This document shows positions 1 through 64,000 of a stretch of DNA of 64,000 nucleotides, piece by piece; the stretch's first letter is position 1, and each line of letters opens with the position of its first letter. A program made the position numbers and the translations under genes. The notes beneath the pieces are model-generated. The model had not been told where the DNA came from, did not search any database, and saw only the letters and a list, made by a program, of their open reading frames with translations. The DNA is from an uncultured Acetobacteraceae bacterium (GTDB lineage: Bacteria; Pseudomonadota; Alphaproteobacteria; Acetobacterales; Acetobacteraceae), in contig CAIVPZ010000109.1 of the NCBI GenBank assembly GCA_903907955.1, forward strand, positions 62,001-126,000. The letters are read 5' to 3'.

Positions 1-873
1 AACCCTTCCTTCGCCCTCAACGGCGCGCTGCTGTCACGCTGTCAGGTGCTTGTTCTTCGCCGACTCGACGACGCTGCCCTAAACAGGCTGCTTGACCGTG
101 CCGAAGCCGAAGCTGGCCGCGGCCTGCCGGTTGCCCCGGCGGCACGCGCTGTGCTGTGCGCCATGGCCGACGGCGATGGCCGCTATCTGCTGAACATGGC
201 CGAGCAACTGTTCGCCCTGCCTGACGACACTGCCCCGCTCGACCCCGCCGGCCTGTCCGATCTGCTCGCCCGCCGTGCCGCCCTCTATGACAAGGACCGC
301 GAGGAGCATTACAATCTTATCTCTGCGCTCCACAAATCGCTGCGGGGATCGGACCCTGATGCCGCGCTCTACTGGTATGCCCGCATGCTGACCGGCGGCG
401 AGGACCCGCGCTATATCGCCCGCCGCCTGGTGCGCTTTGCCGTCGAGGATATCGGGCTGGCCGACCCCACCGCGCTGCCGCAGGCCCTGGCCGCCTGGGA
501 AGCCTATGAGCGCCTCGGCAGCCCGGAAGGTGAACTGGCGATTGCCCAGGCCGTGCTCTATCTTGGCACCGCGCCGAAATCGAATGCCGCCTACACCGCC
601 CTTGGCGAGGCCCGGCGCGCCGCCCGCGCCACCGGCAGCCTGATGCCCCCCGCGCACATCCTCAATGCCCCCACGAAACTGATGAAACAACTTGGCTACG
701 GTGCCGGTTACGCCTACGACCATGAAGCCGAGGATGCCTTTTCCGGCCAGGATTATTTCCCCGACGGGCTGGCGCGGCAGGCCTTCTACCGCCCGCGCGA
801 GCGTGGCTTCGAGCGCGAAGTGACGAAACGCCTGGCCTACTGGTCCAAGCTGCGACAGGAACGCCGCCAATGA
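1..873 (+). CDS. rarA: Replication-associated recombination protein A (RarA/MgsA), 3' part
   Basis: The reading frame is open from the first base, so this is the C-terminal 290 residues of a protein that starts outside the window. It opens with NPSFALNGALLSRC, the conserved sensor-1 region of RarA/MgsA AAA+ ATPases. The C-terminal helical part typical of the family follows, with the stretch beginning YDKDREEHYNLISALHKSLR and later RLVRFAVEDIGLADP. Family members act at stalled replication forks and associate with SSB and the clamp-loader machinery. The Walker A and B motifs must lie upstream and cannot be checked here. The stop overlaps the next start as ATGA, so translation is probably coupled to the pseudouridine synthase gene. 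Confidence 0.93.
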   Translation, partial: NPSFALNGALLSRCQVLVLRRLDDAALNRLLDRAEAEAGRGLPVAPAARAVLCAMADGDGRYLLNMAEQLFALPDDTAPLDPAGLSDLLARRAALYDKDREEHYNLISALHKSLRGSDPDAALYWYARMLTGGEDPRYIARRLVRFAVEDIGLADPTALPQALAAWEAYERLGSPEGELAIAQAVLYLGTAPKSNAAYTALGEARRAARATGSLMPPAHILNAPTKLMKQLGYGAGYAYDHEAEDAFSGQDYFPDGLARQAFYRPRERGFEREVTKRLAYWSKLRQERRQ

Positions 874-1874
874 CCGTTGCCTCCCGCGCTGTCACTGACG
901 ACGAGGCGGATATCCGCCTCGACCGCTGGTTCCGCCGCCATTTCCCGGGGACCACCCAGGGCGTGATCGAGAAGTTCTGCCGCACCGGCCAGGTGCGCGT
1001 GGACGGCAGGCGTGCCGAGGCCGCCACCCGCCTCGCGCCCGGCCAGACCGTGCGCGTCCCGCCTTGTCCGCCCCCCCCGGCCGCCAGGCCGGTCCCCGTC
1101 GCGCCCGATCCGAAGCTGCTGCGCGAGCTGGAGGCGATGGTGCTCTGGCGCGACGATCACCTGATCGTGCTGAACAAACCCCCGGGTCTGGCCACCCAGG
1201 GCGGGCCGGGCATTTATCGCCACCTCGACGGCATGCTGGAAGGCTGGCGCGCCGATGGCCAGCGGCCGCGTCTGGTGCACCGGCTCGACCGCGATACCTC
1301 CGGCGTGATCGTGGTGGCGCGCACGCCCGGGGTGGCGGCCAGGCTCGCCGCCGCTTTCCGCGGGCGCGACATGGAGAAGGTGTACTGGGCGGTGGTCGCC
1401 GGCAGGCCGGTGCCGGTCGAAGGGCGCATCGACCTGCCGCTGGTGCGTGCCGAGGATTTCCGCGCCGGACGGGTGGAGGTCGCCGGGCCCGACGCCGAGG
1501 ACGCGGCGCGCGCGGTCACCGACTACCGCACCCTCGACCATGCCGCCCGCAAGCTGGCCTGGCTGGAGCTGCGCCCGCTCACCGGCCGCACCCACCAGTT
1601 GCGCGTGCACTGCGCCGCGATCGGCGCTCCCATCCTCGGCGATGCCGCCTATGGCACCACGCGCGGCCCGGCCGACCCCGAACGCGCCGGGCAGAATTCC
1701 GCGCTGGTGGAAGGTCTCAACCAGCATCTGCACCTGCATGCGCGCCGTCTGGTGCTGCCGCACCCGGCCGGCGGCACCCTCGCGGTCGAGGCCCCCTTGC
1801 CGCCGCACATGGAGGCTACCTTCCGCACGCTCGGCTTCACCGCTCAGCCGCCACGGAAGCCCCGGAATGGCTAG
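870..1874 (+). CDS. RluA-family 23S rRNA pseudouridine synthase (RluC/RluD type)
   Basis: A 334-residue protein. Residues 12-65 look like an S4 RNA-binding domain (RLDRWFRRHF ... GQVRVDGRR). The catalytic domain follows with VLNKPPGLATQGG near 100 and the family signature HRLDRDTSG at 137-145, whose D140 is the expected catalytic aspartate. LTGRTHQLRVH further on is also typical. These enzymes convert specific uridines of large-subunit rRNA to pseudouridine. The start overlaps the rarA stop by four bases, and the stop lies inside the start of the next gene. The family is certain; the exact target uridine (RluC-like or RluD-like) is not decided by sequence alone. Confidence 0.93.
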   Translation: MTVASRAVTDDEADIRLDRWFRRHFPGTTQGVIEKFCRTGQVRVDGRRAEAATRLAPGQTVRVPPCPPPPAARPVPVAPDPKLLRELEAMVLWRDDHLIVLNKPPGLATQGGPGIYRHLDGMLEGWRADGQRPRLVHRLDRDTSGVIVVARTPGVAARLAAAFRGRDMEKVYWAVVAGRPVPVEGRIDLPLVRAEDFRAGRVEVAGPDAEDAARAVTDYRTLDHAARKLAWLELRPLTGRTHQLRVHCAAIGAPILGDAAYGTTRGPADPERAGQNSALVEGLNQHLHLHARRLVLPHPAGGTLAVEAPLPPHMEATFRTLGFTAQPPRKPRNG

Positions 1875-4356
1875 CCGGCGCAGGCGGCATCATCGCGGCG
1901 CCGGCGAACCGCGCCCGACAATTCCCCAGGCCAAGCCGCGGCGGCGTCGCCGCTTCCGGACCCGCACGCTGGTGCGCGCTGGCCTGATCCTGCTGCTGGT
2001 GCTGGCGCTGGTACCCGCCCTGCCCTGGCTCGCGGTGGCACTGTTCGTCGATGTGGAGACGGTGCGCCCGCAGATCGAAGCCACGATCCTGCGCGACACC
2101 GGCCGCACGCTGTCGCTCGGCCGTGTCAGCATGCTGAGCTCGCTGCCGCCCACCTTTGGCGCCGAGAACGTCACCTTGACCAATATGCGGGGCGCCTCCC
2201 GGCCCGAAATGCTGCGCGTCCCCTACGCCGAGGCCACGCTCGGCATCATGGCGATGCTGTGGGGGCGTCTGGAGATCACCTCGCTGGTGCTCAGCCGGCC
2301 CGACCTGGTGTTGGAAACCGACTCCGACGGCAACGGCAACTGGCAGTTCGCCCCCGCGTCGGCCGACCAGCTGCTCCAGTTCGGCCGGCTCAGCCCCCGG
2401 CCGCGCTGGGCCAGGCGTCATTTGGCCCAGGAGCGCGTGGTCGCTTTGCTGGAGCGGCTGCGCATCAGCGATGGCCGGCTGCGCTGGCGCAACGATGCCG
2501 GGGAATGGGCCGCGGTCGACGTGAAGCGGCTGGACGTTGCGGCGCCCGCCATGCAGGGCCCAGGGGCGCTGACCGCGCAGATCCAGCACGCCGACCGCCT
2601 GGTCAACATTGCCCTGAACACCGGCCAGGTGGATCGGCTGCGCGACTCCGCAGCCACCAGTCCCTGGCCGTTCCGTCTCGATGTGGAGACACCGGGCGCC
2701 CACGGCAGCATCGCCGGCACGCTGACTCATCCGCGCGATCTGCGCGGCTATACGGTGGCGGTCGAGGGATCCGCCGAGAATCTCGGCGACCTGCAGGGTC
2801 TGCTGCACACCCGCCTGCCGCCACTGCGCAAGCTGTTGTTCAAGAGCAATCTGGCCGACAGTGGCAGGGCGGTGCCGACCTTTTCCGCCATCAGCGTGCG
2901 CGCCAGCGAGTCCGATCTCAACACCTGGGTGCCGGGCCTGCGCGTCGCCGCCCTGGACCTCGCCGCCGACAGCTTCGACCGACCGGTTCACGCCGCGCTC
3001 GACGGCGTGTTCGACCACCAGCCGCTTCACCTTGCAGTCATGTTGGGGACACCGGCGGCGCTGTTGTCGCCCGGCGGCGTACCGGGTCGCCTGCCGGTCG
3101 AACTGGAGGCAGCGGCGGCCGGTGGGTTGCTGACCGTCAGGGGGGAGGTCGCCGCGCCCGAACTCGGCACCGGGGTGGATGTCACGCTATCCGGCACGAT
3201 GCCCGATCTCGGCAAGCTGTCGCCGCTGTTCGGTTTCCGCCTGCCGGGGTTGCACAACATCATGCTCGATCTGCATGTCGGCGATGCCGAGGGCGGGTTC
3301 CGGCAGGGCCTGGCCTTTCGCGGCATCACGATCCACGCCGCCGAGGCCGACCTGGCCGGCGAACTGGATTGGCCGTTCGGGCAGCGGGCGCCGATCAGGG
3401 CGGTGCTGAACGGGCGCAGCCTCGACCTCGACGTTTTGCGCGCCACCACGGGCGACGCCGCCGTGCCGCCGTCCGCTCCGGTGCAGGCGTCTGCCCGGGT
3501 GCAGCCGGAGGCCGGGGGCGGCTGGCTGATTCCCACCGACCGGCTGCCGCTGGGCGACCTCGGCGGGACCGATCTCGACCTGCGCGCCACGGTTGCCAGG
3601 TTGCAGTTGGGCGGCATGCAGTTCCGCGATGCTGTGGTGGGGGTCCGGCGGCGCGATGGCCAGCTGACGGTCGATCCGCTGACTGCCGCGTTTCCCGGCG
3701 GCAGCATCGAGATGAACGGGGCCTTGAATTTGCGTGCGCGCGCGCCGGTATTGGTGCTGTCGCTGCGTGCCGTCGGCCTGCCGGCGCGCCCGGTGCTCGG
3801 CGCGCTCGGCCTGCCGGACGATGTCGCCGGCACGATGAGCCTGAACGCCAGCCTGCGCAGCGCCGGAGCTTCCTGGCACGATCTGGCCAGCGGGCTGTCC
3901 GGCCAGGCCGGTCTTGTCATGTCGGATGTGGCGATCGACAACCGCCTGCTGCAGCAGGCCTTCGGGTCGACGTTGCGGGTGGCTGGTCTGGCGTGGCCCG
4001 GCCTGCCCGGCACCCGGATTCCGGCGCGGTGCGTGACGCTGCGCATGGACGCCAATGGCGGCCTCGCCAAGTTGCGCAGCTTCGTGCTCGACACGCCGTC
4101 GCTGCTGCTGCAAGGCGACGGCGCCTTGCAGCTGCGTGACGAGCGCATCGCCTTGCGTGTGCGCTTCACGCCGCGCGGTGCCGGCCAGCCCGCCGCGAGC
4201 GTGCGCGTCGGCGGCGTGTTCACCGGAACCACAATCTACCCCGAGCAGCGCCTGCCGGATGCAGCGGAACCGCCTGCGGGCGGGCCTTCGACGGATGTCT
4301 GTGCCGAGGCGTTGCCGGTCGCCCTGGTCCCCGCGGCGGGGGGTTCGCAACCCTGA
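1867..4356 (+). CDS. AsmA-family inner-membrane-anchored envelope protein, first of two
   Basis: An 829-residue protein. The start chosen is the ATG inside the end of the pseudouridine synthase gene, which puts a very basic N-terminus (residues 4-34) before one membrane segment (about 36-60). This is followed by VDVETVRPQIEATILRDTGR, typical of AsmA proteins. The rest is a long periplasmic beta-rich region of repeated weakly conserved blocks and an AsmA-like C-terminal part (MSLNASLRSAGASW ... LSGQAGLVMSDVAIDN). AsmA-like proteins are thought to bridge the envelope and influence outer-membrane lipid homeostasis. A longer upstream frame exists but lies wholly within the preceding gene and is rejected. 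A strong hairpin follows the stop. Confidence 0.85.
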   Translation: MASRRRRHHRGAGEPRPTIPQAKPRRRRRFRTRTLVRAGLILLLVLALVPALPWLAVALFVDVETVRPQIEATILRDTGRTLSLGRVSMLSSLPPTFGAENVTLTNMRGASRPEMLRVPYAEATLGIMAMLWGRLEITSLVLSRPDLVLETDSDGNGNWQFAPASADQLLQFGRLSPRPRWARRHLAQERVVALLERLRISDGRLRWRNDAGEWAAVDVKRLDVAAPAMQGPGALTAQIQHADRLVNIALNTGQVDRLRDSAATSPWPFRLDVETPGAHGSIAGTLTHPRDLRGYTVAVEGSAENLGDLQGLLHTRLPPLRKLLFKSNLADSGRAVPTFSAISVRASESDLNTWVPGLRVAALDLAADSFDRPVHAALDGVFDHQPLHLAVMLGTPAALLSPGGVPGRLPVELEAAAAGGLLTVRGEVAAPELGTGVDVTLSGTMPDLGKLSPLFGFRLPGLHNIMLDLHVGDAEGGFRQGLAFRGITIHAAEADLAGELDWPFGQRAPIRAVLNGRSLDLDVLRATTGDAAVPPSAPVQASARVQPEAGGGWLIPTDRLPLGDLGGTDLDLRATVARLQLGGMQFRDAVVGVRRRDGQLTVDPLTAAFPGGSIEMNGALNLRARAPVLVLSLRAVGLPARPVLGALGLPDDVAGTMSLNASLRSAGASWHDLASGLSGQAGLVMSDVAIDNRLLQQAFGSTLRVAGLAWPGLPGTRIPARCVTLRMDANGGLAKLRSFVLDTPSLLLQGDGALQLRDERIALRVRFTPRGAGQPAASVRVGGVFTGTTIYPEQRLPDAAEPPAGGPSTDVCAEALPVALVPAAGGSQP

Positions 4357-4675
4357 GCCGCCAGCCCGGCCCTCCGCTGGCGGCCGGGCTGGCCGCCGGC
4401 ATGTGGCGGAGATCATCCGACCCGGGCGGTCGCGCGCCGGAACGATGCGCATCGCCGCGTCAGTGTGACAACCGGCGCAAGTCTGATTATACCAGCATAC
4501 GGACGTCTCGTCGCCGCCGCTGTGCCTGGCACGGCCATTTGCAGCCTTGCCTCGGTACTGCGGTGGCGTTGCGCTCCGCCATTGCGGTGCCGGGACCGTT
4601 GCCGGTCGTTTTGATCGTGGCTGCCCGGGGCAGGCCCGGGCTTGGCGGTGAGGATCGGGAGTCCACACGTTTCGC
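4357..4675. other. Intergenic stretch between the two AsmA-type genes
   Basis: 319 bases without a convincing gene. It begins with a perfect 12-bp hairpin (4360-4393). The remainder is less GC-rich around 4480-4500 (CTGATTATACCAGCATACGG) and could carry the promoter of the second AsmA gene, but no clear -35/-10 pair stands out. Confidence 0.5.
4360..4393 (+). terminator. Strong hairpin after the first AsmA gene
   Basis: GCCAGCCCGGCC (4360-4371) and GGCCGGGCTGGC (4382-4393) are perfect reverse complements separated by 10 bases, starting four bases after the stop codon. There is no T-run after it, so it is either a GC-rich terminator-like structure or an mRNA 3'-end stabiliser. Confidence 0.5.
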
Positions 4676-7384
4676 ATGAGGTTGCATCGGTCCGGCAGAA
4701 ATCGGTTCAGCACGCCCCGTCGCGGCAGAAGCACTGCCCTGCGTCTTCTGGTGATTCTGCTTGCGGTGGTCGTGCTGGTCCCGGTGCTGGCGGTGGTCGG
4801 CGCGGTGCTGTTGGTCGACCCGAATGCCTGGCGCCCGCAGGTCGAGGCGGCGGTGCAGCGGGCGAGTGGCCGCACGCTGCACATCGGCCGGCTGACCCTG
4901 GTGCCCGCATTCTCGCCCACGCTGGGCGCCATCGACCTCGCTCTGGCCAACCCGCCGGGCGCTTCCCGGCCGGACATGGTCACCATCGCGCGCGCCGAGG
5001 TGAAGCTGGCGCTGCTGCCGCTGCTGGCCGGACGGGTGGAGATCGCCCGGGTTCTGCTGGTCCGCCCCGACATCCTGCTGGAGCGCGACGCCGCCGGTCG
5101 GCCGAACTGGCGCTTCGGCGTCCGGCCGGCCGAAGCCCCCCCCGCCGAAGCCAAACCGGCCTTGCCCGCCGGTTCCCCGGTTGCCGGTATTGCTGTTTTG
5201 AGTCTCCCGGCTGGCAGGGCTGGCGCGGCGTCCGACCTGCTGGTGCGCGCCTTGCGCATCGAGGATGGCCGCCTGACCTGGTCAGGCGGCGATGGCGCCG
5301 CCCCGGTTCAGTTCAACCTGCGTGTGCTCGACGTCGCGGCGAGCGGCCTCGATGCGCCGGTTACCGTCATCGCCCAGGGCGCCTATGCCGGGCAGGCGCT
5401 CGCGCTGACGGCTGAGACCGGGCCGCTCGCGCGGCTGCTGGACCAGACCGCCACCAGGCCCTGGCCGGTGAAGGCGACGCTGGAGATGCCGGGGGCACGG
5501 CTCGCGGTCGCCGGTGGGGTGGTGCATCCGCTGAACGGCGAGGGCTACACGCTGTCGGTCGGCGGTGCGGCGGTCAACCTCTCGGCCCTCGACGGCCTGC
5601 TTTCCGCCCGGCTGCCGCCGTTGCGCCAGGTCGCCTTCGCTTTCCGCGTGGCCGATGCCGGCGGGCGGTTGCCCGAGGTCACCGGGCTGGCGGTGCGTGC
5701 CGGCGCCTCCGACCTCGGTGCGTTCGCCCCCGGGCTGAAGCTGGCGCATGCCGAACTGTCCGCCGCGGCGCTGGGTGAGCCGGTGCGCGCCGAGGCGGCC
5801 GGCTCGCTGCGTCGGGTGCCGCTGCGGGTGACCGCGTCATTCGGCCCGCTCGCCGCCTTGCTGCCCGATCCGCCGAATCCCGGCCCCTACCCCATCGAGC
5901 TGGCGGCCGAGGCGCAAGGGGCCACGCTGGCGGTGAAGGGCAGCGTGGCCGCACCGGCGCGGCTGTCCGGCATCGACCTGGCGGTGACCGGACGCATCCC
6001 CGACCTGTCCTCCCTGGCGCGGCTGGCCGGCACCAGCCTGCCGGCGTTGCGCCCGGTCACGCTGGACGCCCGCGTCGCCGACCGGCCCGGCACGCCGGGC
6101 TTTTCCATCCGCGGCCTCGCCGTGACCGCGCCCGAGGCGGATGTCTCCGGCGAGTTGATGGTCGGGCTGGGCGCGCGGCCGTCACTGCAGGCGACGCTGT
6201 CCTCGCGGCGGATCGATCTCGGGGCGGTGCTGGCGGCGCTGTCGCAGACCACCGCCGCGCCGCCCCCGGGCGAATCGTTTCCCGACCTGTCTTTGCCGGA
6301 TTTTTCGGCGGCGGAGCTGGGGGCGCCGGAGGAGGCGCCGACCGGTCCGGCATTGCCCGTTCTGCCGCCGCTGCCCCCGCCGCCTCCACCGCCGCCGCCG
6401 CTGCCGCCCAAGCATTCCGGCCGGCTGATCCCGGACGGCAAGCTGCCCTTCGCCGCGCTCGATACCGCGGATGCCGATCTGCGCCTGTCCATCGCCGAGC
6501 TGCGGGTGGGGGGCGCCAGCTACCGCGATCTGTCCGGCCGGCTGTCGCTGCAGGACGGCAGGCTGACGCTTGATCCGGTTTCCGGCGCCCTGCCCGGCGG
6601 CCGGGCGGAGTTGCGGCTCAGCGTCGATTCCCGCGCCGTGCCGCCGCCGGTTGCGGTGGCGCTGCGCGCCCCGGGCCTGTCGCTCAAGCCGCTGCTGGCG
6701 GCGTTTCACCTGCCCGGCGACATTACCGGCACGGCCGAGATCGACGCCGACCTGCGCGCTGCCGGTGACACGCCGCAGGCGCTGGCGGCCGGGCTCGGCG
6801 GGCGGCTGGGCGTGGCGATGACCGACGGCGAACTGGACAACCGGCTGCTCGGCAGCATCGCCGGCGCGGTGCTGGCCGGCAGCAAGGTGCCGCCCGGGCT
6901 GCTCGGCCTCGACCGCCCCGGCAGCACCCGCATCCGCTGCCTGGCTCTGCGCGCCGACGCCGAGGGCGGCCTCGCCACCGTCAGCACCGTACTGCTGGAT
7001 ACCAGCCGGCTGCTGGTCTACGGGGCCGGCACGGTCAACCTGCGCGACGAGGGCATGGCGCTGCGGCTGCGCCCGATGCTGAAGGCCGGCGTTTCCGTGG
7101 TGGTGCCGGTGCGGGTGGGCGGCAGCTTCGCGGCCCCGAAGGTCAGCTCCGACCCCGCGGCGAACCCAAGCGCCGTGGCCGGCCTGGTGGCGGGGCTTGG
7201 CGTTGCGCGCGGCACGTCGCTGGGGGCGCTGGCCTCGGTGATCGCCAATGAGCGCGACGGCGACCCCTGCGACCCCGCGCTGGCCGCCGCCCGCGCCGTT
7301 CCCCGGCAGCCGCAGCCGCAGCCGGCGGCACCGATAAAATCGCCCAACCCGGCCGATATCCTGCGTGGATTGCTGCCCCGATGA
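4676..7384 (+). CDS. AsmA-family envelope protein, second of two, with polyproline linker
   Basis: A 902-residue protein related in layout to the gene at 1867: a basic N-terminus, one membrane segment (about 24-46), then VDPNAWRPQVEAAVQRASGR, and a long beta-rich periplasmic region. Near the C-terminus ADLRAAGDTPQALAAGLGGR matches the AsmA C-terminal domain. A polyproline run (PPPPPPPPLPP, about residues 565-580) separates the two halves, which the first paralogue lacks. The protein probably spans the periplasm and acts in envelope lipid homeostasis (inference from family). The last four bases overlap the ATP12 start. Confidence 0.85.
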   Translation: MRLHRSGRNRFSTPRRGRSTALRLLVILLAVVVLVPVLAVVGAVLLVDPNAWRPQVEAAVQRASGRTLHIGRLTLVPAFSPTLGAIDLALANPPGASRPDMVTIARAEVKLALLPLLAGRVEIARVLLVRPDILLERDAAGRPNWRFGVRPAEAPPAEAKPALPAGSPVAGIAVLSLPAGRAGAASDLLVRALRIEDGRLTWSGGDGAAPVQFNLRVLDVAASGLDAPVTVIAQGAYAGQALALTAETGPLARLLDQTATRPWPVKATLEMPGARLAVAGGVVHPLNGEGYTLSVGGAAVNLSALDGLLSARLPPLRQVAFAFRVADAGGRLPEVTGLAVRAGASDLGAFAPGLKLAHAELSAAALGEPVRAEAAGSLRRVPLRVTASFGPLAALLPDPPNPGPYPIELAAEAQGATLAVKGSVAAPARLSGIDLAVTGRIPDLSSLARLAGTSLPALRPVTLDARVADRPGTPGFSIRGLAVTAPEADVSGELMVGLGARPSLQATLSSRRIDLGAVLAALSQTTAAPPPGESFPDLSLPDFSAAELGAPEEAPTGPALPVLPPLPPPPPPPPPLPPKHSGRLIPDGKLPFAALDTADADLRLSIAELRVGGASYRDLSGRLSLQDGRLTLDPVSGALPGGRAELRLSVDSRAVPPPVAVALRAPGLSLKPLLAAFHLPGDITGTAEIDADLRAAGDTPQALAAGLGGRLGVAMTDGELDNRLLGSIAGAVLAGSKVPPGLLGLDRPGSTRIRCLALRADAEGGLATVSTVLLDTSRLLVYGAGTVNLRDEGMALRLRPMLKAGVSVVVPVRVGGSFAAPKVSSDPAANPSAVAGLVAGLGVARGTSLGALASVIANERDGDPCDPALAAARAVPRQPQPQPAAPIKSPNPADILRGLLPR

Positions 7385-8085
7385 AGCGATTCTGGGACCA
7401 GGCGGCGATTGCCCCCGCTGCCGACGGCTTCGGCGTGCTGCTTGACGGCAGGCCGGTGCGCCTGCCCGGCGGTGCGCCGCTGCATCTGTCGCACCGCGCC
7501 CTGGCCGAGGCCATCGCGGCGGAATGGCAGGCCGCCGGCGGTGCCAAGGGCGGCACGATGGACTGGGGCGACGTCCCGCTCACCCGCCTTGCCGGCACCG
7601 CGCAGGACCGCATCGCCCCGGACCCCGAACCGGTCGTGCTGGAGATCGCCCGCTACGGCGAGACCGATCTGCTCTGCTACCGTGCCGAGGCACCCGGGGC
7701 GCTGGTGCAGCGACAGCAGGCGGCGTGGCAGCCCTGGCTGGACTGGGCGGCGCGCGACTATGGGGCGCGGCTGCGGGTTACCCCCGGGGTGATGCCGGTG
7801 GCGCAGGACACCGCGGCGCTCGCGGCCCTGGCGCAGGTGGTGGCGGCCCAGGCGCCGCTCACCCTGGCCGCGCTGGGTCTGGCCGTGCCGGCGCTCGGCA
7901 GCCTGGTGCTGGGGCTCGCCATGGCGGCGTTCCGGCTGGACGCCGAAGCGGCCTTTGGCCTCGCCGCCCTGGACGAAACCTTCCAGGCGGAGCGCTGGGG
8001 TCGCGACGATGCGGCCGAGGACCGCCGCCAGCGGATGCGGGAGGACGTTGCCGTGGCCGGGCGCTTCCTGGTGCTGGCACGCTGA
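7381..8085 (+). CDS. ATP12-family F1-ATPase assembly chaperone
   Basis: A 234-residue protein of the ATP12 family, known from mitochondria and alphaproteobacteria, where it chaperones the F1 alpha subunit. Visible family features are the N-terminal KRFWDQAAI, the pair DGRPVRLPGG and LAEAIAAEWQAAGG, the helix PLTRLAGTAQDRI, and the conserved YGETDLLCYRAE followed by QAAWQPWLDWA. Length matches the family. It starts within the last four bases of the AsmA gene and its own stop shares one base with the acylphosphatase start, so these genes are likely co-translated. Confidence 0.92.
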   Translation: MKRFWDQAAIAPAADGFGVLLDGRPVRLPGGAPLHLSHRALAEAIAAEWQAAGGAKGGTMDWGDVPLTRLAGTAQDRIAPDPEPVVLEIARYGETDLLCYRAEAPGALVQRQQAAWQPWLDWAARDYGARLRVTPGVMPVAQDTAALAALAQVVAAQAPLTLAALGLAVPALGSLVLGLAMAAFRLDAEAAFGLAALDETFQAERWGRDDAAEDRRQRMREDVAVAGRFLVLAR

Positions 8086-8360
8086 TGGCGGCCAGGCGCG
8101 TGATCATTTCCGGCCGTGTCCAGGGGGTCGGGTTCCGCGACTGGATAGCGCGCGAGGCCGGGCGCCTTGGCGTGTCGGGCTGGGTGCGCAACCGCCGCGA
8201 CGGCGCGCTGGAGGCGCTGGTCGATGGCGATACCGGCGCCGTGGAGGAATTACTGCGCCGGTGCCGCCGCGGCCCGCTGCTGGCCGAGGTGACCGAGATC
8301 GTGGAGGATTTGGCGGAGCCCTGGCCCGAGCCGGGCTTTCACCGGCTGCCGACGGCCTGA
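8085..8360 (+). CDS. Acylphosphatase
   Basis: A 91-residue protein of normal acylphosphatase length. The signature GRVQGVGFRDW (residues 10-20) supplies the phosphate-binding loop and the expected catalytic arginine R18. GWVRNRRDG supplies the catalytic asparagine N36. The C-terminal end FHRLPTA is also typical. It hydrolyses carboxyl-phosphate bonds of acylphosphates in the cytoplasm. The ATG overlaps the ATP12 stop by one base. Confidence 0.95.
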   Translation: MAARRVIISGRVQGVGFRDWIAREAGRLGVSGWVRNRRDGALEALVDGDTGAVEELLRRCRRGPLLAEVTEIVEDLAEPWPEPGFHRLPTA

Positions 8361-8363
8361 CGC

Positions 8364-8876
8364 GTGCACGGCCTGCTCCAGTCCCTGATCGTGTTCATCC
8401 AGACGCATGCCGACTGGGCGGCGCCGATCGCCTTCGCCATTGCCTTCTTCAAGGCGCTGGCCTTCGTGTCGCTGGTGGTGCCGGGGATGACCATCCTGCT
8501 GGCGATCGGCGCGCTGACCGGCGCCGCCCACATTGCGTTCGTGCCGGTGTGGCTGGCCGTGAGTTTCGGCGCGGGGTTGGGCGACTGGGCGAGCTATGCC
8601 ATCGGCTACAGGCTGAAGGACCGGGCGCGGCACATCTGGCCGCTGACCCGCCGGCCGGACCTGCTGCCGCGCGCCGAGGTGTTCTTCGCCCGCTGGGGCA
8701 CCATGAGCGTGGTGCTGTGCCGCTTCTTCAGCCCGATGCGGGCGACGGTGCCGCTGCTCTGCGGCATCTGCGAGATGAAGTTCTGGCCGTTCCAGATCGC
8801 CAACTGGTTTTCGGCGCTGTTGTGGGCTGGGGTGATGCTGGGGCCGGGGACGTTCCTGGGGAACTGGTTCCGGTAG
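8364..8876 (+). CDS. DedA/VTT-type membrane protein
   Basis: A 170-residue membrane protein starting with GTG three bases after the acylphosphatase stop. It has the DedA order: an N-terminal helix, a re-entrant-like FKALAFVSLVVPGMTILLA (compare the E-x-GxxxPGE block of longer family members), GDWASYAIGYRLKDR, and the FFARWGTMSVVLCRFFSPMR segment that carries the conserved R-x3-P-type motif. DedA proteins are undecaprenyl-phosphate or phospholipid flippases or support membrane homeostasis. It is slightly shorter than the usual 200 residues. Confidence 0.85.
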   Translation: MHGLLQSLIVFIQTHADWAAPIAFAIAFFKALAFVSLVVPGMTILLAIGALTGAAHIAFVPVWLAVSFGAGLGDWASYAIGYRLKDRARHIWPLTRRPDLLPRAEVFFARWGTMSVVLCRFFSPMRATVPLLCGICEMKFWPFQIANWFSALLWAGVMLGPGTFLGNWFR

Positions 8877-8910
8877 CGCGCAGCCCCGGACCCAAGGACT
8901 TCTTGGAGAA

Positions 8911-8970
8911 TGAGGTCAAGGGGGCCACTGCCCCCTTGCGGGTCCAGGGCAGCGCCTTGGCCTTCCTTAA
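8911..8970 (+). repeat. Intergenic double-palindrome repeat, copy 1
   Basis: GGTCAAGGGGGCCACTGCCC followed by CCTTGCGGGTCCAGGGCAGC and GCCTTGGCCTTCCTTAA. It contains two adjacent palindromes: CAAGGGGGC/GCCCCCTTG and CCAGGGC/GCCTTGG. It lies between convergent genes (DedA and the NDUFAF6-like gene), so a bidirectional terminator role is possible. Related copies occur at 14652, 18765, 22585, 34598, 37764 and 51110. Confidence 0.8.
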
Positions 8971-8978
8971 CCTGTTTC

Positions 8979-9764
8979 CTATACCCGCCCAACCACCGCC
9001 GCGATGAGTACCGCGACCTGCTCGCCTGTTCCGCGTGCACGCGCTGGCTGCGTCGGTTTGCGCAGGTCACAACGCGCCAGCACCGCCGGCAAAGCCGCGG
9101 CGATCAGTGCGCGCGGAAAACGCCCGGTCGCTTCGTTCAGAAGCTGCCGCCCCCACACCGCCAGGTCCGCCAGCACCCCGCGCAGCGCCGGCAGGTCCGG
9201 CCGCGCGATGACGTCGTGCAGGCCGAGGCCATGCGCCGCGAGCACATCCTCGGGCAGCAGGCAGCGCCCCTGGCGGGCCAGCGCCCGCACGCTGCGCAGG
9301 TGGCCGGCGACGCCATAGGCGGTGCCAAGCCGGGACAGGCGCGGCAGCAAAGCCGCATCGGCCCCGAGTGCCCGACCGGCCGCCACGGCGAGCGCACCCG
9401 CCGTTCCCTGCAGATAGGCCTGCCAGTCCGGCCGCGTGGGGATCGACGGCCCGGCCTCCGCCTCGCGGGCGGCGATCATCGCCAGCAGGTCGGGGGCATG
9501 CAGGGTGCCGGTGTCCAGCGCCGTGCCGAGCGGGGTGGCCACCTCGTGGTTGCGGCGCGCGCCTTCGACCACTTCGCGCCACCATTGCAGACGGATCAGG
9601 GCCAGCGTCGGCTCGCTGGTCACTTCGCGGGCGCGCGCCAGTTCGTGGTTGAAGGCGTACAGCGCCAGCAGCGTGGCGCGGCGGTCGGGAGGGGCGAACA
9701 GGGCGGTGAAGAACCGGTCGGGATCGTGCCGCCGCACGAAGGCGATCAGGGTGGCGTCGGTCAT
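8979..9764 (-). CDS. Squalene/phytoene-synthase-fold protein, NDUFAF6-like
   Basis: A 261-residue protein of the squalene/phytoene synthase superfamily. At the place of the first aspartate-rich substrate motif it reads LYAFNHELARAREVTSE instead of DxxxD, followed by LIRLQWWREVVEG. This pattern resembles the mitochondrial complex I assembly factor NDUFAF6 more than catalytic synthases. The second motif region (GTAYGVAGHLRSV) also lacks the usual aspartates. I therefore expect an assembly or lipid-binding role rather than prenyl-diphosphate condensation. This is inference. In many alphaproteobacteria such a gene sits close to yajC-secDF, and yajC is nearby here. Confidence 0.78.
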   Translation of the reverse strand: MTDATLIAFVRRHDPDRFFTALFAPPDRRATLLALYAFNHELARAREVTSEPTLALIRLQWWREVVEGARRNHEVATPLGTALDTGTLHAPDLLAMIAAREAEAGPSIPTRPDWQAYLQGTAGALAVAAGRALGADAALLPRLSRLGTAYGVAGHLRSVRALARQGRCLLPEDVLAAHGLGLHDVIARPDLPALRGVLADLAVWGRQLLNEATGRFPRALIAAALPAVLARCDLRKPTQPARARGTGEQVAVLIAAVVGRV

Positions 9765-10019
9765 GCCGCGGCTCTGCCCGCGAATGCCGGCGCGCGCAAG
9801 CGTGAGGGGCGCCGGGTTGACGCCACGCCGCCGCGTCCATAGCTAGCGGGGGCGTCGTTGCGGCCCCGTCGGGCGGCGCTCGGTGCGCTGGCGCGCCGAT
9901 GCAGACGGCAGATTCGCCTGCGGAGCAAGGGCGGGGGAGCCTGCCTGTCCGCGTGCCACCGCGTAAGCCTTTGGCGATCAATGGTTTGCTCGCCTCCATC
10001 CTCTCCCAAGGAGCCTCTC

Positions 10020-10598
10020 ATGTTCCGCGTCCTCGAAAAGCTTTATGAAGCGATCACGCTTGGCGCCGTGCTCGCGCTGGTGCTGATCGTCTGGTTTCAC
10101 GGCTCCGATTTGTTGAGCGCCCATTACTGGGGACCGTTCTTTACCTGGTTGCATGTGGTCTCCGGGATCACCTGGATCGGGCTGCTGTATTATTTCAACC
10201 TCGTGCAGATTCCGACCATGCCGAAAATTCCGGCCGAACTGAAGCCGGCGGTCGGCAAGTTCATCGCGCCGGAAGCGCTGTTCTGGTTCCGCTGGTCGGC
10301 GCTGGCGACCATCGTCACCGGGCTGATCGTCGCGACGCTGAACGGTTATGTGATGGACGCGCTGACGCTGGCCAGTTCGCAGCGCACCATTGGCACCGGC
10401 ATGTGGCTCGGCGCCATCATGGCGTTCAACGTGTGGTTCATCATCTGGCCGAACCAGAAGAAGGCGCTGGGCATCGTCAAGGTCGACGACGCGCCCAAGG
10501 CCCGCGCCGCCCGCGTGGCGATGCTTACCAGCCGCATCAATTTCGTGCTGTCGGTGCCGATGCTCTATTGCATGGTGGTGTTTCGGTTCCTCGGGTAA
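10020..10598 (+). CDS. PuuD-like urate hydroxylase membrane domain protein
   Basis: A 192-residue membrane protein. The start is set by a clear ribosome-binding site (AAGGAG at 10009-10014) six bases before the ATG. It has an N-terminal helix, then WLHVVSGITWIGLLYYFN with a conserved histidine and glycine, further hydrophobic segments (WSALATIVTGLIVATL, GAIMAFNVWFIIWPNQKKAL) and a final helix. This matches the membrane domain of PuuD-type proteins. The cytochrome c domain of full-length urate hydroxylases is absent, so the urate function is uncertain; homologues of this short form are often just called PuuD-like. Confidence 0.75.
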   Translation: MFRVLEKLYEAITLGAVLALVLIVWFHGSDLLSAHYWGPFFTWLHVVSGITWIGLLYYFNLVQIPTMPKIPAELKPAVGKFIAPEALFWFRWSALATIVTGLIVATLNGYVMDALTLASSQRTIGTGMWLGAIMAFNVWFIIWPNQKKALGIVKVDDAPKARAARVAMLTSRINFVLSVPMLYCMVVFRFLG

Positions 10599-10613
10599 GC
10601 GGCGGATATCCGC

Positions 10614-10636
10614 GGGGCCCCGGTGACCGGGGCCCC
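10614..10636. terminator. Perfect 10-bp hairpin between convergent genes
   Basis: GGGGCCCCGG (10614-10623), loop TGA, CCGGGGCCCC (10627-10636). It lies between the ends of the PuuD-like gene (+) and yajC (-), where a bidirectional terminator is expected. No T-run is present on either strand. Confidence 0.6.
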
Positions 10637-10644
10637 GGCTGCCG

Positions 10645-11091
10645 TCAACCTTCCTTCTTGGCCGCGTCCGGCCTGGCCGCGTCCTTCTTGCCGAACAGCC
10701 CCTTGAACAGGTCGCCGAGCTTCGGCGCTTCGCCCACCGGGCCGGCCGGCCGGACCGGCTTGGCGTCGTTGGCGGGTTGCGGCGTGATCACCGCGGTGAT
10801 GGTCTCGCGCAGCACCGTGATGCGCACGTTCGGCGCGATTTCCAGTTCGATCTCGCGCTCCTGCGGGGTTTTCGGTGCCTTGGTCACCACCGCCAGCACG
10901 CCGCCGCCGGTCACCACCTTGTCGCCGCGCTTCAGCGCCGACAGGGCCGCCTTCATTTCCTTCTGGCGGAGCTGCTGCGGACGGATCAGCAGGAAATAGA
11001 ACACCGCGAAAATCAGGATCAGCGGCATGAACTGGGTCAGGGCACCCACGGCGCCGCCGGCGTCCTGGGCGTAGGCTGGAGAGATCAGCAT
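10645..11091 (-). CDS. yajC: Preprotein translocase accessory subunit YajC
   Basis: A 148-residue protein with the YajC pattern: a short N-terminus (LISPAYAQ), one membrane segment (about 20-42: FMPLILIFAVFYFLLIRPQQ), then QKEMKAALSALKRGDKVVTG and a small beta domain. The C-terminal 45 residues are a low-complexity K/A/P-rich tail. YajC associates with SecDF-YidC at the translocon. The usual partners secD and secF do not follow on this strand; the next gene downstream is a convergent PuuD-like gene. Confidence 0.93.
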   Translation of the reverse strand: MLISPAYAQDAGGAVGALTQFMPLILIFAVFYFLLIRPQQLRQKEMKAALSALKRGDKVVTGGGVLAVVTKAPKTPQEREIELEIAPNVRITVLRETITAVITPQPANDAKPVRPAGPVGEAPKLGDLFKGLFGKKDAARPDAAKKEG

Positions 11092-11176
11092 TGGGAGGGT
11101 TCCGGGTTGCTATGAGGTGGGCGGGACCATAGTTTCCGCCCCCCGCACGTCAAGCTTGCCGAAAGACACCCGCCCG

Positions 11177-12058
11177 ATGGACCTGCGTCGCCTGATGGAA
11201 ACCCTGACCCGGATCGCCGAGGCGGTGGAACGGCTCGCCCCGCCGCCGCCGCCGCGGCCCGACCTCGCCGGCGCCGAGGGGTTCGTCTGGCACCCAGCTA
11301 CGCCGCCCGCCACCGGCGGGCTGCTGCTGCCGGTGGCGCGCATCGCGCGGGTCGATATTTCCCTGCTGCAGGGGATCGAACGGCAGAAGGGCATCATCCT
11401 GGAGAACACCCGCCGCTTCGTGCGCGGCCTGCCGGCCAACAACGCCATGCTGTGGGGCGCGCGCGGCATGGGCAAGTCCTCGCTGGTGAAGGCGGCCCAC
11501 GCCGCCGCCAACGCCGAGCGGCCGGGCAGCCTGGCACTGATCGAAATCCAGCGCGAGGACATCGCCTCCTTGCCCGACCTGCTGCGTTTGCTGCGCGGTG
11601 AATCGCGGCGCTGCCTGATCTTCTGCGACGATCTTTCCTTCGAGCGCGAGGATGCCGGCTACAAGGCGCTGAAATCGGTACTCGACGGCGGCATCGAGGG
11701 ACGGCCGGAGAATGTGCTGTTCTACGCCACCTCCAACCGCCGGCACCTGATGCCGCGTGACATGATCGAGAACGAACGGTCGACCGCCATCAACCCGTCG
11801 GAGGCGACCGAGGAGAAGGTGTCGCTGTCGGATCGGTTCGGGTTGTGGATCGGATTCCACAACTGCGACCAGGCGGTTTTCTTTGCCATGGTCGAAGGGT
11901 ATGCCGGCGCTTTCGGGATCGGCCTGGAGCCGGAGCAACTGCATGCTGCGGCGGTGGAATGGTCGGTGACCCGCGGCGGCCGGTCGGGCCGGGTGGCCTG
12001 GCAGTTCATCCAGGATCTGGCGGGGCGGCTTGGGGTGACGGTGCCGGCTTCCGGTTGA
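11177..12058 (+). CDS. DUF815-family P-loop ATPase
   Basis: A 293-residue AAA-like ATPase. The start chosen is MDLRRLMETL, because the upstream in-frame ATG at 11117 adds 20 residues unlike the family. Walker A is GARGMGKSS (about 94-102) and Walker B is CLIFCDDLSF. YATSNRRHLMPRDM and the conserved block ending EKVSLSDRFGLWIGF are DUF815 hallmarks. Function is unknown. The gene is divergent from yajC, an arrangement common in alphaproteobacteria. Confidence 0.9.
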   Translation: MDLRRLMETLTRIAEAVERLAPPPPPRPDLAGAEGFVWHPATPPATGGLLLPVARIARVDISLLQGIERQKGIILENTRRFVRGLPANNAMLWGARGMGKSSLVKAAHAAANAERPGSLALIEIQREDIASLPDLLRLLRGESRRCLIFCDDLSFEREDAGYKALKSVLDGGIEGRPENVLFYATSNRRHLMPRDMIENERSTAINPSEATEEKVSLSDRFGLWIGFHNCDQAVFFAMVEGYAGAFGIGLEPEQLHAAAVEWSVTRGGRSGRVAWQFIQDLAGRLGVTVPASG

Positions 12059-12299
12059 TTCCAAACAAGATCATCCGGGATCATTCCGTCCCGTCCAGGC
12101 GCTCCCAGGTGACCTTACGGAGCCGATCCCCAGTACCGGCGCAGCGGCGGCGTCGGATCGTGTGAACGATTGACCGGCGGTAGCGATGCCCAGCGCGCTG
12201 GCGATTTTTGCCTGGGCAATAAGGGTCCGCAGGGGGGGGGCGATTTTCAGGGAGGCTGGTTGGGGTCCAAAACCGCCAAAAAACCCAGCGATCTCAGAA

Positions 12300-12375
12300 T
12301 GGTGCCCAGGGGCGGAATCGAACCACCGACACTGCGATTTTCAGTCGCATGCTCTACCAACTGAGCTACCTGGGC
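12300..12375 (-). tRNA. tRNA-Phe (anticodon GAA)
   Basis: The minus strand folds as a complete 76-nt tRNA including an encoded CCA. The acceptor stem is GCCCAGG/CCTGGGC, the D arm GCTC-AGTTGGTA-GAGC, and the anticodon arm TGCGA-CTGAAAA-TCGCA with GAA at positions 34-36. The T arm has GGTTCGATTCC. The discriminator base is A. It lies just downstream of yacG on the same strand, as in many alphaproteobacteria. Confidence 0.97.
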
Positions 12376-12426
12376 CCGCCGCAGATGCGTCGGAGGCGGC
12401 GGAAGTAGCCCAACACGGCGTTGCGA

Positions 12427-12636
12427 TCAACCCGGCAAATCGTCATCGGACGGCAACTCTTCCACAGGCCCCGCCGGAACGCGGTAGGTTTCGCCGAACC
12501 AGCGGCCAAGATCGATCTGAGCGCAACGGGCGCTGCAGAACGGGCGGAAGCGCGGCGTTCCCGAATCCGTGGCAATCGGCTTGCCGCAGATCGGGCAGGC
12601 CGGTGGACGGGCACCGGCGGTCTCGGGTTTGCTCAT
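12427..12636 (-). CDS. yacG: DNA gyrase inhibitor YacG, zinc-binding
   Basis: A 69-residue protein. The start chosen overlaps the RNase E/G stop as ATGA. Four cysteines form a zinc knuckle: C14 and C17 (CPIC) and C34 and C38 (CSARC), followed by IDLGRWFGETYRVP, the family signature. YacG binds the C-terminus of GyrB and inhibits gyrase in E. coli. The acidic tail ends DDDLPG. It is the last protein gene of the infA-maf-RNase-yacG operon and precedes tRNA-Phe. Confidence 0.95.
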   Translation of the reverse strand: MSKPETAGARPPACPICGKPIATDSGTPRFRPFCSARCAQIDLGRWFGETYRVPAGPVEELPSDDDLPG

Positions 12637-13739
12637 GCGTCGAGGCTCCAGGCGCAAGCGGGCAGGGTCGGGTCGATGCGCACCGGGAAGGGGCGTCCGG
12701 TGCGGCGCTGCCAGTCTGCCAGCGCTGCCTTGTCGCCGCGCAAGGCCGCCTCCACCGCGGGGGCCACACGCAGCGCGGGAACACGATGCGGTTGTGCCGC
12801 CAGGGCAGCATCGGCCGCGCGCAGGGCCGCGAGTCCGGCGGCATGCGGGCCGGCCAGCAGCTCGTGCAGCGGCGGATGCACCCGCGGGCGCAGGATTTCG
12901 GCCAGGCCGAGCGCGGTGAACCCGAGCAGGCGCGGCGCCAGCGGGTCGGTGTCCAGCGCTGCCTGCAGTTCCGGCCCCAGCCGGGGGCGCCGCGCCACCG
13001 ATACCCCGCCGAGATCGACCAGGATGGCGCCTGACAGGTTGCGCAGCCTGACCTGACGGGCCAGCGCGGGCAGCAATGCGCGGTTGGCGGCGAACTGGGT
13101 GCGCGCCTTGGTGCCCCGGGCGCCGGTGGCGGCGCCGAGATCGATGTCGATCGCGGTCAGCGCCGGCGTCGGGTGCACGCTCAGCCGGGCGCCGCCGGGC
13201 AGCGCCGCCGCCGGCTCGGCCAGGGCCGCTGTCTGGGCCGCTATCTCGTCGTCGAAGGCGGTGCGCACCAGGTGCAGCCGCTCGCCCAGCAGCGGGCGCA
13301 GAGCTGCCGCCACCGCCGCGTCGTCGAGTTCGACCGGGGCGTCGGGATGCAGCGCCGCCAGACGCTCAAGGGCGCCAGGACCGCGGCGGAGCAGGGCAGG
13401 GGGGCCGGCGCCGATCAGTGCTGTTTCCGCCCCATCCAGCCGGGCGGTCAGGCGCGGCCCCTTGCCGCCCTGGGCGGCACGCACGATGCGCACCCCCAGC
13501 GCCTGACCCTCGGAGATGCCGGTGCTGCTTTCGCTGTCCGGGAGGAATCCGTCCGTGCCGCCTTCCAGCCGCACGAAGGCGCCCGCCATGGCGGGTACCA
13601 GGGCGGCGATACGGCCGCGGTGGAGGTCGCCGACCCCGTCCGGGGCGCCGGGGCGCCAGACCGCGTAGTCCACCAGGTCCGATCCATCGACCGCGGCGAC
13701 GCGGACCTCGCCGGGGCTGCAGGCCGCCAGCAGCCTCAC
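12633..13739 (-). CDS. Ribonuclease E/G family protein, short form
   Basis: A 368-residue protein, shorter than RNase G (about 490) or RNase E. The GTG start overlaps the maf stop as GTGA; upstream in-frame extension lies in maf and is rejected. Near the N-terminus, GDLHRGRIAALVPAMAGAFV is the S1-like segment common to RNase E/G. SVHPTPALTAIDIDLG corresponds to the catalytic EPTEALVAIDVN-type motif, with the aspartates kept. The zinc-link CPxC region is absent. The family processes rRNA and mRNA; in this operon position alphaproteobacteria usually carry this short homologue. Confidence 0.87.
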   Translation of the reverse strand: MRLLAACSPGEVRVAAVDGSDLVDYAVWRPGAPDGVGDLHRGRIAALVPAMAGAFVRLEGGTDGFLPDSESSTGISEGQALGVRIVRAAQGGKGPRLTARLDGAETALIGAGPPALLRRGPGALERLAALHPDAPVELDDAAVAAALRPLLGERLHLVRTAFDDEIAAQTAALAEPAAALPGGARLSVHPTPALTAIDIDLGAATGARGTKARTQFAANRALLPALARQVRLRNLSGAILVDLGGVSVARRPRLGPELQAALDTDPLAPRLLGFTALGLAEILRPRVHPPLHELLAGPHAAGLAALRAADAALAAQPHRVPALRVAPAVEAALRGDKAALADWQRRTGRPFPVRIDPTLPACAWSLDA

Positions 13740-14323
13740 GGCAGCCGGTAGCCGAGGCCGCGCAGCAGGCTCGCGGTTTCGAACAGCGGCAGGCCCACCA
13801 CATTGGAATAGCTTCCGGAGAGGAAGCGCACATGCGCCGCCACCCGGCCCTGGATGGCGTAGCCGCCGGCCTTGCCGTGCCATTCCCCCGATTCGAGATA
13901 GGCGCGGATCTGCGGCTCGCTCAGGCGGGCGAAGCCGACCACGCTCTCGGCCAGCCGTTCGACGCGGCGGCCGTCCGGTGCGGTCAGCACCACCGCGGTC
14001 AGCACCCGGTGGCGGCGGCCGGAGAGCAGCGCCAAACAGGCGCGTGCCTCGGCCTCGGTCGCCGCCTTGGGCAGGATGCGCCGGCCGCAGGCGACCACGG
14101 TGTCGGCGGCCAGCACATAGGCGTCCGGCGTGGCAGCCGCCGCCGCCTTGGCGCGGGCAAGACGTTGCGCCGCCAGGCGCGGCAATTCGTCGCGCAGCGG
14201 GGTTTCGTCGATGTCGGTCGGGACAACGGCGTCGGGAACAACGCCGATCTGGGCCAGCAGATCGAGGCGGCGCGGGCTGGCCGAGGCGAGGATCAGGCGG
14301 GTCAGGGCGCGGGAACCGGCCAA
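13736..14323 (-). CDS. maf: Maf-family nucleoside triphosphate pyrophosphatase
   Basis: A 195-residue protein with the Maf signature LILASASPRR near the N-terminus, the metal-binding region VLAADTVVACG, and the conserved GKAGGYAIQGRVA and SGSYSNVVGLPL segments. These indicate the YhdE-type dTTP/UTP pyrophosphatase branch, which removes non-canonical nucleotides and affects septum formation. The start is TTG one base after the infA stop. An internal start would remove the LASASPRR motif, so TTG is accepted. The stop overlaps the RNase start. Confidence 0.93.
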   Translation of the reverse strand: MAGSRALTRLILASASPRRLDLLAQIGVVPDAVVPTDIDETPLRDELPRLAAQRLARAKAAAAATPDAYVLAADTVVACGRRILPKAATEAEARACLALLSGRRHRVLTAVVLTAPDGRRVERLAESVVGFARLSEPQIRAYLESGEWHGKAGGYAIQGRVAAHVRFLSGSYSNVVGLPLFETASLLRGLGYRLP

Positions 14324-14324
14324 A

Positions 14325-14543
14325 TCACTTGAAGCGGAATGTGATCCGGCCCTTGGACAGATCGTAGGGGGTCATCTCCACGTTGACCCGGTCGCCGGCC
14401 AGCACGCGGATGCGGTTCTTGCGCATCTTGCCGCTGGTATGCGCCAGGATGACGTGGTCGTTGTCGAGTTTCACGCGGAACATGGCGTTCGGAAGCAGTT
14501 CCGTTACCGTGCCGCTGAACTCGATCATGTCTTCTTTCGACAT
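14325..14543 (-). CDS. infA: Translation initiation factor IF-1
   Basis: A 72-residue protein, exactly the usual IF-1 length. It is an S1-like OB-fold: [27 protein letters not shown], the conserved [19 protein letters not shown] and the end [13 protein letters not shown]-1 occupies the ribosomal A site during initiation. It heads the maf-RNase-yacG operon, separated from hisD by about 105 bases containing one palindromic repeat at the hisD end. Confidence 0.98.
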
Positions 14544-14648
14544 GCGTATCCTTCGTTGTGATGGCGCCGAGGCGGGGCCAGAATCGGCGCAACATGAGCA
14601 TGCGGTAATGCCGGGTCAAGCGCGCGTAGGGAAGGCGGGCGCCGGCGC

Positions 14649-15968
14649 TTAAGGAATGGGGTCCAGGGCAGCGCCCTGGCCTTCCTTGAGTCTTACCGAA
14701 ATGCTCCGGCCATGCGCCTGCAACCCCTCCGCCTCGGCCAGCGCCATTGCCGCCGGGCCGAGGCGGCGCAGCGCGGCGGCGTCGCCGGCGAGCCAGGTGG
14801 TGCGCTTGAGGAAGTCGAACACCGACAGCCCGGAGGCGAAGCGTGCCGTGCGTCCGGTGGGCAGCACGTGGTTCGGCCCGGCCACGTAGTCGCCCAGCGC
14901 CTCCGGGCAGAACGGGCCGAGGAACGCGGCGCCGGCATGGCGGATGCGCGCGAACAGCGCCGCAGGGTCGGCGGTCATGATCTGGAGATGCTCGGGGGCC
15001 AGCCGGTCGGCCAGTGCCGCGGCTTCCTCCCAGTCGCGCACCAGGATGATGGCGCCGTGCCGTTCCCAGGATGCGCCGGCGATGGCGGCGCGGGACAGGG
15101 TGGGCAGTTCGGCGGCGACGGCTGCCGCCACCGCGGCGGCGAACCCTGCATCGTCGGTGATCAGGATGGATTGCGCCGCTTCGTCGTGCTCGGCCTGGGC
15201 CAGCAGGTCGATGGCGACGCGGCGCGCATCCTGGGTGGCGTCGGCGATCACCACCACTTCGGAGGGGCCGGCGATGTTGTCGATGCCGACGCGGCCGAAC
15301 ACCTGGCGCTTGGCCTCGGCCACATAGGCGTTGCCGGGGCCGACGATGCGGTCCACCGGGGCGACGGTGGCGGTGCCCCAGGCCAGGGCGGCGACCGCCT
15401 GGGCACCGCCGACGCGGTAGATTTCGGTGACGCCGGCGCGTGATGCCGCGGCCAGCACCAGCGGGTTGAGCACGCCGCCGGGCGTCGGCACGCACATGGC
15501 GATGCGCGCCACCCCGGCGACACGGGCCGGGATGGCGTTCATCAGCACCGATGACGGATAGGCCGCCTTGCCCCCCGGCACATACAGGCCGACCGAGTCG
15601 AGCGCGTTCCAGCGCATGCCCAGCGTCATGCCCTCGGCATCGGTGAGCCGGAGGTCGGCGGGAAGCTGGGCGCGGTGGAATTTCTCGATGCGGGTGGCGG
15701 CGAGATCGAGCGCTGCGTGCAGGTCGGCCGGCACGGCCTGGACCGCCGCGGCGATTTCGTCGGCGCCGATGCGCAGCCGGTCGGGGGTGACGGCCATGCG
15801 GTCGAAGCGCCGGGTGAGGTCGCACAGGGCGGCGTCGCCGCCGGCGCGCACCTCGGCGATGATGGCGGCGACGGCGGTGTCCACCCGTTCGGTGGTTTCG
15901 CGGGCCTGTTCGAGCAGGGCGCGGAAGGCGGACTCGAAACCGGGGGCGGTGGTGGTGAGGCGGATCAT
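14649..15968 (-). CDS. hisD: Histidinol dehydrogenase, with repeat-derived C-terminal tail
   Basis: A 439-residue enzyme catalysing the last two oxidations of histidine synthesis (L-histidinol to histidine, NAD-dependent, zinc). Visible family motifs are [57 protein letters not shown] (Zn-ligand region), LAPEHLQIM and [14 protein letters not shown]. The ATG overlaps the hisG stop (ATGA). The last 11 codons ([11 protein letters not shown] and neighbours) are the reverse reading of the palindromic repeat at 14652-14690, so the native C-terminus appears to have been replaced by the repeat. Confidence 0.96.
14652..14690 (+). repeat. Intergenic palindrome repeat, copy 2 (single palindrome, inside hisD 3' end)
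   Basis: GGAATGGGGTCCAGGGCAGC followed by GCCCTGGCCTTCCTTGAG. Only the second palindrome (CCAGGGC/GCCCTGG) is present. The copy lies inside the hisD reading frame and supplies its last codons; the hisD stop is at 14649-14651. Confidence 0.8.
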
Positions 15969-16663
15969 GGGCGGGTGGTCAGCGCCGCCCGGAAGCGGGC
16001 GATCCAGGCGCCGACCTGCTCGGGACGGGTTTTCAGGGCGGTGCGGTTGACGATCAGCCGGCTGGTGACGTGGGCGATCACCTCGGTTTCCACCAGCCCG
16101 TTGGCCTTCAGGGTGGAGCCGGTGGCCACCAGATCGACGATCAGCCGGCTCAGGCCGAGGCCGGGGGCCAGTTCCATGGCGCCGTTCAGCGCCACCACGT
16201 CGGCGTTGATGCCGCGGGCGGCGTAGTGGCGGCGGGCGATGTTGGGGTATTTGGTCGCCACCCGCACCCGGCTCCAGGTGCGCGGGTCGTCGCTGCCGGC
16301 GGTGTCGCGCGGCTCGGCCACCGCGACGCGGCAGGCGCCGATGCCGAGGTCGAGGGGGGCGTAGATTTCCGGGTAGTCGAATTCCATCAGCACGTCGGCG
16401 CCGCAGATGCCGAGCTGGGCGGCACCGAAGGCGACGAAGGTGGCGACGTCGAAGCTGCGCACCCGCACCACGTCGAGCGCCGGGTCGTCGGTGGGAAAGC
16501 GCAGCATCCGGCTGTTCTCGTCGGCCAGGTCGGGATGCGGGCGGATGCCGGCGCGCGCCAGCAGGGGGGCGCATTCCTGCAGGATGCGGCCCTTCGGCAA
16601 AGCGAGGATGAGCGGGCCGGCGGCTTCCGGCTCCAGCACGGCGGTGGGGAATGCGACGGTCAT
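15965..16663 (-). CDS. hisG: ATP phosphoribosyltransferase catalytic subunit, short form
   Basis: A 232-residue protein, the short HisG form that lacks the C-terminal regulatory domain and normally works with HisZ. Motifs are LILALPKGRILQECAPLLA at the N-terminus, VRSFDVATFVAFGAAQLGIC, and the PRPP-binding-type LSRLIVDLVATGSTLKANG. It makes phosphoribosyl-ATP, the first step of histidine synthesis. hisZ is not in the window. hisD follows with a four-base overlap. Confidence 0.95.
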   Translation of the reverse strand: MTVAFPTAVLEPEAAGPLILALPKGRILQECAPLLARAGIRPHPDLADENSRMLRFPTDDPALDVVRVRSFDVATFVAFGAAQLGICGADVLMEFDYPEIYAPLDLGIGACRVAVAEPRDTAGSDDPRTWSRVRVATKYPNIARRHYAARGINADVVALNGAMELAPGLGLSRLIVDLVATGSTLKANGLVETEVIAHVTSRLIVNRTALKTRPEQVGAWIARFRAALTTRP

Positions 16664-16708
16664 GGGGCAGGCGTTTACACCGGCCGGAAGCTGGCCGGAA
16701 GGGTTGGC

Positions 16709-17296
16709 TCAGCCGGAGCGCAGGCGGGGTGGCGGGCGCCACCAGGGGCGGCGCGGGGGCGTCGGCGGCGGGTCGATGGTGGGGTAAGGCGGGATCGGGT
16801 CCGGCCGGGGCGGGGGCTGCCTGGATGCGGCGGCGGCGGGGCGGGGCGGGTGCGCGGGGGCGAGGCCGAGCATGCGGCGGATCGGGGCGAGGGTGCGGCG
16901 CGCGGCGGTGCAGGCGAGCAGGTCGGCGGCGGCGGGGTCGGCCAGCAGCGTCTCGAGTTGGGCGGCATAGGCGGCGGCCTCGGCGCCGAGGGCACGGATC
17001 AGCCAGGCGAATTTTGTGGGAAAGACGGGTTTGTGGTGGGGGCCGCTGTGGTTGCTGGCGCGGGGCCGCGGCGGCGGCATGGGGCCGGCGGCGAGGCGGG
17101 CGCGCAGGCGGTCGAGGCGCAGGGCGGCCCGGGCGAGATGCTGCCAGAGCGGGATGATGAGGGCGGCGTGCAGTGGGTGGTTGAGCAAGCGGCGGGCGAT
17201 GAGGGCGGCGAGGTTGCGCAGGATGATGCCGATTCCTGCGGCGAGGTTGGGGGGGGCGGGGTGGGGCTGGGCTTGCATGGAATAAATTCCTAGCAT
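16709..17296 (-). CDS. Hypothetical protein with proline/arginine-rich C-terminus
   Basis: About 195 residues if the ATG at 17296 is used; an alternative ATG at 17278 removes six residues. The first 60 residues are amphipathic and arginine-rich (IILRNLAALIARRLLNHPLH), then KFAWLIRALGAEAAAYAAQL, and the last 60 residues are almost all P, R, A and W. No signal peptide or catalytic motif is seen. It is read on the same strand as hisG. I do not recognise a named family. High GC allows long chance frames, but the ordered N-terminal half and coding bias make a real gene likely. Confidence 0.55.
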   Translation of the reverse strand: MLGIYSMQAQPHPAPPNLAAGIGIILRNLAALIARRLLNHPLHAALIIPLWQHLARAALRLDRLRARLAAGPMPPPRPRASNHSGPHHKPVFPTKFAWLIRALGAEAAAYAAQLETLLADPAAADLLACTAARRTLAPIRRMLGLAPAHPPRPAAAASRQPPPRPDPIPPYPTIDPPPTPPRRPWWRPPPRLRSG

Positions 17297-17320
17297 ACGC
17301 GGGGGCTGGCGGCAAGGGGG

Positions 17321-17536
17321 ATGGAAAGTGCTTTCATCAAAGTCCTTCCAGATATTCCGGATAAACTGCAGGGTGTCGCCATGCCCATTCAGTCGCCGGT
17401 CCGATATTCCTTGCCGCTCGCCGACAGGCCAACCGGCGCCCGCGGCGCGGCGGCCTTGCGGGCGGCGGCACGGGCCGATGTTCGGCTGGTGCGCGACGAC
17501 GGGACCGAGGACCTCGAGCGCACGAATGGGATCTGA
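17321..17536 (+). CDS. Possible antitoxin-like small ORF upstream of the PIN remnant
   Basis: 71 codons; an internal ATG at 17381 gives a 51-residue alternative. The product (MPIQSPVRYSLPLADRPTG ... RLVRDDGTEDLERTNGI) matches no antitoxin family I know. Its stop lies 11 bases inside the PIN-domain start, the arrangement of toxin-antitoxin operons. It may be a degraded antitoxin or a chance frame. Confidence 0.3.
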   Translation: MESAFIKVLPDIPDKLQGVAMPIQSPVRYSLPLADRPTGARGAAALRAAARADVRLVRDDGTEDLERTNGI

Positions 17537-17800
17537 AGGCCCTGGCCGACCGTCGCCGGTTAGCCTCGATGCCAACCTTCTCTATCCATTCCATCTGCGA
17601 AATCTGCTGGTGCAGTTGAGCGTCGATTCCATCATCACGCCGCGTTGGACCGGGCGTATCCATGAGGAATGGATTGGCAATTTGGTCGCGGCGGGCAAGG
17701 CGCCGCGGGACCGCCTGCCGGTTACCCTGGCGCTGATGAATGACGTCCTGCCGGAGGCGGATTTGCGGGGCTGGGAGGCGTATATGGGGGGCTGGCGCTG
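17526..17800 (+). pseudogene. Truncated PIN-domain (VapC-like) toxin
   Basis: From the ATG at 17526 the frame reads SLDANLLYPFHLRNLLVQL, then ITPRWTGRIHEEWIGNL, and RDRLPVTLALMNDVLPEADL. This is the N-terminal half of a PIN nuclease, with the first catalytic aspartate in LDANLLYP and the glutamate in HEEWI. The block expected next (DPDDRHVLAAA-type, carrying further acidic residues) is missing. From about 17800 the sequence is instead the antisense of a truncated integrase. The remnant should be inactive. Confidence 0.65.
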
Positions 17801-17810
17801 CCTGATTGCT

Positions 17811-18300
17811 CGTCCAGATCGGCTCCAGAGCCGCGACAACGTGCCCGGTTTCCACCTCGGCTATCGGCAGGTCGCCCAGGTGCGGGAACACGCAGGAGCC
17901 GAGACTCTGGTTCCACTGATAGATGTGCTTGTCGTTCGACCAACTCGCCTCATGGGCGGTGATGTACTTCTCCGCCACCGCCCGGAAGGAAATCCGGGCC
18001 ACGACCTCGCGCTGTACCTCCGCCCGCGCCTCGGCCTTCTGCGCCTCGCGCTGGTCAAGGGGGTCGATCCCGTCCCGCACCTGCTTGAGCAGCGCGCCGG
18101 CCTTTAGCCGGGCTTCGGCAAGAGTGACGGCGGCGGCGTTTGCTGCCCGGCCCGGCGCCGGTCCTAGCCCTATCTCGCGCATCTTGCCGTTGCGCACCCA
18201 CCGGAACACCCACCAGCGCCCGCCCTCGGGGCGCACCAGCAGATACAGCCCGTTGCCGTCGCCATACCGGCCCGGTTTGGCCTTCTCGACTTTGGTTGCC
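17811..18300 (-). pseudogene. Truncated tyrosine integrase, N-terminal part only
   Basis: Reading on the minus strand from about 18300: LTATKVEKAKPGRYGDGNG, LYLLVRPEGGRWWVFRWVRN, GKMREIGLG, LAEARLKAGALLKQVRDGID and YITAHEASWSNDKHIYQWNQ. This is the DUF4102 arm-binding domain and the start of the SAM-like domain of phage/island integrases. Homology stops after VVAALEPIWT at 17811. The whole catalytic domain (R...HxxR...Y) is missing. At its other end the start codon has been replaced by the 108-bp element at 18301. Confidence 0.75.
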
Positions 18301-18408
18301 GTCAGAGCCTGAAAAACAATCGAACTTGAAAAAGAATGCCCGCTGCCATCATTGCGTTTTTTGCCCTCGTTCGGCGGCTTGCGGGCATTCTTTTTCAAAC
18401 TCTCAGGC
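18301..18408. repeat. 108-bp MITE-like palindromic element, copy 1
   Basis: It starts GTCAGAGCCTGAAAAACAAT and ends TTTTTCAAACTCTCAGGC. The inner arms TTGAAAAAGAATGCCCGC and GCGGGCATTCTTTTTCAA are perfect 18-bp inverted repeats around a loop of about 45 bases. The copy at 23715-23822 has the same length and differs at only 9 positions by eye. Both are more AT-rich than their surroundings. The copy abuts codon 2-3 of the integrase remnant. Confidence 0.85.
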
Positions 18409-18764
18409 CCGCTGCCTTCCGAGGCATCGCCGCGCCCTCCGCCAATAGGGGAAGGAAGGGCCATCCCGCCCCTATCCCCTAAACATTATGCGGCTTCCGT
18501 AGCGTACACAAGCGGAACCTAGCGGAACCGGAAATCAGAAAGTCATTGAATTTATTTGCTTTCGCGGGATGGGCGGCGGGGGCTATCGGGGGCCTGTGGG
18601 GGCGGTTCGGTGGACATCATCTCCACCACGTCCCGCGGAAATCTGCCGTTTTTGGCCTGCAAGGCCGGCGCCCCCTCTATTACCCCGAGACGATGCGCAC
18701 CCGGAGCGGCAGGGCGCGCAGTCCAACCGCTACAGCCCTTGGAACCCAACGATTCCTGATGGAT
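18409..18764. other. Gene-free stretch between two repeats
   Basis: About 355 bases from the MITE-like element to the next palindromic repeat. It holds a small AT-rich patch (18480-18550) and GC-rich sequence with short chance frames only. I see no gene. Confidence 0.5.
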
Positions 18765-18820
18765 TGGGGTCAAGGGGGCCACTGCCCCCTTGGTGGGTCC
18801 AGCGAAGCCCTGGCCTTCCC
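18765..18820 (+). repeat. Intergenic double-palindrome repeat, copy 3
   Basis: GGGGTCAAGGGGGCCACTGC and CCCCTTGGTGGGTCCAGCGA, then AGCCCTGGCCTTCCC. It has the same two-palindrome structure as copy 1. It lies beyond the 3' end of ilvE, with convergent-side orientation. Confidence 0.8.
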
Positions 18821-18896
18821 TATTTTCTATCTTCAGCACCCTTGGCCGGTTCGGTCAGCGGGCCGATCGCGGCGGCGCGCTGACCACCGGCATCGT

Positions 18897-19799
18897 TCAG
18901 ATCGGCGCCCTCTGCTCCACTTCCTCAGGCGACATCCGAACCAGTGCCTCGTAGTCGCGCAGCAGCGTCTCGGTGACTGGTCCCGGCGTGAAGTGCAGGT
19001 CGCCGATCTGCCGCACCGGCGTTACCTCGGCGGCGGTGCCGGCCAGGAAGACCTCGCTGGCAAGCTTCATCTCGTCGGGGAAGATCGGCCGTTCCACCAC
19101 CGTGATCTGGTTGCGCCGTGCGAGTGCGATCACGGTGCGGCGGGTGATGCCGTTCAGGAAGCAGTCCGGTGTGGGCGTGTGCAATTCGCCGTCGATGACG
19201 AAAAAGATGTTGGCGCCGGTCGCCTCGGCCACCTGGCCGCGCCAGTCCAGCATCAGCGCGTCGTCGAAGCCTTCCGCCTCGGCGCCGTGCTTGGACAGCG
19301 TGCCGATCATGTAGAGGCCGGCCGCCTTCGAGGCGGTGGGTGCGGTTTCCGGATGCGGGCGCTTCCACTCGGCCAGGCCCAGGCGCACGCCCTTCATCCG
19401 GTCGGCGCCGAACAGGTTGGGCCAGGCCCAGGTGGCGATGGCGAGGTGGATCTGCGTCGCCTGCGCCGAGACGGAAAGCTGCTCGGTGCCGCGCCAGGCG
19501 ATCGGGCGCACATAGGCTTCGACCATGTCGTTGGCCGCCAGCACCTGCTGGCAGGCGGCGTCGATTTCGTCGGCGGTATAGGGGATCTCGAAGCCGAGGA
19601 TGCGGGCCGAGCCGATCAGCCGATCGGTATGTGCGCGCAGCTTGAAGATGTGGCCGCCATAGGCCCGCTCGCCTTCGAACACGCCGCTGGCATAGTGCAG
19701 CCCATGCGACAGGATGTGCAGCGTCGCTTCCCGCCAGGGGACCAGGGCGCCATCGTACCAGATCACGCCGTCACGGTCGTCGAAAGGAACCAGCGCCAT
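18897..19799 (-). CDS. ilvE: Branched-chain amino-acid aminotransferase
   Basis: A 300-residue PLP enzyme of fold type IV. It reads IWYDGALVPW, LSHGLHYASGVFEGERAY and YVRPIAWRG. The PLP lysine is K158 in TASKAAGLYM, and the cofactor region GQVAEATGANIFFV and FLNGITRRTVIALA follow. It transfers the amino group between glutamate and branched-chain 2-keto acids. The upstream region is shared with a divergent MarR-type regulator, a common arrangement that suggests local control. Confidence 0.95.
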   Translation of the reverse strand: MALVPFDDRDGVIWYDGALVPWREATLHILSHGLHYASGVFEGERAYGGHIFKLRAHTDRLIGSARILGFEIPYTADEIDAACQQVLAANDMVEAYVRPIAWRGTEQLSVSAQATQIHLAIATWAWPNLFGADRMKGVRLGLAEWKRPHPETAPTASKAAGLYMIGTLSKHGAEAEGFDDALMLDWRGQVAEATGANIFFVIDGELHTPTPDCFLNGITRRTVIALARRNQITVVERPIFPDEMKLASEVFLAGTAAEVTPVRQIGDLHFTPGPVTETLLRDYEALVRMSPEEVEQRAPI

Positions 19800-19819
19800 C
19801 TGGGCCTATCCTCGCAATA

Positions 19820-19868
19820 TTGTTGCTGTAGTCTGGGTGACGGTATAATGCATCCTCCGATACGTCAA
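19820..19868. promoter_or_regulatory. Overlapping divergent promoter candidates between ilvE and marR
   Basis: On the + strand TTGTTG (19820-19825) and a perfect TATAAT (19844-19849) are 18 bases apart and face the MarR-type gene. On the - strand TTGACG (complement of 19863-19868) precedes a TATACC-like box (19842-19847) at a short 15-base spacing and faces ilvE. The two core regions overlap, so one bound protein could affect both. Confidence 0.45.
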
Positions 19869-19938
19869 CCAGACTGCCGTAACCGCGAGGCATCCCAGCC
19901 ATGTCAGGCCGGCGCTTTCCCACCCAGCCGGGCTCGCC

Positions 19939-20487
19939 GTGAGCATGGCTGACGCGAATGCCCCCGCCCCCCCCGGGAGCACGCTGCTGTGCCTGCGCGA
20001 GGAGGAGATCCGCGCCGCGCAGGACCTGCTGTTCTTCGCCTATCGCGACTTCACCAACGCCGCCGACGTCATCCTGGAGGAGCTTGGGATGGGGCGGGCG
20101 CATCATCGCGCGCTGCACTTCATCGGCCGCAATCCCGCCATCCCGGTCACCGAGCTGCTGGCGATCCTGCGCATCACCAAACAGAGCCTGGCGCGCGTGC
20201 TGGGCGCGCTGGTCGAGCAGGGCTATGTGGCGCAGATCCAGGGCCGGGTGGACCGGCGGCAGCGGCTGCTGGCGCTCACGCCCGCCGGTCAGGCGCTGGA
20301 GCGGCGGCTGTTCGAACGGCAACGCGTGTGCCTGGCGGCGGCCTACCGGGATGCCGGCGCGCCAGCGGTGGAGGGGTTCCGGCGGGTGATGCGCGGGATC
20401 ATGGACGAGGCCGCCCGCGCGTATATGGACCGTGCCGAACAGGAGCAGATCCGGCAGGATCGGACACAGGCGGCGCGGCCAGCCTGA
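19939..20487 (+). CDS. MarR-family transcriptional regulator
   Basis: 182 residues from GTG 19939; an ATG six bases later gives 180. The winged-helix core reads LGMGRAHHRALHFIGRNPAI, VTELLAILRITKQSLARVLG and the wing QIQGRVDRRQRLLALTPAG, all typical of MarR. The regulator probably binds as a dimer, and the ligand is unknown. It is divergent from ilvE and lies 14 bases before the response regulator, so it may be co-transcribed with the two-component genes. Confidence 0.92.
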   Translation: MSMADANAPAPPGSTLLCLREEEIRAAQDLLFFAYRDFTNAADVILEELGMGRAHHRALHFIGRNPAIPVTELLAILRITKQSLARVLGALVEQGYVAQIQGRVDRRQRLLALTPAGQALERRLFERQRVCLAAAYRDAGAPAVEGFRRVMRGIMDEAARAYMDRAEQEQIRQDRTQAARPA

Positions 20488-20501
20488 ACGGGGGACGGCA
20501 G

Positions 20502-21203
20502 ATGGCGGACGAAGCGACGATCCTGGTGGTGGACGACGACGACCGGCTGCGCACGCTGCTGTCGCGCTACCTTGCCGAGAACGGGTTCCGTGTCACCACC
20601 GCCGCCAGCGCCGCCGAGGCGCGCGAAAAGCTGCGCTTCCTGCAGCCCGAGCTGATGGTGCTGGACGTCATGATGCCGGGCGAGAGCGGCCTGGAACTGA
20701 CGCAATCGCTGCGTCGCGACAATGCCGCGGTGCCGGTGCTGCTGCTGACCGCGCGCGGCGCCCCGGAGGACCGCATCGCCGGCTTCGAGGCGGGGGCGGA
20801 CGATTACCTGCCGAAGCCGTTCGACCCGAAGGAACTGCTGCTGCGCATTCGCGCGCGCCTGCGCCGCATCGCCGCGCCGCCGCCGCTGCCGGACGCGCCG
20901 ACCGGCCCGGTGCCGCTGGGACCGCTGGCGTTCGATCCGCAGCGCGGCGAGCTGACCGGGCCGGCGGGTGTGGTCCGCCTGACCGGCGGCGAGGCGGCAC
21001 TGCTGGGCGTGCTGGCGCGCAAGCCGAACGAGGTGCTGTCGCGCGAGGATATCGTGGCGGCGCTCGACACCGACGATACCGGCGAGCGGGCGATCGACGT
21101 CATGGTGACGCGCCTGCGCCGCAAGCTGGAGGCCGATCCGCGCGAGCCACGCTTCCTGCACACCGTTCGCGGCCGGGGCTATGTTCTGAAGCCGGGGCGC
21201 TAA
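20502..21203 (+). CDS. OmpR-family response regulator
   Basis: A 233-residue protein with an N-terminal receiver domain (TILVVDDDDRLR; phospho-acceptor D55 in LMVLDVMMPG; K105 in DDYLPKPFDP) and a C-terminal winged-helix DNA-binding domain (TGGEAALLGVLARKPNEVLS, RAIDVMVTRLRRKLEADP, RTVRGRGYVL-like end). The ATG follows GGGGGACGG. The cognate sensor kinase follows 9 bases later. The target genes cannot be read from this window. Confidence 0.94.
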   Translation: MADEATILVVDDDDRLRTLLSRYLAENGFRVTTAASAAEAREKLRFLQPELMVLDVMMPGESGLELTQSLRRDNAAVPVLLLTARGAPEDRIAGFEAGADDYLPKPFDPKELLLRIRARLRRIAAPPPLPDAPTGPVPLGPLAFDPQRGELTGPAGVVRLTGGEAALLGVLARKPNEVLSREDIVAALDTDDTGERAIDVMVTRLRRKLEADPREPRFLHTVRGRGYVLKPGR

Positions 21204-21212
21204 GCAGCGCCG

Positions 21213-22544
21213 ATGCGGGTGAACATTCCCAAGGCGCATCTGATCAAGCGCATCCTGCCGCGCTCACTGCTTTGGCGCAGCCTGCTGATGATCCTGCTGC
21301 CGCTGGTGGCGGTGCAGGCGGTGGCGCTGCAGATTTTCTACGGCAGCCATCTCGACATCGTCTCGCGCCGCTTCGCGCTGGCGATCGCCGGCGAGGTGGC
21401 GATGACCGTGGAACTGCTGAACCGCTATCCCGGCGAGTCCGACCGGGCCTGGGTGCTGGCCAACGCCTGGCGGGATTGGGAGATGGCGATGCGCCTGGAG
21501 CCGCGGGCGCAGCTGGGGAGCGGGCGTCACACCAGCATGATCGGGCCGGTGGACGAGGACCTTGCCTATGCGCTGCAGGCGCGCGTGGGCCGGCCGTTCA
21601 CGGTGGACTGGGCGTCCGATCCCGTCTCGGTGCTGATCCGCGTGCAACTGACCGACGCCGTGCTCGACGTGCAGGCGCCGCGCAAGCGCCTCTATACCGA
21701 CACGATCTATCTGTTCGTCATCTGGCTGGTCGGCTCGGCACTGCTGCTGTTCATCATCGCGGCGTTGTTCATGCGCAACCAGGTGCGGGCCATCCGCCGG
21801 CTGGCGGTGGCGGCCGAGGCGTTCGGCAAAGGCCGCGACCCGGGGGCGATCAAGCCGGAGGGGGCGACCGAGGTGCGGCAGGCGGCCGCGGCCTTCAACC
21901 ACATGCAGGAGCGCATCCGCCGCTTTCTGCAGCAGCGCACCGAGATGCTGGCTGGCGTGTCGCACGACCTGCGCACGCCGCTGACCCGGCTGCGGCTGGC
22001 GCTGGCCATGCTGCCGGCGCGCGAGGAGTTGCGCGAGGAAGTGGCCGACATGACCGCCGACGTGGCGGAGATGGACCGGATGATCGGCGGATATCTGTCG
22101 TTCGCGCGCGGCGAGGGCACCGAGCAGGCCCGGATGGTGGACCTTGCCCGTCTGCTGGGGGATGTGGTGGCGGCGGCACGGCGGACCGGGGCGGCGGTCG
22201 CGCTGGAAGTGCCTGCGGCGTTGCCGGTGTTGTTGCGCCCCGATGCGGTGCGGCGGGCGATCACCAATCTGGTGGACAATGCCTGCCGTCACGCACGGCA
22301 CGTGACGCTCGGCGCCACGCGGGCCGGGTCGCGCAACATCGAGGTAACGGTGGATGATGACGGGCCGGGCATTCCGCCTGACCGGCGCGAGGGGGCGTTC
22401 CGCTCGTTCGCGAGCGGTGCTGCCGGCGGCACCGGGTTGGGTCTGGCCATCGCGCGCGACATCGTGCGGGCGCATGGGGGGGATATTGTGCTGGAGGACA
22501 GTCCGCTGGGCGGGCTGCGGGCGCGGGTGGTGTTGCCGCGATGA
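21213..22544 (+). CDS. EnvZ-like sensor histidine kinase
   Basis: A 443-residue inner-membrane kinase. Two membrane segments (about 22-42 and 164-187) flank a periplasmic domain of roughly 120 residues. A HAMP domain follows (RAIRRLAVAAEAFGKGRD), then the H-box GVSHDLRTPLTRL with phospho-histidine H251. The ATPase domain has the N box NLVDNACRHA, G1 DDDGPGIPPD and G2 GGTGLGLAIARDI. Organisation and length match EnvZ. It partners the preceding regulator. Confidence 0.94.
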   Translation: MRVNIPKAHLIKRILPRSLLWRSLLMILLPLVAVQAVALQIFYGSHLDIVSRRFALAIAGEVAMTVELLNRYPGESDRAWVLANAWRDWEMAMRLEPRAQLGSGRHTSMIGPVDEDLAYALQARVGRPFTVDWASDPVSVLIRVQLTDAVLDVQAPRKRLYTDTIYLFVIWLVGSALLLFIIAALFMRNQVRAIRRLAVAAEAFGKGRDPGAIKPEGATEVRQAAAAFNHMQERIRRFLQQRTEMLAGVSHDLRTPLTRLRLALAMLPAREELREEVADMTADVAEMDRMIGGYLSFARGEGTEQARMVDLARLLGDVVAAARRTGAAVALEVPAALPVLLRPDAVRRAITNLVDNACRHARHVTLGATRAGSRNIEVTVDDDGPGIPPDRREGAFRSFASGAAGGTGLGLAIARDIVRAHGGDIVLEDSPLGGLRARVVLPR

Positions 22545-22584
22545 CGATCGGCCTGGGCCGGGGGGGTAGCGGCTAAGAAAGACG

Positions 22585-22650
22585 TTAAGGAAGGCCAGGG
22601 CTCTGCCCGCAAGGGGGCAAGGCGGCCACTGCCCCCTTGCGCGAAGGCCC
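22585..22650 (-). repeat. Intergenic double-palindrome repeat, copy 4 (reverse orientation)
   Basis: TTAAGGAAGGCCAGGGCTCT, then GCCCGCAAGGGGGCAAGGCG and GCCACTGCCCCCTTGCG. It is the reverse orientation of copy 1 with an interrupted first palindrome. It lies between the convergent histidine kinase gene and the gene at 22686. Confidence 0.8.
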
Positions 22651-22685
22651 GCTATGCGGGGCCGCCCCCTGTTCAAGCCGCCGGA

Positions 22686-23087
22686 TCAGGGCGGCGGGTT
22701 CAGGTAGTTCGCCTGACCCATCACGCGCTCCTTGAACAGCGACCACAGCATCCCGGTGGCCAGCAGCAGAGCCGCACAGGTCAGCAGGACGTAGGTGCGG
22801 GTGCGCGGCTGGTTGAGATCGATCACGTCGAGCTCGTCCAGGCTGAGCGCGCCGAACACCATCACCGCGACGGTGGCGCCGATGCCGGGGCGGCCCAGCG
22901 CCGCGTGGGCGATGCGGATGAACAGCACCAGCAGGGTCAGCAGCGCGCCGGTGGCGGCGGCCTTTTCGGACAGCAGCGGGCCGGCGCTGCGAACCCAGTC
23001 GAGGTAGCAGTAGCCGGTGGGGTTCCAGATGCCGAAGACCAGCGCGAGGCACATCATCACGCGCGCCAGGGTTCCACCGATCGTCAT
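22686..23087 (-). CDS. Small four-helix membrane protein, NPxGYxY family, copy A
   Basis: A 133-residue membrane protein with about four hydrophobic segments. Near the N-terminus it reads GIWNPTGYCYLDWV, which pairs with TYNPSGYSYYHWI in the neighbouring gene at 23248. The conserved ALSLDELDVIDLNQ aligns with a WIDLTDS segment in the neighbour. This appears to be a DUF6524-like family (my recollection, to be checked). Function is unknown. The two genes are tandem paralogues separated by 160 bases on the same strand. Confidence 0.75.
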   Translation of the reverse strand: MTIGGTLARVMMCLALVFGIWNPTGYCYLDWVRSAGPLLSEKAAATGALLTLLVLFIRIAHAALGRPGIGATVAVMVFGALSLDELDVIDLNQPRTRTYVLLTCAALLLATGMLWSLFKERVMGQANYLNPPP

Positions 23088-23247
23088 GGCGTGGCCTCAA
23101 CGAAGGTTTCGTGTGTCCGTATTCCGGCGCCGATGGACGCAGCCGCGCCGACATGGGGGGGCGACGCCGATATCGCGCAGCGCCGCAGCCACGGGCGAAG
23201 CCAGGACGAGTGCGTGACGGGCGATCCGGGCATCGGTGCGATTGGCA

Positions 23248-23685
23248 TCAACCGAACAGCGGCGGGTTGCTGATCGTCCTGGAGTCCTTCTGGCCGGTGA
23301 GCCGGAAACGGATCTGCGAGAACGGCAGGCCGGCACTCAGGATAGCGATCACCGCGCCTTCCAGCACCAGCGTGCGCTGCATGCTGTCGGTCAGGTCGAT
23401 CCAGCCCCAGTTGTTCAGCATCCAGATCAGCGAGGCGACGAGCGCGATCCCGGGCGTCAGCAGGAGCCGGCCGAGCGAGCGGACGGTGGCGTTGAGACAG
23501 ATGATGAAACCGAGCAGGATCACGATGCCGACGCAGAGCTTGGACGCCAGCCGGTCGCCGCCGGTTTCGGTGATCCAGTGGTAGTAGGAATACCCGCTGG
23601 GATTGTAGGTGCCGTAGACCAGCAGCATGACCAGCAGCGTGCGCGAGACAACGCCGCCGAGCTCACTTGCTCCGTAGGCGCTCAT
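23248..23685 (-). CDS. Small four-helix membrane protein, NPxGYxY family, copy B
   Basis: A 145-residue membrane protein, paralogue of the product of 22686-23087. It has four hydrophobic segments and the motif YGTYNPSGYSYYHWITET near the N-terminus. Later it reads NNWGWIDLTDSMQRTLVLEG. The C-terminus QIRFRLTGQKDSRTISNPP is polar. Function is unknown. The 108-bp palindromic element copy 2 lies 29 bases upstream of its start, where the promoter would be expected. Confidence 0.78.
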   Translation of the reverse strand: MSAYGASELGGVVSRTLLVMLLVYGTYNPSGYSYYHWITETGGDRLASKLCVGIVILLGFIICLNATVRSLGRLLLTPGIALVASLIWMLNNWGWIDLTDSMQRTLVLEGAVIAILSAGLPFSQIRFRLTGQKDSRTISNPPLFG

Positions 23686-23714
23686 GCATCGTCTCCCAGT
23701 CCAGCAGGGGTTGC

Positions 23715-23822
23715 GTCAGAGCTTGAAAATCAATCGAACTTGAAAAAGAATGCCCGCTGATATCATTGAGTTTTTCGTCATCGCTCGGCGGCTTGCGGGC
23801 ATTCTTTTTCAAACTCTCAGGC
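23715..23822. repeat. 108-bp MITE-like palindromic element, copy 2
   Basis: Same length and ends as the copy at 18301: GTCAGAGCTTGAAAATCAAT at the left and TTTTTCAAACTCTCAGGC at the right, with the perfect inner arms TTGAAAAAGAATGCCCGC and GCGGGCATTCTTTTTCAA. About nine differences from copy 1, mostly in the loop. It sits between the start of the gene at 23248-23685 and a gene-free region (23823-24296). Confidence 0.85.
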
Positions 23823-24296
23823 GTCGGGTCAACGCGGCATCGCCTGACCCGGCGGATGCCCGGGGGTCGTTTACACCCAGGCCGGACCCAAATCCCCAGA
23901 AAAATGATCCGGTCCGATCCTGATGGGGAGGGTGCGAGGGCATGGCTGCCGGCGACGGGATGCCCGGCGATGTCCCCCGGGCGGCGATGCCGGGGCCTGA
24001 CGCGCGCCGGCGAACTGCCGGCCGCGCCAGTCCGGTTGCATACCGTAACCATGGCTTGACGCTGCGGGCCGCTTTTGGCTAAACTCACTATTGGATGCTT
24101 TCAGTAGTAGCAGCAGAATTCCATTCATCAAAAAGCTGTGCGGGGCGCAACCGGACGTGGGATATTCCCCGTGCGGCCGATACGTTGTTCCTGAGCGCGA
24201 TTCCAGCGGGGCATCGTGCAATTCCTGCTGCCCCGCTTTCATGCGCGTGGGTCGGATGACGTGGGCGCCGGTGCGTGCCGGGTGGAGGAGGATACG
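23823..24296. other. Gene-free leader region upstream of the 24297-34594 cluster
   Basis: No gene is seen. It contains a sigma70-like promoter candidate (24056-24085), an AT-richer patch with TCAGTAGTAGCAGCAGAATT around 24100-24120, and a leader of about 205 bases before the ATG at 24297, which is preceded by GGAGGAGG at 24284-24291. Confidence 0.5.
24056..24085 (+). promoter_or_regulatory. Sigma70-like promoter candidate for the RND/exported-protein cluster
   Basis: TTGACG (24056-24061) and TAAACT (24080-24085) are 18 bases apart in a locally AT-richer stretch. They precede the co-directional genes from 24297 onward with a long untranslated leader. Confidence 0.45.
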
Positions 24297-25556
24297 ATGG
24301 CCGACGGCGCGTCCGTCAATGAGGCGACCATGACCGGGGCCGCGTTGCTCTCCGTCCGTCCGCCCGGTGATGCCTCGGCTGACGCGCAAGCGGCAGGGCG
24401 CGAAGCACAGTCCGGGGAGACGCCGCCGGCAACGGCCAGGGCGGCCGAGGAGCCCCATGCCGCGTTGCCGCCGGCAGCGCCGGCGCACCGTGGTGGCCGG
24501 CTGTTCACCGCTCTGTGTGCCATATTGTCGCTGGCCGGCGCGGGCGTGGCGCTGACCGCGCCGACATTCCGCCCGCACGTATTCGAGCTTGCGCGCGTCT
24601 GGCTGGGCGAGGACAGCCCGGTGCTGCGCTATCTGGCGTCGCCCGCCAGCGATGTGGCGCAATCCGTGCCGGTGCTGCCGGGCTATGCGCTCCCGGCGAA
24701 CCAGGCCTCCGCGTCGCTGGCCGCCGTGCGGGCCGAGCTGATCGCCACCTTGCGGCTGGAACTGGACGGGGTGCGGCGCGCCGCGCTCGAGCAGGCCGAG
24801 CGCGTCAAGTCGGTGAGCACTTCGGTCCAGACGGTGCAGAGCGAAGCGGTGTCGGCCCGTGGCGACGCGCGCGCCGCCACCGGCGCCGCCGCCGCGGCAG
24901 CCGCCGCCGCCGCGCGTGCCCAGGCCGATGCGGCGCGGGCGCAGGAAGCCGCGGCGCGGGCGCTGGACGGCACGCGCGACCGGTTCGACCGGCTGGACGC
25001 GCAGGTGGCGACCTTCGATGCACGCGTGCGCGCCACCGGGCTGGTGGTCACGGCCGGCCAGCTGCGCCGCGACATCGAGGCCGGGGCGCCGCTCAGCGAC
25101 GATCTGGTGGCGATCGGCAGCAGCGGTCCGCTGCCCACGCCGGTCCAGCAGGCACTGGATCAGTTGTCACGAACCGAGCGCGGCGTGCCGACGCTGCGCG
25201 ACCTTGCCGTTGGCTTCGAAACGCTGGACACGGATATCCTGGCCCACCGCCGCGGCCAGGGATCATGGTTCTCGCTGGGCGGCGTGTTCAGTGACGACAA
25301 CCCCGAGCGCGCATCGCGCGACCGGGTGCGCGCGCTGGCGGCCGAAGGGCGGTTCAGCGAAGTGGCCGACATGCTGGAGCGGTCGGAATGGGCGGAACTG
25401 TCGAAGCGCTGGATCACCCAGGTGAGGCTGCACGCTGATTCGGTGATCGCCGGGCAACTGGTCATGGCGCATGCGCTGGCGGCCTACGAGGCGAGCCAGA
25501 CAACGCCTCCGTCATGGCCGCAGGCAACGTCCAGCACGGGACGGGTGTCACAGTGA
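24297..25556 (+). CDS. Single-pass membrane protein with long alanine-rich coiled coil
   Basis: A 419-residue protein. The start is set by GGAGGAGG six bases before the ATG. A disordered A/P-rich N-terminus (1-66) precedes one membrane segment (about 68-88). A long helical region (about 140-260) rich in A, R, Q and D follows, then a C-terminal helical domain (SEVADMLERSEWAELSKRWI). The layout resembles mitofilin/COG4223-type proteins, but this is inference from architecture only. The stop overlaps the GTG of the adaptor gene. It is the first gene of the 24297-34594 run. Confidence 0.7.
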   Translation: MADGASVNEATMTGAALLSVRPPGDASADAQAAGREAQSGETPPATARAAEEPHAALPPAAPAHRGGRLFTALCAILSLAGAGVALTAPTFRPHVFELARVWLGEDSPVLRYLASPASDVAQSVPVLPGYALPANQASASLAAVRAELIATLRLELDGVRRAALEQAERVKSVSTSVQTVQSEAVSARGDARAATGAAAAAAAAAARAQADAARAQEAAARALDGTRDRFDRLDAQVATFDARVRATGLVVTAGQLRRDIEAGAPLSDDLVAIGSSGPLPTPVQQALDQLSRTERGVPTLRDLAVGFETLDTDILAHRRGQGSWFSLGGVFSDDNPERASRDRVRALAAEGRFSEVADMLERSEWAELSKRWITQVRLHADSVIAGQLVMAHALAAYEASQTTPPSWPQATSSTGRVSQ

Positions 25557-27079
25557 ACCGACGGGCCATTCGCTGGCCCGTGTTTCGCGCCGGCCTGCCG
25601 GCGGTGCTGCTGGCCTGCGGGCTGGCGACCGGGGGGCGGGCGGCGAACTGGATCGACCGCCTGCCGGTGGACGAGCCTGTCCTGCTGGCGGAGCATGCCG
25701 CGGCTCCCGCCTTGCCGCAGCCTCCGCAACGCGAGGCGCCAGCGGTCGGGCAGGGCGCGGCCGGGCCGGCATCGGCCGGTGCGCCCGGTTCAGCCGGTGT
25801 GCTCGGCACGGTCGCCGCGCTGCCCGCCCGGCTGGCCGATGCCTTGTGGGCGGTTTCCACCATGCTGGGCTTCAGCGCGCCGGCGATCCGCCAGCCGCCG
25901 GACGGCGAGGCGGTGTCCGGTGGCGAGGACCCCGCCGGGGTCGCGCCGCCGGCTGTTCCGGTTGTCGCCCCCTCGTCCCCGGCCCGGCTTGCAGCAGCCC
26001 GGCCTGATGTGACCGGGCCGGCGGCCGATGACGAGGTCGATCCGGCGCTGCTGGCCAATTTCGTCTACGACCGCGCCGAGCGCCGGCCGGACGGGTCGTT
26101 CTTCGTGCCGAAAACGCTGCAGCGGCTGTTCAACGTGCGCACCGTTCGCGCCACCGCCGCCGACGTGCCGGTGACGATCCGGCTGTCCGGCCACATCGTG
26201 CCGAACGCGCGCACGCACGGCATCGTGCAGGCAAGCCAGACCGGCCGCTTCGAGCCGCCCGAAACCGGGCTGCCGGTGCTCGGCGACAAGGTGGTGGAAG
26301 GGCAGTTGCTCGGCCTGGTGGCGCCGGCGGTGGGCGCGGTTGACCGCCAGCTGGTGCAGCGCGAGGTGGCGCGGCTCACCGCCGACATCCGGACGGAAAC
26401 CGAGAATCTGGAGCTTCTCAAGCAGTACAGCTTCGTGCTGTTCCGCGACAGCAAGATAGCCCAGGCCGAACAGCAGCTGGCCGGGCTGCGGCGCGAGCGC
26501 GAGGTGCAACTGCAGCTGCTGCAACTGCACGAGCCGCTGCGCGCGCCCACCAGCGGCGTGATCGCGCTGGCTGCCGCGGTCGCCGGCAGGATGGTCAATC
26601 CGGGCGAGGTGGTGTTCGAAATCGTCGATCCGGCGGATCTCTGGGTCGAAGCCATTGCGGCCGATCCGGCCGCCGCCGCCGATGCCACCCGGGCCCGCTC
26701 CGCCACCGCGCTGACGCCTGAAGGGCAGGCGTTGCGGCTGATCCCCGTGGGCGGCGGCGCCGCGGCAACGCCGGCCGCTTCCCCCATCCTGTTCCGCATC
26801 GAGGCGCCGCCGGAAGGGTTGCTGGTGGGGCGCCCGGTGACGGTGACGGTGCGCAGCGAGACGCGCGCGCGTCACGGCATGCCGGTGAGCCGCGAGGCGG
26901 TCACCATCGGCACCGATGGTGTCCAGGAGGTCTGGGAGCAGACCGCGCCGGAAGTGTTCCTGCCGCATCCGGTGCGCACGCAGGATATCGACGGGGCCAC
27001 CGTGCTGGTGATGGACCCGCTGGCCGACGGTGTGCACCTGGTGGTGCGCGGCGCCCGGCTGATGGCGCAACTGCAATGA
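25553..27079 (+). CDS. RND-type periplasmic adaptor (membrane fusion protein)
   Basis: A 508-residue protein starting at GTG overlapping the previous stop (GTGA). A signal peptide is followed by a long A/P-rich stretch to about residue 160. Then come a barrel-sandwich half (VTIRLSGHIVPNARTHGIVQ), a helical hairpin (VQREVARLTADIRTETENLE ... QAEQQLAGLRREREVQLQLL), the returning lipoyl half (APTSGVIALAAAVAGRMVNP) and a beta-barrel. This is the CusB/HlyD order. It should link the inner-membrane pump at 27716 to an outer-membrane channel not encoded nearby. The long disordered N-terminal insert is unusual. Confidence 0.85.
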   Translation: MNRRAIRWPVFRAGLPAVLLACGLATGGRAANWIDRLPVDEPVLLAEHAAAPALPQPPQREAPAVGQGAAGPASAGAPGSAGVLGTVAALPARLADALWAVSTMLGFSAPAIRQPPDGEAVSGGEDPAGVAPPAVPVVAPSSPARLAAARPDVTGPAADDEVDPALLANFVYDRAERRPDGSFFVPKTLQRLFNVRTVRATAADVPVTIRLSGHIVPNARTHGIVQASQTGRFEPPETGLPVLGDKVVEGQLLGLVAPAVGAVDRQLVQREVARLTADIRTETENLELLKQYSFVLFRDSKIAQAEQQLAGLRREREVQLQLLQLHEPLRAPTSGVIALAAAVAGRMVNPGEVVFEIVDPADLWVEAIAADPAAAADATRARSATALTPEGQALRLIPVGGGAAATPAASPILFRIEAPPEGLLVGRPVTVTVRSETRARHGMPVSREAVTIGTDGVQEVWEQTAPEVFLPHPVRTQDIDGATVLVMDPLADGVHLVVRGARLMAQLQ

Positions 27080-27666
27080 CGGGTGCGGGCATGAACGGCA
27101 GGTGGCTGGACGGCGTTCTGAGGTGCCTGCTCGTCCTGTTGGCGGTGGGGCTGGCCGCGCTGCCGGCGCCCGCCGGCGCCGCTCCTGCCCGGCCCTCGCC
27201 GCGCAGCGTGGTCGAGATCGGCGGCGCGAGCGTGGTGCTGGTGGCGGCCAACGACCGGATATTCGCCTTCGTCGACCGGCTGGAGGACAACGCGCCGGTG
27301 GATAACGCGGCGCTGTCGCTGGCTCTGGTTGACGGCGCCGGCCTGAAGCTGGCCCAGCTCAGTCCGCAGCGCGTCGCCGAGGGATTGTTCGTGGCGCCGT
27401 TCAGCCATGCCGGCCACCATCAGGACGCCTTCCTGGTGTCGCTGGCTTCGCCGGCCGGCAGCGGCGATGCGACGGCGTACATCGCCTATGGCAGCGAGGC
27501 GGCGCAGGATATTCCGCCGGCGGGCACCGAACTGGGCGGCCGGGCCGCCATCGCGCTGGTGGCGGGCGCCATCGGGGCGGCGGTGGCCGCCTCGGCGATG
27601 CTGCTGATGCGCAACCGGCGGCGGCGGGCGGCGGCGCCGCCCGACCGCTCGGCGCTGGTCGTTTGA
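27076..27666 (+). CDS. Exported Ig-like protein with C-terminal membrane anchor
   Basis: A 196-residue protein. A signal peptide (to about residue 36) leads to a beta-rich domain (RSVVEIGGASVVLVAANDRI ... FAFVDRLEDNAPVDNAAL, QRVAEGLFVAPF), then a single membrane segment (about 155-177) and a basic tail (MRNRRRRAAA). The domain resembles the small Ig-like modules found beside heavy-metal RND pumps (inference). Its start overlaps the adaptor stop by four bases, and the pump starts 49 bases after it, so it is probably an accessory of the pump. Confidence 0.7.
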   Translation: MTGAGMNGRWLDGVLRCLLVLLAVGLAALPAPAGAAPARPSPRSVVEIGGASVVLVAANDRIFAFVDRLEDNAPVDNAALSLALVDGAGLKLAQLSPQRVAEGLFVAPFSHAGHHQDAFLVSLASPAGSGDATAYIAYGSEAAQDIPPAGTELGGRAAIALVAGAIGAAVAASAMLLMRNRRRRAAAPPDRSALVV

Positions 27667-27715
27667 TGATGGTCATGCGAACCAGCCGCCGCCGGGCTGG
27701 CTGAACCGGGGCAGC

Positions 27716-30700
27716 ATGTTCCAGGCGATCGTCGGTTTCAGCCTCCGCCAGCGCCTGTTCGTTCTGGTGGTGACGGCCATTCTGGTCGGGTGGGGGGCGC
27801 TGACCGCGCGCGACCTGCCGATCGAGTTGCTGCCCGAGACGCGGCCTCCCGCGGTGGTCATCCTCGCCGAGGCGCCCACCCTGGCAGCCGAGGATGTCGA
27901 GCGGCTGGTCACCCTGCCGATCGAGGCGGCGATGCAAGGCCTGCCGGGCGCAACCGGTCTGCGCAGCGCGTCCAACGCCGCCGCGAGCCGGGTGCAGGTG
28001 CTGTTCGCCTGGGGCACCGATCCCTACCGCAATCGCCAGCTGGTCAGCGAGCGGCTGGCGGTGCTGCACGGACAATTGCCGGAAGGGGTGGTGCCGCTGC
28101 TGGCGCCCCGGTCCAGCGCCACCGGGACCATCGTGGAGATGGCGGTGACCGGCAGCGCCGGCCCGATGGCGCTGCGCGAATACGTCGACTGGGTGCTGCG
28201 GCCCCGGCTGCTGGCGGTCGAAGGGGTGTCGGAGGTCTCGGTCATCGGCGGCGAGGTGCGGACCTACCGGTTCACGCCGCGGCCGCTGCTGATGGCGGAC
28301 AGGGGCGTCACCCTGGCCGAGGTGGAACGCACCCTGGCGGCGTTCGGCGGCGCCGGCGATGGCAGCCTCGATGACATGCGCAGCCTGGTGGTGGCGTATC
28401 GCCTGGGCGCGCCGGTGCTGCTCGGCCAGCTTGGCGACGTGGCCTTCGCGCCGCGGGTGAAGCAGGGCGACGGCACCTTCAACGGCAGGCCCTCGGTCAA
28501 CGTCCAGATCGTCCGCCAGCCCGACGCCAACACGGTCGACGTGGCGGGGCGCATCGCCGCGGCGCTGGATGGGCTGCGGGGCACCGCTCCGGCGGGGGTG
28601 GTGCTCGGCCAGATCTCCTACAATCAGGCCGACATGATCCGCGGGGCGATCGGCAATCTCGGCCGCCTGCTGCTCGAGGCGGCGATCCTGGTGGCCGTGG
28701 TGCTGCTGGTGTTCCTGGCCGATCCGCGGCCGGCCGCGGTCTCGCTGCTGGCGATCCCGGTTTCGCTGCTGGTCAGCGCCATCGTGTTCAGCATGATGGG
28801 CCTGAGCCTCAACACCATGACGCTGGGCGGGATCGCCATCGGGCTGGGCGAACTGGTCGACGATTCGGTTGTGGACGTCGAGAACATCCTGCGCCGGCTG
28901 GGCGGCAACCGGAAGCCCGCGCCGCCCGCGCCCGCGCCGGTGCCGGTGGTCATCGCCAGGGCGTCGCAGGAGGTGCGGTCGGGCATCGTGCATGCCACGG
29001 CCATCATCATGCTGGTCTGCCTGCCGCTGCTGGCCATGCCGGGGCAGCCCGGGCGGCTGTTCGCGCCGCTGGCGATCGCCTACATCGTCGCCATCCTGGC
29101 CAGCCTGCTGGTGTCGGTCACCCTGACCCCGGTGCTCGCCTCCTACCTGTTTCCGCGTATGCGGGGACTGGAGCAGGACCATCTCGGGCGTTTCGCCCGC
29201 TGGCTGCGCCAGCGCCACGAGCGCCTGCTGGTGCGGGTGCTCGACCGGCCACGCAGCACGCTCGCCTTTGCCGTGCTGGCGGTGGTGGCGTCGATGGCGA
29301 GCCTGCCGTTCCTGCCGCGTTCCTTCCTGCCGCAGTTCAACGAGGGCAACGTCACCGTCCGGCTGCTGCTCAACCCGGGCCTGTCGGCCGGCGAATCGTT
29401 CCGGATCGGTCACCTGGCCGAACAGATCCTGATGCAGATTCCGGAAGTGAAGGCGATGTCGCGGCGCAGCGGCCACGACGAGGCCGATATCGGCCTCGAG
29501 CCGGTGAAGGGCAACGAGATGCCGCTGCGCATCCAGCTCGACCAGGGCCGCAGCCTCCAGGAGCTGATGGCCGAAATCCGCCGCCGGCTGGCGATCTTCC
29601 CGGCCGACCTGGAGGTGAGCCAGTTCCTGGAGCACCGGGTGGAGGCGCAGGACAACATGGTGCGCGGCCAGATGGTGGTGAAGCTGTTCGGCCCCGACCT
29701 GCCGGCGCTGCGCACGCTGGCCGCCGGCCTGCGCGATCAGATGGCGCGGGTGAAGGGGCTGACGGACGTGGCGCTGGAGCAGCAGGGCGCGGCGCCGCAG
29801 CCGCGCATCGCCATCGACGCCGCGCACGCCCGGCTGGCCGGCGTCACGCCGGCGCAGATCAGCGCCATCCTGGCCGGATTCGCCAATGGGCACACGGTTT
29901 CGCAGGTGGCCGAGAACGGGCGGCGATTCGACGTGACGGTGCGGCTTGCCGACGAGGACCGCACGCCGGAAGCGCTGGCCCGGGTGCTGATCGACAGCCC
30001 GGCCGGCCGGGTGCCGCTGTCCTCCTTCGCCACCCTGACATCGACCACCGGCCCGGGCCGCATCCTGCGCGAGAACGGCGAGCGCCGGGTCGCGGTGATG
30101 GCCAATCTCGAGGGGGGCGCGGACACTACCCGGGTGGCGGCGCAGGTGCGCGACATCATCGCCCGGACGGCGCTGCCGGCGGGCATCCATGCCGAACTGG
30201 CGGGCGACTTCACGCTCGGCGAGCAGGGGCGCCGGGTGCTGGCGGTGCTCGGTTCGCTGGCGATCGTGCTGATCTTCGTGGTGCTGCAGCAACGCTTCCG
30301 CTCCATCGTGCTGAGCCTGATCGTCATGGGCAGCATTCCGCTGGCACTGGTGGGCAGCGTGGCCGCGGTGTGGATCGCCGGGCTCGATCTCAACCTTGCC
30401 GCCATCATCGGCGGCATCGCGGTGACCGGGCTGGCGGTGCGCAACTCGCTGCTGAAGGTCAGCCATTTCATCAACCTGCATTTGCATGAGGGGATGAATG
30501 CCGGCCGCGAGCTGGTGCTGCGCGGCGCCAACGAGCGGCTGATTCCGGTGCTGCTGACCGCCTGCGCCGCCGGGGCGGCGCTGCTGCCGCTGCTGTTCGC
30601 CGCCGGCGTCACCGGGGCGGAGATATTGCATCCGGTGGCGGTGGCGGTTTTTGGCGGGTTGATCAGCGCGACCTTGCTTGACACCTTCACCACGCCGATG

Positions 30701-30778
30701 CTGTTCGAGCGCTTCGGCATCGGCGCCCTCGACAGGATGATCGCGACCCATGCCGGGCTGGCGCATGAGACGTTTTAA
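27716..30778 (+). CDS. HME-type RND efflux permease
   Basis: A 1020-residue inner-membrane pump of the CusA/CzcA branch. The N-terminus (FSLRQRLFVLVVTAILVGWG, then LPIELLPETRPPAVVILAEA) and the SEVSVIGGEVRTYRF block are typical, as are two sets of membrane helices separated by large periplasmic loops. The proton-relay helix TM4 carries GELVDDSVVDVENILRRL with E379, D382 and D383. Substrate is normally a metal cation or a small molecule; the usual methionine clusters of Cu/Ag pumps are not evident. It works with the adaptor at 25553. Confidence 0.93.
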   Translation: MFQAIVGFSLRQRLFVLVVTAILVGWGALTARDLPIELLPETRPPAVVILAEAPTLAAEDVERLVTLPIEAAMQGLPGATGLRSASNAAASRVQVLFAWGTDPYRNRQLVSERLAVLHGQLPEGVVPLLAPRSSATGTIVEMAVTGSAGPMALREYVDWVLRPRLLAVEGVSEVSVIGGEVRTYRFTPRPLLMADRGVTLAEVERTLAAFGGAGDGSLDDMRSLVVAYRLGAPVLLGQLGDVAFAPRVKQGDGTFNGRPSVNVQIVRQPDANTVDVAGRIAAALDGLRGTAPAGVVLGQISYNQADMIRGAIGNLGRLLLEAAILVAVVLLVFLADPRPAAVSLLAIPVSLLVSAIVFSMMGLSLNTMTLGGIAIGLGELVDDSVVDVENILRRLGGNRKPAPPAPAPVPVVIARASQEVRSGIVHATAIIMLVCLPLLAMPGQPGRLFAPLAIAYIVAILASLLVSVTLTPVLASYLFPRMRGLEQDHLGRFARWLRQRHERLLVRVLDRPRSTLAFAVLAVVASMASLPFLPRSFLPQFNEGNVTVRLLLNPGLSAGESFRIGHLAEQILMQIPEVKAMSRRSGHDEADIGLEPVKGNEMPLRIQLDQGRSLQELMAEIRRRLAIFPADLEVSQFLEHRVEAQDNMVRGQMVVKLFGPDLPALRTLAAGLRDQMARVKGLTDVALEQQGAAPQPRIAIDAAHARLAGVTPAQISAILAGFANGHTVSQVAENGRRFDVTVRLADEDRTPEALARVLIDSPAGRVPLSSFATLTSTTGPGRILRENGERRVAVMANLEGGADTTRVAAQVRDIIARTALPAGIHAELAGDFTLGEQGRRVLAVLGSLAIVLIFVVLQQRFRSIVLSLIVMGSIPLALVGSVAAVWIAGLDLNLAAIIGGIAVTGLAVRNSLLKVSHFINLHLHEGMNAGRELVLRGANERLIPVLLTACAAGAALLPLLFAAGVTGAEILHPVAVAVFGGLISATLLDTFTTPMLFERFGIGALDRMIATHAGLAHETF

Positions 30779-30882
30779 GCTGCGGGAACGGGCATTCGGA
30801 TGAGTTCACTGGCACTGAAGCTTCGGTTGCGCGGGGGCGGGTTCCGGCAAAGCCATGCGGTCGGGCAGGAGGCGCCGCGCCG

Positions 30883-31851
30883 GTGACGGTCTGGCGGATC
30901 GCCCCGGCGGCGCTGCTGCTGGCTGGCCTGTCCATCGGGACCGGCCATGCGGCCGCGCTGCGTCCGCAGGCGCTGCTCGAGGCGGCGCTGTCCGGGCTGG
31001 CGCCGGCGCCGCTTGCCGGCGGTGCCTGGTCCGCGCTGGGCCGCGAGGCCCTGCTCGGGGCGTTGTGCGCGCCGCGCGATGGTCCGCTGCTGCGGGTTGC
31101 CCTGACCACCCGCCCACCGAGCCGCTGGCAGCACACCGCCTGCGTCGCCGTGGCGGCCGCGGCGCTGTCCGACCGGGTGGTCGGCCACCAGGTGCTGCTG
31201 GGGTTCGGCGGGGCGTCGGCGCCGCCGCTCACCGCCGCGCTGCTGTACCGCGCGCTGGCTGCCCGCGTGCCGGATTCGGCGGGCGGGCTGGCGCCCAACC
31301 GCGCGACAAGCTGGCGCGTGCTCGATCCGTCGCTGCCCGATGCCCCGATCCGTGTGCTGCTGCCGGCGGACGGCACCGCCGAGGCGCGCATCCTGCGCGA
31401 ACTGGTGTTGTACGGCGGCTGCGTCGCCGCGTCGGCGCGGGCGGCCCGCCCGCTGCTGGCGGAGGGGTGCATGGCGCAGTGCGGCGACCTGCGCGGTGAC
31501 GTGGCGGCTGCGCGGGCGACGCCTGAACACGGTGCCGCGGCCTGGCTGCGCGAGGCCGGGCCGTCCGCGGTGGCGCTGGTCGGGCTGGCGACGGTGGCCG
31601 CGGAGCCGGAACTGGAGAACGCGCTGCCGCTGGACGGGGTGGCGCCGGGCCTCGCCAGCTTCGCCGACGGGAGCTATCGGGCGGCGCTGCCGGTGCATCT
31701 GCTGGTGCTGCAGGCCGGCGCCGCGGCCGAGGCGGCGGATGCGGTGCGCGCGCTGACGGCGGAGAGCGCCATCGGCCCGTCCGGTACGTTGGCGCGGCGC
31801 GGCCTGGCGGCGTTGCCGGCGGCCGGGCGCGTGCGGCTGCGGACGGAGTGA
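30883..31851 (+). CDS. PstS-like exported solute-binding protein
   Basis: A 322-residue protein from a GTG start, with a signal peptide (to about residue 24). The fragment APNRATSWRVLDPSLPDAPI followed by RVLLPADGTAEARI matches the hinge region of PstS-type binding proteins (ITKWNDP...LPDxPIxVVxRxDGSGT), but the phosphate-ligand SGT residues are changed. Four cysteines lie in the second half (GGCVAAS, GCMAQCGD). There are no transport permease genes beside it, so an uptake role is unlikely. It stands 104 bases after the pump gene and overlaps or nearly abuts the next gene. Confidence 0.65.
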   Translation: MTVWRIAPAALLLAGLSIGTGHAAALRPQALLEAALSGLAPAPLAGGAWSALGREALLGALCAPRDGPLLRVALTTRPPSRWQHTACVAVAAAALSDRVVGHQVLLGFGGASAPPLTAALLYRALAARVPDSAGGLAPNRATSWRVLDPSLPDAPIRVLLPADGTAEARILRELVLYGGCVAASARAARPLLAEGCMAQCGDLRGDVAAARATPEHGAAAWLREAGPSAVALVGLATVAAEPELENALPLDGVAPGLASFADGSYRAALPVHLLVLQAGAAAEAADAVRALTAESAIGPSGTLARRGLAALPAAGRVRLRTE

Positions 31852-31862
31852 GGGAACCGCGC

Positions 31863-32960
31863 ATGCGCAGCCAGGGCCGCCCGGGACGGGGCATGATCCG
31901 CGCGCTTGCCATGGCGGCGCTGCTGCTCGGGGCGCCGGCGGCGCACGCGGCTTCGCCCGGCGCCACCGTGACGGGGGTGCTGGAGATCGCCGGCAAGCAG
32001 GTGCCGCTGCCGCCCGGGGCGTGGGAAGTGGCGGCAACCGGCGAACAGCCGGCCACCGCGGAGCAGGCGCCCTTTGGCGTGGTGCGCTCCGCCATTCTGC
32101 TGCTGCGCGACGGCGAACGGGTGCGCGCGCTGCTGGAGGTCAATGCCAACGACATCGCGGTGAGCGGCGGCTGGGCATCGCCCTGCGGCAACGATCCGCT
32201 GCCGCCCCAGCGGCGGTTGCTCTACCGCAGCCAGTATGACGCCGCCTGTGCCGAAACCGGGGCGGTGCGTCCGGACAGCGCCGGCCCGCCGGCCTGGCAG
32301 GAGACGCGCACCGCCATCGCGCGGGCCGGGCTGCAACTGCCCGAGACCATGCTCACCGCCATCGCGCTGTGCGCCGACCGGCAGGATTTCCTCGAGGTGC
32401 GCCTGCACCTGCGCGAGGTGCCCGGGGCCGACGAAGCGGCGCGGCAACAGGCGCTGCTGGACTGGGCGACGACGTACGCCGCGCTGCTGGACGAAGGGTT
32501 GTCGCGCCGCATCGGCCGGCTGGTGCTGGACTGGCCCGGCCGGGCGGCGCTGTTGCAGGATTCGCCGGTGCTGGACCGGCGGCTGCTGCGCATCGAGGCG
32601 ATGCGCGCCAGCGGTGCCATCACGCCGGCCGAGGCGGCGGCACAGGAACTGGCCGTGGTGCAGGAGGTGCCGATGAGTGCCGTGGACCCGCACCCGCGCA
32701 TCACACTGTGGACCCAGATCAGCTACCAGCTGATCAACTTCGGCACCGCCTACAGCGTGACCCGGGATGTGCCGCTGTCGGTGGGCATCGCGGCGAGCGA
32801 ATATCTCGCTTACAGCTGGCTGGCGACGGCCAATGACGCACGCTGGGCGGACATCGAAAGCGCGGTGATGCCGCAGCCGCTGCCGATGCCGGCGCTGCAG
32901 CATCTTGGCACCCCGGTGGACAATACCGGGCGATCCGGATTGATGGCGTTGGTGCCATGA
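31863..32960 (+). CDS. Exported protein with DUF2061-like C-terminal module, paralogue 1
   Basis: About 365 residues. The ATG at 31863 has GAGGG upstream; a GTG at 31848 overlapping the previous stop is an alternative. A signal peptide precedes LEIAGKQVPLPPGAWEV, which is repeated in the next gene. The middle part has LLEVNANDIAVSGGW and PPAWQETRTAIARAGLQLPE. The C-terminal region ITLWTQISYQLINFGTAYSV, then GIAASEYLAYSWLATANDAR, looks like a DUF2061-type membrane hairpin. Cysteines occur at CGNDP and CAETG. Function is unknown. Confidence 0.68.
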   Translation: MRSQGRPGRGMIRALAMAALLLGAPAAHAASPGATVTGVLEIAGKQVPLPPGAWEVAATGEQPATAEQAPFGVVRSAILLLRDGERVRALLEVNANDIAVSGGWASPCGNDPLPPQRRLLYRSQYDAACAETGAVRPDSAGPPAWQETRTAIARAGLQLPETMLTAIALCADRQDFLEVRLHLREVPGADEAARQQALLDWATTYAALLDEGLSRRIGRLVLDWPGRAALLQDSPVLDRRLLRIEAMRASGAITPAEAAAQELAVVQEVPMSAVDPHPRITLWTQISYQLINFGTAYSVTRDVPLSVGIAASEYLAYSWLATANDARWADIESAVMPQPLPMPALQHLGTPVDNTGRSGLMALVP

Positions 32961-34045
32961 GGATCGTTCCGCTCGTGGTGCTCCTGCTGGTCGCCCTCGC
33001 TGCCGGCGCCGCCCGGGCGCAGACCGGGAGGGTCGAGGAGATCGGCGGCAAGCAGGTGCCGCTGGCCGAGGGCGCGTGGATCGCGGCGGGCGACGCCGCG
33101 GGCCGGCTGGAGCCGGCGATGCCGCTCGGTGGCTACGGAATCATCCGCAATCAGGTGCTGCTGCGGCCCTCGGCGGACGGGCGCGGCGTGGCGGTGATGG
33201 CCGAAATCAATGTCAACGAACTCGGCGTTGCCGATGGCTGGGGACTGGCGGCCGATTGCGACCCTGATTTCAGCGCCGAATCGGGTGTCCTGGTCCGCAG
33301 CGGTTGGGATGCCGCGTGCTGGTTCGTCGCCACCCGTGACTGGGACTGGACGGCGGACATGCCGCCGGCCTGGCAGCAGGCGCGCACCGCGGCGGGGCGG
33401 CGCGGGCTGGCGCTGCCGGACCGGACCGTGACGGTCGGGTTGCGGGTGGCCAACCGGCGCGACGTGATCGATCTGCGGTTCCATCTGGCGGAGGCGGGTG
33501 ACGCCGCGCAGCGCGAGGAACTGGCGGAATGGGCGGCGGCCTCGCTCGGCCTGGTGGCAATGGGGCTGACGCACGGGCTGCCTGCCGGGCGGGCGCTGCC
33601 GGGGTTCGACCTCGGACCGGCGGCGCTGGCGCGCGCCGGCATCGTGCAGGAACGCATCGTGCGGCTGCAGGCGCTGGTCGCCCAGGGCGCCCTGACCGAG
33701 GAGGAAGCCCGCCGGCAGGCGGCGGTAATCCGTGCCGCCGCGGAGCGCGAACTGCCATGGGCCTACGATCCGGCCACGGTGCAGGGGCTGCGCTGGTTCA
33801 GCATGCAGACCGGTCTGGCGGCGACGGATGCGGGACTGACCTATCTTTGGACGGAGCAGTCGCTCCAGGCGGCGGCGTTGACGGCGCTGCAGACCGGCCT
33901 GCGCTCGGTGCGTACCTATCTGACCAATATCGTCTGGACCCATGTGAGCAACACCGCGACGCGGTCGGACGCGGCGCGGGTGGTGGATTTCGCCTACGGG
34001 GGGCGCCGGCCGGCGGCCGGGGACGGCCAGCGACCCGCCCCATGA
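32957..34045 (+). CDS. Exported protein with DUF2061-like C-terminal module, paralogue 2
   Basis: A 362-residue paralogue of the preceding product, starting in its last four bases. A signal peptide ends near ARAQTG. Then come EEIGGKQVPLAEGAWIAAG, AEINVNELGVADGWGLAADC and PPAWQQARTAAGRRGLALPD, each matching the neighbour at the same relative place. The C-terminal TVQGLRWFSMQTGLAATDAG, then RSVRTYLTNIVWTHVSN, again resembles DUF2061. It most likely works together with the neighbour in the envelope. Function is unknown. Confidence 0.68.
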   Translation: MRIVPLVVLLLVALAAGAARAQTGRVEEIGGKQVPLAEGAWIAAGDAAGRLEPAMPLGGYGIIRNQVLLRPSADGRGVAVMAEINVNELGVADGWGLAADCDPDFSAESGVLVRSGWDAACWFVATRDWDWTADMPPAWQQARTAAGRRGLALPDRTVTVGLRVANRRDVIDLRFHLAEAGDAAQREELAEWAAASLGLVAMGLTHGLPAGRALPGFDLGPAALARAGIVQERIVRLQALVAQGALTEEEARRQAAVIRAAAERELPWAYDPATVQGLRWFSMQTGLAATDAGLTYLWTEQSLQAAALTALQTGLRSVRTYLTNIVWTHVSNTATRSDAARVVDFAYGGRRPAAGDGQRPAP

Positions 34046-34129
34046 CGGCCGGCATCCCGCCATTCGCCTTTGACGGCGCGCCGTACTTTCCGTTATGCAC
34101 GGGCCGAATTGGCGCGGGGAATTTGCGGT

Positions 34130-34594
34130 ATGATCGTGCAACGTGTCGGTCGGGTTCGGCGCGCGATTGTGCATGCGCTGGTCGTCAGTCTGGTGCTGGC
34201 GCAGGTCTCGCCCGGGCCGGCGGTCGCCCAGGTATTGGCCAATGTCGGCGCCGCGTCGGCGACCGGCGCCATGCTTGCCCAGCGCGCGGCGGCCGAGCCG
34301 GTGGCGAAAACCGCCGGCCCCGGTGAGCTGGCGCCGGCCACCGACATCGAGCGCCAGGGCTATGGCTGCCTGGTGGGCGGCGGGACGGCGGCGGTGATGA
34401 GCGCGGTGGGTGGCGCCACCGAAACGGTCATGGTGGTCGCGGGCGGCATGTTGCGTCCGACCAACTCGATCGTGCTGTGGACCGCGCTGGCCGGCACGGT
34501 TATCGCCGCTGCCTGCGCGGCCGGCGCGTTGGCCACGCCTTCGGTGTTGCGCCTCTGGGATTACTACCACGGCGGCGCCCGGCCGGCCCCTTAA
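34130..34594 (+). CDS. Small exported or membrane protein at the end of the cluster
   Basis: 154 residues from ATG 34130. The N-terminus is a signal peptide or anchor (HALVVSLVLAQVSPGPAVAQ). Two further hydrophobic segments follow: GGGTAAVMSAVGGATETVMV and IVLWTALAGTVIAAACAAGA, with a short polar end LWDYYHGGARPAP. It has no family I recognise. It lies 84 bases after the previous gene and is followed directly by a palindromic repeat that probably ends the transcription unit. Confidence 0.6.
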   Translation: MIVQRVGRVRRAIVHALVVSLVLAQVSPGPAVAQVLANVGAASATGAMLAQRAAAEPVAKTAGPGELAPATDIERQGYGCLVGGGTAAVMSAVGGATETVMVVAGGMLRPTNSIVLWTALAGTVIAAACAAGALATPSVLRLWDYYHGGARPAP

Positions 34595-34597
34595 GCA

Positions 34598-34658
34598 ATG
34601 GGGTCAAGGGGGCCACCGCCCCCTTGCGGGTCCAGGGCAGCGCCCTGGCCTTCTTCCT
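34598..34658 (+). repeat. Intergenic double-palindrome repeat, copy 5
   Basis: GGGGTCAAGGGGGCCACCGC, CCCCTTGCGGGTCCAGGGCA, GCGCCCTGGCCTTCTTCC. It has both palindromes, CAAGGGGGC/GCCCCCTTG and CCAGGGC/GCCCTGG. It fills the space between the convergent ends of the exported-protein cluster and the glycosyltransferase gene. Confidence 0.85.
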
Positions 34659-35696
34659 TTAATTGTGTCCCGCACTGCCAATCAGCCGCTCGTACAGCCG
34701 AACATAATCATCCGCCATCCGCCCCGAGGTCCAGCGCTGGTCGAAGCGCCGGCGCACGGCGGCGCGGTCCAGCGCCTCCGCGCGGGCGCAGGCGGCAACC
34801 GCCTCGGCCACGCTGTCCACCACGAAGCCGGTGATGCCGTCTTCCACCACTTCCGGCACGCTGCCGCGGCGGAAGGCGATGACCGGGCAGCCGCAGGCCA
34901 TGGCCTCGATCATCACCAGGCCGAACGGCTCCGGCCAGTCGATCGGGAACAGCAGGGCGCGGGCGCCGGACAGGAAGGAGGATTTCTGCGAGTCGTCGAT
35001 CTCGCCGATGAACTCGGCATCGCTGCCGTCCAGCAGCGGCGCCACCACGTCGCGGTAGTATTGCGCGTCCTCCTCGCCGATCTTGGCGGCAATCTTCAGC
35101 TTCGCGCCGGCGGCGGCGGCGATGCGGATGGCGCTTTCGATGCCCTTTTCCGGCGAGATGCGGCCGAGGAAGGCGAAGTAGTCGCGCGGTGCGGCCAGCG
35201 GGGTCAGCAGGCCGGGCGGCATGCCGTGCAGCACGGTGGCCGCCCAGCGCAGGTGCGGCATCGGCCGGCGCTGCGAGTCGGAAATCGAGACCAGCGGCAC
35301 CGCGGGGAACAGGTCGTAGATGTCCGCCACCCAGTCCTGGTCCAGCCGTCCGTGCAGCGTGGTCACGAACGGGGTGGGCTGGCGGCTGAACAGGGAAAAC
35401 GGGTGGAAATCGATGTGGAAGTGCAGCACGTCGAATTCGTGCGCGCGCCGGCGCACCAGCTCCAGCATGCGGGCATAGGGGGCGTTGTTGCGCTCGAAAT
35501 TCGGCACGAAGCGGGCGGCCTGCGCGCGCACCGGCACCAGCGCGGCCGAGGTGGTGGAATCGCCGGTGGCGAACAGGGTGACATCGTGCCCCTTCGCCAC
35601 CAGTTCCTCGGTGAGCCAGTGAACGACGCGTTCGGTGCCGCCATAGCGCTTCGGCGGCACGGATTCGAACAGCGGCGCGATCTGGGCGATGCGCAT
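34659..35696 (-). CDS. Family 4 glycosyltransferase
   Basis: A 345-residue GT-B enzyme. It begins MRIAQIAPLFESVPPKRYGG with TERVVHWLTEELVAKGHDV, typical of GT4. The C-terminal nucleotide-sugar half has FLGRISPEKGIESAIRIA and the E-x7-E block PEPFGLVMIEAMACGCPVIA. The start has AAGG upstream (complement of 35707-35710). A much longer upstream frame is antisense to the ABC transporter and is rejected. The sugar and acceptor are unknown. It is divergent from the ABC exporter at 35970. Confidence 0.92.
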   Translation of the reverse strand: MRIAQIAPLFESVPPKRYGGTERVVHWLTEELVAKGHDVTLFATGDSTTSAALVPVRAQAARFVPNFERNNAPYARMLELVRRRAHEFDVLHFHIDFHPFSLFSRQPTPFVTTLHGRLDQDWVADIYDLFPAVPLVSISDSQRRPMPHLRWAATVLHGMPPGLLTPLAAPRDYFAFLGRISPEKGIESAIRIAAAAGAKLKIAAKIGEEDAQYYRDVVAPLLDGSDAEFIGEIDDSQKSSFLSGARALLFPIDWPEPFGLVMIEAMACGCPVIAFRRGSVPEVVEDGITGFVVDSVAEAVAACARAEALDRAAVRRRFDQRWTSGRMADDYVRLYERLIGSAGHN

Positions 35697-35969
35697 GCGG
35701 GGGAACCTTCTGCGGGATCGGGGAAGGCGGCTGGTTCGCCACCGTTTATTGATCCTCGGCAACCAATATGGCGAAATGCCGGCGTGATGCGTGCCGACGA
35801 CGTGCATGGCCGCCAAAATCGCGCCGCATTGCCGGGTCATGATGCTGTCTGACGGCGGGGAGACCGGACCCGCGCTGGCCTGCTGCGCCACCAGCGCACG
35901 GCTGGCTGATCTGAACAGTATTCCAGCCCCGCGGCTCCGGCCACCGCGCCGCTGGACGAGTGCCCCACA

Positions 35970-37760
35970 GTGACCAGCACGCTCGCTGCCGCCGAAATCA
36001 CCCGCTACCGCAACCGTCCGCTGGCTTTTTTGTTCCACTACGTCAAACGCCACCGGGCGGGGCACATCGTTGTCCTTATCTCGGTGTTCCTGGCGGTGGT
36101 CGCCTCGGTCTGCACCCAGTACGGCATGAAGGGGCTGATCGACGTGATCTCCCACGGGCCGGGGGCGACCGGCGTGTGGCAGGCCTTCGCGGTGCTCTGC
36201 GCCCTGATCACGGCCGACAACCTGATGTGGCGGGTCGGCTGCTGGGTGGCCGCGCACAGTTTCGTCCGGGTCACCGGCGATGTCCGCAGCGACCTGTTCG
36301 TGCATCTGGCCGGGCACTCGCCCAGCTACTTTGCCGAACGGCTGCCGGGCACGCTGGCCAGCCGGGTCACCGCCACGTCCAACTCCATCTTCCAGACCGA
36401 GAACACCTCGGCGTGGAACGTGCTGCCGCCGATCCTGGCGGTGTGCGTGGCGATCGTGCTGCTGACCACGGTCAGCCCCCTCATGGCGGGGGCGCTGCTC
36501 GGGGTGAGCATTGCGATGGCGGCGCTGATTTTCTGGCTCGCCCGCAACGGCACGCCGATCCACCGTGAATTCGCCACCCGCGCCGCCAGCGTCGACGGCG
36601 AGCTGGTGGACGTCATTTCCAACATGGCGGTGGTGCGCGCGTTCGGCGCCACCTTCCGCGAGCATCATCGGATCAATGCCGGGATCGGCACCGAGATGAA
36701 GGCGCGCCGGCGCAGCCTGCTGTATCTGGAGAAGCTGCGGCTGATCCACGCCGTGCTGACCGCCCTGGTCACCGCCGGCCTGCTGGCCTGGGGCATCATC
36801 ATGTGGCAGCACGGCCTGGCGACGCCCGGCGACATGGTGCTGATCTGCTCGCTCGGCTTCACCATCCTGCACGGCACCCGCGACCTCGCGGTGGCGCTGG
36901 TGGACCTGACCCAGCACGTCGCCCGGCTGGACGAAGCGCTGGGCAGCCTGCTGGTGGAGCACGACCTGCCGGACGTGCAGGGGGCGGCGGCGCTGCGGCC
37001 GGGGCCGGGGCGGGTGGCGTTCGACGGCGTGCGCTTCGGCTATCCGGGCCGGCCGCCGATCCTGCGCGGGCTGGACCTGGTGATCGAGCCGGGCCAGCGG
37101 GTCGGGCTGGTCGGCGCCTCGGGCGCCGGCAAGTCCACCGTGCTGGCGCTGCTGCAGCGCTTCTACGATATCCAGGGCGGCCACGTGCTGGTGGACGGGC
37201 AGGACATCGCCCGCATCACCCAGGACAGCCTGCGCCGCATGATCGCGGTGGTGCCGCAGGACATTTCGCTGTTCCATCGCTCGGTGATGGAGAACATCCG
37301 CTACGCCCGCCCGGAGGCCAGCGAGGCCGACGTGCTGGCGGCGGCCACGGTGGCGCGCTGCCGCGAGTTCATCGAGGCGCTGCCGGAAGGGTTCGAGACC
37401 ATGGTGGGCGACCGCGGGGTGAAGCTGTCGGGCGGGCAGCGGCAGCGGCTGGCGATCGCCCGCGCGCTGCTGAAGAACGCGCCGATCCTGCTGCTGGACG
37501 AAGCCACCAGCGCCCTCGATTCGGAAAGCGAGCAGGCGATCCAGGTGGCGCTGGACAACCTGATGGAGGGGCGGACGGTGATCGCCATCGCCCACCGGCT
37601 GTCCACGCTGCAGAATTTCGACCGGATCGTGGTGATGGATGCCGGGCGGGTGGTGGATGACGGGCCGCCGAAGGTGCTGGCCAACCGGGCCGGGCCATAC
37701 CGCGACCTGCTGCGCAAGCAGCAGACGCCGATGGTGGCGGAACTGGAGCTGGTGGCGTAG
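35970..37760 (+). CDS. ABC exporter with fused membrane and ATPase domains
   Basis: A 596-residue half-transporter starting at GTG. A type IV ABC membrane domain with six helices (residues 1 to about 320) is followed by an ATPase domain with Walker A GASGAGKST (about 382-390), Q-loop VPQDISLF, signature LSGGQRQRLAIARALL, Walker B ILLLDEATSALD and H-loop AIAHRLSTL. It matches MsbA/HlyB-like exporters of lipids, peptides or other substrates, working as a homodimer. Substrate is unknown. A weak repeat copy follows its stop. Confidence 0.93.
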   Translation: MTSTLAAAEITRYRNRPLAFLFHYVKRHRAGHIVVLISVFLAVVASVCTQYGMKGLIDVISHGPGATGVWQAFAVLCALITADNLMWRVGCWVAAHSFVRVTGDVRSDLFVHLAGHSPSYFAERLPGTLASRVTATSNSIFQTENTSAWNVLPPILAVCVAIVLLTTVSPLMAGALLGVSIAMAALIFWLARNGTPIHREFATRAASVDGELVDVISNMAVVRAFGATFREHHRINAGIGTEMKARRRSLLYLEKLRLIHAVLTALVTAGLLAWGIIMWQHGLATPGDMVLICSLGFTILHGTRDLAVALVDLTQHVARLDEALGSLLVEHDLPDVQGAAALRPGPGRVAFDGVRFGYPGRPPILRGLDLVIEPGQRVGLVGASGAGKSTVLALLQRFYDIQGGHVLVDGQDIARITQDSLRRMIAVVPQDISLFHRSVMENIRYARPEASEADVLAAATVARCREFIEALPEGFETMVGDRGVKLSGGQRQRLAIARALLKNAPILLLDEATSALDSESEQAIQVALDNLMEGRTVIAIAHRLSTLQNFDRIVVMDAGRVVDDGPPKVLANRAGPYRDLLRKQQTPMVAELELVA

Positions 37761-37763
37761 GGC

Positions 37764-37796
37764 AGGAAGGAAGGCCAGGGGCAACGCCCCTGGCCT
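37764..37796 (-). repeat. Intergenic palindrome repeat, copy 6 (reverse orientation, single palindrome)
   Basis: AGGAAGGAAGGCCAGGGGCA followed by ACGCCCCTGGCC. Stem GCCAGGGGC/GCCCCTGGC with a loop of two or three bases, directly after the ABC exporter stop, where it could act as a terminator. Confidence 0.8.
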
Positions 37797-38147
37797 CCGC
37801 CAACCGCCCGGCGAATCCCGTCCCTGTTCGCCCACTGGCCCGAAAAGCCCAGGATTTCCGTGGTTTCCGGGGGAGAGTTCCGGACTGCCGGCGCCCAGGG
37901 CAAGCTGACATCGGCCCGACCGCCGCGCGGATTCGATTGGCTCTCGGGTGCCGCGTGTTCAGCCGCAAACATCGCCGTTGATTCTGCCTGCTTTTCCGCC
38001 GATCACGGCACGCGGCGGCGAGGCGGGACCGGAACGAACGCCCCTCGCAGACTGCCGGGGAATGGCGCACCGCCCGGGTTGCCGGGCCGGCGCCGGCGGC
38101 GCGTATTATCATGGGTCGCGGCACAACGAAGGACGGACGGGAACGAA
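37797..38147. other. Gene-free stretch before the PsiE-like gene
   Basis: About 350 bases. Short frames here show no family similarity. It includes TTGATTCTGC-like AT patches near 37980 and CGTATTATCATGG near 38103 that may hold promoter elements for the next gene, but no convincing -35/-10 pair. Confidence 0.45.
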
Positions 38148-38669
38148 ATGGAGTCGATCGATTCGAACGGTGTCTCCCGGCAGGGGCGTCTCGACGCCGT
38201 GGTCGTGGCCAGTCTTCGCCACTTCAACAGCGTCATCCACACGATGCTGGCCATCGCCCTGGCGGCGGCGAGCGTCATGGTGGTCTGGGATTTCGTTGTC
38301 GATGTCTCCGATGAGATCCACAACAACTCCCTTGGCATCGGCTTCCTCCGTGCCTTGGGCACTCTTTTCCTGCTCTGGACCATGTCGGCGCTGATCACCG
38401 CCGAAATCGGCTACATCCGAACAGGACGGTTCAACCTCAGGGTATTCATCGAGGTCGCCATGATCACGCTGCTGCGCCAGCTCATCATCCGCCCGATGCA
38501 GATCGCCGTCGGCGACACTGCGATGGACTGGGCGGAAATGGCGCAGTTCGGCCTGGTTCTTTGCGGTCTGCTGACAATTGGAATCGTCCATTGGCTGGTT
38601 GTCCATCCTGTGCCGGACGCACCGGTCCCGGACCAAGGCGCAGGAAACAGGTCATCCGTTTCCCGCTGA
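38148..38669 (+). CDS. PsiE-like phosphate-starvation-inducible membrane protein
   Basis: A 173-residue membrane protein with about four hydrophobic segments: SVIHTMLAIALAAASVMVVW, LGTLFLLWTMSALITAEIGY, FIEVAMITLLRQLIIRPMQI and a C-terminal helix MAQFGLVLCGLLTIGIVHWL. The VFIEVAMITLLRQLIIRP segment and the overall order match the PsiE family, named for induction by phosphate starvation in E. coli; biochemical role is unknown. The ATG is preceded by GGACGG. No Pho-box-like sequence is obvious. Confidence 0.8.
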   Translation: MESIDSNGVSRQGRLDAVVVASLRHFNSVIHTMLAIALAAASVMVVWDFVVDVSDEIHNNSLGIGFLRALGTLFLLWTMSALITAEIGYIRTGRFNLRVFIEVAMITLLRQLIIRPMQIAVGDTAMDWAEMAQFGLVLCGLLTIGIVHWLVVHPVPDAPVPDQGAGNRSSVSR

Positions 38670-38993
38670 ACCGGTCCCGCCCGGGCACGCCAGACCGCTG
38701 CCTGTGCGAAACCGACACCGTGGCAGGAGCGGCCCTTGCGCTGCTGCAGACCGAGCCATGTCCATCGTGCCCTGACCTCGGCAAAGGATCGTGCACAGGC
38801 TGATCGAAAACGTTGTTCGCTGGCGGGTTTCGCACGCCGGCGTACGGAATCGATTGCCCCCCGGCCGGCAAGCCCGCATCGCCTTGCCAGGCGGGATTCC
38901 AGGTGCGATTCCCCTTCACCCGCCCCCGCTTGACGCGGCCAATCCATGCGACGACACAAGTGCCGGGATAACCGGCCGACGCCGGGAGGAAAC
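38670..38993. other. Gene-free stretch before the nucleoside hydrolase gene
   Basis: About 320 bases with only short chance frames. It ends with a strong ribosome-binding site (GGGAGGAAAC at 38985-38994) for the next gene. No palindrome of note. Confidence 0.5.
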
Positions 38994-39935
38994 ATGACGC
39001 GAACCAGGATGCTGATCGACTGCGATCCCGGCCATGACGATGCCGTCGCGATCCTGTACGCAGCCAGGCATCTTGATCTCGTCGGCCTCACCACCTGCCA
39101 CGGCAACAACACCATCGACAACGTCACCCGCAACGCGCTGTCGGTGCTGACCCTGGGCGGGATCGCGGCGCCGCTGGCGCAGGGCTGCGCCGATCCGCTG
39201 ATCGGGCGCACCCGCTCCCCGGCGGACAATGCCCACGGCCGGACCGGGCTGGACGGCAGCGATCTGCCGCCGCCGGACCGGGCGCCGGTGGCCGCCCACG
39301 CGGTGGATTTCCTGATCGACATGGCGCGCACCCACCGGGACGAGCTGGTGCTGGCGGTGATCGGCCCCGCCACCAATGTCGCGCTGGCCATCAGGAAGGA
39401 GCCGCGCTTCGCTTCCTGGCTGCGCGAGATCAGCGTCATGGGCGGTTCGGCCGGGCTCGGCAATGTCACCCCGGTCGCCGAGTTCAACGTCTGGAGCGAT
39501 CCCGAAGCGGCGGCGGTGCTGTTCGCCTGCGGGGCGCCGGTCCGCATGGCGGGCTACAATGTTACCTCGGTCACCGGCGCCAACGCGGCGGACATCGCCA
39601 GATTGCTGGCGGGGCCGCGGGTGGCGCGGCATACCGGCGAACTGCTTTCGTATTATCTTCGCCGGCAGCGCGAGCGGCTGGGATTCGACATCGCGCCGCT
39701 GCACGATGCCTGCGCCATCGTGCCCTATGTGCAGGCGGACCTGATCGAATACCGGCACTGCCATGTCGATGTGGAACTGAACGGCCGGCTGACCCGCGGC
39801 ATGACGGTGTGCGACCTGCGCACGCTGACGCCGGCGCACCGGGAAGCGGGCGAGGCCCGCGTGCAACTGGCCATCCGCAGCGAGGCGCCGCGTCTGATCG
39901 ACCATGTCATATCCACCCTGCTGGCGTATCGGTGA
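38994..39935 (+). CDS. Inosine-uridine preferring nucleoside hydrolase
   Basis: A 313-residue protein. The start is fixed by GGAGGAA just before the ATG. The calcium-binding DxDxxxDD motif is MLIDCDPGHDDAVAI (residues 7-21; D9, D11, D15, D16). Then come TCHGNNTIDNVTRNALSVL, VIGPATNVALAI and the conserved MGGS and EFNVWSDPEAAAVLF. The late histidine of the family is in PLHDACAIV. It hydrolyses the N-glycosidic bond of nucleosides. It is the first of a co-directional run toward branched-chain catabolism genes but is separated by 185 bases. Confidence 0.94.
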   Translation: MTRTRMLIDCDPGHDDAVAILYAARHLDLVGLTTCHGNNTIDNVTRNALSVLTLGGIAAPLAQGCADPLIGRTRSPADNAHGRTGLDGSDLPPPDRAPVAAHAVDFLIDMARTHRDELVLAVIGPATNVALAIRKEPRFASWLREISVMGGSAGLGNVTPVAEFNVWSDPEAAAVLFACGAPVRMAGYNVTSVTGANAADIARLLAGPRVARHTGELLSYYLRRQRERLGFDIAPLHDACAIVPYVQADLIEYRHCHVDVELNGRLTRGMTVCDLRTLTPAHREAGEARVQLAIRSEAPRLIDHVISTLLAYR

Positions 39936-40120
39936 GGGCATGATGGATTTCCGCCTGACCGGGAAAACCTGTCGGCCGGGCGCAGGGCGCTGTCACGGTC
40001 CGGCGGATATGGTTACATGAAGAACTGCCGGATCGGGCGGCACCCGCGCGCGCCTCGCGTTCCGGCAGGCAGCAACGAAATGATGCGCGCGATAACCGCG
40101 CGCAAGCTTCTGGAGGGCGC

Positions 40121-41014
40121 ATGAGAATCGCGTTCATCGGCCTGGGCAGGATGGGTCTGCCCATGGCGGCCAACCTGCTCAGGGCGGGGCACGAGGTGGC
40201 CGGTTTCGATCTTGTCGCGGCGTCGCTGGAGCGGCACGCCGCGAATGGCGGACGCGCCGCCGCGTCCGTCGCCGATGCGGTGGCCGGCGCCGAGGTGGTG
40301 GTGACCATGCTGCCGGCCGGCAAGCACGTGGCGGCGCTGGTGCCGGACATTCTCGCCGCGGTGCACGGCGCGCCGCTGCTGATCGACAGCTCCACCATCG
40401 ATGTCGAGACCGCCCGCCACGTCGCGGCGCAGGCGGCCGGGCGCGGCGTCGCCATGCTGGATGCGCCGGTTTCCGGCGGGGTGGGCGGCGCCACCGCCGG
40501 CACCCTCACCTTCATGGTGGGCGGCACCGAGGCCGGGTTCGCGCGCGGCCTGCCGGTGCTGCAGGCGATGGGCAAGACCATCGTGCTGGCCGGCGGTCCG
40601 GGCGCCGGGCAAAGCGCCAAAATCTGCAACAACATGATCCTCGGCATTTCCATGATCGCCGTGTCGGAGGCGTTCGTGCTGGCCGACCGGCTTGGGCTGG
40701 ACCGGCAGAAGCTGTTCGACATCGCATCGAAATCCTCCGGCCAGTGCTGGTCGCTGACCAGCTACTGTCCGGTGCCCGGGCCGGTGCCGACCTCGCCGGC
40801 CAATCGCGGCTATCTGGCGGGGTTCGCGGCGGCGCTGATGCTGAAGGATCTGTCGCTGGCGCAGCAGGCGGCCGAGGCGGGCGGGGCGGCCACGCCGCTG
40901 GGGGCGCATGCGGCGCGCATCTACCAGGCGCTGGTGGAAGCGGGCGAAGGCGATCGCGATTTCTCCGTCACCTACGAGTACCTGTCTGACCTTTACCGGG
41001 CGGAGGCGCCGTGA
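40121..41014 (+). CDS. Beta-hydroxyacid dehydrogenase (3-hydroxyisobutyrate dehydrogenase-like)
   Basis: A 297-residue NAD(P)-dependent enzyme. It starts with the Rossmann motif RIAFIGLGRMGLPMAANLLR. The substrate signature is MLDAPVSGGVGGATAGTLTF and the catalytic lysine is in GAGQSAKICNNMILGI. The C-terminal SNRGYLAGFAAALMLKDLSL-like block matches MmsB closely, suggesting 3-hydroxyisobutyrate to methylmalonate semialdehyde (valine catabolism). GGAGGGC precedes the ATG. Its stop overlaps the acyl-CoA synthetase start, tying it to the leucine/valine genes. Confidence 0.88.
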   Translation: MRIAFIGLGRMGLPMAANLLRAGHEVAGFDLVAASLERHAANGGRAAASVADAVAGAEVVVTMLPAGKHVAALVPDILAAVHGAPLLIDSSTIDVETARHVAAQAAGRGVAMLDAPVSGGVGGATAGTLTFMVGGTEAGFARGLPVLQAMGKTIVLAGGPGAGQSAKICNNMILGISMIAVSEAFVLADRLGLDRQKLFDIASKSSGQCWSLTSYCPVPGPVPTSPANRGYLAGFAAALMLKDLSLAQQAAEAGGAATPLGAHAARIYQALVEAGEGDRDFSVTYEYLSDLYRAEAP

Positions 41015-42693
41015 TGTCGACCGCTTCCTTCAGGGACGCGCGCGATTTCCTGCTCGCGCAGCGCACCGATTACGCGACCGCCTATGCCGGATTCCGCTGG
41101 CCGGTGCTGGATCGCTTCAACTGGGCGCTGGACTGGTTCGACACCGAACTGGCGCGCGGCGAACTGGCCGATCGTCCGGCGCTGCGCATCGTCGGCGCCG
41201 GGGCGGCGGAGCTGAGCTTCCGCACGCTGTCGGAACATTCCAACCGGGTGGCGAACGGGCTGCGCGCGCTTGGCGTGCGCCGTGGCGATCGCGTGCTGGT
41301 CATGCTGGGCAATGTGGCGCCGCTCTGGGAAGTTATGCTGGCGGCGATGAAGCTCGGCGCCGTGGTGGTGCCGGCAACCACGCTGCTGACCGCCGAGGAC
41401 CTCGCGGAGCGCGTGGAACGGGCGCGGGTGCGCTTCGTGGTGACCGCATCGGCGGATGCCGGCAAGCTGTCCATGCTCGATGCCGCGGTGCCGCGGATCG
41501 CCGTGGGCGAGGCCGTGGTCGGATGCGTGGCCTACTCAAACCTGCTCGAAGAAGCTGCCGATTTCGTGCCGGACGGGGTGACGGCGGCGGATGATCCGCT
41601 GCTGCTGTATTTCACCTCCGGCACCACGGCGAAGCCGAAGCTGGTGCTGCACAGCCACGCCTCCTACCCGGTCGGGCATCTGTCCACCATGTACTGGCTC
41701 GGGCTGCAGCCGGGCGATGTGCACCTGAACATCTCCTCGCCCGGCTGGGCCAAGCATGCCTGGTCGTGCTTCTTCGCGCCCTGGAACGCCGGCGCCTGCG
41801 TGTTCATCGCCAACCAGCCGCGCTTCAATGCGCGCGGGCTGCTGGATGCCATCCGCGACAATGGCGTGACCACGCTGTGCGCGCCGCCGACGGTCTGGCG
41901 CATGTTCATCCAGGAAGACCTGTCCGCCTGGAAGATGGCGCTGCGCGAAGTCTGCGGCGCCGGCGAGCCGCTGAATCCCGAGGTGATCGAGCAGGTGAAA
42001 ACCGCCTGGGGGCTGACCATCCGCGACGGCTACGGCCAGACCGAAACCACCGCGCAGATCGGCAACCCGCCCGGCCAGCCGGTCAAGCCGGGCTCGATGG
42101 GCCGCGCCCTGCCGGGCTATGCCATCCGCCTGCTCGATGCCGACGATCACGACGTCGAGGAAGGCGCGGTGTGCATCGCGCTGTCGCCGCGCCCGCTGCC
42201 GGTGATGCGCGGCTACCAGAACGACGCCGGCGGCATCGATCCGGTTGACGGCGAGGTGTATCGCACCGGCGACGTCGCCAGCCGCGATGCCGATGGCTAC
42301 CTGACCTATGTCGGCCGGGCCGATGACATCTTCAAAGCCTCCGACTACCGCATCAGCCCGTTCGAGCTGGAGAGCGTGCTGATCGAGCATCCGGCGGTGG
42401 CGGAGGCGGCGGTGGTGCCGGCCCCCGATCCGCTGCGGCTGGCGGTGCCCAAAGCCTATATCGCGCTCGCCGCCGGACACGAACCGGGGCGGGAAACCGC
42501 ATTGTCGATCTTCCGCCACCTGCGCGCGCGTCTCGCCCCCTACAAGCGGGTGCGCCGCATCGAGTTCGCCGACCTGCCGAAGACGATCAGCGGCAAGATC
42601 CGCCGCGTCGAGCTGCGCCGCGGCGAGGCCGCCCGCACCAGCCGTTCCGAATCGGAATGGCGCGAAGACGATTTCCCCGAACTCCAGGGCTGA
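41014..42693 (+). CDS. AMP-forming acyl-CoA synthetase
   Basis: A 559-residue enzyme of the acyl-CoA synthetase/ANL superfamily. ATG 41014 is chosen over GTG 41011 because GGAGG is at optimal distance. The AMP-binding P-loop is LLLYFTSGTTAKPKLVLHSH. Other motifs are DGYGQTETTAQIGNPPGQPV, the hinge YRTGDVASRDADGYLTYVGR and ADDIFKASDYRISPFELESV, and the C-terminal lysine in LPKTISGKIRRVELR. It resembles medium/branched-chain acyl-CoA synthetases and could activate isobutyrate, isovalerate or related acids (inference from neighbours). Confidence 0.92.
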   Translation: MSTASFRDARDFLLAQRTDYATAYAGFRWPVLDRFNWALDWFDTELARGELADRPALRIVGAGAAELSFRTLSEHSNRVANGLRALGVRRGDRVLVMLGNVAPLWEVMLAAMKLGAVVVPATTLLTAEDLAERVERARVRFVVTASADAGKLSMLDAAVPRIAVGEAVVGCVAYSNLLEEAADFVPDGVTAADDPLLLYFTSGTTAKPKLVLHSHASYPVGHLSTMYWLGLQPGDVHLNISSPGWAKHAWSCFFAPWNAGACVFIANQPRFNARGLLDAIRDNGVTTLCAPPTVWRMFIQEDLSAWKMALREVCGAGEPLNPEVIEQVKTAWGLTIRDGYGQTETTAQIGNPPGQPVKPGSMGRALPGYAIRLLDADDHDVEEGAVCIALSPRPLPVMRGYQNDAGGIDPVDGEVYRTGDVASRDADGYLTYVGRADDIFKASDYRISPFELESVLIEHPAVAEAAVVPAPDPLRLAVPKAYIALAAGHEPGRETALSIFRHLRARLAPYKRVRRIEFADLPKTISGKIRRVELRRGEAARTSRSESEWREDDFPELQG

Positions 42694-42699
42694 CGCATC

Positions 42700-43872
42700 A
42701 TGGTTGCCAACACTGCCTACGGACTCGACTACGAACTCGGCGACGAGATCGACATGCTGCGCGATACCGTGCGCCGGTTCACCGACGCCGAGATCGCGCC
42801 GCGCGCGGCCTCGATCGACCGCGACAACACCTTTCCCGCCGATCTTTGGCGGAAGATGGGCGATATCGGCATCCTCGGCATCACCGCGGATGAGGAATTC
42901 GGCGGCGCGGCGATGGGCTACCTGGCGCATTGCGTGGCGATGGAGGAGGTCAGCCGCGGCTCCGCCTCGGTGGGCCTGTCCTACGGCGCGCATTCCAACC
43001 TGTGCGTCAACCAGGTCCGCCGCAACGGCACCCCGGCGCAGAAGCGGCGCTATCTGCCCAAGCTGATCAGCGGCGAACATGTCGGCGCGCTCGCCATGAG
43101 CGAGCCGGGCGCAGGCTCCGACGTGGTCGGCATGAAGCTGCGGGCGGAGAAGCGCGGCGACCGCTACGTTCTGAACGGAACAAAGTTCTGGATCACCAAC
43201 GGACCGACCGCCGATGTGGTGGTGGTCTACGGCAAGACCTCGCCGGATGCCGGCCCGCGCGGCATCACCGCCTTCCTGGTGGAGCGCGGCTTTCCCGGGT
43301 TTTCCTGCGCGCAGAAGCTGGACAAGCTGGGCATGCGCGGCTCGGACACCGGCGAGCTGGTGTTCGAGGATTGCGAAGTGCCGGCGGAGAACGTGCTGGG
43401 CGCGTTGGATGGCGGCGTCGCCGTGCTGATGAGCGGGCTCGACTATGAACGCGCGGTGCTGGCGGCGGGGCCGCTCGGCATCATGCAGGCGTGCCTGGAC
43501 ATCGTGCTGCCCTACGTGCACGAGCGGCGGCAGTTCGGCCAGCCGATCGGCGAGTTCCAGATGATGCAGGGCAAGCTGGCCGACATCTACACCACCCTGA
43601 ACGTGGCGAAATCCTACGTCTATACGGTCGCCAGGGCCTGCGACCGCGGGCGGGCGACGCGCAAGGATGCCGCCGGCGCCATTCTGTATGCTGCCGAGCG
43701 CGCCACCTGGATGGCGCTGGAGGCGATTCAGATTCTCGGCGGCAATGGCTACATCAACGACTATCCCACCGGCCGCCTGCTGCGCGATGCCAAGCTGTAC
43801 GAAATCGGCGCCGGCACCAGCGAAATCCGCCGCATGCTGATCGGGCGCGAACTGTTCAAGGAAACCGCCTGA
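42700..43872 (+). CDS. ivd: Isovaleryl-CoA dehydrogenase
   Basis: A 390-residue acyl-CoA dehydrogenase. It has [20 protein letters not shown], the flavin motif [36 protein letters not shown], and the isovaleryl-CoA dehydrogenase-specific catalytic glutamate E250 in [17 protein letters not shown] (most acyl-CoA dehydrogenases have it near the C-terminus). It oxidises isovaleryl-CoA to 3-methylcrotonyl-CoA in leucine catabolism. Six bases separate it from the synthetase, and it overlaps the carboxylase beta gene by one base. Confidence 0.95.
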
Positions 43873-45476
43873 TGGTGCTGGCCTCCACTGCCGATCCACG
43901 GGGCGCCGGGTTCCGCGCCAATGCGACGGCTATGGCCGGGCTGGTGGCCGATCTGCGCGCCCAGGTCGGCCGCGCCGCGCTGGGTGGCGGGGCGCAGGCG
44001 CGCCAGCGCCACCAGGACCGCGGCAAGCTGCTGCCGCGCGACCGGATCGAGGCCCTGCTCGATCCCGGCACGCCATTCCTGGAACTTTCCCAACTCGCCG
44101 CGCACGGCATGTATGGCAACGAAGTGCCGTGCGCCGGCGTCATCACCGGCATCGGCCGGGTCGCCGGGCGGGAATGCATGGTGGTGTGCAACGACGCCAC
44201 GGTGAAGGGCGGCAGCTATTATCCGCTCACCGTCAAGAAGCACCTGCGGGCGCAGGAGATCGCCGCGCGCAACCGGCTGCCCTGCATCTACCTGGTGGAT
44301 TCCGGCGGCGCCAACCTGCCCAATCAGGACGAGGTGTTTCCCGATCGCGAGCATTTCGGCCGCATCTTCTACAACCAGGCCAACCTGTCCGCCGCCGGCA
44401 TTCCGCAGATCGCGGTGGTGATGGGGTCCTGCACCGCCGGCGGCGCCTATGTGCCCGCCATGGCCGAGGAAACCATCATCGTGCGCGGCCAGGGCACGAT
44501 CTTTCTCGGCGGTCCGCCGCTGGTGAAGGCGGCAACCGGCGAGATCGTCACCGCCGAGGATCTGGGCGGGGCCGAGGTGCACACGCGCGTCTCCGGCGTG
44601 GCCGACCATTACGCCGAGAACGACGCGCATGCCCTTGGCCTGGCGCGGCGGGTGGTGGCGTCGCTGAACGCGGAGAAACGGCCGCAGGCGGCGCTGCGCA
44701 CGCCGCTGCCGCCGCGCTACGATCCGGCCGAACTCGGCGGCATCGTTCCGGTGGACCGCCGCCGCCCGTATGACGTGCGCGAGGTGATCGCGCGCATCGT
44801 TGACGACAGCCGGCTGGACGAATTCAAGCGGCTGTACGGCACCACCATCGTCACCGGGTTCGCGCATGTCTGGGGCACTCCGGTCGGCATCATCGCCAAT
44901 AACGGCATCCTGTTCAGCGAGAGCGCGCTGAAGGCGGCGCATTTCATCGAGCTGTGCGCGCAGCGCGGCATTCCGCTGGTGTTCCTGCAGAACATCACCG
45001 GCTTCATGGTGGGGCGCAAATACGAGTCCGGCGGCATCGCCAAGGACGGCGCCAAGCTGGTGACGGCGGTGGCCACCGCGCAGGTGCCGAAATTCACCAT
45101 CATCATCGGCGGCAGTTTCGGCGCCGGCAATTACGGCATGTGCGGCCGCGCCTATGAGCCGAACTTCCTGTGGATGTGGCCGAACGCGCGCATCTCGGTG
45201 ATGGGCGGCGAGCAGGCGGCCAGCGTGCTGGCCACCATCCGCCGCGACGCCATGGAGGCGCGCGGCGAGGCCTGGCCGGCGGAAGAAGAAGAAGCGTTCA
45301 AGCGGCCGGTGCGCGCCCAGTACGAAACCCAGGGTCACCCCTATTACGCCACCGCGCGGTTGTGGGACGACGGCATCATCGATCCGGCCGATACGCGACG
45401 GGTGCTGGCACTCGGGCTGTCCGCTGCCTTCAATGCGCCGATCCCGGCGACGCGCTTCGGCCTGTTCCGGATGTAA
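43872..45476 (+). CDS. Methylcrotonyl-CoA carboxylase beta subunit (carboxyltransferase)
   Basis: A 534-residue carboxyltransferase. It reads [40 protein letters not shown] and [20 protein letters not shown]. The crotonase-type block [20 protein letters not shown] and the [20 protein letters not shown] and [20 protein letters not shown] stretches are typical of MccB. It transfers carboxyl from biotin to 3-methylcrotonyl-CoA. The start overlaps the ivd stop, and the alpha subunit gene follows five bases after. Confidence 0.95.
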
Positions 45477-45481
45477 GCACG

Positions 45482-47470
<1,989 letters not shown>

Positions 47471-47669
47471 CGTGGCGCTGCGCTGCGGGAGACCTGAAAT
47501 TGCCCGGTACCCTGTCCGGGCAGGTGCCATCGTGCCACCGGACCGCCCCGCGCGCAGTGTTGCTGCCTTTCTGCCCGATCGCGGCAGCGTGCTTGGTAGG
47601 ACCGCATCGCTGTCCTAACCTTGATGGGCGAGGGGAAGCGGCCGCATGGTCGCAAGCGGGGCGGGCAGA

Positions 47670-50600
47670 ATGAAACACGCGGCAGTCACGCTCGACGACA
47701 AGTACGACACCCGGCTCGACCGTATCTATCTGACCGGCACCCAGGCGCTGGTCCGGCTGCCGCTGCTGCAGCGCCAGCGCGACCTGGCGGCCGGGCTGAA
47801 CACGGCCGGCTATGTGTCCGGCTATCGCGGTTCGCCGCTCGGCCAGGTGGACATCCAGATGTGGGCCGCCCGCAGGCATGTCGAGGCGAACCACATCATC
47901 TTCCGCCCGGGCGTGAACGAGGAACTGGCGGCGACCGCGATCTGGGGCACCCAGCAGGTGCCGCTGCTGCGCGGGGCGAAATACGACGGCGTGTTCGCCT
48001 ACTGGTACGGCAAGGGACCCGGCGTCGATCGCTCCGGTGACGTGTTCAAGCACGCCAACTACGCCGGCACCGCCCGCCACGGCGGCGTGCTGCTGATCGC
48101 CGGCGACGACCACGGCTGCAAATCCTCCACCATCGCGCACCAGAGCGAGCCGGCCTTCGTCGCCGCCGGCTGCCCGGTGCTGGTGCCGGCCGATCTGCGC
48201 GACCTGCTGGAACTGGGGCTGCATGGCTGGGCGATGTCGCGCTGGTCCGGCCGCACCATCGGCTTCAAGACGGTCGCCGACGTCATGGACGGTTCGGCCA
48301 GCGTGCTGTTCGACCTCGCCGGCTTCGTCGCCCGCGATCCCGAGGGGCCGCATCCCAACGCCAACATCCGCCTGCCGGACACGGCGCTGGAGCAGGAGGC
48401 GCGGGTGTTCCAGCTCGGGCTGCCGGCGGCGCAGGCCTATGCGCGGGCCAACCGGCTCGACCGCATCATGGTCGATCCGCCGGGGGCGAAATTCGGCATC
48501 CTGACGGTCGGCAAGTCCTGGCACGACACCTGCCAGGCGCTGGCGGAACTGGGCCTGGGCGATGGGGCAGGCGCGGGCCTGCGCATGCTCAGGCTGGCGC
48601 TGGCCTGGCCGGTGGACCCGGACATCGTGCGGCAGTTCGCCAGCGGCCTCGACGAGATCGTGGTGATCGAGGAAAAGGCGCCGCTGGTCGAGCAGCAACT
48701 GCGCGACATTCTCTATCCGCAGGCGGTCCGCCCCCGCATTCTCGGCAAGACCGACGAGTCCGGCGCTCCCCTGCTGAAACGCCACGGCGAGCTGTCCGCG
48801 GCCGAGATCGCGCTGGCGCTGGCAAGCCGCATCGAGCGTTTCGCCGGCACCGAATCGCTGCGCGCGCGCGTCGCCTTCCTGACCGAACAGGCAGGGCGGC
48901 TGGAGCACCTGCAGGTGGCGGCGCAGCGCAAGCCGTTTTTCTGCTCCGGCTGCCCGCACAACACCTCCACCCGCGTCATCGACGGCAGCCGCGCCCTCGG
49001 CGGCATCGGCTGCCACACGCTGGCGGTGTGGATGGACCGCAGCACCGACACCTTCAGCCAGATGGGCGGCGAGGGCATGGCCTGGCTCGGCCAGGCGCCG
49101 TTCACCGAGGAGAATCATGTCTTCGCCAACATGGGCGACGGCACCTATTTCCATTCCGGCCTGATGGCGGTCCGCGCCGCCGTCGCCTCGGGCGAGAACA
49201 TCACCTACAAGCTGCTGTTCAACGACGCCGTGGCCATGACCGGCGGCCAGCCGCTGGACGGGCATCTGACGGTTGCGCAGATCACCCGGCAACTGGCCGC
49301 CGAGGGCGTCGAACGGATCGTCGTGGTCACCGACGCGCCGGAGAAGCACGCGGCGGAAACCGGCTTCGCACCCGGCGTGACGGTGCATCACCGCCGCGAG
49401 ATGCAGGCCATCGAGCACGATCTGCGCGACACCCCCGGCTGCACGGTACTGATCTACGACCAGACCTGCGCCAGCGAGAAGCGGCGCCGGCGCAAGCGCG
49501 GCACCTATCCGGACCCGCCGGTGCGGACCTTCATCAACGCAGCGGTGTGCGAGGGTTGCGGCGACTGTTCGCACATCTCCAACTGCCTGTCGGTGGCGCC
49601 GCTGGAGACCGAATTCGGCACCAAGCGCCGCATCGACCAGTCCTCGTGCAACAGGGATTTCTCCTGCATCGAGGGATTCTGCCCGAGTTTCGTCACCGTG
49701 CATGGTGCCGCGCCGGTCCGGCGCGCCCGGGCGGTGCCGGATGCGGCGGCGCTGCCGGCGCCGGCGATCCCGGCGCTGGACCGGCCGTGGAACATTCTGG
49801 TCACCGGCATCGGCGGCACCGGCATCGTCACCATCGGCGCGCTGCTGGGCATCGCCGCGCACAGCGAAGGCAAGCGGGTGACGGTGCTCGACCAGATGGG
49901 CATGGCGCAGAAGGGCGGGGCGGTGACCAGCCATATCCGCATCAGCGCCGGCGGCGACACGCCGCTGCACGGGTTGAAGGTGGGGCGGGGGACGGCCGAC
50001 CTGCTGCTGGGCTGCGACCTGGTGGTCTCGGCCGGGCGCGACACCCTGGCGGCGCTGCGCCGGGGCGTCACCCATGTGGTGCTGAACACCCATGAGGCGC
50101 CGACCGCCGATTTCGTGCTGGACACCGACACGCGCCTGCCCTCGGCGCAACTGCGCCGCAGCCTCGTCGAGGCGGCCGGCGAGGCCGGTATCGATCAGGT
50201 CAACGCCACCGCGCTGGCCACCGCCCTGCTCGGCGATTCGATCGCGACCAATCCGTTCCTGCTGGGCTTCGCCTGGCAGAAGGGCCGCATTCCGCTTTCG
50301 CTTGCGGCGCTGATGCACGCCATCGAACTGAACGCCACCGCGGTGGAGACCAACCAGGCGGCGTTCATCTGGGGGCGTTGTGCCGCGGTCGATCCGGCGC
50401 GGGTGGCGGCGGCGGCCGGTCTGTCGCTGGAGCAGCGGGCGCCAAAAAGCCTCGATGAGATCATCGATATCCGCGAATCCTGGCTTGCCGGCTACCAGTC
50501 GCGCCGGCTGGCGCAGCGCTACCGCAACCTCGTCGAGCGGGTGCGGCAGGCCGAAGGGCAGCGTTTCTCCGGCGGCACGGTGCTGACCGAGGCGGTGGCG

Positions 50601-51104
50601 CGCGGCTATGCGAAGCTGCTGGCCGTGAAGGACGAATGGGAGGTGGCGCGGCTGTATGCGGCGCCGGAATTCCAGGCGGCGCTGCGGGCTGAGTTCGGCA
50701 GCCTGGAGCGGCTGGAATTCCATATGGCGCCGCCGCTGTTCGGGCGCCGCGATCCGGCCACCGGCCACCTGCTGAAGCGTGCCTATGGCGGCTGGCTGAT
50801 GCTGGTATTGCGGGTGCTCGCCGCCCTGCGCTTCCTGCGCAACACCCCGCTCGACCCGTTCGCCCGCAGCGCCGAACGGCGCGGCGAGCAGGCGCTGATC
50901 GCCGAGTACGAAGCCACCATCGCGGAAGTGCTCCACTTGCTGTCACCCCGCACGCTGCCCGTGGCGGTGGCGCTGGCAGCGCTGCCCGAGCGCATTCGCG
51001 GCTTCGGCCATATCAAGGAGCGCAGCCTGCGGCAGGCCGAGGCGGAGCGGGCGCGCCTGCTGGAGCGCCTGCGTACCCCCGCCCATGCCATGGCCGCCGA
51101 ATAG
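47670..51104 (+). CDS. Fused indolepyruvate:ferredoxin oxidoreductase family protein
   Basis: About 1144 residues; ATG 47646, with a stronger GAGGGGAAG site, would add eight. It begins VTLDDKYDTRLDRIYLTGTQ and continues with thiamine-binding oxidoreductase halves: PFFCSGCPHNTSTRV, NMGDGTYFHSGLMAVRAA and DAVAMTGGQP (TPP region). A 2x4Fe-type cysteine block follows (CEGCGDCSHISNCLS ... CNRDFSCIEGFCPSF), then the gamma-type domain ILVTGIGGTGIVTIGALLGI. It oxidatively decarboxylates aryl or branched 2-keto acids to acyl-CoA. The context beside leucine-degradation genes suggests keto-acid entry. Confidence 0.93.
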   Translation: MKHAAVTLDDKYDTRLDRIYLTGTQALVRLPLLQRQRDLAAGLNTAGYVSGYRGSPLGQVDIQMWAARRHVEANHIIFRPGVNEELAATAIWGTQQVPLLRGAKYDGVFAYWYGKGPGVDRSGDVFKHANYAGTARHGGVLLIAGDDHGCKSSTIAHQSEPAFVAAGCPVLVPADLRDLLELGLHGWAMSRWSGRTIGFKTVADVMDGSASVLFDLAGFVARDPEGPHPNANIRLPDTALEQEARVFQLGLPAAQAYARANRLDRIMVDPPGAKFGILTVGKSWHDTCQALAELGLGDGAGAGLRMLRLALAWPVDPDIVRQFASGLDEIVVIEEKAPLVEQQLRDILYPQAVRPRILGKTDESGAPLLKRHGELSAAEIALALASRIERFAGTESLRARVAFLTEQAGRLEHLQVAAQRKPFFCSGCPHNTSTRVIDGSRALGGIGCHTLAVWMDRSTDTFSQMGGEGMAWLGQAPFTEENHVFANMGDGTYFHSGLMAVRAAVASGENITYKLLFNDAVAMTGGQPLDGHLTVAQITRQLAAEGVERIVVVTDAPEKHAAETGFAPGVTVHHRREMQAIEHDLRDTPGCTVLIYDQTCASEKRRRRKRGTYPDPPVRTFINAAVCEGCGDCSHISNCLSVAPLETEFGTKRRIDQSSCNRDFSCIEGFCPSFVTVHGAAPVRRARAVPDAAALPAPAIPALDRPWNILVTGIGGTGIVTIGALLGIAAHSEGKRVTVLDQMGMAQKGGAVTSHIRISAGGDTPLHGLKVGRGTADLLLGCDLVVSAGRDTLAALRRGVTHVVLNTHEAPTADFVLDTDTRLPSAQLRRSLVEAAGEAGIDQVNATALATALLGDSIATNPFLLGFAWQKGRIPLSLAALMHAIELNATAVETNQAAFIWGRCAAVDPARVAAAAGLSLEQRAPKSLDEIIDIRESWLAGYQSRRLAQRYRNLVERVRQAEGQRFSGGTVLTEAVARGYAKLLAVKDEWEVARLYAAPEFQAALRAEFGSLERLEFHMAPPLFGRRDPATGHLLKRAYGGWLMLVLRVLAALRFLRNTPLDPFARSAERRGEQALIAEYEATIAEVLHLLSPRTLPVAVALAALPERIRGFGHIKERSLRQAEAERARLLERLRTPAHAMAAE

Positions 51105-51109
51105 AACGG

Positions 51110-51180
51110 GTTCCAAGGGCCAGAGGCCCTTGGTGGGGTCCAGGGGCAAAGCCCCTGGTGGGGCGCAGGGCTACGCCCCG
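51110..51180. repeat. Intergenic palindrome repeat cluster, copy 7
   Basis: Three palindromes in a row: CCAAGGGCCAGAGGCCCTTGG, GGTCCAGGGGCAAAGCCCCT and GGGGCGCAGGGCTACGCCCC. The middle one is the family core. It fills the gap between the convergent ends of the oxidoreductase and Wzz/GumC-like genes. Confidence 0.85.
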
Positions 51181-51186
51181 CTCTGG

Positions 51187-52698
51187 TCACCGCGCCAGCG
51201 GCGGAATCCGCGCCAGCACGCGCACTCCGGTCAGCGCTTCCATCTGCCGGATCCGCCGCACCGAGGTGTCCGCGATTTCCAGCAGCACCGCCAGCCCGAT
51301 GCCCAGTCCAAGCCCGCCCACCAGCCCGCCAAGCGTAAACAGCAGCGTCAGCGGCTTGGTCGGTCCGGTCGGCACCGTTGGCCGGTCGATCACCTTGATC
51401 CGTTCCGGCGCCTGATAGCGCGACAGCTCGCCGGTCACCTTGGCCATCTCGAAACGCTTGCGCAGCCCCTGCACCAGTTCCTGCGTCTCCGCCACCGCCC
51501 GCTGCCGCTTGTTGAGTTCGCGCTCCACCTCGCCCGACGCATCGACCGCGGCCGACAGTTCGGCGACGGCGCGGGTCAGATTGGCCATCTCGCTCCGCAG
51601 TTGCTCCAGCCGGGTGCGCGCCGCCTCCAGCGCCGCGACCTGCGATACCAGCAGCGGCTGCGCGCCCTCGCCGTCCTTGCGGGCAACCGCGGCGAGGTTC
51701 CACATCCGGTCGATATCGGCCGGCGCGAGTTCGGCGCCCGCCTTCAGCAGGGCCGCCCGCTCCTCCTCCAGCCGTTCGAGCTTGCGCAGCGCCGCCTGCA
51801 CCTTGGAGTGGTCGTCGGTGTAGCGGCTGCGCAGCACCGCCAGGTCGCCGCGGGTGGCGACGATGTCCTGTTCCAGCCGGCCGATCACCGGATCGGTGCG
51901 CGCGAGGCGGCCGCGCGTCTCGGTGAAATCGCTTTCGGCGCCGGCCAGCTTCACCCCGTCCTCGGCCAGCTGGTCGCGCAGCGCGGCCAGGCGTTGCAGG
52001 TTGGAGCTGCGCTGCTCCGGCAGGGATTGCGCGTGCTGGGCGCGGTATTCGCTGACATCCGCCTCGGCCGTTTCCAGCCGCCTGGTTATCCCGGTGAGTT
52101 CGCGCTCGAGGAAGGTGACCGATTCGCGCATCGCGCTGTCCTCGGGCGCGGACACCCGCTCCATGAACCGCTCGCCGATGCGCGCCAGCACATGGTCCAT
52201 GCCCACCGGCGAGGCGGCGCGGTAGCGCATCTCGACCATTTCCTGGCCGATCAGTTGCACCGACACCGCCGCGGCGAGGTCGGCCACCACCCGGTCGGAC
52301 ACCGTCTCCGGCATCCCGGCCCGGACCATGCCGAGATCCTCGGCCACCGACTGCATCACGTAGCGGCTGGTCAGCAGCGCGGTCAGCGCCGCCATGCGGT
52401 CCTTGAGGTTGGTCTTGACGCTGAGATCCTCCAGGAACGGGTTGAGCTTGCCCGGCTCCTGGATCAGCACCGTCATCTTGGTTTCATAGGTGCGCGGCGC
52501 GAGCTTGCCGGCGACGAGGCCGATCACCGGCAGCAGCAGCAACGGCAGCACCAGCATGTAGCGGCGGCGCCAGGCCGCCACCAGCATCACCTGGATCATC
52601 TCCACGATCGGCGGCTTGGCCGCTCCCGCATCGCCGATGGCGGGCGGGCCGGTGTGGAGCGCCGGCGAGCGCGGCGGCCCGGGCAGGGAGATGTTCAT
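51187..52698 (-). CDS. Wzz/GumC-type polysaccharide co-polymerase
   Basis: A 503-residue protein with two membrane segments (about 46-66 and 458-480) around a long coiled-coil periplasmic region, the chain-length-determinant architecture. The N-terminal part contains PIVEMIQVMLVAAWRRRYML and TYETKMTVLIQEPG; heptad-rich segments run through ITRRLETAEADVSEYRAQHA and IGRLEQDIVATRGDLAVL. The end has the GumC-like VIDRPTVPTGPTKPLTLLFT. No C-terminal tyrosine kinase domain. It controls polymer length and export with outer-membrane Wza-type lipoproteins. It overlaps the lipoprotein gene by four bases. Confidence 0.88.
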   Translation of the reverse strand: MNISLPGPPRSPALHTGPPAIGDAGAAKPPIVEMIQVMLVAAWRRRYMLVLPLLLLPVIGLVAGKLAPRTYETKMTVLIQEPGKLNPFLEDLSVKTNLKDRMAALTALLTSRYVMQSVAEDLGMVRAGMPETVSDRVVADLAAAVSVQLIGQEMVEMRYRAASPVGMDHVLARIGERFMERVSAPEDSAMRESVTFLERELTGITRRLETAEADVSEYRAQHAQSLPEQRSSNLQRLAALRDQLAEDGVKLAGAESDFTETRGRLARTDPVIGRLEQDIVATRGDLAVLRSRYTDDHSKVQAALRKLERLEEERAALLKAGAELAPADIDRMWNLAAVARKDGEGAQPLLVSQVAALEAARTRLEQLRSEMANLTRAVAELSAAVDASGEVERELNKRQRAVAETQELVQGLRKRFEMAKVTGELSRYQAPERIKVIDRPTVPTGPTKPLTLLFTLGGLVGGLGLGIGLAVLLEIADTSVRRIRQMEALTGVRVLARIPPLAR

Positions 52699-53183
52699 GG
52701 CGGCGCGCCTTGCGTCACCACCACGACATCGGCGGGCAGCGCGGCATCGAAATGCGTTTCCACGTCGCCGGCAACCGACGACAGCTCGCGCGCCACCGCG
52801 ATCGCCCGGCGCTGGCCGAGCACTTTCTGCCCCGGATCATCGAAACTGCCCGGCCGGCTGCTCACCACCACCGGCTGGCGGGCGGCCAGGGAAGCAGCCG
52901 CGAACTGGCGCAGCGCCTCGCGCTGGCCGGCATCGGGCTGTATGGCATTGTCTGCGAAGCGCATGACGATCCGCCCCGGCGTTTCCGCTTGCATCGTTCC
53001 CGCCTGCGTGGCGCTTTCCGGCGCGGTGCTTTCGCTGCTGCGCACGCGGGCCAGCAACTCATCCACGCTGATCGGCCCGCTCCCGTCGGACGCAGCGGCG
53101 CGCCGGTCCGCCTCCGGGATGTAGTGCACCGGGTCGTGCGAACAAGCGGCCAGCAGCACGCACAGCAGAACGACCCGGCGCAT
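52695..53183 (-). CDS. Lipoprotein with OmpA-like C-terminal domain
   Basis: A 162-residue lipoprotein. The lipobox is LLAAC with lipidated C14. The mature part has a short disordered stretch, then a periplasmic domain reading ALRQFAAASLAARQPVVVSS and GQKVLGQRRAIAVARELSSV, which resembles the OmpA-like peptidoglycan-binding fold, though the NxxL/R signature is imperfect. Being coupled to the co-polymerase gene suggests it works in polysaccharide export at the envelope. Confidence 0.7.
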   Translation of the reverse strand: MRRVVLLCVLLAACSHDPVHYIPEADRRAAASDGSGPISVDELLARVRSSESTAPESATQAGTMQAETPGRIVMRFADNAIQPDAGQREALRQFAAASLAARQPVVVSSRPGSFDDPGQKVLGQRRAIAVARELSSVAGDVETHFDAALPADVVVVTQGAPP

Positions 53184-53213
53184 GCCGATCTCCCATCCGG
53201 ACGGTCCCGATCG

Positions 53214-55544
53214 CTAATCCGTCACCTTGCGCGCCAAATATACGATATCCCGCCGCCAGAGCACCGTGTTCTCCGCACCTCCCAGCGCTGCCGCCCAGTG
53301 TCCCGGCACCTCGCCCCATATCCGCCGCCGCAGCGCGGCGGCGTCGGGGTTGCGCGCCGCCGCCGCGTCGAGCCAGGCGAACCAGCGCAGATCCTCCGCC
53401 CCCTCCGCCAGCGCCAGCAGGTCGGCATCGAGATCGGCTGGCGCGCAAACGCCCGGCGTCGGCCAGAGGAACTGCACGTCGCCCTCGCGCCCGTCGGTCG
53501 GGTCGAACGGGTCGGCGGTCGGCATGCGGCCGTGCCATTGCAGCAGCCCGTCGGCGCCGGAGCGCCAGAGCCAGGCCCCGGCGGCGAAGCGCGGTGCCGG
53601 CATGTTGTACAGATAGGGCTGCACCCCCGCGGCCCGCAGTGCCGCGATGTCGTCGGCATCGGCGCCGAATCCCGGGTTCACGGTGGCCAGGGCAAGCTGC
53701 GGCAGCAGCGCGGCATCGCCCGGGTTGTTCAGATGCCCGGCCAGCAGCGCCCCCGGCGCGGCGGCGTGCACCGCGCGGGCCAGCGTCGCCGCCGCATCGA
53801 CGCGACCGTTGAACGAAACCTCGTCGGCGACGCTCCAGGCGACGCGCGGCAGCCCGGCGGCGGCCAGCGCGGCGTCGGCGCGCGCGATCAGGGCCGGTGC
53901 TTCCGCCGCCGGCAGTGCCCGCAGCGGCGCGTAGGCGATGAACGGCCCGCCTCCCTGCGCCGCCGCCGCGCGGAAATCGGCAATCACGCCGTCGAAATCA
54001 TCGTCCAGCCGCCCGACCGGCGGGGCCAGCGGCGCCAGCCCGAGGCGGCCGAGTTCGGCCATGTCGCATTTTGCCTGCGCCCGCGCCGCCGCCCGCGCCG
54101 GCGCGCGGTCCCAGGCGGGGTCGCCGAGCAGTTGCGGGGCAAAGTCGAGAAAAGCCGCGACACGGGCCGCCGGCGCCGGCCGCGCGGCGGCCAGCACGTC
54201 CAGGGCAATCGGCGCCGTGATGGTCTGCGTCGGCGTCCGCAGCACCACCCGCCCGCGGTAACGCCCGGGCGCGGTGCCCTGCACGATCACCACCAGAGGC
54301 CGCGGCAGATCGGCCCGCAGCGGCACCGCCCCGGCATCGGCGCGCAGATGCGCGGCGGAAAACACCAGCCCCGCCGCATTCGCCCCCGGCCGCCGCCAGC
54401 GCCACTGCCCCCACAGCACCCGCGCCGGCAGCGCCGCGCCGTCCCATTCCACCGTTACCCTGGCGACCGCTCGTCCCGGCGCCACCGCTTCCAGCCGCAG
54501 GATCGCCACCCCGCCCGCGGCGGTCACGCCCGGCTCCGGCACCGACAGCGCCAACTGGCGTGCCTGCGGCGCCGCCGGCGGCGCCTGCAGCACCGGCCAG
54601 GCCTCGGCGAACCGCGCCGCCCGCATTGCCTCCACTGCCGCCACGCCCAGCGCCGGCCCGTCCGCCGGTTCGGCGATCATCGCCGCGAGCACCGTCGCCC
54701 CCGCCGGGAATCCGGCCAGCTCGACCACCAGCGCGCCATCCGCGCCCACCGTCACCACGCCGCCGACCCGCCCGCCGCGCAGTGCCCCCAGGGCGGCGAA
54801 GGGGGGCGCCTGCGGATCGGCCTCGCGGTCGCGCCCGGCCAGATAGCGCTGCGCCACCCAGTCCGCGTAGCTGCGGCGCAGCAACAGCAGATCGGCGCCA
54901 TTGACCCGCACCCGCTGCTCCAGCACCGGCGGCAGGGTTTCCCATTCGCCCGGGTCCTCGGTCCACAGCGTGAGCCGCCAGCGGCCCGGCGGCAGCGTCG
55001 CGGCAAACCGGGTCAGCCGCACGCCATGCGCCAGCACGGCATCGCCGCCCGGCCGCGTCACCGCCACCACGTTCGGCCCGCTGAGGCCGGTGTCGCCGGG
55101 TTGCACCGCTTCGAACCCGGCCAGCGGCGGCGACCAGCCCGGCCCGAAATACCAGCCATGCACGCCCGCCGGCAGCGATGGCGGCACGTCCAGCCGCAAC
55201 GGCGCGAACTGCACGCCGGCGTCCTGGGCGAAGGCGATCACCCGCCAGGGCAACCCGGCGTCGAGCGCCCGGCCGCGCGGCGTGCGCAGCGCGGCCAGCC
55301 GCAGGCGCAGGGTGAACGGGCCGGGCGGCATCACCCGCTCCTCGTTCACCCGCCCGGCGTAGTCGGCGCCGGGCTGGTCATCGATCCGCAGGATGACCGG
55401 CGCCGGCGCCGTTGCGGTGTTGTCGCCGGTCACCACCAGTTCCGCCAGCGGGGCGGGGGCGGTGATGGTCAGCCGCTGGTCGGCGCGCGCCGATATGGGC
55501 ATCAGCAGCAGGGCGGCCAGGCAAAGCCGGAACCTTGTCTTCAT
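53214..55544 (-). CDS. Large secreted protein with DUF4091/glycoside-hydrolase-like C-terminal half
   Basis: A 776-residue exported protein with a signal peptide (CLAALLLMPISARADQ). The first half is beta-rich (Ig or carbohydrate-binding-like). The C-terminal half resembles a TIM-barrel glycosidase: WSVADEVSFNGRVDAAATLA, LWRSGADGLLQWHGRMPTAD and GDVQFLWPTPGV match the DUF4091-type region of predicted glycosidases. Catalytic residues cannot be fixed by eye. Its place inside a polysaccharide operon suggests a polymer-processing or editing enzyme. It starts within the glycosyltransferase stop. Confidence 0.75.
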   Translation of the reverse strand: MKTRFRLCLAALLLMPISARADQRLTITAPAPLAELVVTGDNTATAPAPVILRIDDQPGADYAGRVNEERVMPPGPFTLRLRLAALRTPRGRALDAGLPWRVIAFAQDAGVQFAPLRLDVPPSLPAGVHGWYFGPGWSPPLAGFEAVQPGDTGLSGPNVVAVTRPGGDAVLAHGVRLTRFAATLPPGRWRLTLWTEDPGEWETLPPVLEQRVRVNGADLLLLRRSYADWVAQRYLAGRDREADPQAPPFAALGALRGGRVGGVVTVGADGALVVELAGFPAGATVLAAMIAEPADGPALGVAAVEAMRAARFAEAWPVLQAPPAAPQARQLALSVPEPGVTAAGGVAILRLEAVAPGRAVARVTVEWDGAALPARVLWGQWRWRRPGANAAGLVFSAAHLRADAGAVPLRADLPRPLVVIVQGTAPGRYRGRVVLRTPTQTITAPIALDVLAAARPAPAARVAAFLDFAPQLLGDPAWDRAPARAAARAQAKCDMAELGRLGLAPLAPPVGRLDDDFDGVIADFRAAAAQGGGPFIAYAPLRALPAAEAPALIARADAALAAAGLPRVAWSVADEVSFNGRVDAAATLARAVHAAAPGALLAGHLNNPGDAALLPQLALATVNPGFGADADDIAALRAAGVQPYLYNMPAPRFAAGAWLWRSGADGLLQWHGRMPTADPFDPTDGREGDVQFLWPTPGVCAPADLDADLLALAEGAEDLRWFAWLDAAAARNPDAAALRRRIWGEVPGHWAAALGGAENTVLWRRDIVYLARKVTD

Positions 55545-56671
55545 CCGACCAGCCCCCGGATCAGCGCCGCCGCCCTGGCGGCCCTGGCGTTCCAGCTTTC
55601 GCCCGCCACCGACGCCCGCCGTGCCGCCCCGCGGGTATCCGCCACGCTTCCGGCCAGCGCCCGGGCGATCCCCTTGGCCGTCGTCGCCACCGCCACATGC
55701 GGCGCATAGGGCGCCAGCGCCGGGAACGGCGTCGCCACCACCGGCCGCCCGGCAGCCAGGTATTCCCGCAGCTTCAGCGGATTGCTCGCGCGGATCTGCG
55801 CGGTGTCGCGGAACGGAATCAGCCCCGCGGTCCAGTGCTGCGCATAGCCGGGCAGCGCCGCGTGCGGTCGCGGCCCCAGCAGCGTCACGTTCGGCTGTGC
55901 GCGCAGCAGCGCCAGATCGGCGGGCGCCACATCCGCCCCCTCGGGTCCGATGAACACGAACCGCCAGTCCGGCAACAGCCGCGCCGTCGCGGCGATCAGG
56001 TCATAATCGAGCCAGGAGGCCAGCGTGCCGTAATACCCCGCCACCTTGCCCGCCGGCAGGTCGGCCGGCCGGGGCGCCGGCGAACTGAACAGGGCGAAAT
56101 CCACCCCGTGCGGCAGCACATGCGTCTTTTCCGCCGGGAACCGTGCCGCAATGGCCGGGCTGGCCGCCAGGATCAGGTCGGCCTGCGCGGCAAGCTCCGC
56201 CTCCATCGCCAGACAGGGCGCATGGTCCACCCCGGCCAGGGCGCCGAAATCGTCGCCGGCATAGTAGACCACCGCCGCCTCGCCGAGGGCGCCCACCGCA
56301 TCCACCGCCGAGGGCAGCGATATCCACAGCACCGGCCGGATGAACCCGGCCGCCTGCGCCGCGCCGCCGACGCTGTGCGCCAGCAGCGCCCGGTTGAGCG
56401 CCCGACCGGCCCGGCTCTGCGCCATCGGCAGCACCAGCGGCTGCACCACCGGCCCGGGTGGCGGAACCGTCGCACGCGGCGGGCGCGGGCGGAACACCGC
56501 CGCCAGCTTGCGCAGCGCGCGCCGCACATCGGCCAGGCTCAGCCGGGGCCGGCGCAGCCCGATCGAGTTCACCCACACCACCCGGTTCTTCCCCGGCAAG
56601 TGCGAGATCAGATGCATCGTCGAGGACGGATGCGCCCCCCAGTCCTCGCCGAAAACGATGAAATCGGTCAC
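55541..56671 (-). CDS. GT-B glycosyltransferase of the polysaccharide operon
   Basis: A 376-residue protein. It begins DFIVFGEDWGAHPSSTMHLI and SHLPGKNRVVWVNSIGLRRP, typical of GT-B enzymes in extracellular polysaccharide loci. Later it has VVYYAGDDFGALAGVDHAPC, GKVAGYYGTLASWLDYDLIA and FIGPEGADVAP. The expected GPRPHAALPGYAQHW and IPFRDTAQIRASNPLKLREY form the nucleotide-sugar half. The acceptor is unknown. Both ends overlap neighbouring genes by four bases. Confidence 0.85.
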   Translation of the reverse strand: MTDFIVFGEDWGAHPSSTMHLISHLPGKNRVVWVNSIGLRRPRLSLADVRRALRKLAAVFRPRPPRATVPPPGPVVQPLVLPMAQSRAGRALNRALLAHSVGGAAQAAGFIRPVLWISLPSAVDAVGALGEAAVVYYAGDDFGALAGVDHAPCLAMEAELAAQADLILAASPAIAARFPAEKTHVLPHGVDFALFSSPAPRPADLPAGKVAGYYGTLASWLDYDLIAATARLLPDWRFVFIGPEGADVAPADLALLRAQPNVTLLGPRPHAALPGYAQHWTAGLIPFRDTAQIRASNPLKLREYLAAGRPVVATPFPALAPYAPHVAVATTAKGIARALAGSVADTRGAARRASVAGESWNARAARAAALIRGLVG

Positions 56672-57378
56672 GGCGCCAGGGTCCGCACCACCCGCGCCGG
56701 CACGCCGGCCGCGAGCACGCCGGCGGGAAGGTCCCTGGTCACCACGCTGCCGGCCGCCACCACGGTGCCGGCGCCGATCGTCACCCCGGCCAGCACCGTC
56801 ACCCCGGTCGCCAGCCAGACATCGCGTTCCAGCACGATGTCGCCGACCTGATCCGGCGTGTCCGGCAGGCCGGCGGCGCGGTCGGCGGCGTTCATCGGGT
56901 GGCCCGGGAAGCCGGCCAGCATGATCTTCCCGGCGAGGCGAACGTTATCGCCGACAACAATCCGTCGCCCAACCGAAAGCGTGCATTGCCAGCCGATATC
57001 GACGTTGTCGCCGATCTCCAGCAGCGGCGCCGCCGGCGTGCCGGTCCGGCCGATCAGGGTGGACAGGCCGGACATGCGCACGCCCCGCCCGACGCGGATG
57101 CGCAACGGTCCGAGCACCTGCGGCATGCCGGAATACAGATAAAGACCGGGGGCGTCGGTCTCCAGCCGGCTGACGAACAGCGGCGTCCACCAGATCGCCC
57201 GCATCGTCTCGGCCAGTGCCTGCCGCACCCCCAGCTGCGCCGCATACAGCACCCGGTGCAGCGGCCGGATCACCGGCAGCCGGGCGGTCCGTGCCCCCGT
57301 CGCCATACCATAGGCAAGACGGGCGAGCGGCGACTCGCGCCGCTTCACCCAGGCCTTCAGGCCGGACAGGGCGCTCAT
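56668..57378 (-). CDS. Hexapeptide-repeat acyltransferase
   Basis: A 236-residue left-handed beta-helix transferase. The N-terminal 90 residues are helical. The hexapeptide coils run from LEIGDNVDIGWQCTLSVGRR and IVVGDNVRLAGKIMLAGFPG to GDIVLERDVWLATGVTVLAG and VTIGAGTVVAAGSVVTRDLP, ending AAGVPARVVR. This places it with CysE/LacA-like O-acetyltransferases. It probably acylates a sugar residue of the polymer. The start overlaps the glmS stop as ATGA. Confidence 0.88.
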   Translation of the reverse strand: MSALSGLKAWVKRRESPLARLAYGMATGARTARLPVIRPLHRVLYAAQLGVRQALAETMRAIWWTPLFVSRLETDAPGLYLYSGMPQVLGPLRIRVGRGVRMSGLSTLIGRTGTPAAPLLEIGDNVDIGWQCTLSVGRRIVVGDNVRLAGKIMLAGFPGHPMNAADRAAGLPDTPDQVGDIVLERDVWLATGVTVLAGVTIGAGTVVAAGSVVTRDLPAGVLAAGVPARVVRTLAP

Positions 57379-59159
57379 TCCACCGTCACCGACTTGGCCA
57401 GGTTGCGCGGCCGGTCGACATCGCAGTGCAGTGCCTCGGCCGCATGCACGGCGAGCAGCTGCAATGCCACCGCCTGGGCGAACACCAGCCCCAGCCCGCT
57501 GCCCGGCAGCGCCACCACGTCGTGCGCCACCGGCGCGAAACGGGCGGCGGCTGCCTGTTCCACCAGCGCGATCACCTGGGCGCCGCGGGCGCGCACCTCC
57601 TCGGCATTGGACAATGTCTTGTCGTCGTTGACCCCGCCGCAGACAATGACCGGCGAGCGATCGTGGATCAGCGCGATCGGCCCGTGCTTCAGCTCGCCCG
57701 CCGCATAGGCGTCGGCGCGGATGTAGGACAGCTCCTTCAGTTTGAGTGCTCCCTCGGCGGCGATCGACGCCGCCGGGCCGCGGCCGATGAAGATAGCCTC
57801 GTTGGCCGAGGCGACGCGCCGGGCAATCGCCGCCAGCTGCGGTTCCAGCCGCTCGGCGGCGGCGCAAACCCCCGGCAGCGCCGTCAGCTCCGCTTCCACC
57901 GCGGCGAGCGCCGCCGGCGTGGCGGACCCGCGCGCCTGCGCCAGGGCCAGGCCGAAGCGCACCAGCGCCAGCAACTGGCAGGAAAAACTCTTGGTTGCCG
58001 CCACGCCGAGTTCGCGCCCGGCGCTGGTCGGCCACACCAGGTCGGCGGTGCGCGCCATCTGCGAATGCGGGACGTTGACCACCGCCACCACCGGCACGCC
58101 GCGCGCCCGGAGATGCGCCTGCACCGCCAGCGTGTCGGCGGTTTCGCCCGACTGCGACACCAGCACCGCCACCGTGCCGCGCACGATGGGGGCGGCGCGG
58201 GTGCGGTATTCGCTGGCGACCTCCAGGTCGCAGGGCACCCCGGACAGCTGCTCGATCCAGGCCCGGGCGGTCGATGCGGCATACAGCGAGCTGCCGCAGG
58301 CCACCATCACCAGCCGTTCGGCCGCTGCCACCTGGGCCGGCAGGGTCCGCCCGGCCAGGGCCGCATTGGTCCGCCGCAACGCCGCCGGCGTCGCCGCGAT
58401 CTCGGCGCGGGTGTTCGAGCCGAACGCGCCCATCTCCGCCGCCACCTCGGCTGCCTCCATGCTCTGCCAGTCGCGCGATGCCACCCTGCCGTTGCGATCG
58501 GCGATGCGCACCTCCGCGCCGCGCAGTTCGGCGATGTCGCCGTCCTCAAGCGCTGCATATTCCGCGCAGAACCCGGCGAGCGCCGCCGGATCGGAGGCCA
58601 CCGCCGAAGCCCCGGCGCCACGCGCGACGGTCACCGGGCTGCCCTGCCGGGCGACCACCACCCGGTCGGGCGCATCCTCGAACAGCACCGCGATGGCGTA
58701 GGCGCCGTGCAGCGCCGCGCAGGCTTCCTGCACCGCCGCCACCGGCGCCGCTCCGCGCGCCCGTGCCGCGGCGATCAGGTGGGGAATCACTTCGCTGTCG
58801 GTGTCGCTGGCGAAGGCATGCCCCTCGGCAACCAGCGACGCGCGCAGGGCGGCATGGTTCTCGATGATGCCGTTGTGCACGACGGCGACGCCGTCGCACA
58901 GATGGGGATGGGCGTTGCGCGCATCCGGGCGGCCATGGGTTGCCCAGCGTGTATGGGCGATGCCGGCGCGGCCGGTGAAGGAGGCATCGAATTCCGCGCC
59001 CAGGGCGGCGGGTCGCCCGACCACCTTGCGCACCGCGAAACCGGGGCCGGCCACGGCAAGCCCGGCCGAATCATAGCCGCGATATTCCAGCCGTCCGAGC
59101 GCGGTCACGAGATCCCCCGCCACCGCATGTCCGTTGACCAAGCCGACGATGCCGCACAT
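57375..59159 (-). CDS. glmS: Glucosamine-6-phosphate synthase, divergent linker
   Basis: A 594-residue enzyme making glucosamine-6-phosphate from fructose-6-phosphate and glutamine. The N-terminal glutaminase has catalytic C2 (MCGIVGLVNG), LEYRGYDSAGLAV and GIAHTRWATHGRP. Two SIS domains carry VLVSQSGETADTLAVQAHLR and AEGALKLKELSYIRADAYAA, and the C-terminus CDVDRPRNLAKSVTVE is canonical. The linker normally reading RHF/YMxKEIxEQP is GSNTRAEIAATPAAL here. It heads the surface-polysaccharide operon, so it may be a pathway-dedicated copy supplying amino-sugar precursor. Confidence 0.93.
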   Translation of the reverse strand: MCGIVGLVNGHAVAGDLVTALGRLEYRGYDSAGLAVAGPGFAVRKVVGRPAALGAEFDASFTGRAGIAHTRWATHGRPDARNAHPHLCDGVAVVHNGIIENHAALRASLVAEGHAFASDTDSEVIPHLIAAARARGAAPVAAVQEACAALHGAYAIAVLFEDAPDRVVVARQGSPVTVARGAGASAVASDPAALAGFCAEYAALEDGDIAELRGAEVRIADRNGRVASRDWQSMEAAEVAAEMGAFGSNTRAEIAATPAALRRTNAALAGRTLPAQVAAAERLVMVACGSSLYAASTARAWIEQLSGVPCDLEVASEYRTRAAPIVRGTVAVLVSQSGETADTLAVQAHLRARGVPVVAVVNVPHSQMARTADLVWPTSAGRELGVAATKSFSCQLLALVRFGLALAQARGSATPAALAAVEAELTALPGVCAAAERLEPQLAAIARRVASANEAIFIGRGPAASIAAEGALKLKELSYIRADAYAAGELKHGPIALIHDRSPVIVCGGVNDDKTLSNAEEVRARGAQVIALVEQAAAARFAPVAHDVVALPGSGLGLVFAQAVALQLLAVHAAEALHCDVDRPRNLAKSVTVE

Positions 59160-59306
59160 GAACCGATCTCCCTGCCCGCAACCGCTGCGGTGACAGAGCC
59201 TTCCGCAACGCCCGTGCCACGCCGGAAGGGGGGCTTGCGGGGGCCGATTCGCAACTTGCGACGCGGCCTGCGTTGCTCCGGTGGCAGCCCGGGCGTTGCC
59301 GACCTC

Positions 59307-59519
59307 TCAGCAGCGCAGGCGAAGTTCGGACTGGCGAATGCACAGCTCCAGGTCGCCGGCCAGTTCGCGGGCCTCCTGCAGGGTCATTTCCAGGAACATG
59401 CGGCGCACCACGCGGTTGCCCTCGGTGCGGCGCAGGTGCAGGAACACCGAGCCGGGAGCCGGCTGCACGCAGACTTCACTGGCTTCCGCGGCAAGATCGA
59501 TGACGGGCGTGGCTGTCAT
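59307..59519 (-). CDS. Small hypothetical protein
   Basis: 70 residues from the ATG at 59519, preceded by GGGGGAAT. The sequence runs TATPVIDLAAEASEVCVQPA, then VFLHLRRTEGNRVVRRMFLE, MTLQEARELAGDLELCIRQS. It has no signal peptide or membrane segment; it looks like a compact beta-alpha protein. I do not recognise a family. It lies alone on the minus strand between glmS and the flavin reductase gene. Confidence 0.6.
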   Translation of the reverse strand: MTATPVIDLAAEASEVCVQPAPGSVFLHLRRTEGNRVVRRMFLEMTLQEARELAGDLELCIRQSELRLRC

Positions 59520-59683
59520 GCTGTGGATTCCCCCGGACGTGCGGCGCCGGACTTCGCGCGACCATGTCACGCCACGCCCCGGGCGGGCAAGCCCTGCGAA
59601 CGCGCGCCGGGCAGGCGTTGGCGCGGCGCTTGGGTCGCGACGCGATCACGGGCATGATCACCCATTGGGCGAGGGAGCGGAGC

Positions 59684-60181
59684 GTGGTCAGCCGGCATAT
59701 CTATCGTGAAGCCATGGCGCGGGTCGGCGCTGCCGTGCACGTGGTCACCACCGCCGGACCCGCCGGCCGGTACGGGTTCACCGCCTCGGCGGTCACCAGC
59801 GTCACCGACGACCCGCCGACGCTGCTGGTCTGCCAGAACCGCGCCAGCGATGCCAACCGGGCGTTCAAGGCGAACGGGCTGCTCTGCGTGAACACGCTGG
59901 CGGCGGCGCAGGAGCGGCTTTCGGCGGTGTTCGCCGGCATGACCGACTGCGACATGGACGGCCGCTTCGCCGCCGCCGAATGGGGCACCCTGGTCAGCGC
60001 CGCGCCGGTGCTGGCGGGCGCGCTGGTTTCGTTCGACTGCCGGATTGCCCAGGTGGTGGAGGTCGGCACCCATTCGGTGCTGTTCTGCGAAGTGGTCGCT
60101 CTTGTCGTCGGCCCGGGGCATGAGGGGCTGATCTATTTCGGCCGCCGCTATCACCCGGTACGGGTGACCGTGCCGGGCTGA
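59684..60181 (+). CDS. Flavin reductase domain protein (RutF/HpaC-like)
   Basis: 165 residues from GTG 59684, which has GAGGGAGCGG upstream; ATG 59654 would add ten. The flavin-reductase pattern is clear: REAMARVGAAVHVVTTAGPA, GRYGFTASAVTSVTDDPPTL, LVCQNRASDANRAFKANGLL, CVNTLAAAQERLSAVFAG. It uses NAD(P)H to supply reduced FMN to a partner monooxygenase that is not in the window. Confidence 0.9.
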   Translation: MVSRHIYREAMARVGAAVHVVTTAGPAGRYGFTASAVTSVTDDPPTLLVCQNRASDANRAFKANGLLCVNTLAAAQERLSAVFAGMTDCDMDGRFAAAEWGTLVSAAPVLAGALVSFDCRIAQVVEVGTHSVLFCEVVALVVGPGHEGLIYFGRRYHPVRVTVPG

Positions 60182-60349
60182 GTCCATCGGGGCAATTCGT
60201 ACCCCGCCATTGCAAAATCATGCTTCGGCTTGCTCATGCCCCTGCATCATTTGGCTTGGCCCGGCTCGACCGGGGGCGGTAATAAATAATTTCAGTGGCT
60301 TGACGCATGATCGGCGGCGTCGCCATCACGGCGGACAACGAGGCGACAT

Positions 60350-61237
60350 ATGAAGACGATTGAAACAAAGCGTGGATTGTCACCGATTTATCTCGATGAT
60401 GGCACGGCCAATGCGTTGCCAGCAATCCGCTCTCGCCGCGGCGGAAAGAAGATTGCTTTTGGGTGGTATGGAGGGAAATTCAGTCACCTTGCCTGGCTGC
60501 TGCCTTTGCTTCCTGATGCTCACCATTACTGCGAACCTTTTTCAGGCTCTGCTGCTGTACTTCTTAATCGTCCCCCTTCTCCAGTCGAGACATACAATGA
60601 TATTGATGGCGATGTGGTAAATTTCTTTAAGGTTTTGCGAGACAATCCCGACGACCTCGCGCGTGTTATTGGCCTAACGCCATTTTCCCGCGAAGAATTC
60701 TACATGGCTATCAACGGCTCAACGCGCGGCGTGTCCCGGTTGGAAAGAGCGCGCCGCTTCTATATTCGGGCCCGCCAGACCCGCACCGGCCTGGCCCAAA
60801 CGGCGACGCTGGGGCGCTGGGCGAACTGCAAGGACACAAGCCGGGCGGGAATGTCGGGGGTCGTGTCGCGCTGGCTCGGCGGGGCCAAGGACCTCGGCGA
60901 GATCGGGGATCGGCTCATACGGGTGCAAATCGAAAACCGCCCCGCAATCGACGTCATTCGGCTCTACGACAGCCCCCAAACGCTGTTCTACTGCGATCCC
61001 CCCTATCTGCATGAAACGCGGGGGGACAGCAGTGCCTACGGCTTCGAGATGGATCAGGAACAGCATCACGAGCTTGCCCGCGCCCTGCGTCGTGTGCAGG
61101 GCAGGGTAGCAATTTCGGGCTATCGATGCGCCCTCATGGACAAGCTTTACAAGGATTGGCGACGCTTTGATGCAGATGAAAAGCACTGTCATTCCATCAA
61201 GAAAATGCGGCAGGAATGCCTGTGGATGAATTATTGA
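60350..61237 (+). CDS. D12-class DNA adenine-N6 methyltransferase
   Basis: A 295-residue methyltransferase. SAM-binding motif I is AFGWYGGKFSHLAW (37-50) with CEPFSGSAAVLLNRP; catalytic motif IV is YCDPPYLHETRG with D216-P-P-Y219; YNDIDGDVVNFFKVLRDNPD is the conserved acidic block. These are Dam-type features that modify N6 of adenine. Bases and codons are visibly more AT-rich than in neighbours, mostly in the first third. The restriction nuclease gene follows 13 bases later. Confidence 0.9.
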   Translation: MKTIETKRGLSPIYLDDGTANALPAIRSRRGGKKIAFGWYGGKFSHLAWLLPLLPDAHHYCEPFSGSAAVLLNRPPSPVETYNDIDGDVVNFFKVLRDNPDDLARVIGLTPFSREEFYMAINGSTRGVSRLERARRFYIRARQTRTGLAQTATLGRWANCKDTSRAGMSGVVSRWLGGAKDLGEIGDRLIRVQIENRPAIDVIRLYDSPQTLFYCDPPYLHETRGDSSAYGFEMDQEQHHELARALRRVQGRVAISGYRCALMDKLYKDWRRFDADEKHCHSIKKMRQECLWMNY

Positions 61238-61250
61238 GCGCAGAAAAAAC

Positions 61251-62342
61251 ATGGCGCGTTCGATTAACTACCAGGCGGCAGCAAGTCTGCTGGCTTCCGC
61301 GTTCATGGAAGCGGAAAGTGATTTTGCTGCCGGCGCACCTCAGCCGGTTCCAGATGCGCTGGTCGCTGCCGCGGATCGGCTGTTCTCGTCCAATACGCAG
61401 GCTTATCGTGAGGTGTTGATCGGCTGCGCCCTTGCCCGGTTGCTGGATGATGAGATTGATATTCGGCTGCCTTACGTGAATCAGGGCGACGCCGCTTACA
61501 ACGGGCGGACGCTTGACGAGCAGGTGGTTAATCCATTTCTCCAAGAGCACGAGGTGCCGAGCTCGAGAGGGCCCTTTCTCTCCGTCTTTCGACGCAGCGT
61601 CGGCTTCGCGCCGGAAACACGGGAGGGGCTGCGAGATAAGCCCGGCTTCGATGCGTTGCTCGTGTTCCTCGAACATCTGAGACTGGCTGATAACGCTACC
61701 GCCAACGCATATCTCCGCTACGTGCTGTATGGGCTGGTCAAGCTCCGCGACGCTGCGCACATCAAGCTGCTGCACGTCCAGCGTCTCAGCGTGGAGCAAT
61801 ATGAGACACTGATTGGCGGTTTGCTTCAGGTTCCGAGCGGCGGACGCCTGCCGGTGCTGCTGGCGATCGCAATGTTTCAAACGCTCAACAAATGCTTTTC
61901 GCTCAACTGGTCAATTGAGTGGCAGGGAATCAATGTGGCAGATCGAGCGTCGGACGTCGGCGGCGATATCACCATCAAAGCCGCCGAGGAGATTATCCTC
62001 GCGGTTGAAGTCACTGAGCGGGTGATTGACAGGGCCCGGGTTCTCTCCACCTTTTCAACGAAGGTGCTGCGCCACGGGATCAGCGACTACCTGTTTTTCT
62101 TCGCATCGGCGGCACCCACTCCCGAGGCGCGGGCGCTTGCGCGGCAATATCTGGGGCAGGGGCATGACATCAGCTTTCTTCCGGTCAAGGATTGGCTGGT
62201 GAGTACCCTCGGGACGATTGGCCCGCGCTGCAGGGCTCAGCTCACGGTTAATTTTCTCGCTCAACTGAATTCGGCGGATGTGCCCGTCACGCTCAAACTC
62301 GCCTGGAATGACCATATCCGGCGATTGCTCGAACCAGCGTGA
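61251..62342 (+). CDS. SacI-family type II restriction endonuclease, predicted
   Basis: A 363-residue protein. The blocks EVLIGCALARLLDDEIDIRL, NGRTLDEQVVNPFLQEHEVP and SSRGPFLSVFRRSVGFAPE match what I recall of the SacI-type restriction endonuclease family. VGGDITIKAAEEIILAVEVT carries a possible D...ExE-like acidic cluster at residues near 240-253. Directly downstream of an adenine methylase on the same strand, it is very likely the cognate nuclease. Sequence composition is AT-richer than surrounding genes. The recognition site is unknown. Confidence 0.78.
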   Translation: MARSINYQAAASLLASAFMEAESDFAAGAPQPVPDALVAAADRLFSSNTQAYREVLIGCALARLLDDEIDIRLPYVNQGDAAYNGRTLDEQVVNPFLQEHEVPSSRGPFLSVFRRSVGFAPETREGLRDKPGFDALLVFLEHLRLADNATANAYLRYVLYGLVKLRDAAHIKLLHVQRLSVEQYETLIGGLLQVPSGGRLPVLLAIAMFQTLNKCFSLNWSIEWQGINVADRASDVGGDITIKAAEEIILAVEVTERVIDRARVLSTFSTKVLRHGISDYLFFFASAAPTPEARALARQYLGQGHDISFLPVKDWLVSTLGTIGPRCRAQLTVNFLAQLNSADVPVTLKLAWNDHIRRLLEPA

Positions 62343-62526
62343 TTCCTGCTGCCGCCTGCGGCCGTGATCGTTGCTGAAGTCCCCAGCATGACCGGGCGAG
62401 TCATATCCTGGCTCGGATACGGTCGCTGATTTTTCCAACGGTCCATCAGGCGAAGGCCAGGCGGCAGCAGCCTCCCGGTGACGACGCGCTCCACGCTGGG
62501 CCGGATCCAGCGCGGAGCGCTGCCCC

Positions 62527-63627
62527 CTACATCTGTGCGTAGCTGCCCTTGTGCCAGATCCAGAGCACATAGCCCGCCCCGGTGACATCGCCCTTCCTGT
62601 CGTAGGAGATCTTGCCCAGCACGGTGTCCCACGGGCCACCCGATTTCAGCACCGCCGACACCTTCTTCGGGTCGGAGCTGCCGGCCTTGCCGGCGGCCTC
62701 GGCCCAGGCCTGGACGGCGGCGTAGGTGTAGAGCACGTAGCCCTCGGGATCGACGCCCTTGTCCTTGAATTCCTTCACCACCGCTGCCGCTGTCGGGCGC
62801 AGGCGCGGGTCGGCGGCGAAGGTCATCAGGGTGCCTTCGCCGGTGTCGCCGGTGATCTGCCAGTATTCGTTGGTCTGCAGCGCATCGCCGCCCATGACGG
62901 TCGGGTTCATGCCCTGCTGCTTGGCCTGGCGCATGATCAGCCCGATTTCGGTGTGGTAACCACCGATATAGATGAAGTCCACCCCGGCCTGCTTCAGGCG
63001 GCTCACCAGGGCGGAATAGTCCTTCTCACCCGGCGTATAGGGTGAGAACAGAACCTCGTGCACCCCGGCCTTGTTCATGGCCTTCCTGGTCTCTTCGGCA
63101 AGACCTTTGCCGTAGGCCGTGTTGTCGTGGAGAATGGCCACCTTGTGGTCGCGGTATCCCTTGGCGATGAAGGCACCGGCCACCGCGCCCTGCTGGTCGT
63201 CGCGCCCGCAGGTGCGGAAGGTGTTCCAGCTGCCCTCGTCGGTGAATTTCGGGTTGGTGGAGGCCGGGGTGATCTGCAGAATCCCCTCCTCGGCATACAC
63301 CTTGCTGGCCGGGATCGAACTGCCCGAGCAGTAATGGCCGGCGACGAACACCACCCCCTTGCTGGCGAACTGGTTGGCGACCGAAACCGCCTGCTTCGGG
63401 TCGCAGGCGTCGTCGCCGACATTGAGCACCAGCTTCTGGCCGAGCACGCCGCCATGGGCGTTGATGTCCGCCACCGCCTGTTCGGCGCCGGCCTGCAACT
63501 GGGCGCCGAAGCTCGCGTAGTTGCCGGTGATCGGACCGGCGACGCCGATCTGGATGTCTGCCCGCGCCGGCGCGAGCACGCCGAGAGCCAGCAAGGCGGT
63601 GCCGGCCAGCAGGGTGGTTCTGATCAT
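62527..63627 (-). CDS. Branched-chain amino-acid ABC transporter substrate-binding protein
   Basis: A 366-residue periplasmic binding protein of the LivJ family. A signal peptide (TTLLAGTALLALGVLAPARA) is followed by DIQIGVAGPITGNYASFGAQ, LNVGDDACDPKQAVSVANQF, VVFVAGHYCSGSSIPASKVY and EEGILQITPASTNPKFTDEG. ISYDRKGDVTGAGYVLWIW near the end is typical. It binds leucine, isoleucine or valine outside the inner membrane. No Liv permease or ATPase genes are adjacent in the window. Confidence 0.94.
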   Translation of the reverse strand: MIRTTLLAGTALLALGVLAPARADIQIGVAGPITGNYASFGAQLQAGAEQAVADINAHGGVLGQKLVLNVGDDACDPKQAVSVANQFASKGVVFVAGHYCSGSSIPASKVYAEEGILQITPASTNPKFTDEGSWNTFRTCGRDDQQGAVAGAFIAKGYRDHKVAILHDNTAYGKGLAEETRKAMNKAGVHEVLFSPYTPGEKDYSALVSRLKQAGVDFIYIGGYHTEIGLIMRQAKQQGMNPTVMGGDALQTNEYWQITGDTGEGTLMTFAADPRLRPTAAAVVKEFKDKGVDPEGYVLYTYAAVQAWAEAAGKAGSSDPKKVSAVLKSGGPWDTVLGKISYDRKGDVTGAGYVLWIWHKGSYAQM

Positions 63628-63880
63628 GCTGTCAATCCGTCGCTGGATTTGATGGGTTCCGCCGCGCCGGGCGCGCGGCTGGGTTGCAGCCTAGGCGGTT
63701 CACGCGCCGGCGCAAAGCCCGGTCCGGCCCAGTCGGAATGATTTCCCGGCCCGCGGCGCGGGGCAGAACCGCGGCATCGGGCGTGCGCGCCAGTTTGTGG
63801 TTGCTGCCGTTCCCATCTTGCGATGACCGGGCGTTCGGGTGTGAACTGAAAATCATGCCGAATCTCTGTCGGGAGGAACA

Positions 63881-64000
63881 ATGATCTCAGCTGCCCGGGC
63901 GCCCGGAAACGGCGTCCTTTCCTGGCTGCTCTGGCTCGCGGTGGCCGGACTCGGCGCGGTTTCCCTCGGCACCGTGGCCCTGAGCCGGGGCGAACCGGTC
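63881..64000 (+). CDS. cstA: CstA-like carbon starvation protein, 5' end
   Basis: The gene starts at ATG 63881, preceded by GGGAGGAACA, and runs off the window after 40 codons. The visible part has one membrane segment reading LWLAVAGLGAVSLGTVALSR followed by GEPV, which matches the N-terminus of CstA peptide/pyruvate transporters. The remaining 600 or so residues are outside. It is divergent from the livJ-like gene. Confidence 0.85.
   Translation, partial: MISAARAPGNGVLSWLLWLAVAGLGAVSLGTVALSRGEPV

Follow-up and report, generated by a model that had tools for sequence, protein, structure and literature searches.

The eight genes described here, together with a divergent pair of DUF6524 genes to their left, are apparently the RND half of a conserved two-module envelope machine that is present in some alphaproteobacteria and seems not to have been described before. 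They lie in a window (the whole stretch of DNA analyzed) of 64,000 nucleotides from an uncultured Acetobacteraceae bacterium. Membership of the parts in one system is well supported. We tentatively favor, at somewhat less than even confidence, the reading that an RND pump has been recruited into an Mla-like machine for intermembrane trafficking of lipid, or more generally amphiphile; the lipid substrate is inferred.

Gene content and limits of the locus

The open reading frames bear out the eight co-directional genes, several overlapping by 4 bases, that had been noticed from the sequence alone (Table 1). Codon-position bias is strong in all eight (third-position GC 0.84-0.92, second-position 0.47-0.63), and there are three 4-base overlaps, at 27076-27079, 31848-31851 and 32957-32960, the second of which requires a GTG start at 31848 where the gene finder prefers 31863. 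The true starts of g2 and g8 may lie at 25580 and 34130, respectively. The promoter-like and terminator-like sequences flanking the genes, which are consensus matches only, are compatible with a single transcript.

Table 1. Features of the RND half of the proposed machine (positions in the window).
Feature	Position	Strand	Description	Basis
DUF6524 b	22686-23087	-	membrane protein, 133 aa	Pfam PF20134, 1.6e-25
DUF6524 a	23248-23685	-	membrane protein, 145 aa	Pfam PF20134, 8.9e-35
promoter candidate	24056-24085	+	sigma-70-like	consensus scan, 9/12 matches; no evidence of function
g1	24297-25556	+	N-terminal TM, coiled coil, C-terminal mitofilin-like domain	profile-profile comparison
g2	25514-27079	+	RND periplasmic adaptor, HlyD/CzcB type	Pfam HlyD_3 1.8e-9, HlyD_D23 2.9e-8
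g3	27076-27666	+	signal peptide, CopC/CrdA-like Ig domain (36-139), C-terminal TM helix	AF2 model, hhalign
g4	27716-30778	+	HME-lineage RND pump, 1020 aa	TIGR00914, 2.8e-173
g5	30883-31851	+	exported PstS-like (PBP_like_2) protein	PF12849, E 0.0048
g6	31848-32960	+	exported paralogue 1, Mog1/PsbP-like periplasmic domain and DUF2061-like hairpin	AF2, pLDDT 78.9
g7	32957-34045	+	exported paralogue 2	35% identity to g6, E 3e-32
g8	34070-34594	+	small exported protein with hydrophobic segments	
terminator-like hairpin	34632-34648	+		consensus scan, consensus match only

Whereas the earlier note closed the cluster at 24297-34594, we extend it leftward over the DUF6524 pair (22686-23685) because the divergent placement of this pair is conserved in relatives. 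Orthologs of DUF6524 b adjoin the cluster in six loci (L062, L063, L065, L066, L068 and L089) and in the Azospirillum loci, and DUF6524 a is 81% identical in the same-genus locus L062. Among open-license papers, none describing DUF6524 was found. An OmpR/EnvZ-like pair at 20502-22544 was considered as the regulator of the cluster and set aside, as it is not kept beside the cluster in L062. The absence of an outer-membrane channel was correctly noticed: the window holds no TolC/OEP gene; six OEP reading frames that could act in trans lie in other parts of the genome. No window protein matched any defense family in PADLOC.

The assignments of the exported proteins draw on their homologs and models. 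The PF12849 score of g5 is 17.1 bits against a cut-off of 27, which two homologs exceed (50.2 bits in L065 and 95.4 bits in L142). Fold comparison of g6 gives Mog1 (Z 6.4), PsbP (5.7), Tsi3 (4.8) and DcrB (4.2), all weak matches below Z 8, and its AF2 model ends in two long C-terminal helices; g6 and g7 have no match to DUF2061 (PF09834), for which homologs in L030 and L027 score 34.6 and 26.9 against a cut-off of 23.1. In relatives, g7 pairs with g6. A relative of g8 was found only in genome G262 (L109:2975-3340, E 3.6e-9), at a locus that also carries the paralogues, the PstS-like protein, p201, DUF6524 and MlaA. A search for g6 in plasmid records found nothing, and profiles of g1 and of the paralogues found no convincing relative among PDB sequences. 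A structural likeness of the paralogues to mycobacterial LpqN/MmpL was considered and dropped: LpqN did not come up among the matched folds, and no PsbP link is made in the literature found.

Pump, adaptor and Ig-like protein

By its sequence, g4 is of the CusA/CzcA (HME) lineage and descends from copper pumps, whose metal ligands it has lost. The TIGR00914 score of 578 bits upholds the HME lineage named in the earlier note, with the curated NCBIfam cut-off of 701 not being reached. HME proteins are defined by a three-methionine site (M573/M623/M672 in CusA) or, in HME1/2, by a DFG-DGA-VEN motif (PMC3637150). At the aligned positions g4 carries R/G/A, so that the Met triad is not present, and its TM4 reads IGLGELVDDSVVDVEN, in which VEN is retained and DFG and DGA are not; the TM4 acidic residues are intact. 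A His/Met pattern of copper operons (DEHAEGVHSSE, SHRLDHM), present in 7-8 of 8 copper-type rows, is lost in the window clade and in the Azospirillum rows, the window's pump keeping one His (640).

The hairpin segment of g2 between the lipoyl halves is about 65 aa by alignment. Its stretch of about 130 residues, earlier taken for a disordered insert, does exist and is disordered, but it is a variable Pro/Ala-rich N-terminal region ahead of the conserved core. This is where an Ig domain and a TM helix are found in copper-type relatives. The g3 protein, which had been thought foreign to pump operons, is homologous to precisely this N-terminus (hhalign 98.5%, E 3e-15) and is thus that domain of the copper-type adaptors, split off and encoded by a gene of its own. 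Its AF2 model matches Helicobacter pylori CrdA best (9ll2; Z 10.8, rmsd 2.3 Å, 94 aligned residues). The Met-rich copper site of HpCrdA, MMXEMPGMXXMXEM (PMC9182242), is absent from the g3 sequence, and the g3 profile found no convincing relative among PDB sequences. A relationship of g3 to the small Ig-like protein that follows copper-type pumps was unsupported (hhalign E 0.008).

This ancestry could mean that g4 still pumps cations and has been re-tuned from copper to another, harder one, with the linked lipid genes serving envelope repair or being co-regulated under metal stress. Such a reading would account for the HME lineage of g4, for the descent of g3 from copper-type adaptors, and for a clade-wide acidic motif, DxDxDxVNxxE, in which His ligands became Asp or Asn; it also draws on the CopC/CopD or ZnuA/ABC-3 genes found in the loci of two divergent genomes, G084 and G711. 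We consider it doubtful, because the acidic motif is itself degenerate in the window's pump (EADIGLEPVKGNE), the His motif of the adaptor, HEGHDHG, has been lost, and annotated window-type Acetobacteraceae loci contain no recognized metal gene. Counting against the lipid reading, the linked pump of G084 and G711 retains most of the metal-ligand pattern; together with the metal genes of those loci, this suggests that metal handling may have been the original role of the machine.

In the window's genome, the pump has changed at an unusually high rate. A relative-rate test against the sister species gives 141 versus 42 unique changes (chi-square 53.6), with no acceleration in the other eight genes tested, and g4 has 24 changes at near-invariant sites, compared with 5-15 in others. 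It also has an in-frame deletion of about 17 aa after residue 217, and the small gene that follows the pump is missing. These features might be read as decay of the pump in this one genome, leaving an operon with little present function. We regard this as improbable, since the 1020-codon frame is intact, the TM4 residues are kept and the remaining genes are unaccelerated; directional change would give the same picture.

The second module and its distribution

The other half of the machine comprises a fused ABC-ATPase/MlaE-type permease (PF00005 2.3e-24, PF02405 9.2e-12; PF02405 8.2e-13 and 5.2e-8 in others), the anchored partner protein F5, mitofilin-domain proteins and a ParA ATPase. It adjoins the pump cluster in G156, G265, G290, G328 and L089. 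In the window's own genome it lies outside the window on another contig (C126), next to a third paralogue; the ABC/MlaE fusion there has 69% identity and sits some 5 kb away from that paralogue. The gene for MlaA, the lipoprotein of the Mla lipid pathway at the outer membrane (PF04333, 3.7e-49), immediately precedes the adaptor gene in four loci of Azospirillum (L141, L086, L088 and L090) and is found inside the MlaE module in L144 and L087, near the paralogues in G262, and in the L091 locus. In G711 and G084 a single locus holds pump, adaptor, MlaA, MlaE-type ABC protein, mitofilin, DUF6524, PstS-like protein and ParA. Window-type Acetobacteraceae loci have no MlaA beside the pump, and those genomes encode it elsewhere. 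A search for PF02470 (MCE, MlaD) at E up to 10 found it only on C23, C82 and C57 of the genome, and neither on C126 nor in the window; nothing supported F5 as an MCE protein. Because no MCE domain was found in the module and MlaA does not adjoin the pump in window-type loci, this is not a standard Mla system.

The adaptor type occurs in 6 of 397 Acetobacteraceae genomes, all six of which also have the paired exported proteins (P 8e-11, own genome excluded, no correction for relatedness). Across the class, the adaptor was found in 2 of 385 genomes and F5 in 3 of 376, and the two genomes with the adaptor have F5 as well. The association of the exported genes with the pump, on which the earlier note had staked its single system, is looser than it supposed: the paralogues and the PstS-like protein are absent from the examined Azospirillum operons, lie on another contig in G328, and occur in G262 with neither adaptor nor pump. 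Where apart from the pump, they nonetheless stay linked to the DUF6524, MlaA and p201 set.

The coiled coil and single TM of g1 had been recognized; its C-terminal mitofilin-like domain had been missed. Compared with alphaproteobacterial mitofilins, g1 gives an hhalign score of 78.9 (E 4e-10; a pairwise score, no database search), against at most 20.9 for controls with unrelated, reversed or shuffled profiles. It has no Pfam match, so the PF09731 cut-off is not reached; a linked protein in the G711 locus scores 32 bits against this cut-off of 27.4. Mitofilin homology extends, also with controls, to F3. Each system has several mitofilin-domain proteins, and the canonical mitofilin gene of the genome is elsewhere (C20). 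Given that alphaproteobacterial Mic60 shapes membranes (PMC12136173) and that ParA (positioning) and glycine-zipper proteins accompany these copies, the complex could be mainly structural or sensory, organizing a contact site or intracytoplasmic membrane with the RND protein as an energized partner or sensor and no bulk transporter. We judge this unlikely, as the combination of a proton-driven RND pump, an ABC permease, an adaptor and MlaA points to transport, and the pump keeps its acidic residues in TM4.

Proposed role and known systems

Recurrence of the gene set across genomes and loss of the copper-type ligands in the pump support the original view of a dedicated multi-gene envelope system that is no metal-resistance operon. 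Of its suggestion of export or signaling, signaling finds no specific support, and the lipid link through MlaA and the MlaE-type ABC protein had been overlooked. Under the lipid-trafficking reading that we tentatively prefer, the machine would move phospholipid or another amphiphile between the inner and outer membranes. As in Mla, the ABC part would act at the inner membrane; in the periplasm, the molecule may be loaded or extracted by the proton-driven g4 together with adaptor g2 and g3, the split-off adaptor domain. Handing over or sensing the molecule could fall to the PsbP-like g6 and g7 and the PstS-like g5, mitofilin-like g1 might tether the complex to a membrane contact site, and the outer-membrane end would be MlaA or a TolC encoded elsewhere. 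A bolder version, which we think unlikely as a whole, would add a class to the known intermembrane lipid transporters, in which a proton-driven RND pump has exchanged metal for lipid and is coupled to an MCE-less Mla-type ABC transporter, with mitofilin-type contact-site proteins and a ParA for positioning.

Lipid traffic across the periplasm of Gram-negative bacteria is still incompletely understood, and the membrane-joining proteins of alphaproteobacteria (Mic60 relatives) bear on how mitochondrial cristae arose. That Mla parts and mitofilin-domain proteins keep company with a metal-type RND pump in one conserved locus offers a genetically testable link of membrane contact sites and lipid traffic with transport by a pump. 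Among open-license papers, none linking MlaA, RND and mitofilin was found. Alphaproteobacterial Mic60/mitofilin shares with g1 the TM, coiled coil and C-terminal mitofilin-like domain; the extra copies here differ in sitting within a transport locus. In mycobacteria, MmpL proteins are RND proteins that export lipids with periplasmic partners. Their likeness to the window's pump is by function, an RND protein with periplasmic partners; they belong to a different RND family, have no HlyD-type adaptor and show no partner homology.

Like the Mla pathway (MlaA-MlaC-MlaFEDB), the machine has an MlaE-type permease with an ABC ATPase, joined by MlaA in several lineages; in contrast to that pathway, the ATPase and permease are fused, no MCE domain was found in the module, and an RND pump, mitofilin-domain proteins and ParA are added. 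That Mla machines of non-standard make exist in alphaproteobacteria is shown by Mpc of Brucella abortus, a chimeric Mla-Pqi system encoded by a four-gene operon. Mpc differs in keeping an MCE protein (MpcD) and a PqiC-like lipoprotein, and the parts of its description considered here name no RND pump as a component (PMC12436622). The HME copper pumps of CrdAB-CzcBA and CusCFBA type have the same-lineage RND pump, an HlyD adaptor and an Ig-like accessory domain of CrdA/CopC fold. Unlike them, the window has no outer-membrane channel, encodes the Ig domain as a separate TM-anchored gene, and has lost the CusA Met triad, the copper-type His residues and HEGHDHG, a warning that annotation to the CusA/CzcA family does not by itself imply metal resistance.

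Conservation of the gene block

The eight co-directional genes described in the earlier note (g1-g8) are real coding sequences at the coordinates given there, and three 4-base overlaps between them were confirmed. We count the two DUF6524 genes as part of the unit because their divergent arrangement recurs in relatives. The OmpR/EnvZ-like pair beside them scores below curated cut-offs and is not kept at that place in the same-genus locus L062. ABC exporters that appear similar to the one after the cluster flank one paralogue on contig C126 of the window's genome (L028:983-2767) and in same-genus locus L113 (13677-15431).

Features of the gene block and its surroundings (window positions)
Feature	Position	Strand	Placement
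OmpR/EnvZ-like two-component pair	20502-22544		adjoins DUF6524 genes
DUF6524 membrane-protein gene	22686-23087	-	left of g1, divergent
DUF6524 membrane-protein gene, paralogue of the preceding	23248-23685	-	left of g1, divergent
Promoter-like site	24056-24085		5' frame of eight-gene run
Eight-gene run, g1-g8	24297-34594		
RND pump gene, g4	27716-30778		within the run
Terminator-like hairpin	34632-34648		3' frame of eight-gene run
MsbA-related ABC exporter	35970-37760		after the cluster

A search of 397 Acetobacteraceae genomes with the adaptor core returned close orthologs (56-72%) in five genomes besides the window's own 4.6-Mb assembly and more distant relatives (32-45%) in many; the adaptor relatives named are Acetobacteraceae MAGs and Azospirillum species. 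Gene neighbourhoods come from a simple codon-usage gene-finding script with BLAST/HMM labels, several of the compared genomes being MAGs split over many contigs. Five window-type genomes out of six hold the mitofilin-like g1, adaptor, Ig-like and RND genes as a single run; G156 has them on one contig in two parts, g1-adaptor and Ig-RND, with about 12 kb between. A small protein of 70-90 aa follows the pump in every window-type genome but the window's, where this gene is missing and the pump-g5 gap is 104 bases.

In relatives, a PstS-like protein and the paralogue pair lie after the block or near it, the PstS-like protein often being accompanied by p201, a conserved protein of 200 aa. The paralogues have strong matches in 7 of the 397 genomes, among them all six with the adaptor (P 8e-11 with the window's own genome left out, each genome being taken as independent and relatedness uncorrected).

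Two observations concern individual records. In a groundwater MAG (L091:8550-10565) the Ig-like gene that follows the adaptor continues into a DDE transposase domain, which seemingly interrupted the cluster. Loci of this Acetobacteraceae lineage are also present in MAG records that bear the titles Nitrosovibrio sp. Nv4 and Asaia bogorensis (L077, L078, L079); at least the L077 title looks wrong, as its contig matches G290:C67, which genome search assigns to the window's own family.

A second module and the shared loci

Genes F12, F6, F5, F2, F3, F11 and F10 adjoin the DUF6524 pair in G156, G265, G290, G328 and L089. F2 is an ABC ATPase fused to an MlaE permease (PF00005, 2.3e-24; PF02405, 9.2e-12), F10 is a ParA-type ATPase, and F3 carries a mitofilin-like domain. 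The window's genome holds an F2 ortholog, 69% identical, on C126 together with F5, F3, F10 and a third paralogue, and same-genus G227 (L113) has the identical set.

Class-wide profile searches found the adaptor in 2 of 385 genomes and F5, an anchored protein, in 3 of 376, including both adaptor genomes; the third F5 genome is G711. G711 and one further Acetobacteraceae genome, G084, each encode at one locus the adaptor, Ig protein, RND pump, mitofilin-domain protein, MlaA, DUF6524, F6, F5, F2, ParA, PstS-like protein and p201; in G084 the PstS-like protein is fused to p201. We regard this whole ensemble at a single locus as the strongest evidence that the genes very probably make up one system. 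The G711 ensemble (L157/L142, G711:C7) also has ZnuA/ABC-3 genes and, between ParA and PstS-like/p201, a gene for a Na+/Pi cotransporter, which may point to a link with phosphate or metal.

The pump and its partner proteins

The pump g4 is of HME lineage. Trees place it together with its Acetobacteraceae orthologs (100/100) and a single Azospirillum pump, away from copper-operon pumps. Residues His 593, 598, 640, 644 and Met 645 (window numbering), conserved in copper-type relatives, are lost in this clade with the exception of one His in the window's own pump, and the three CusA methionines (positions from PMC3637150) are absent from g4 on alignment. TM4 acidic residues are retained (LVDDxVVDVEN), which makes proton coupling plausible. 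The G084 and G711 pumps, which fall outside the clade, have largely kept the His pattern, and their loci include CopC/CopD or ZnuA/ABC-3 genes. The ensemble likely started with a metal-type pump, whose metal ligands were then lost in the window clade; this history does not establish lipid as the present substrate.

In the window's genome g4 is one subunit under relaxed or directional evolution: it shows 141 unique changes versus 42 in the sister species (chi-square 53.6), with no such rate difference in the other genes tested and a normal rate in its neighbours. It carries 24 substitutions at near-invariant positions, compared with 5-15 in orthologs, and an in-frame deletion of 17 residues. 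Together with the missing small partner, this suggests that the pump may be changing function or decaying in this genome.

The AF2 model of g3 (pLDDT 79) best matches CrdA of H. pylori (Z 10.8), and profile comparison relates g3 to the first 190 residues of copper-type adaptors (pairwise hhalign 98.5%, E 3e-15; HMM E down to 3e-11). Therefore, g3 is a detached adaptor domain, one that has lost the HEGHDHG motif. The C-terminal 150 residues of g1 have a pairwise hhalign score of 78.9 against canonical alphaproteobacterial mitofilins; control profiles, whether unrelated, reversed or shuffled, stayed at or below 20.9. Paralogues g6 and g7 have a signal or anchor, a Mog1/PsbP-like domain and a DUF2061-like hairpin; the domain's similarity to Mog1/PsbP/Tsi3/DcrB is consistent but weak (Z 4-6.4). 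Homologs place g5 in the PBP_like_2 family, and the single relative of g8 found is in the G262 locus. These analyses show the family assignments of the genes as well as their linkage.

The window's genome has a second paralogue pair (L027, G000:C82:60000-79900, at 8713-15792) beside a GldFG-like set of an ABC-2 exporter with ABC_transp_aux and DUF4340 proteins. The arrangement of pair and exporter recurs in G227 (L112), and the family may be partners of several transporters.

Proposed mechanism and relation to Mla systems

We propose that the whole ensemble could be an intermembrane amphiphile transporter. It would have two engines, the RND pump with its adaptor and the ABC-MlaE protein; g1 and F3 would act as contact-site tethers, g3 would be an anchored adaptor domain, and g5-g7 would be periplasmic proteins for binding or hand-over. 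We infer the substrate, direction and physical contacts of such a transporter.

MlaA is encoded immediately 5' of the adaptor in four Azospirillum loci (L141, L086, L088 and L090; PF04333, 3.7e-49 for L141). In L144 and L087 it is part of the MlaE module, in G262 it is close to the paralogues, and L091 and the loci of G711 and G084 carry it too. E. coli has a phospholipid pathway with MlaA at one end and the ABC transporter that contains MlaE at the other (PMC5016091). That our system moves lipids is a tentative proposal. It is not a standard Mla system, because a search for MCE proteins gave none in the second module; in this the module differs from Mpc of Brucella, an alphaproteobacterial variant with an MCE protein (PMC12436622).
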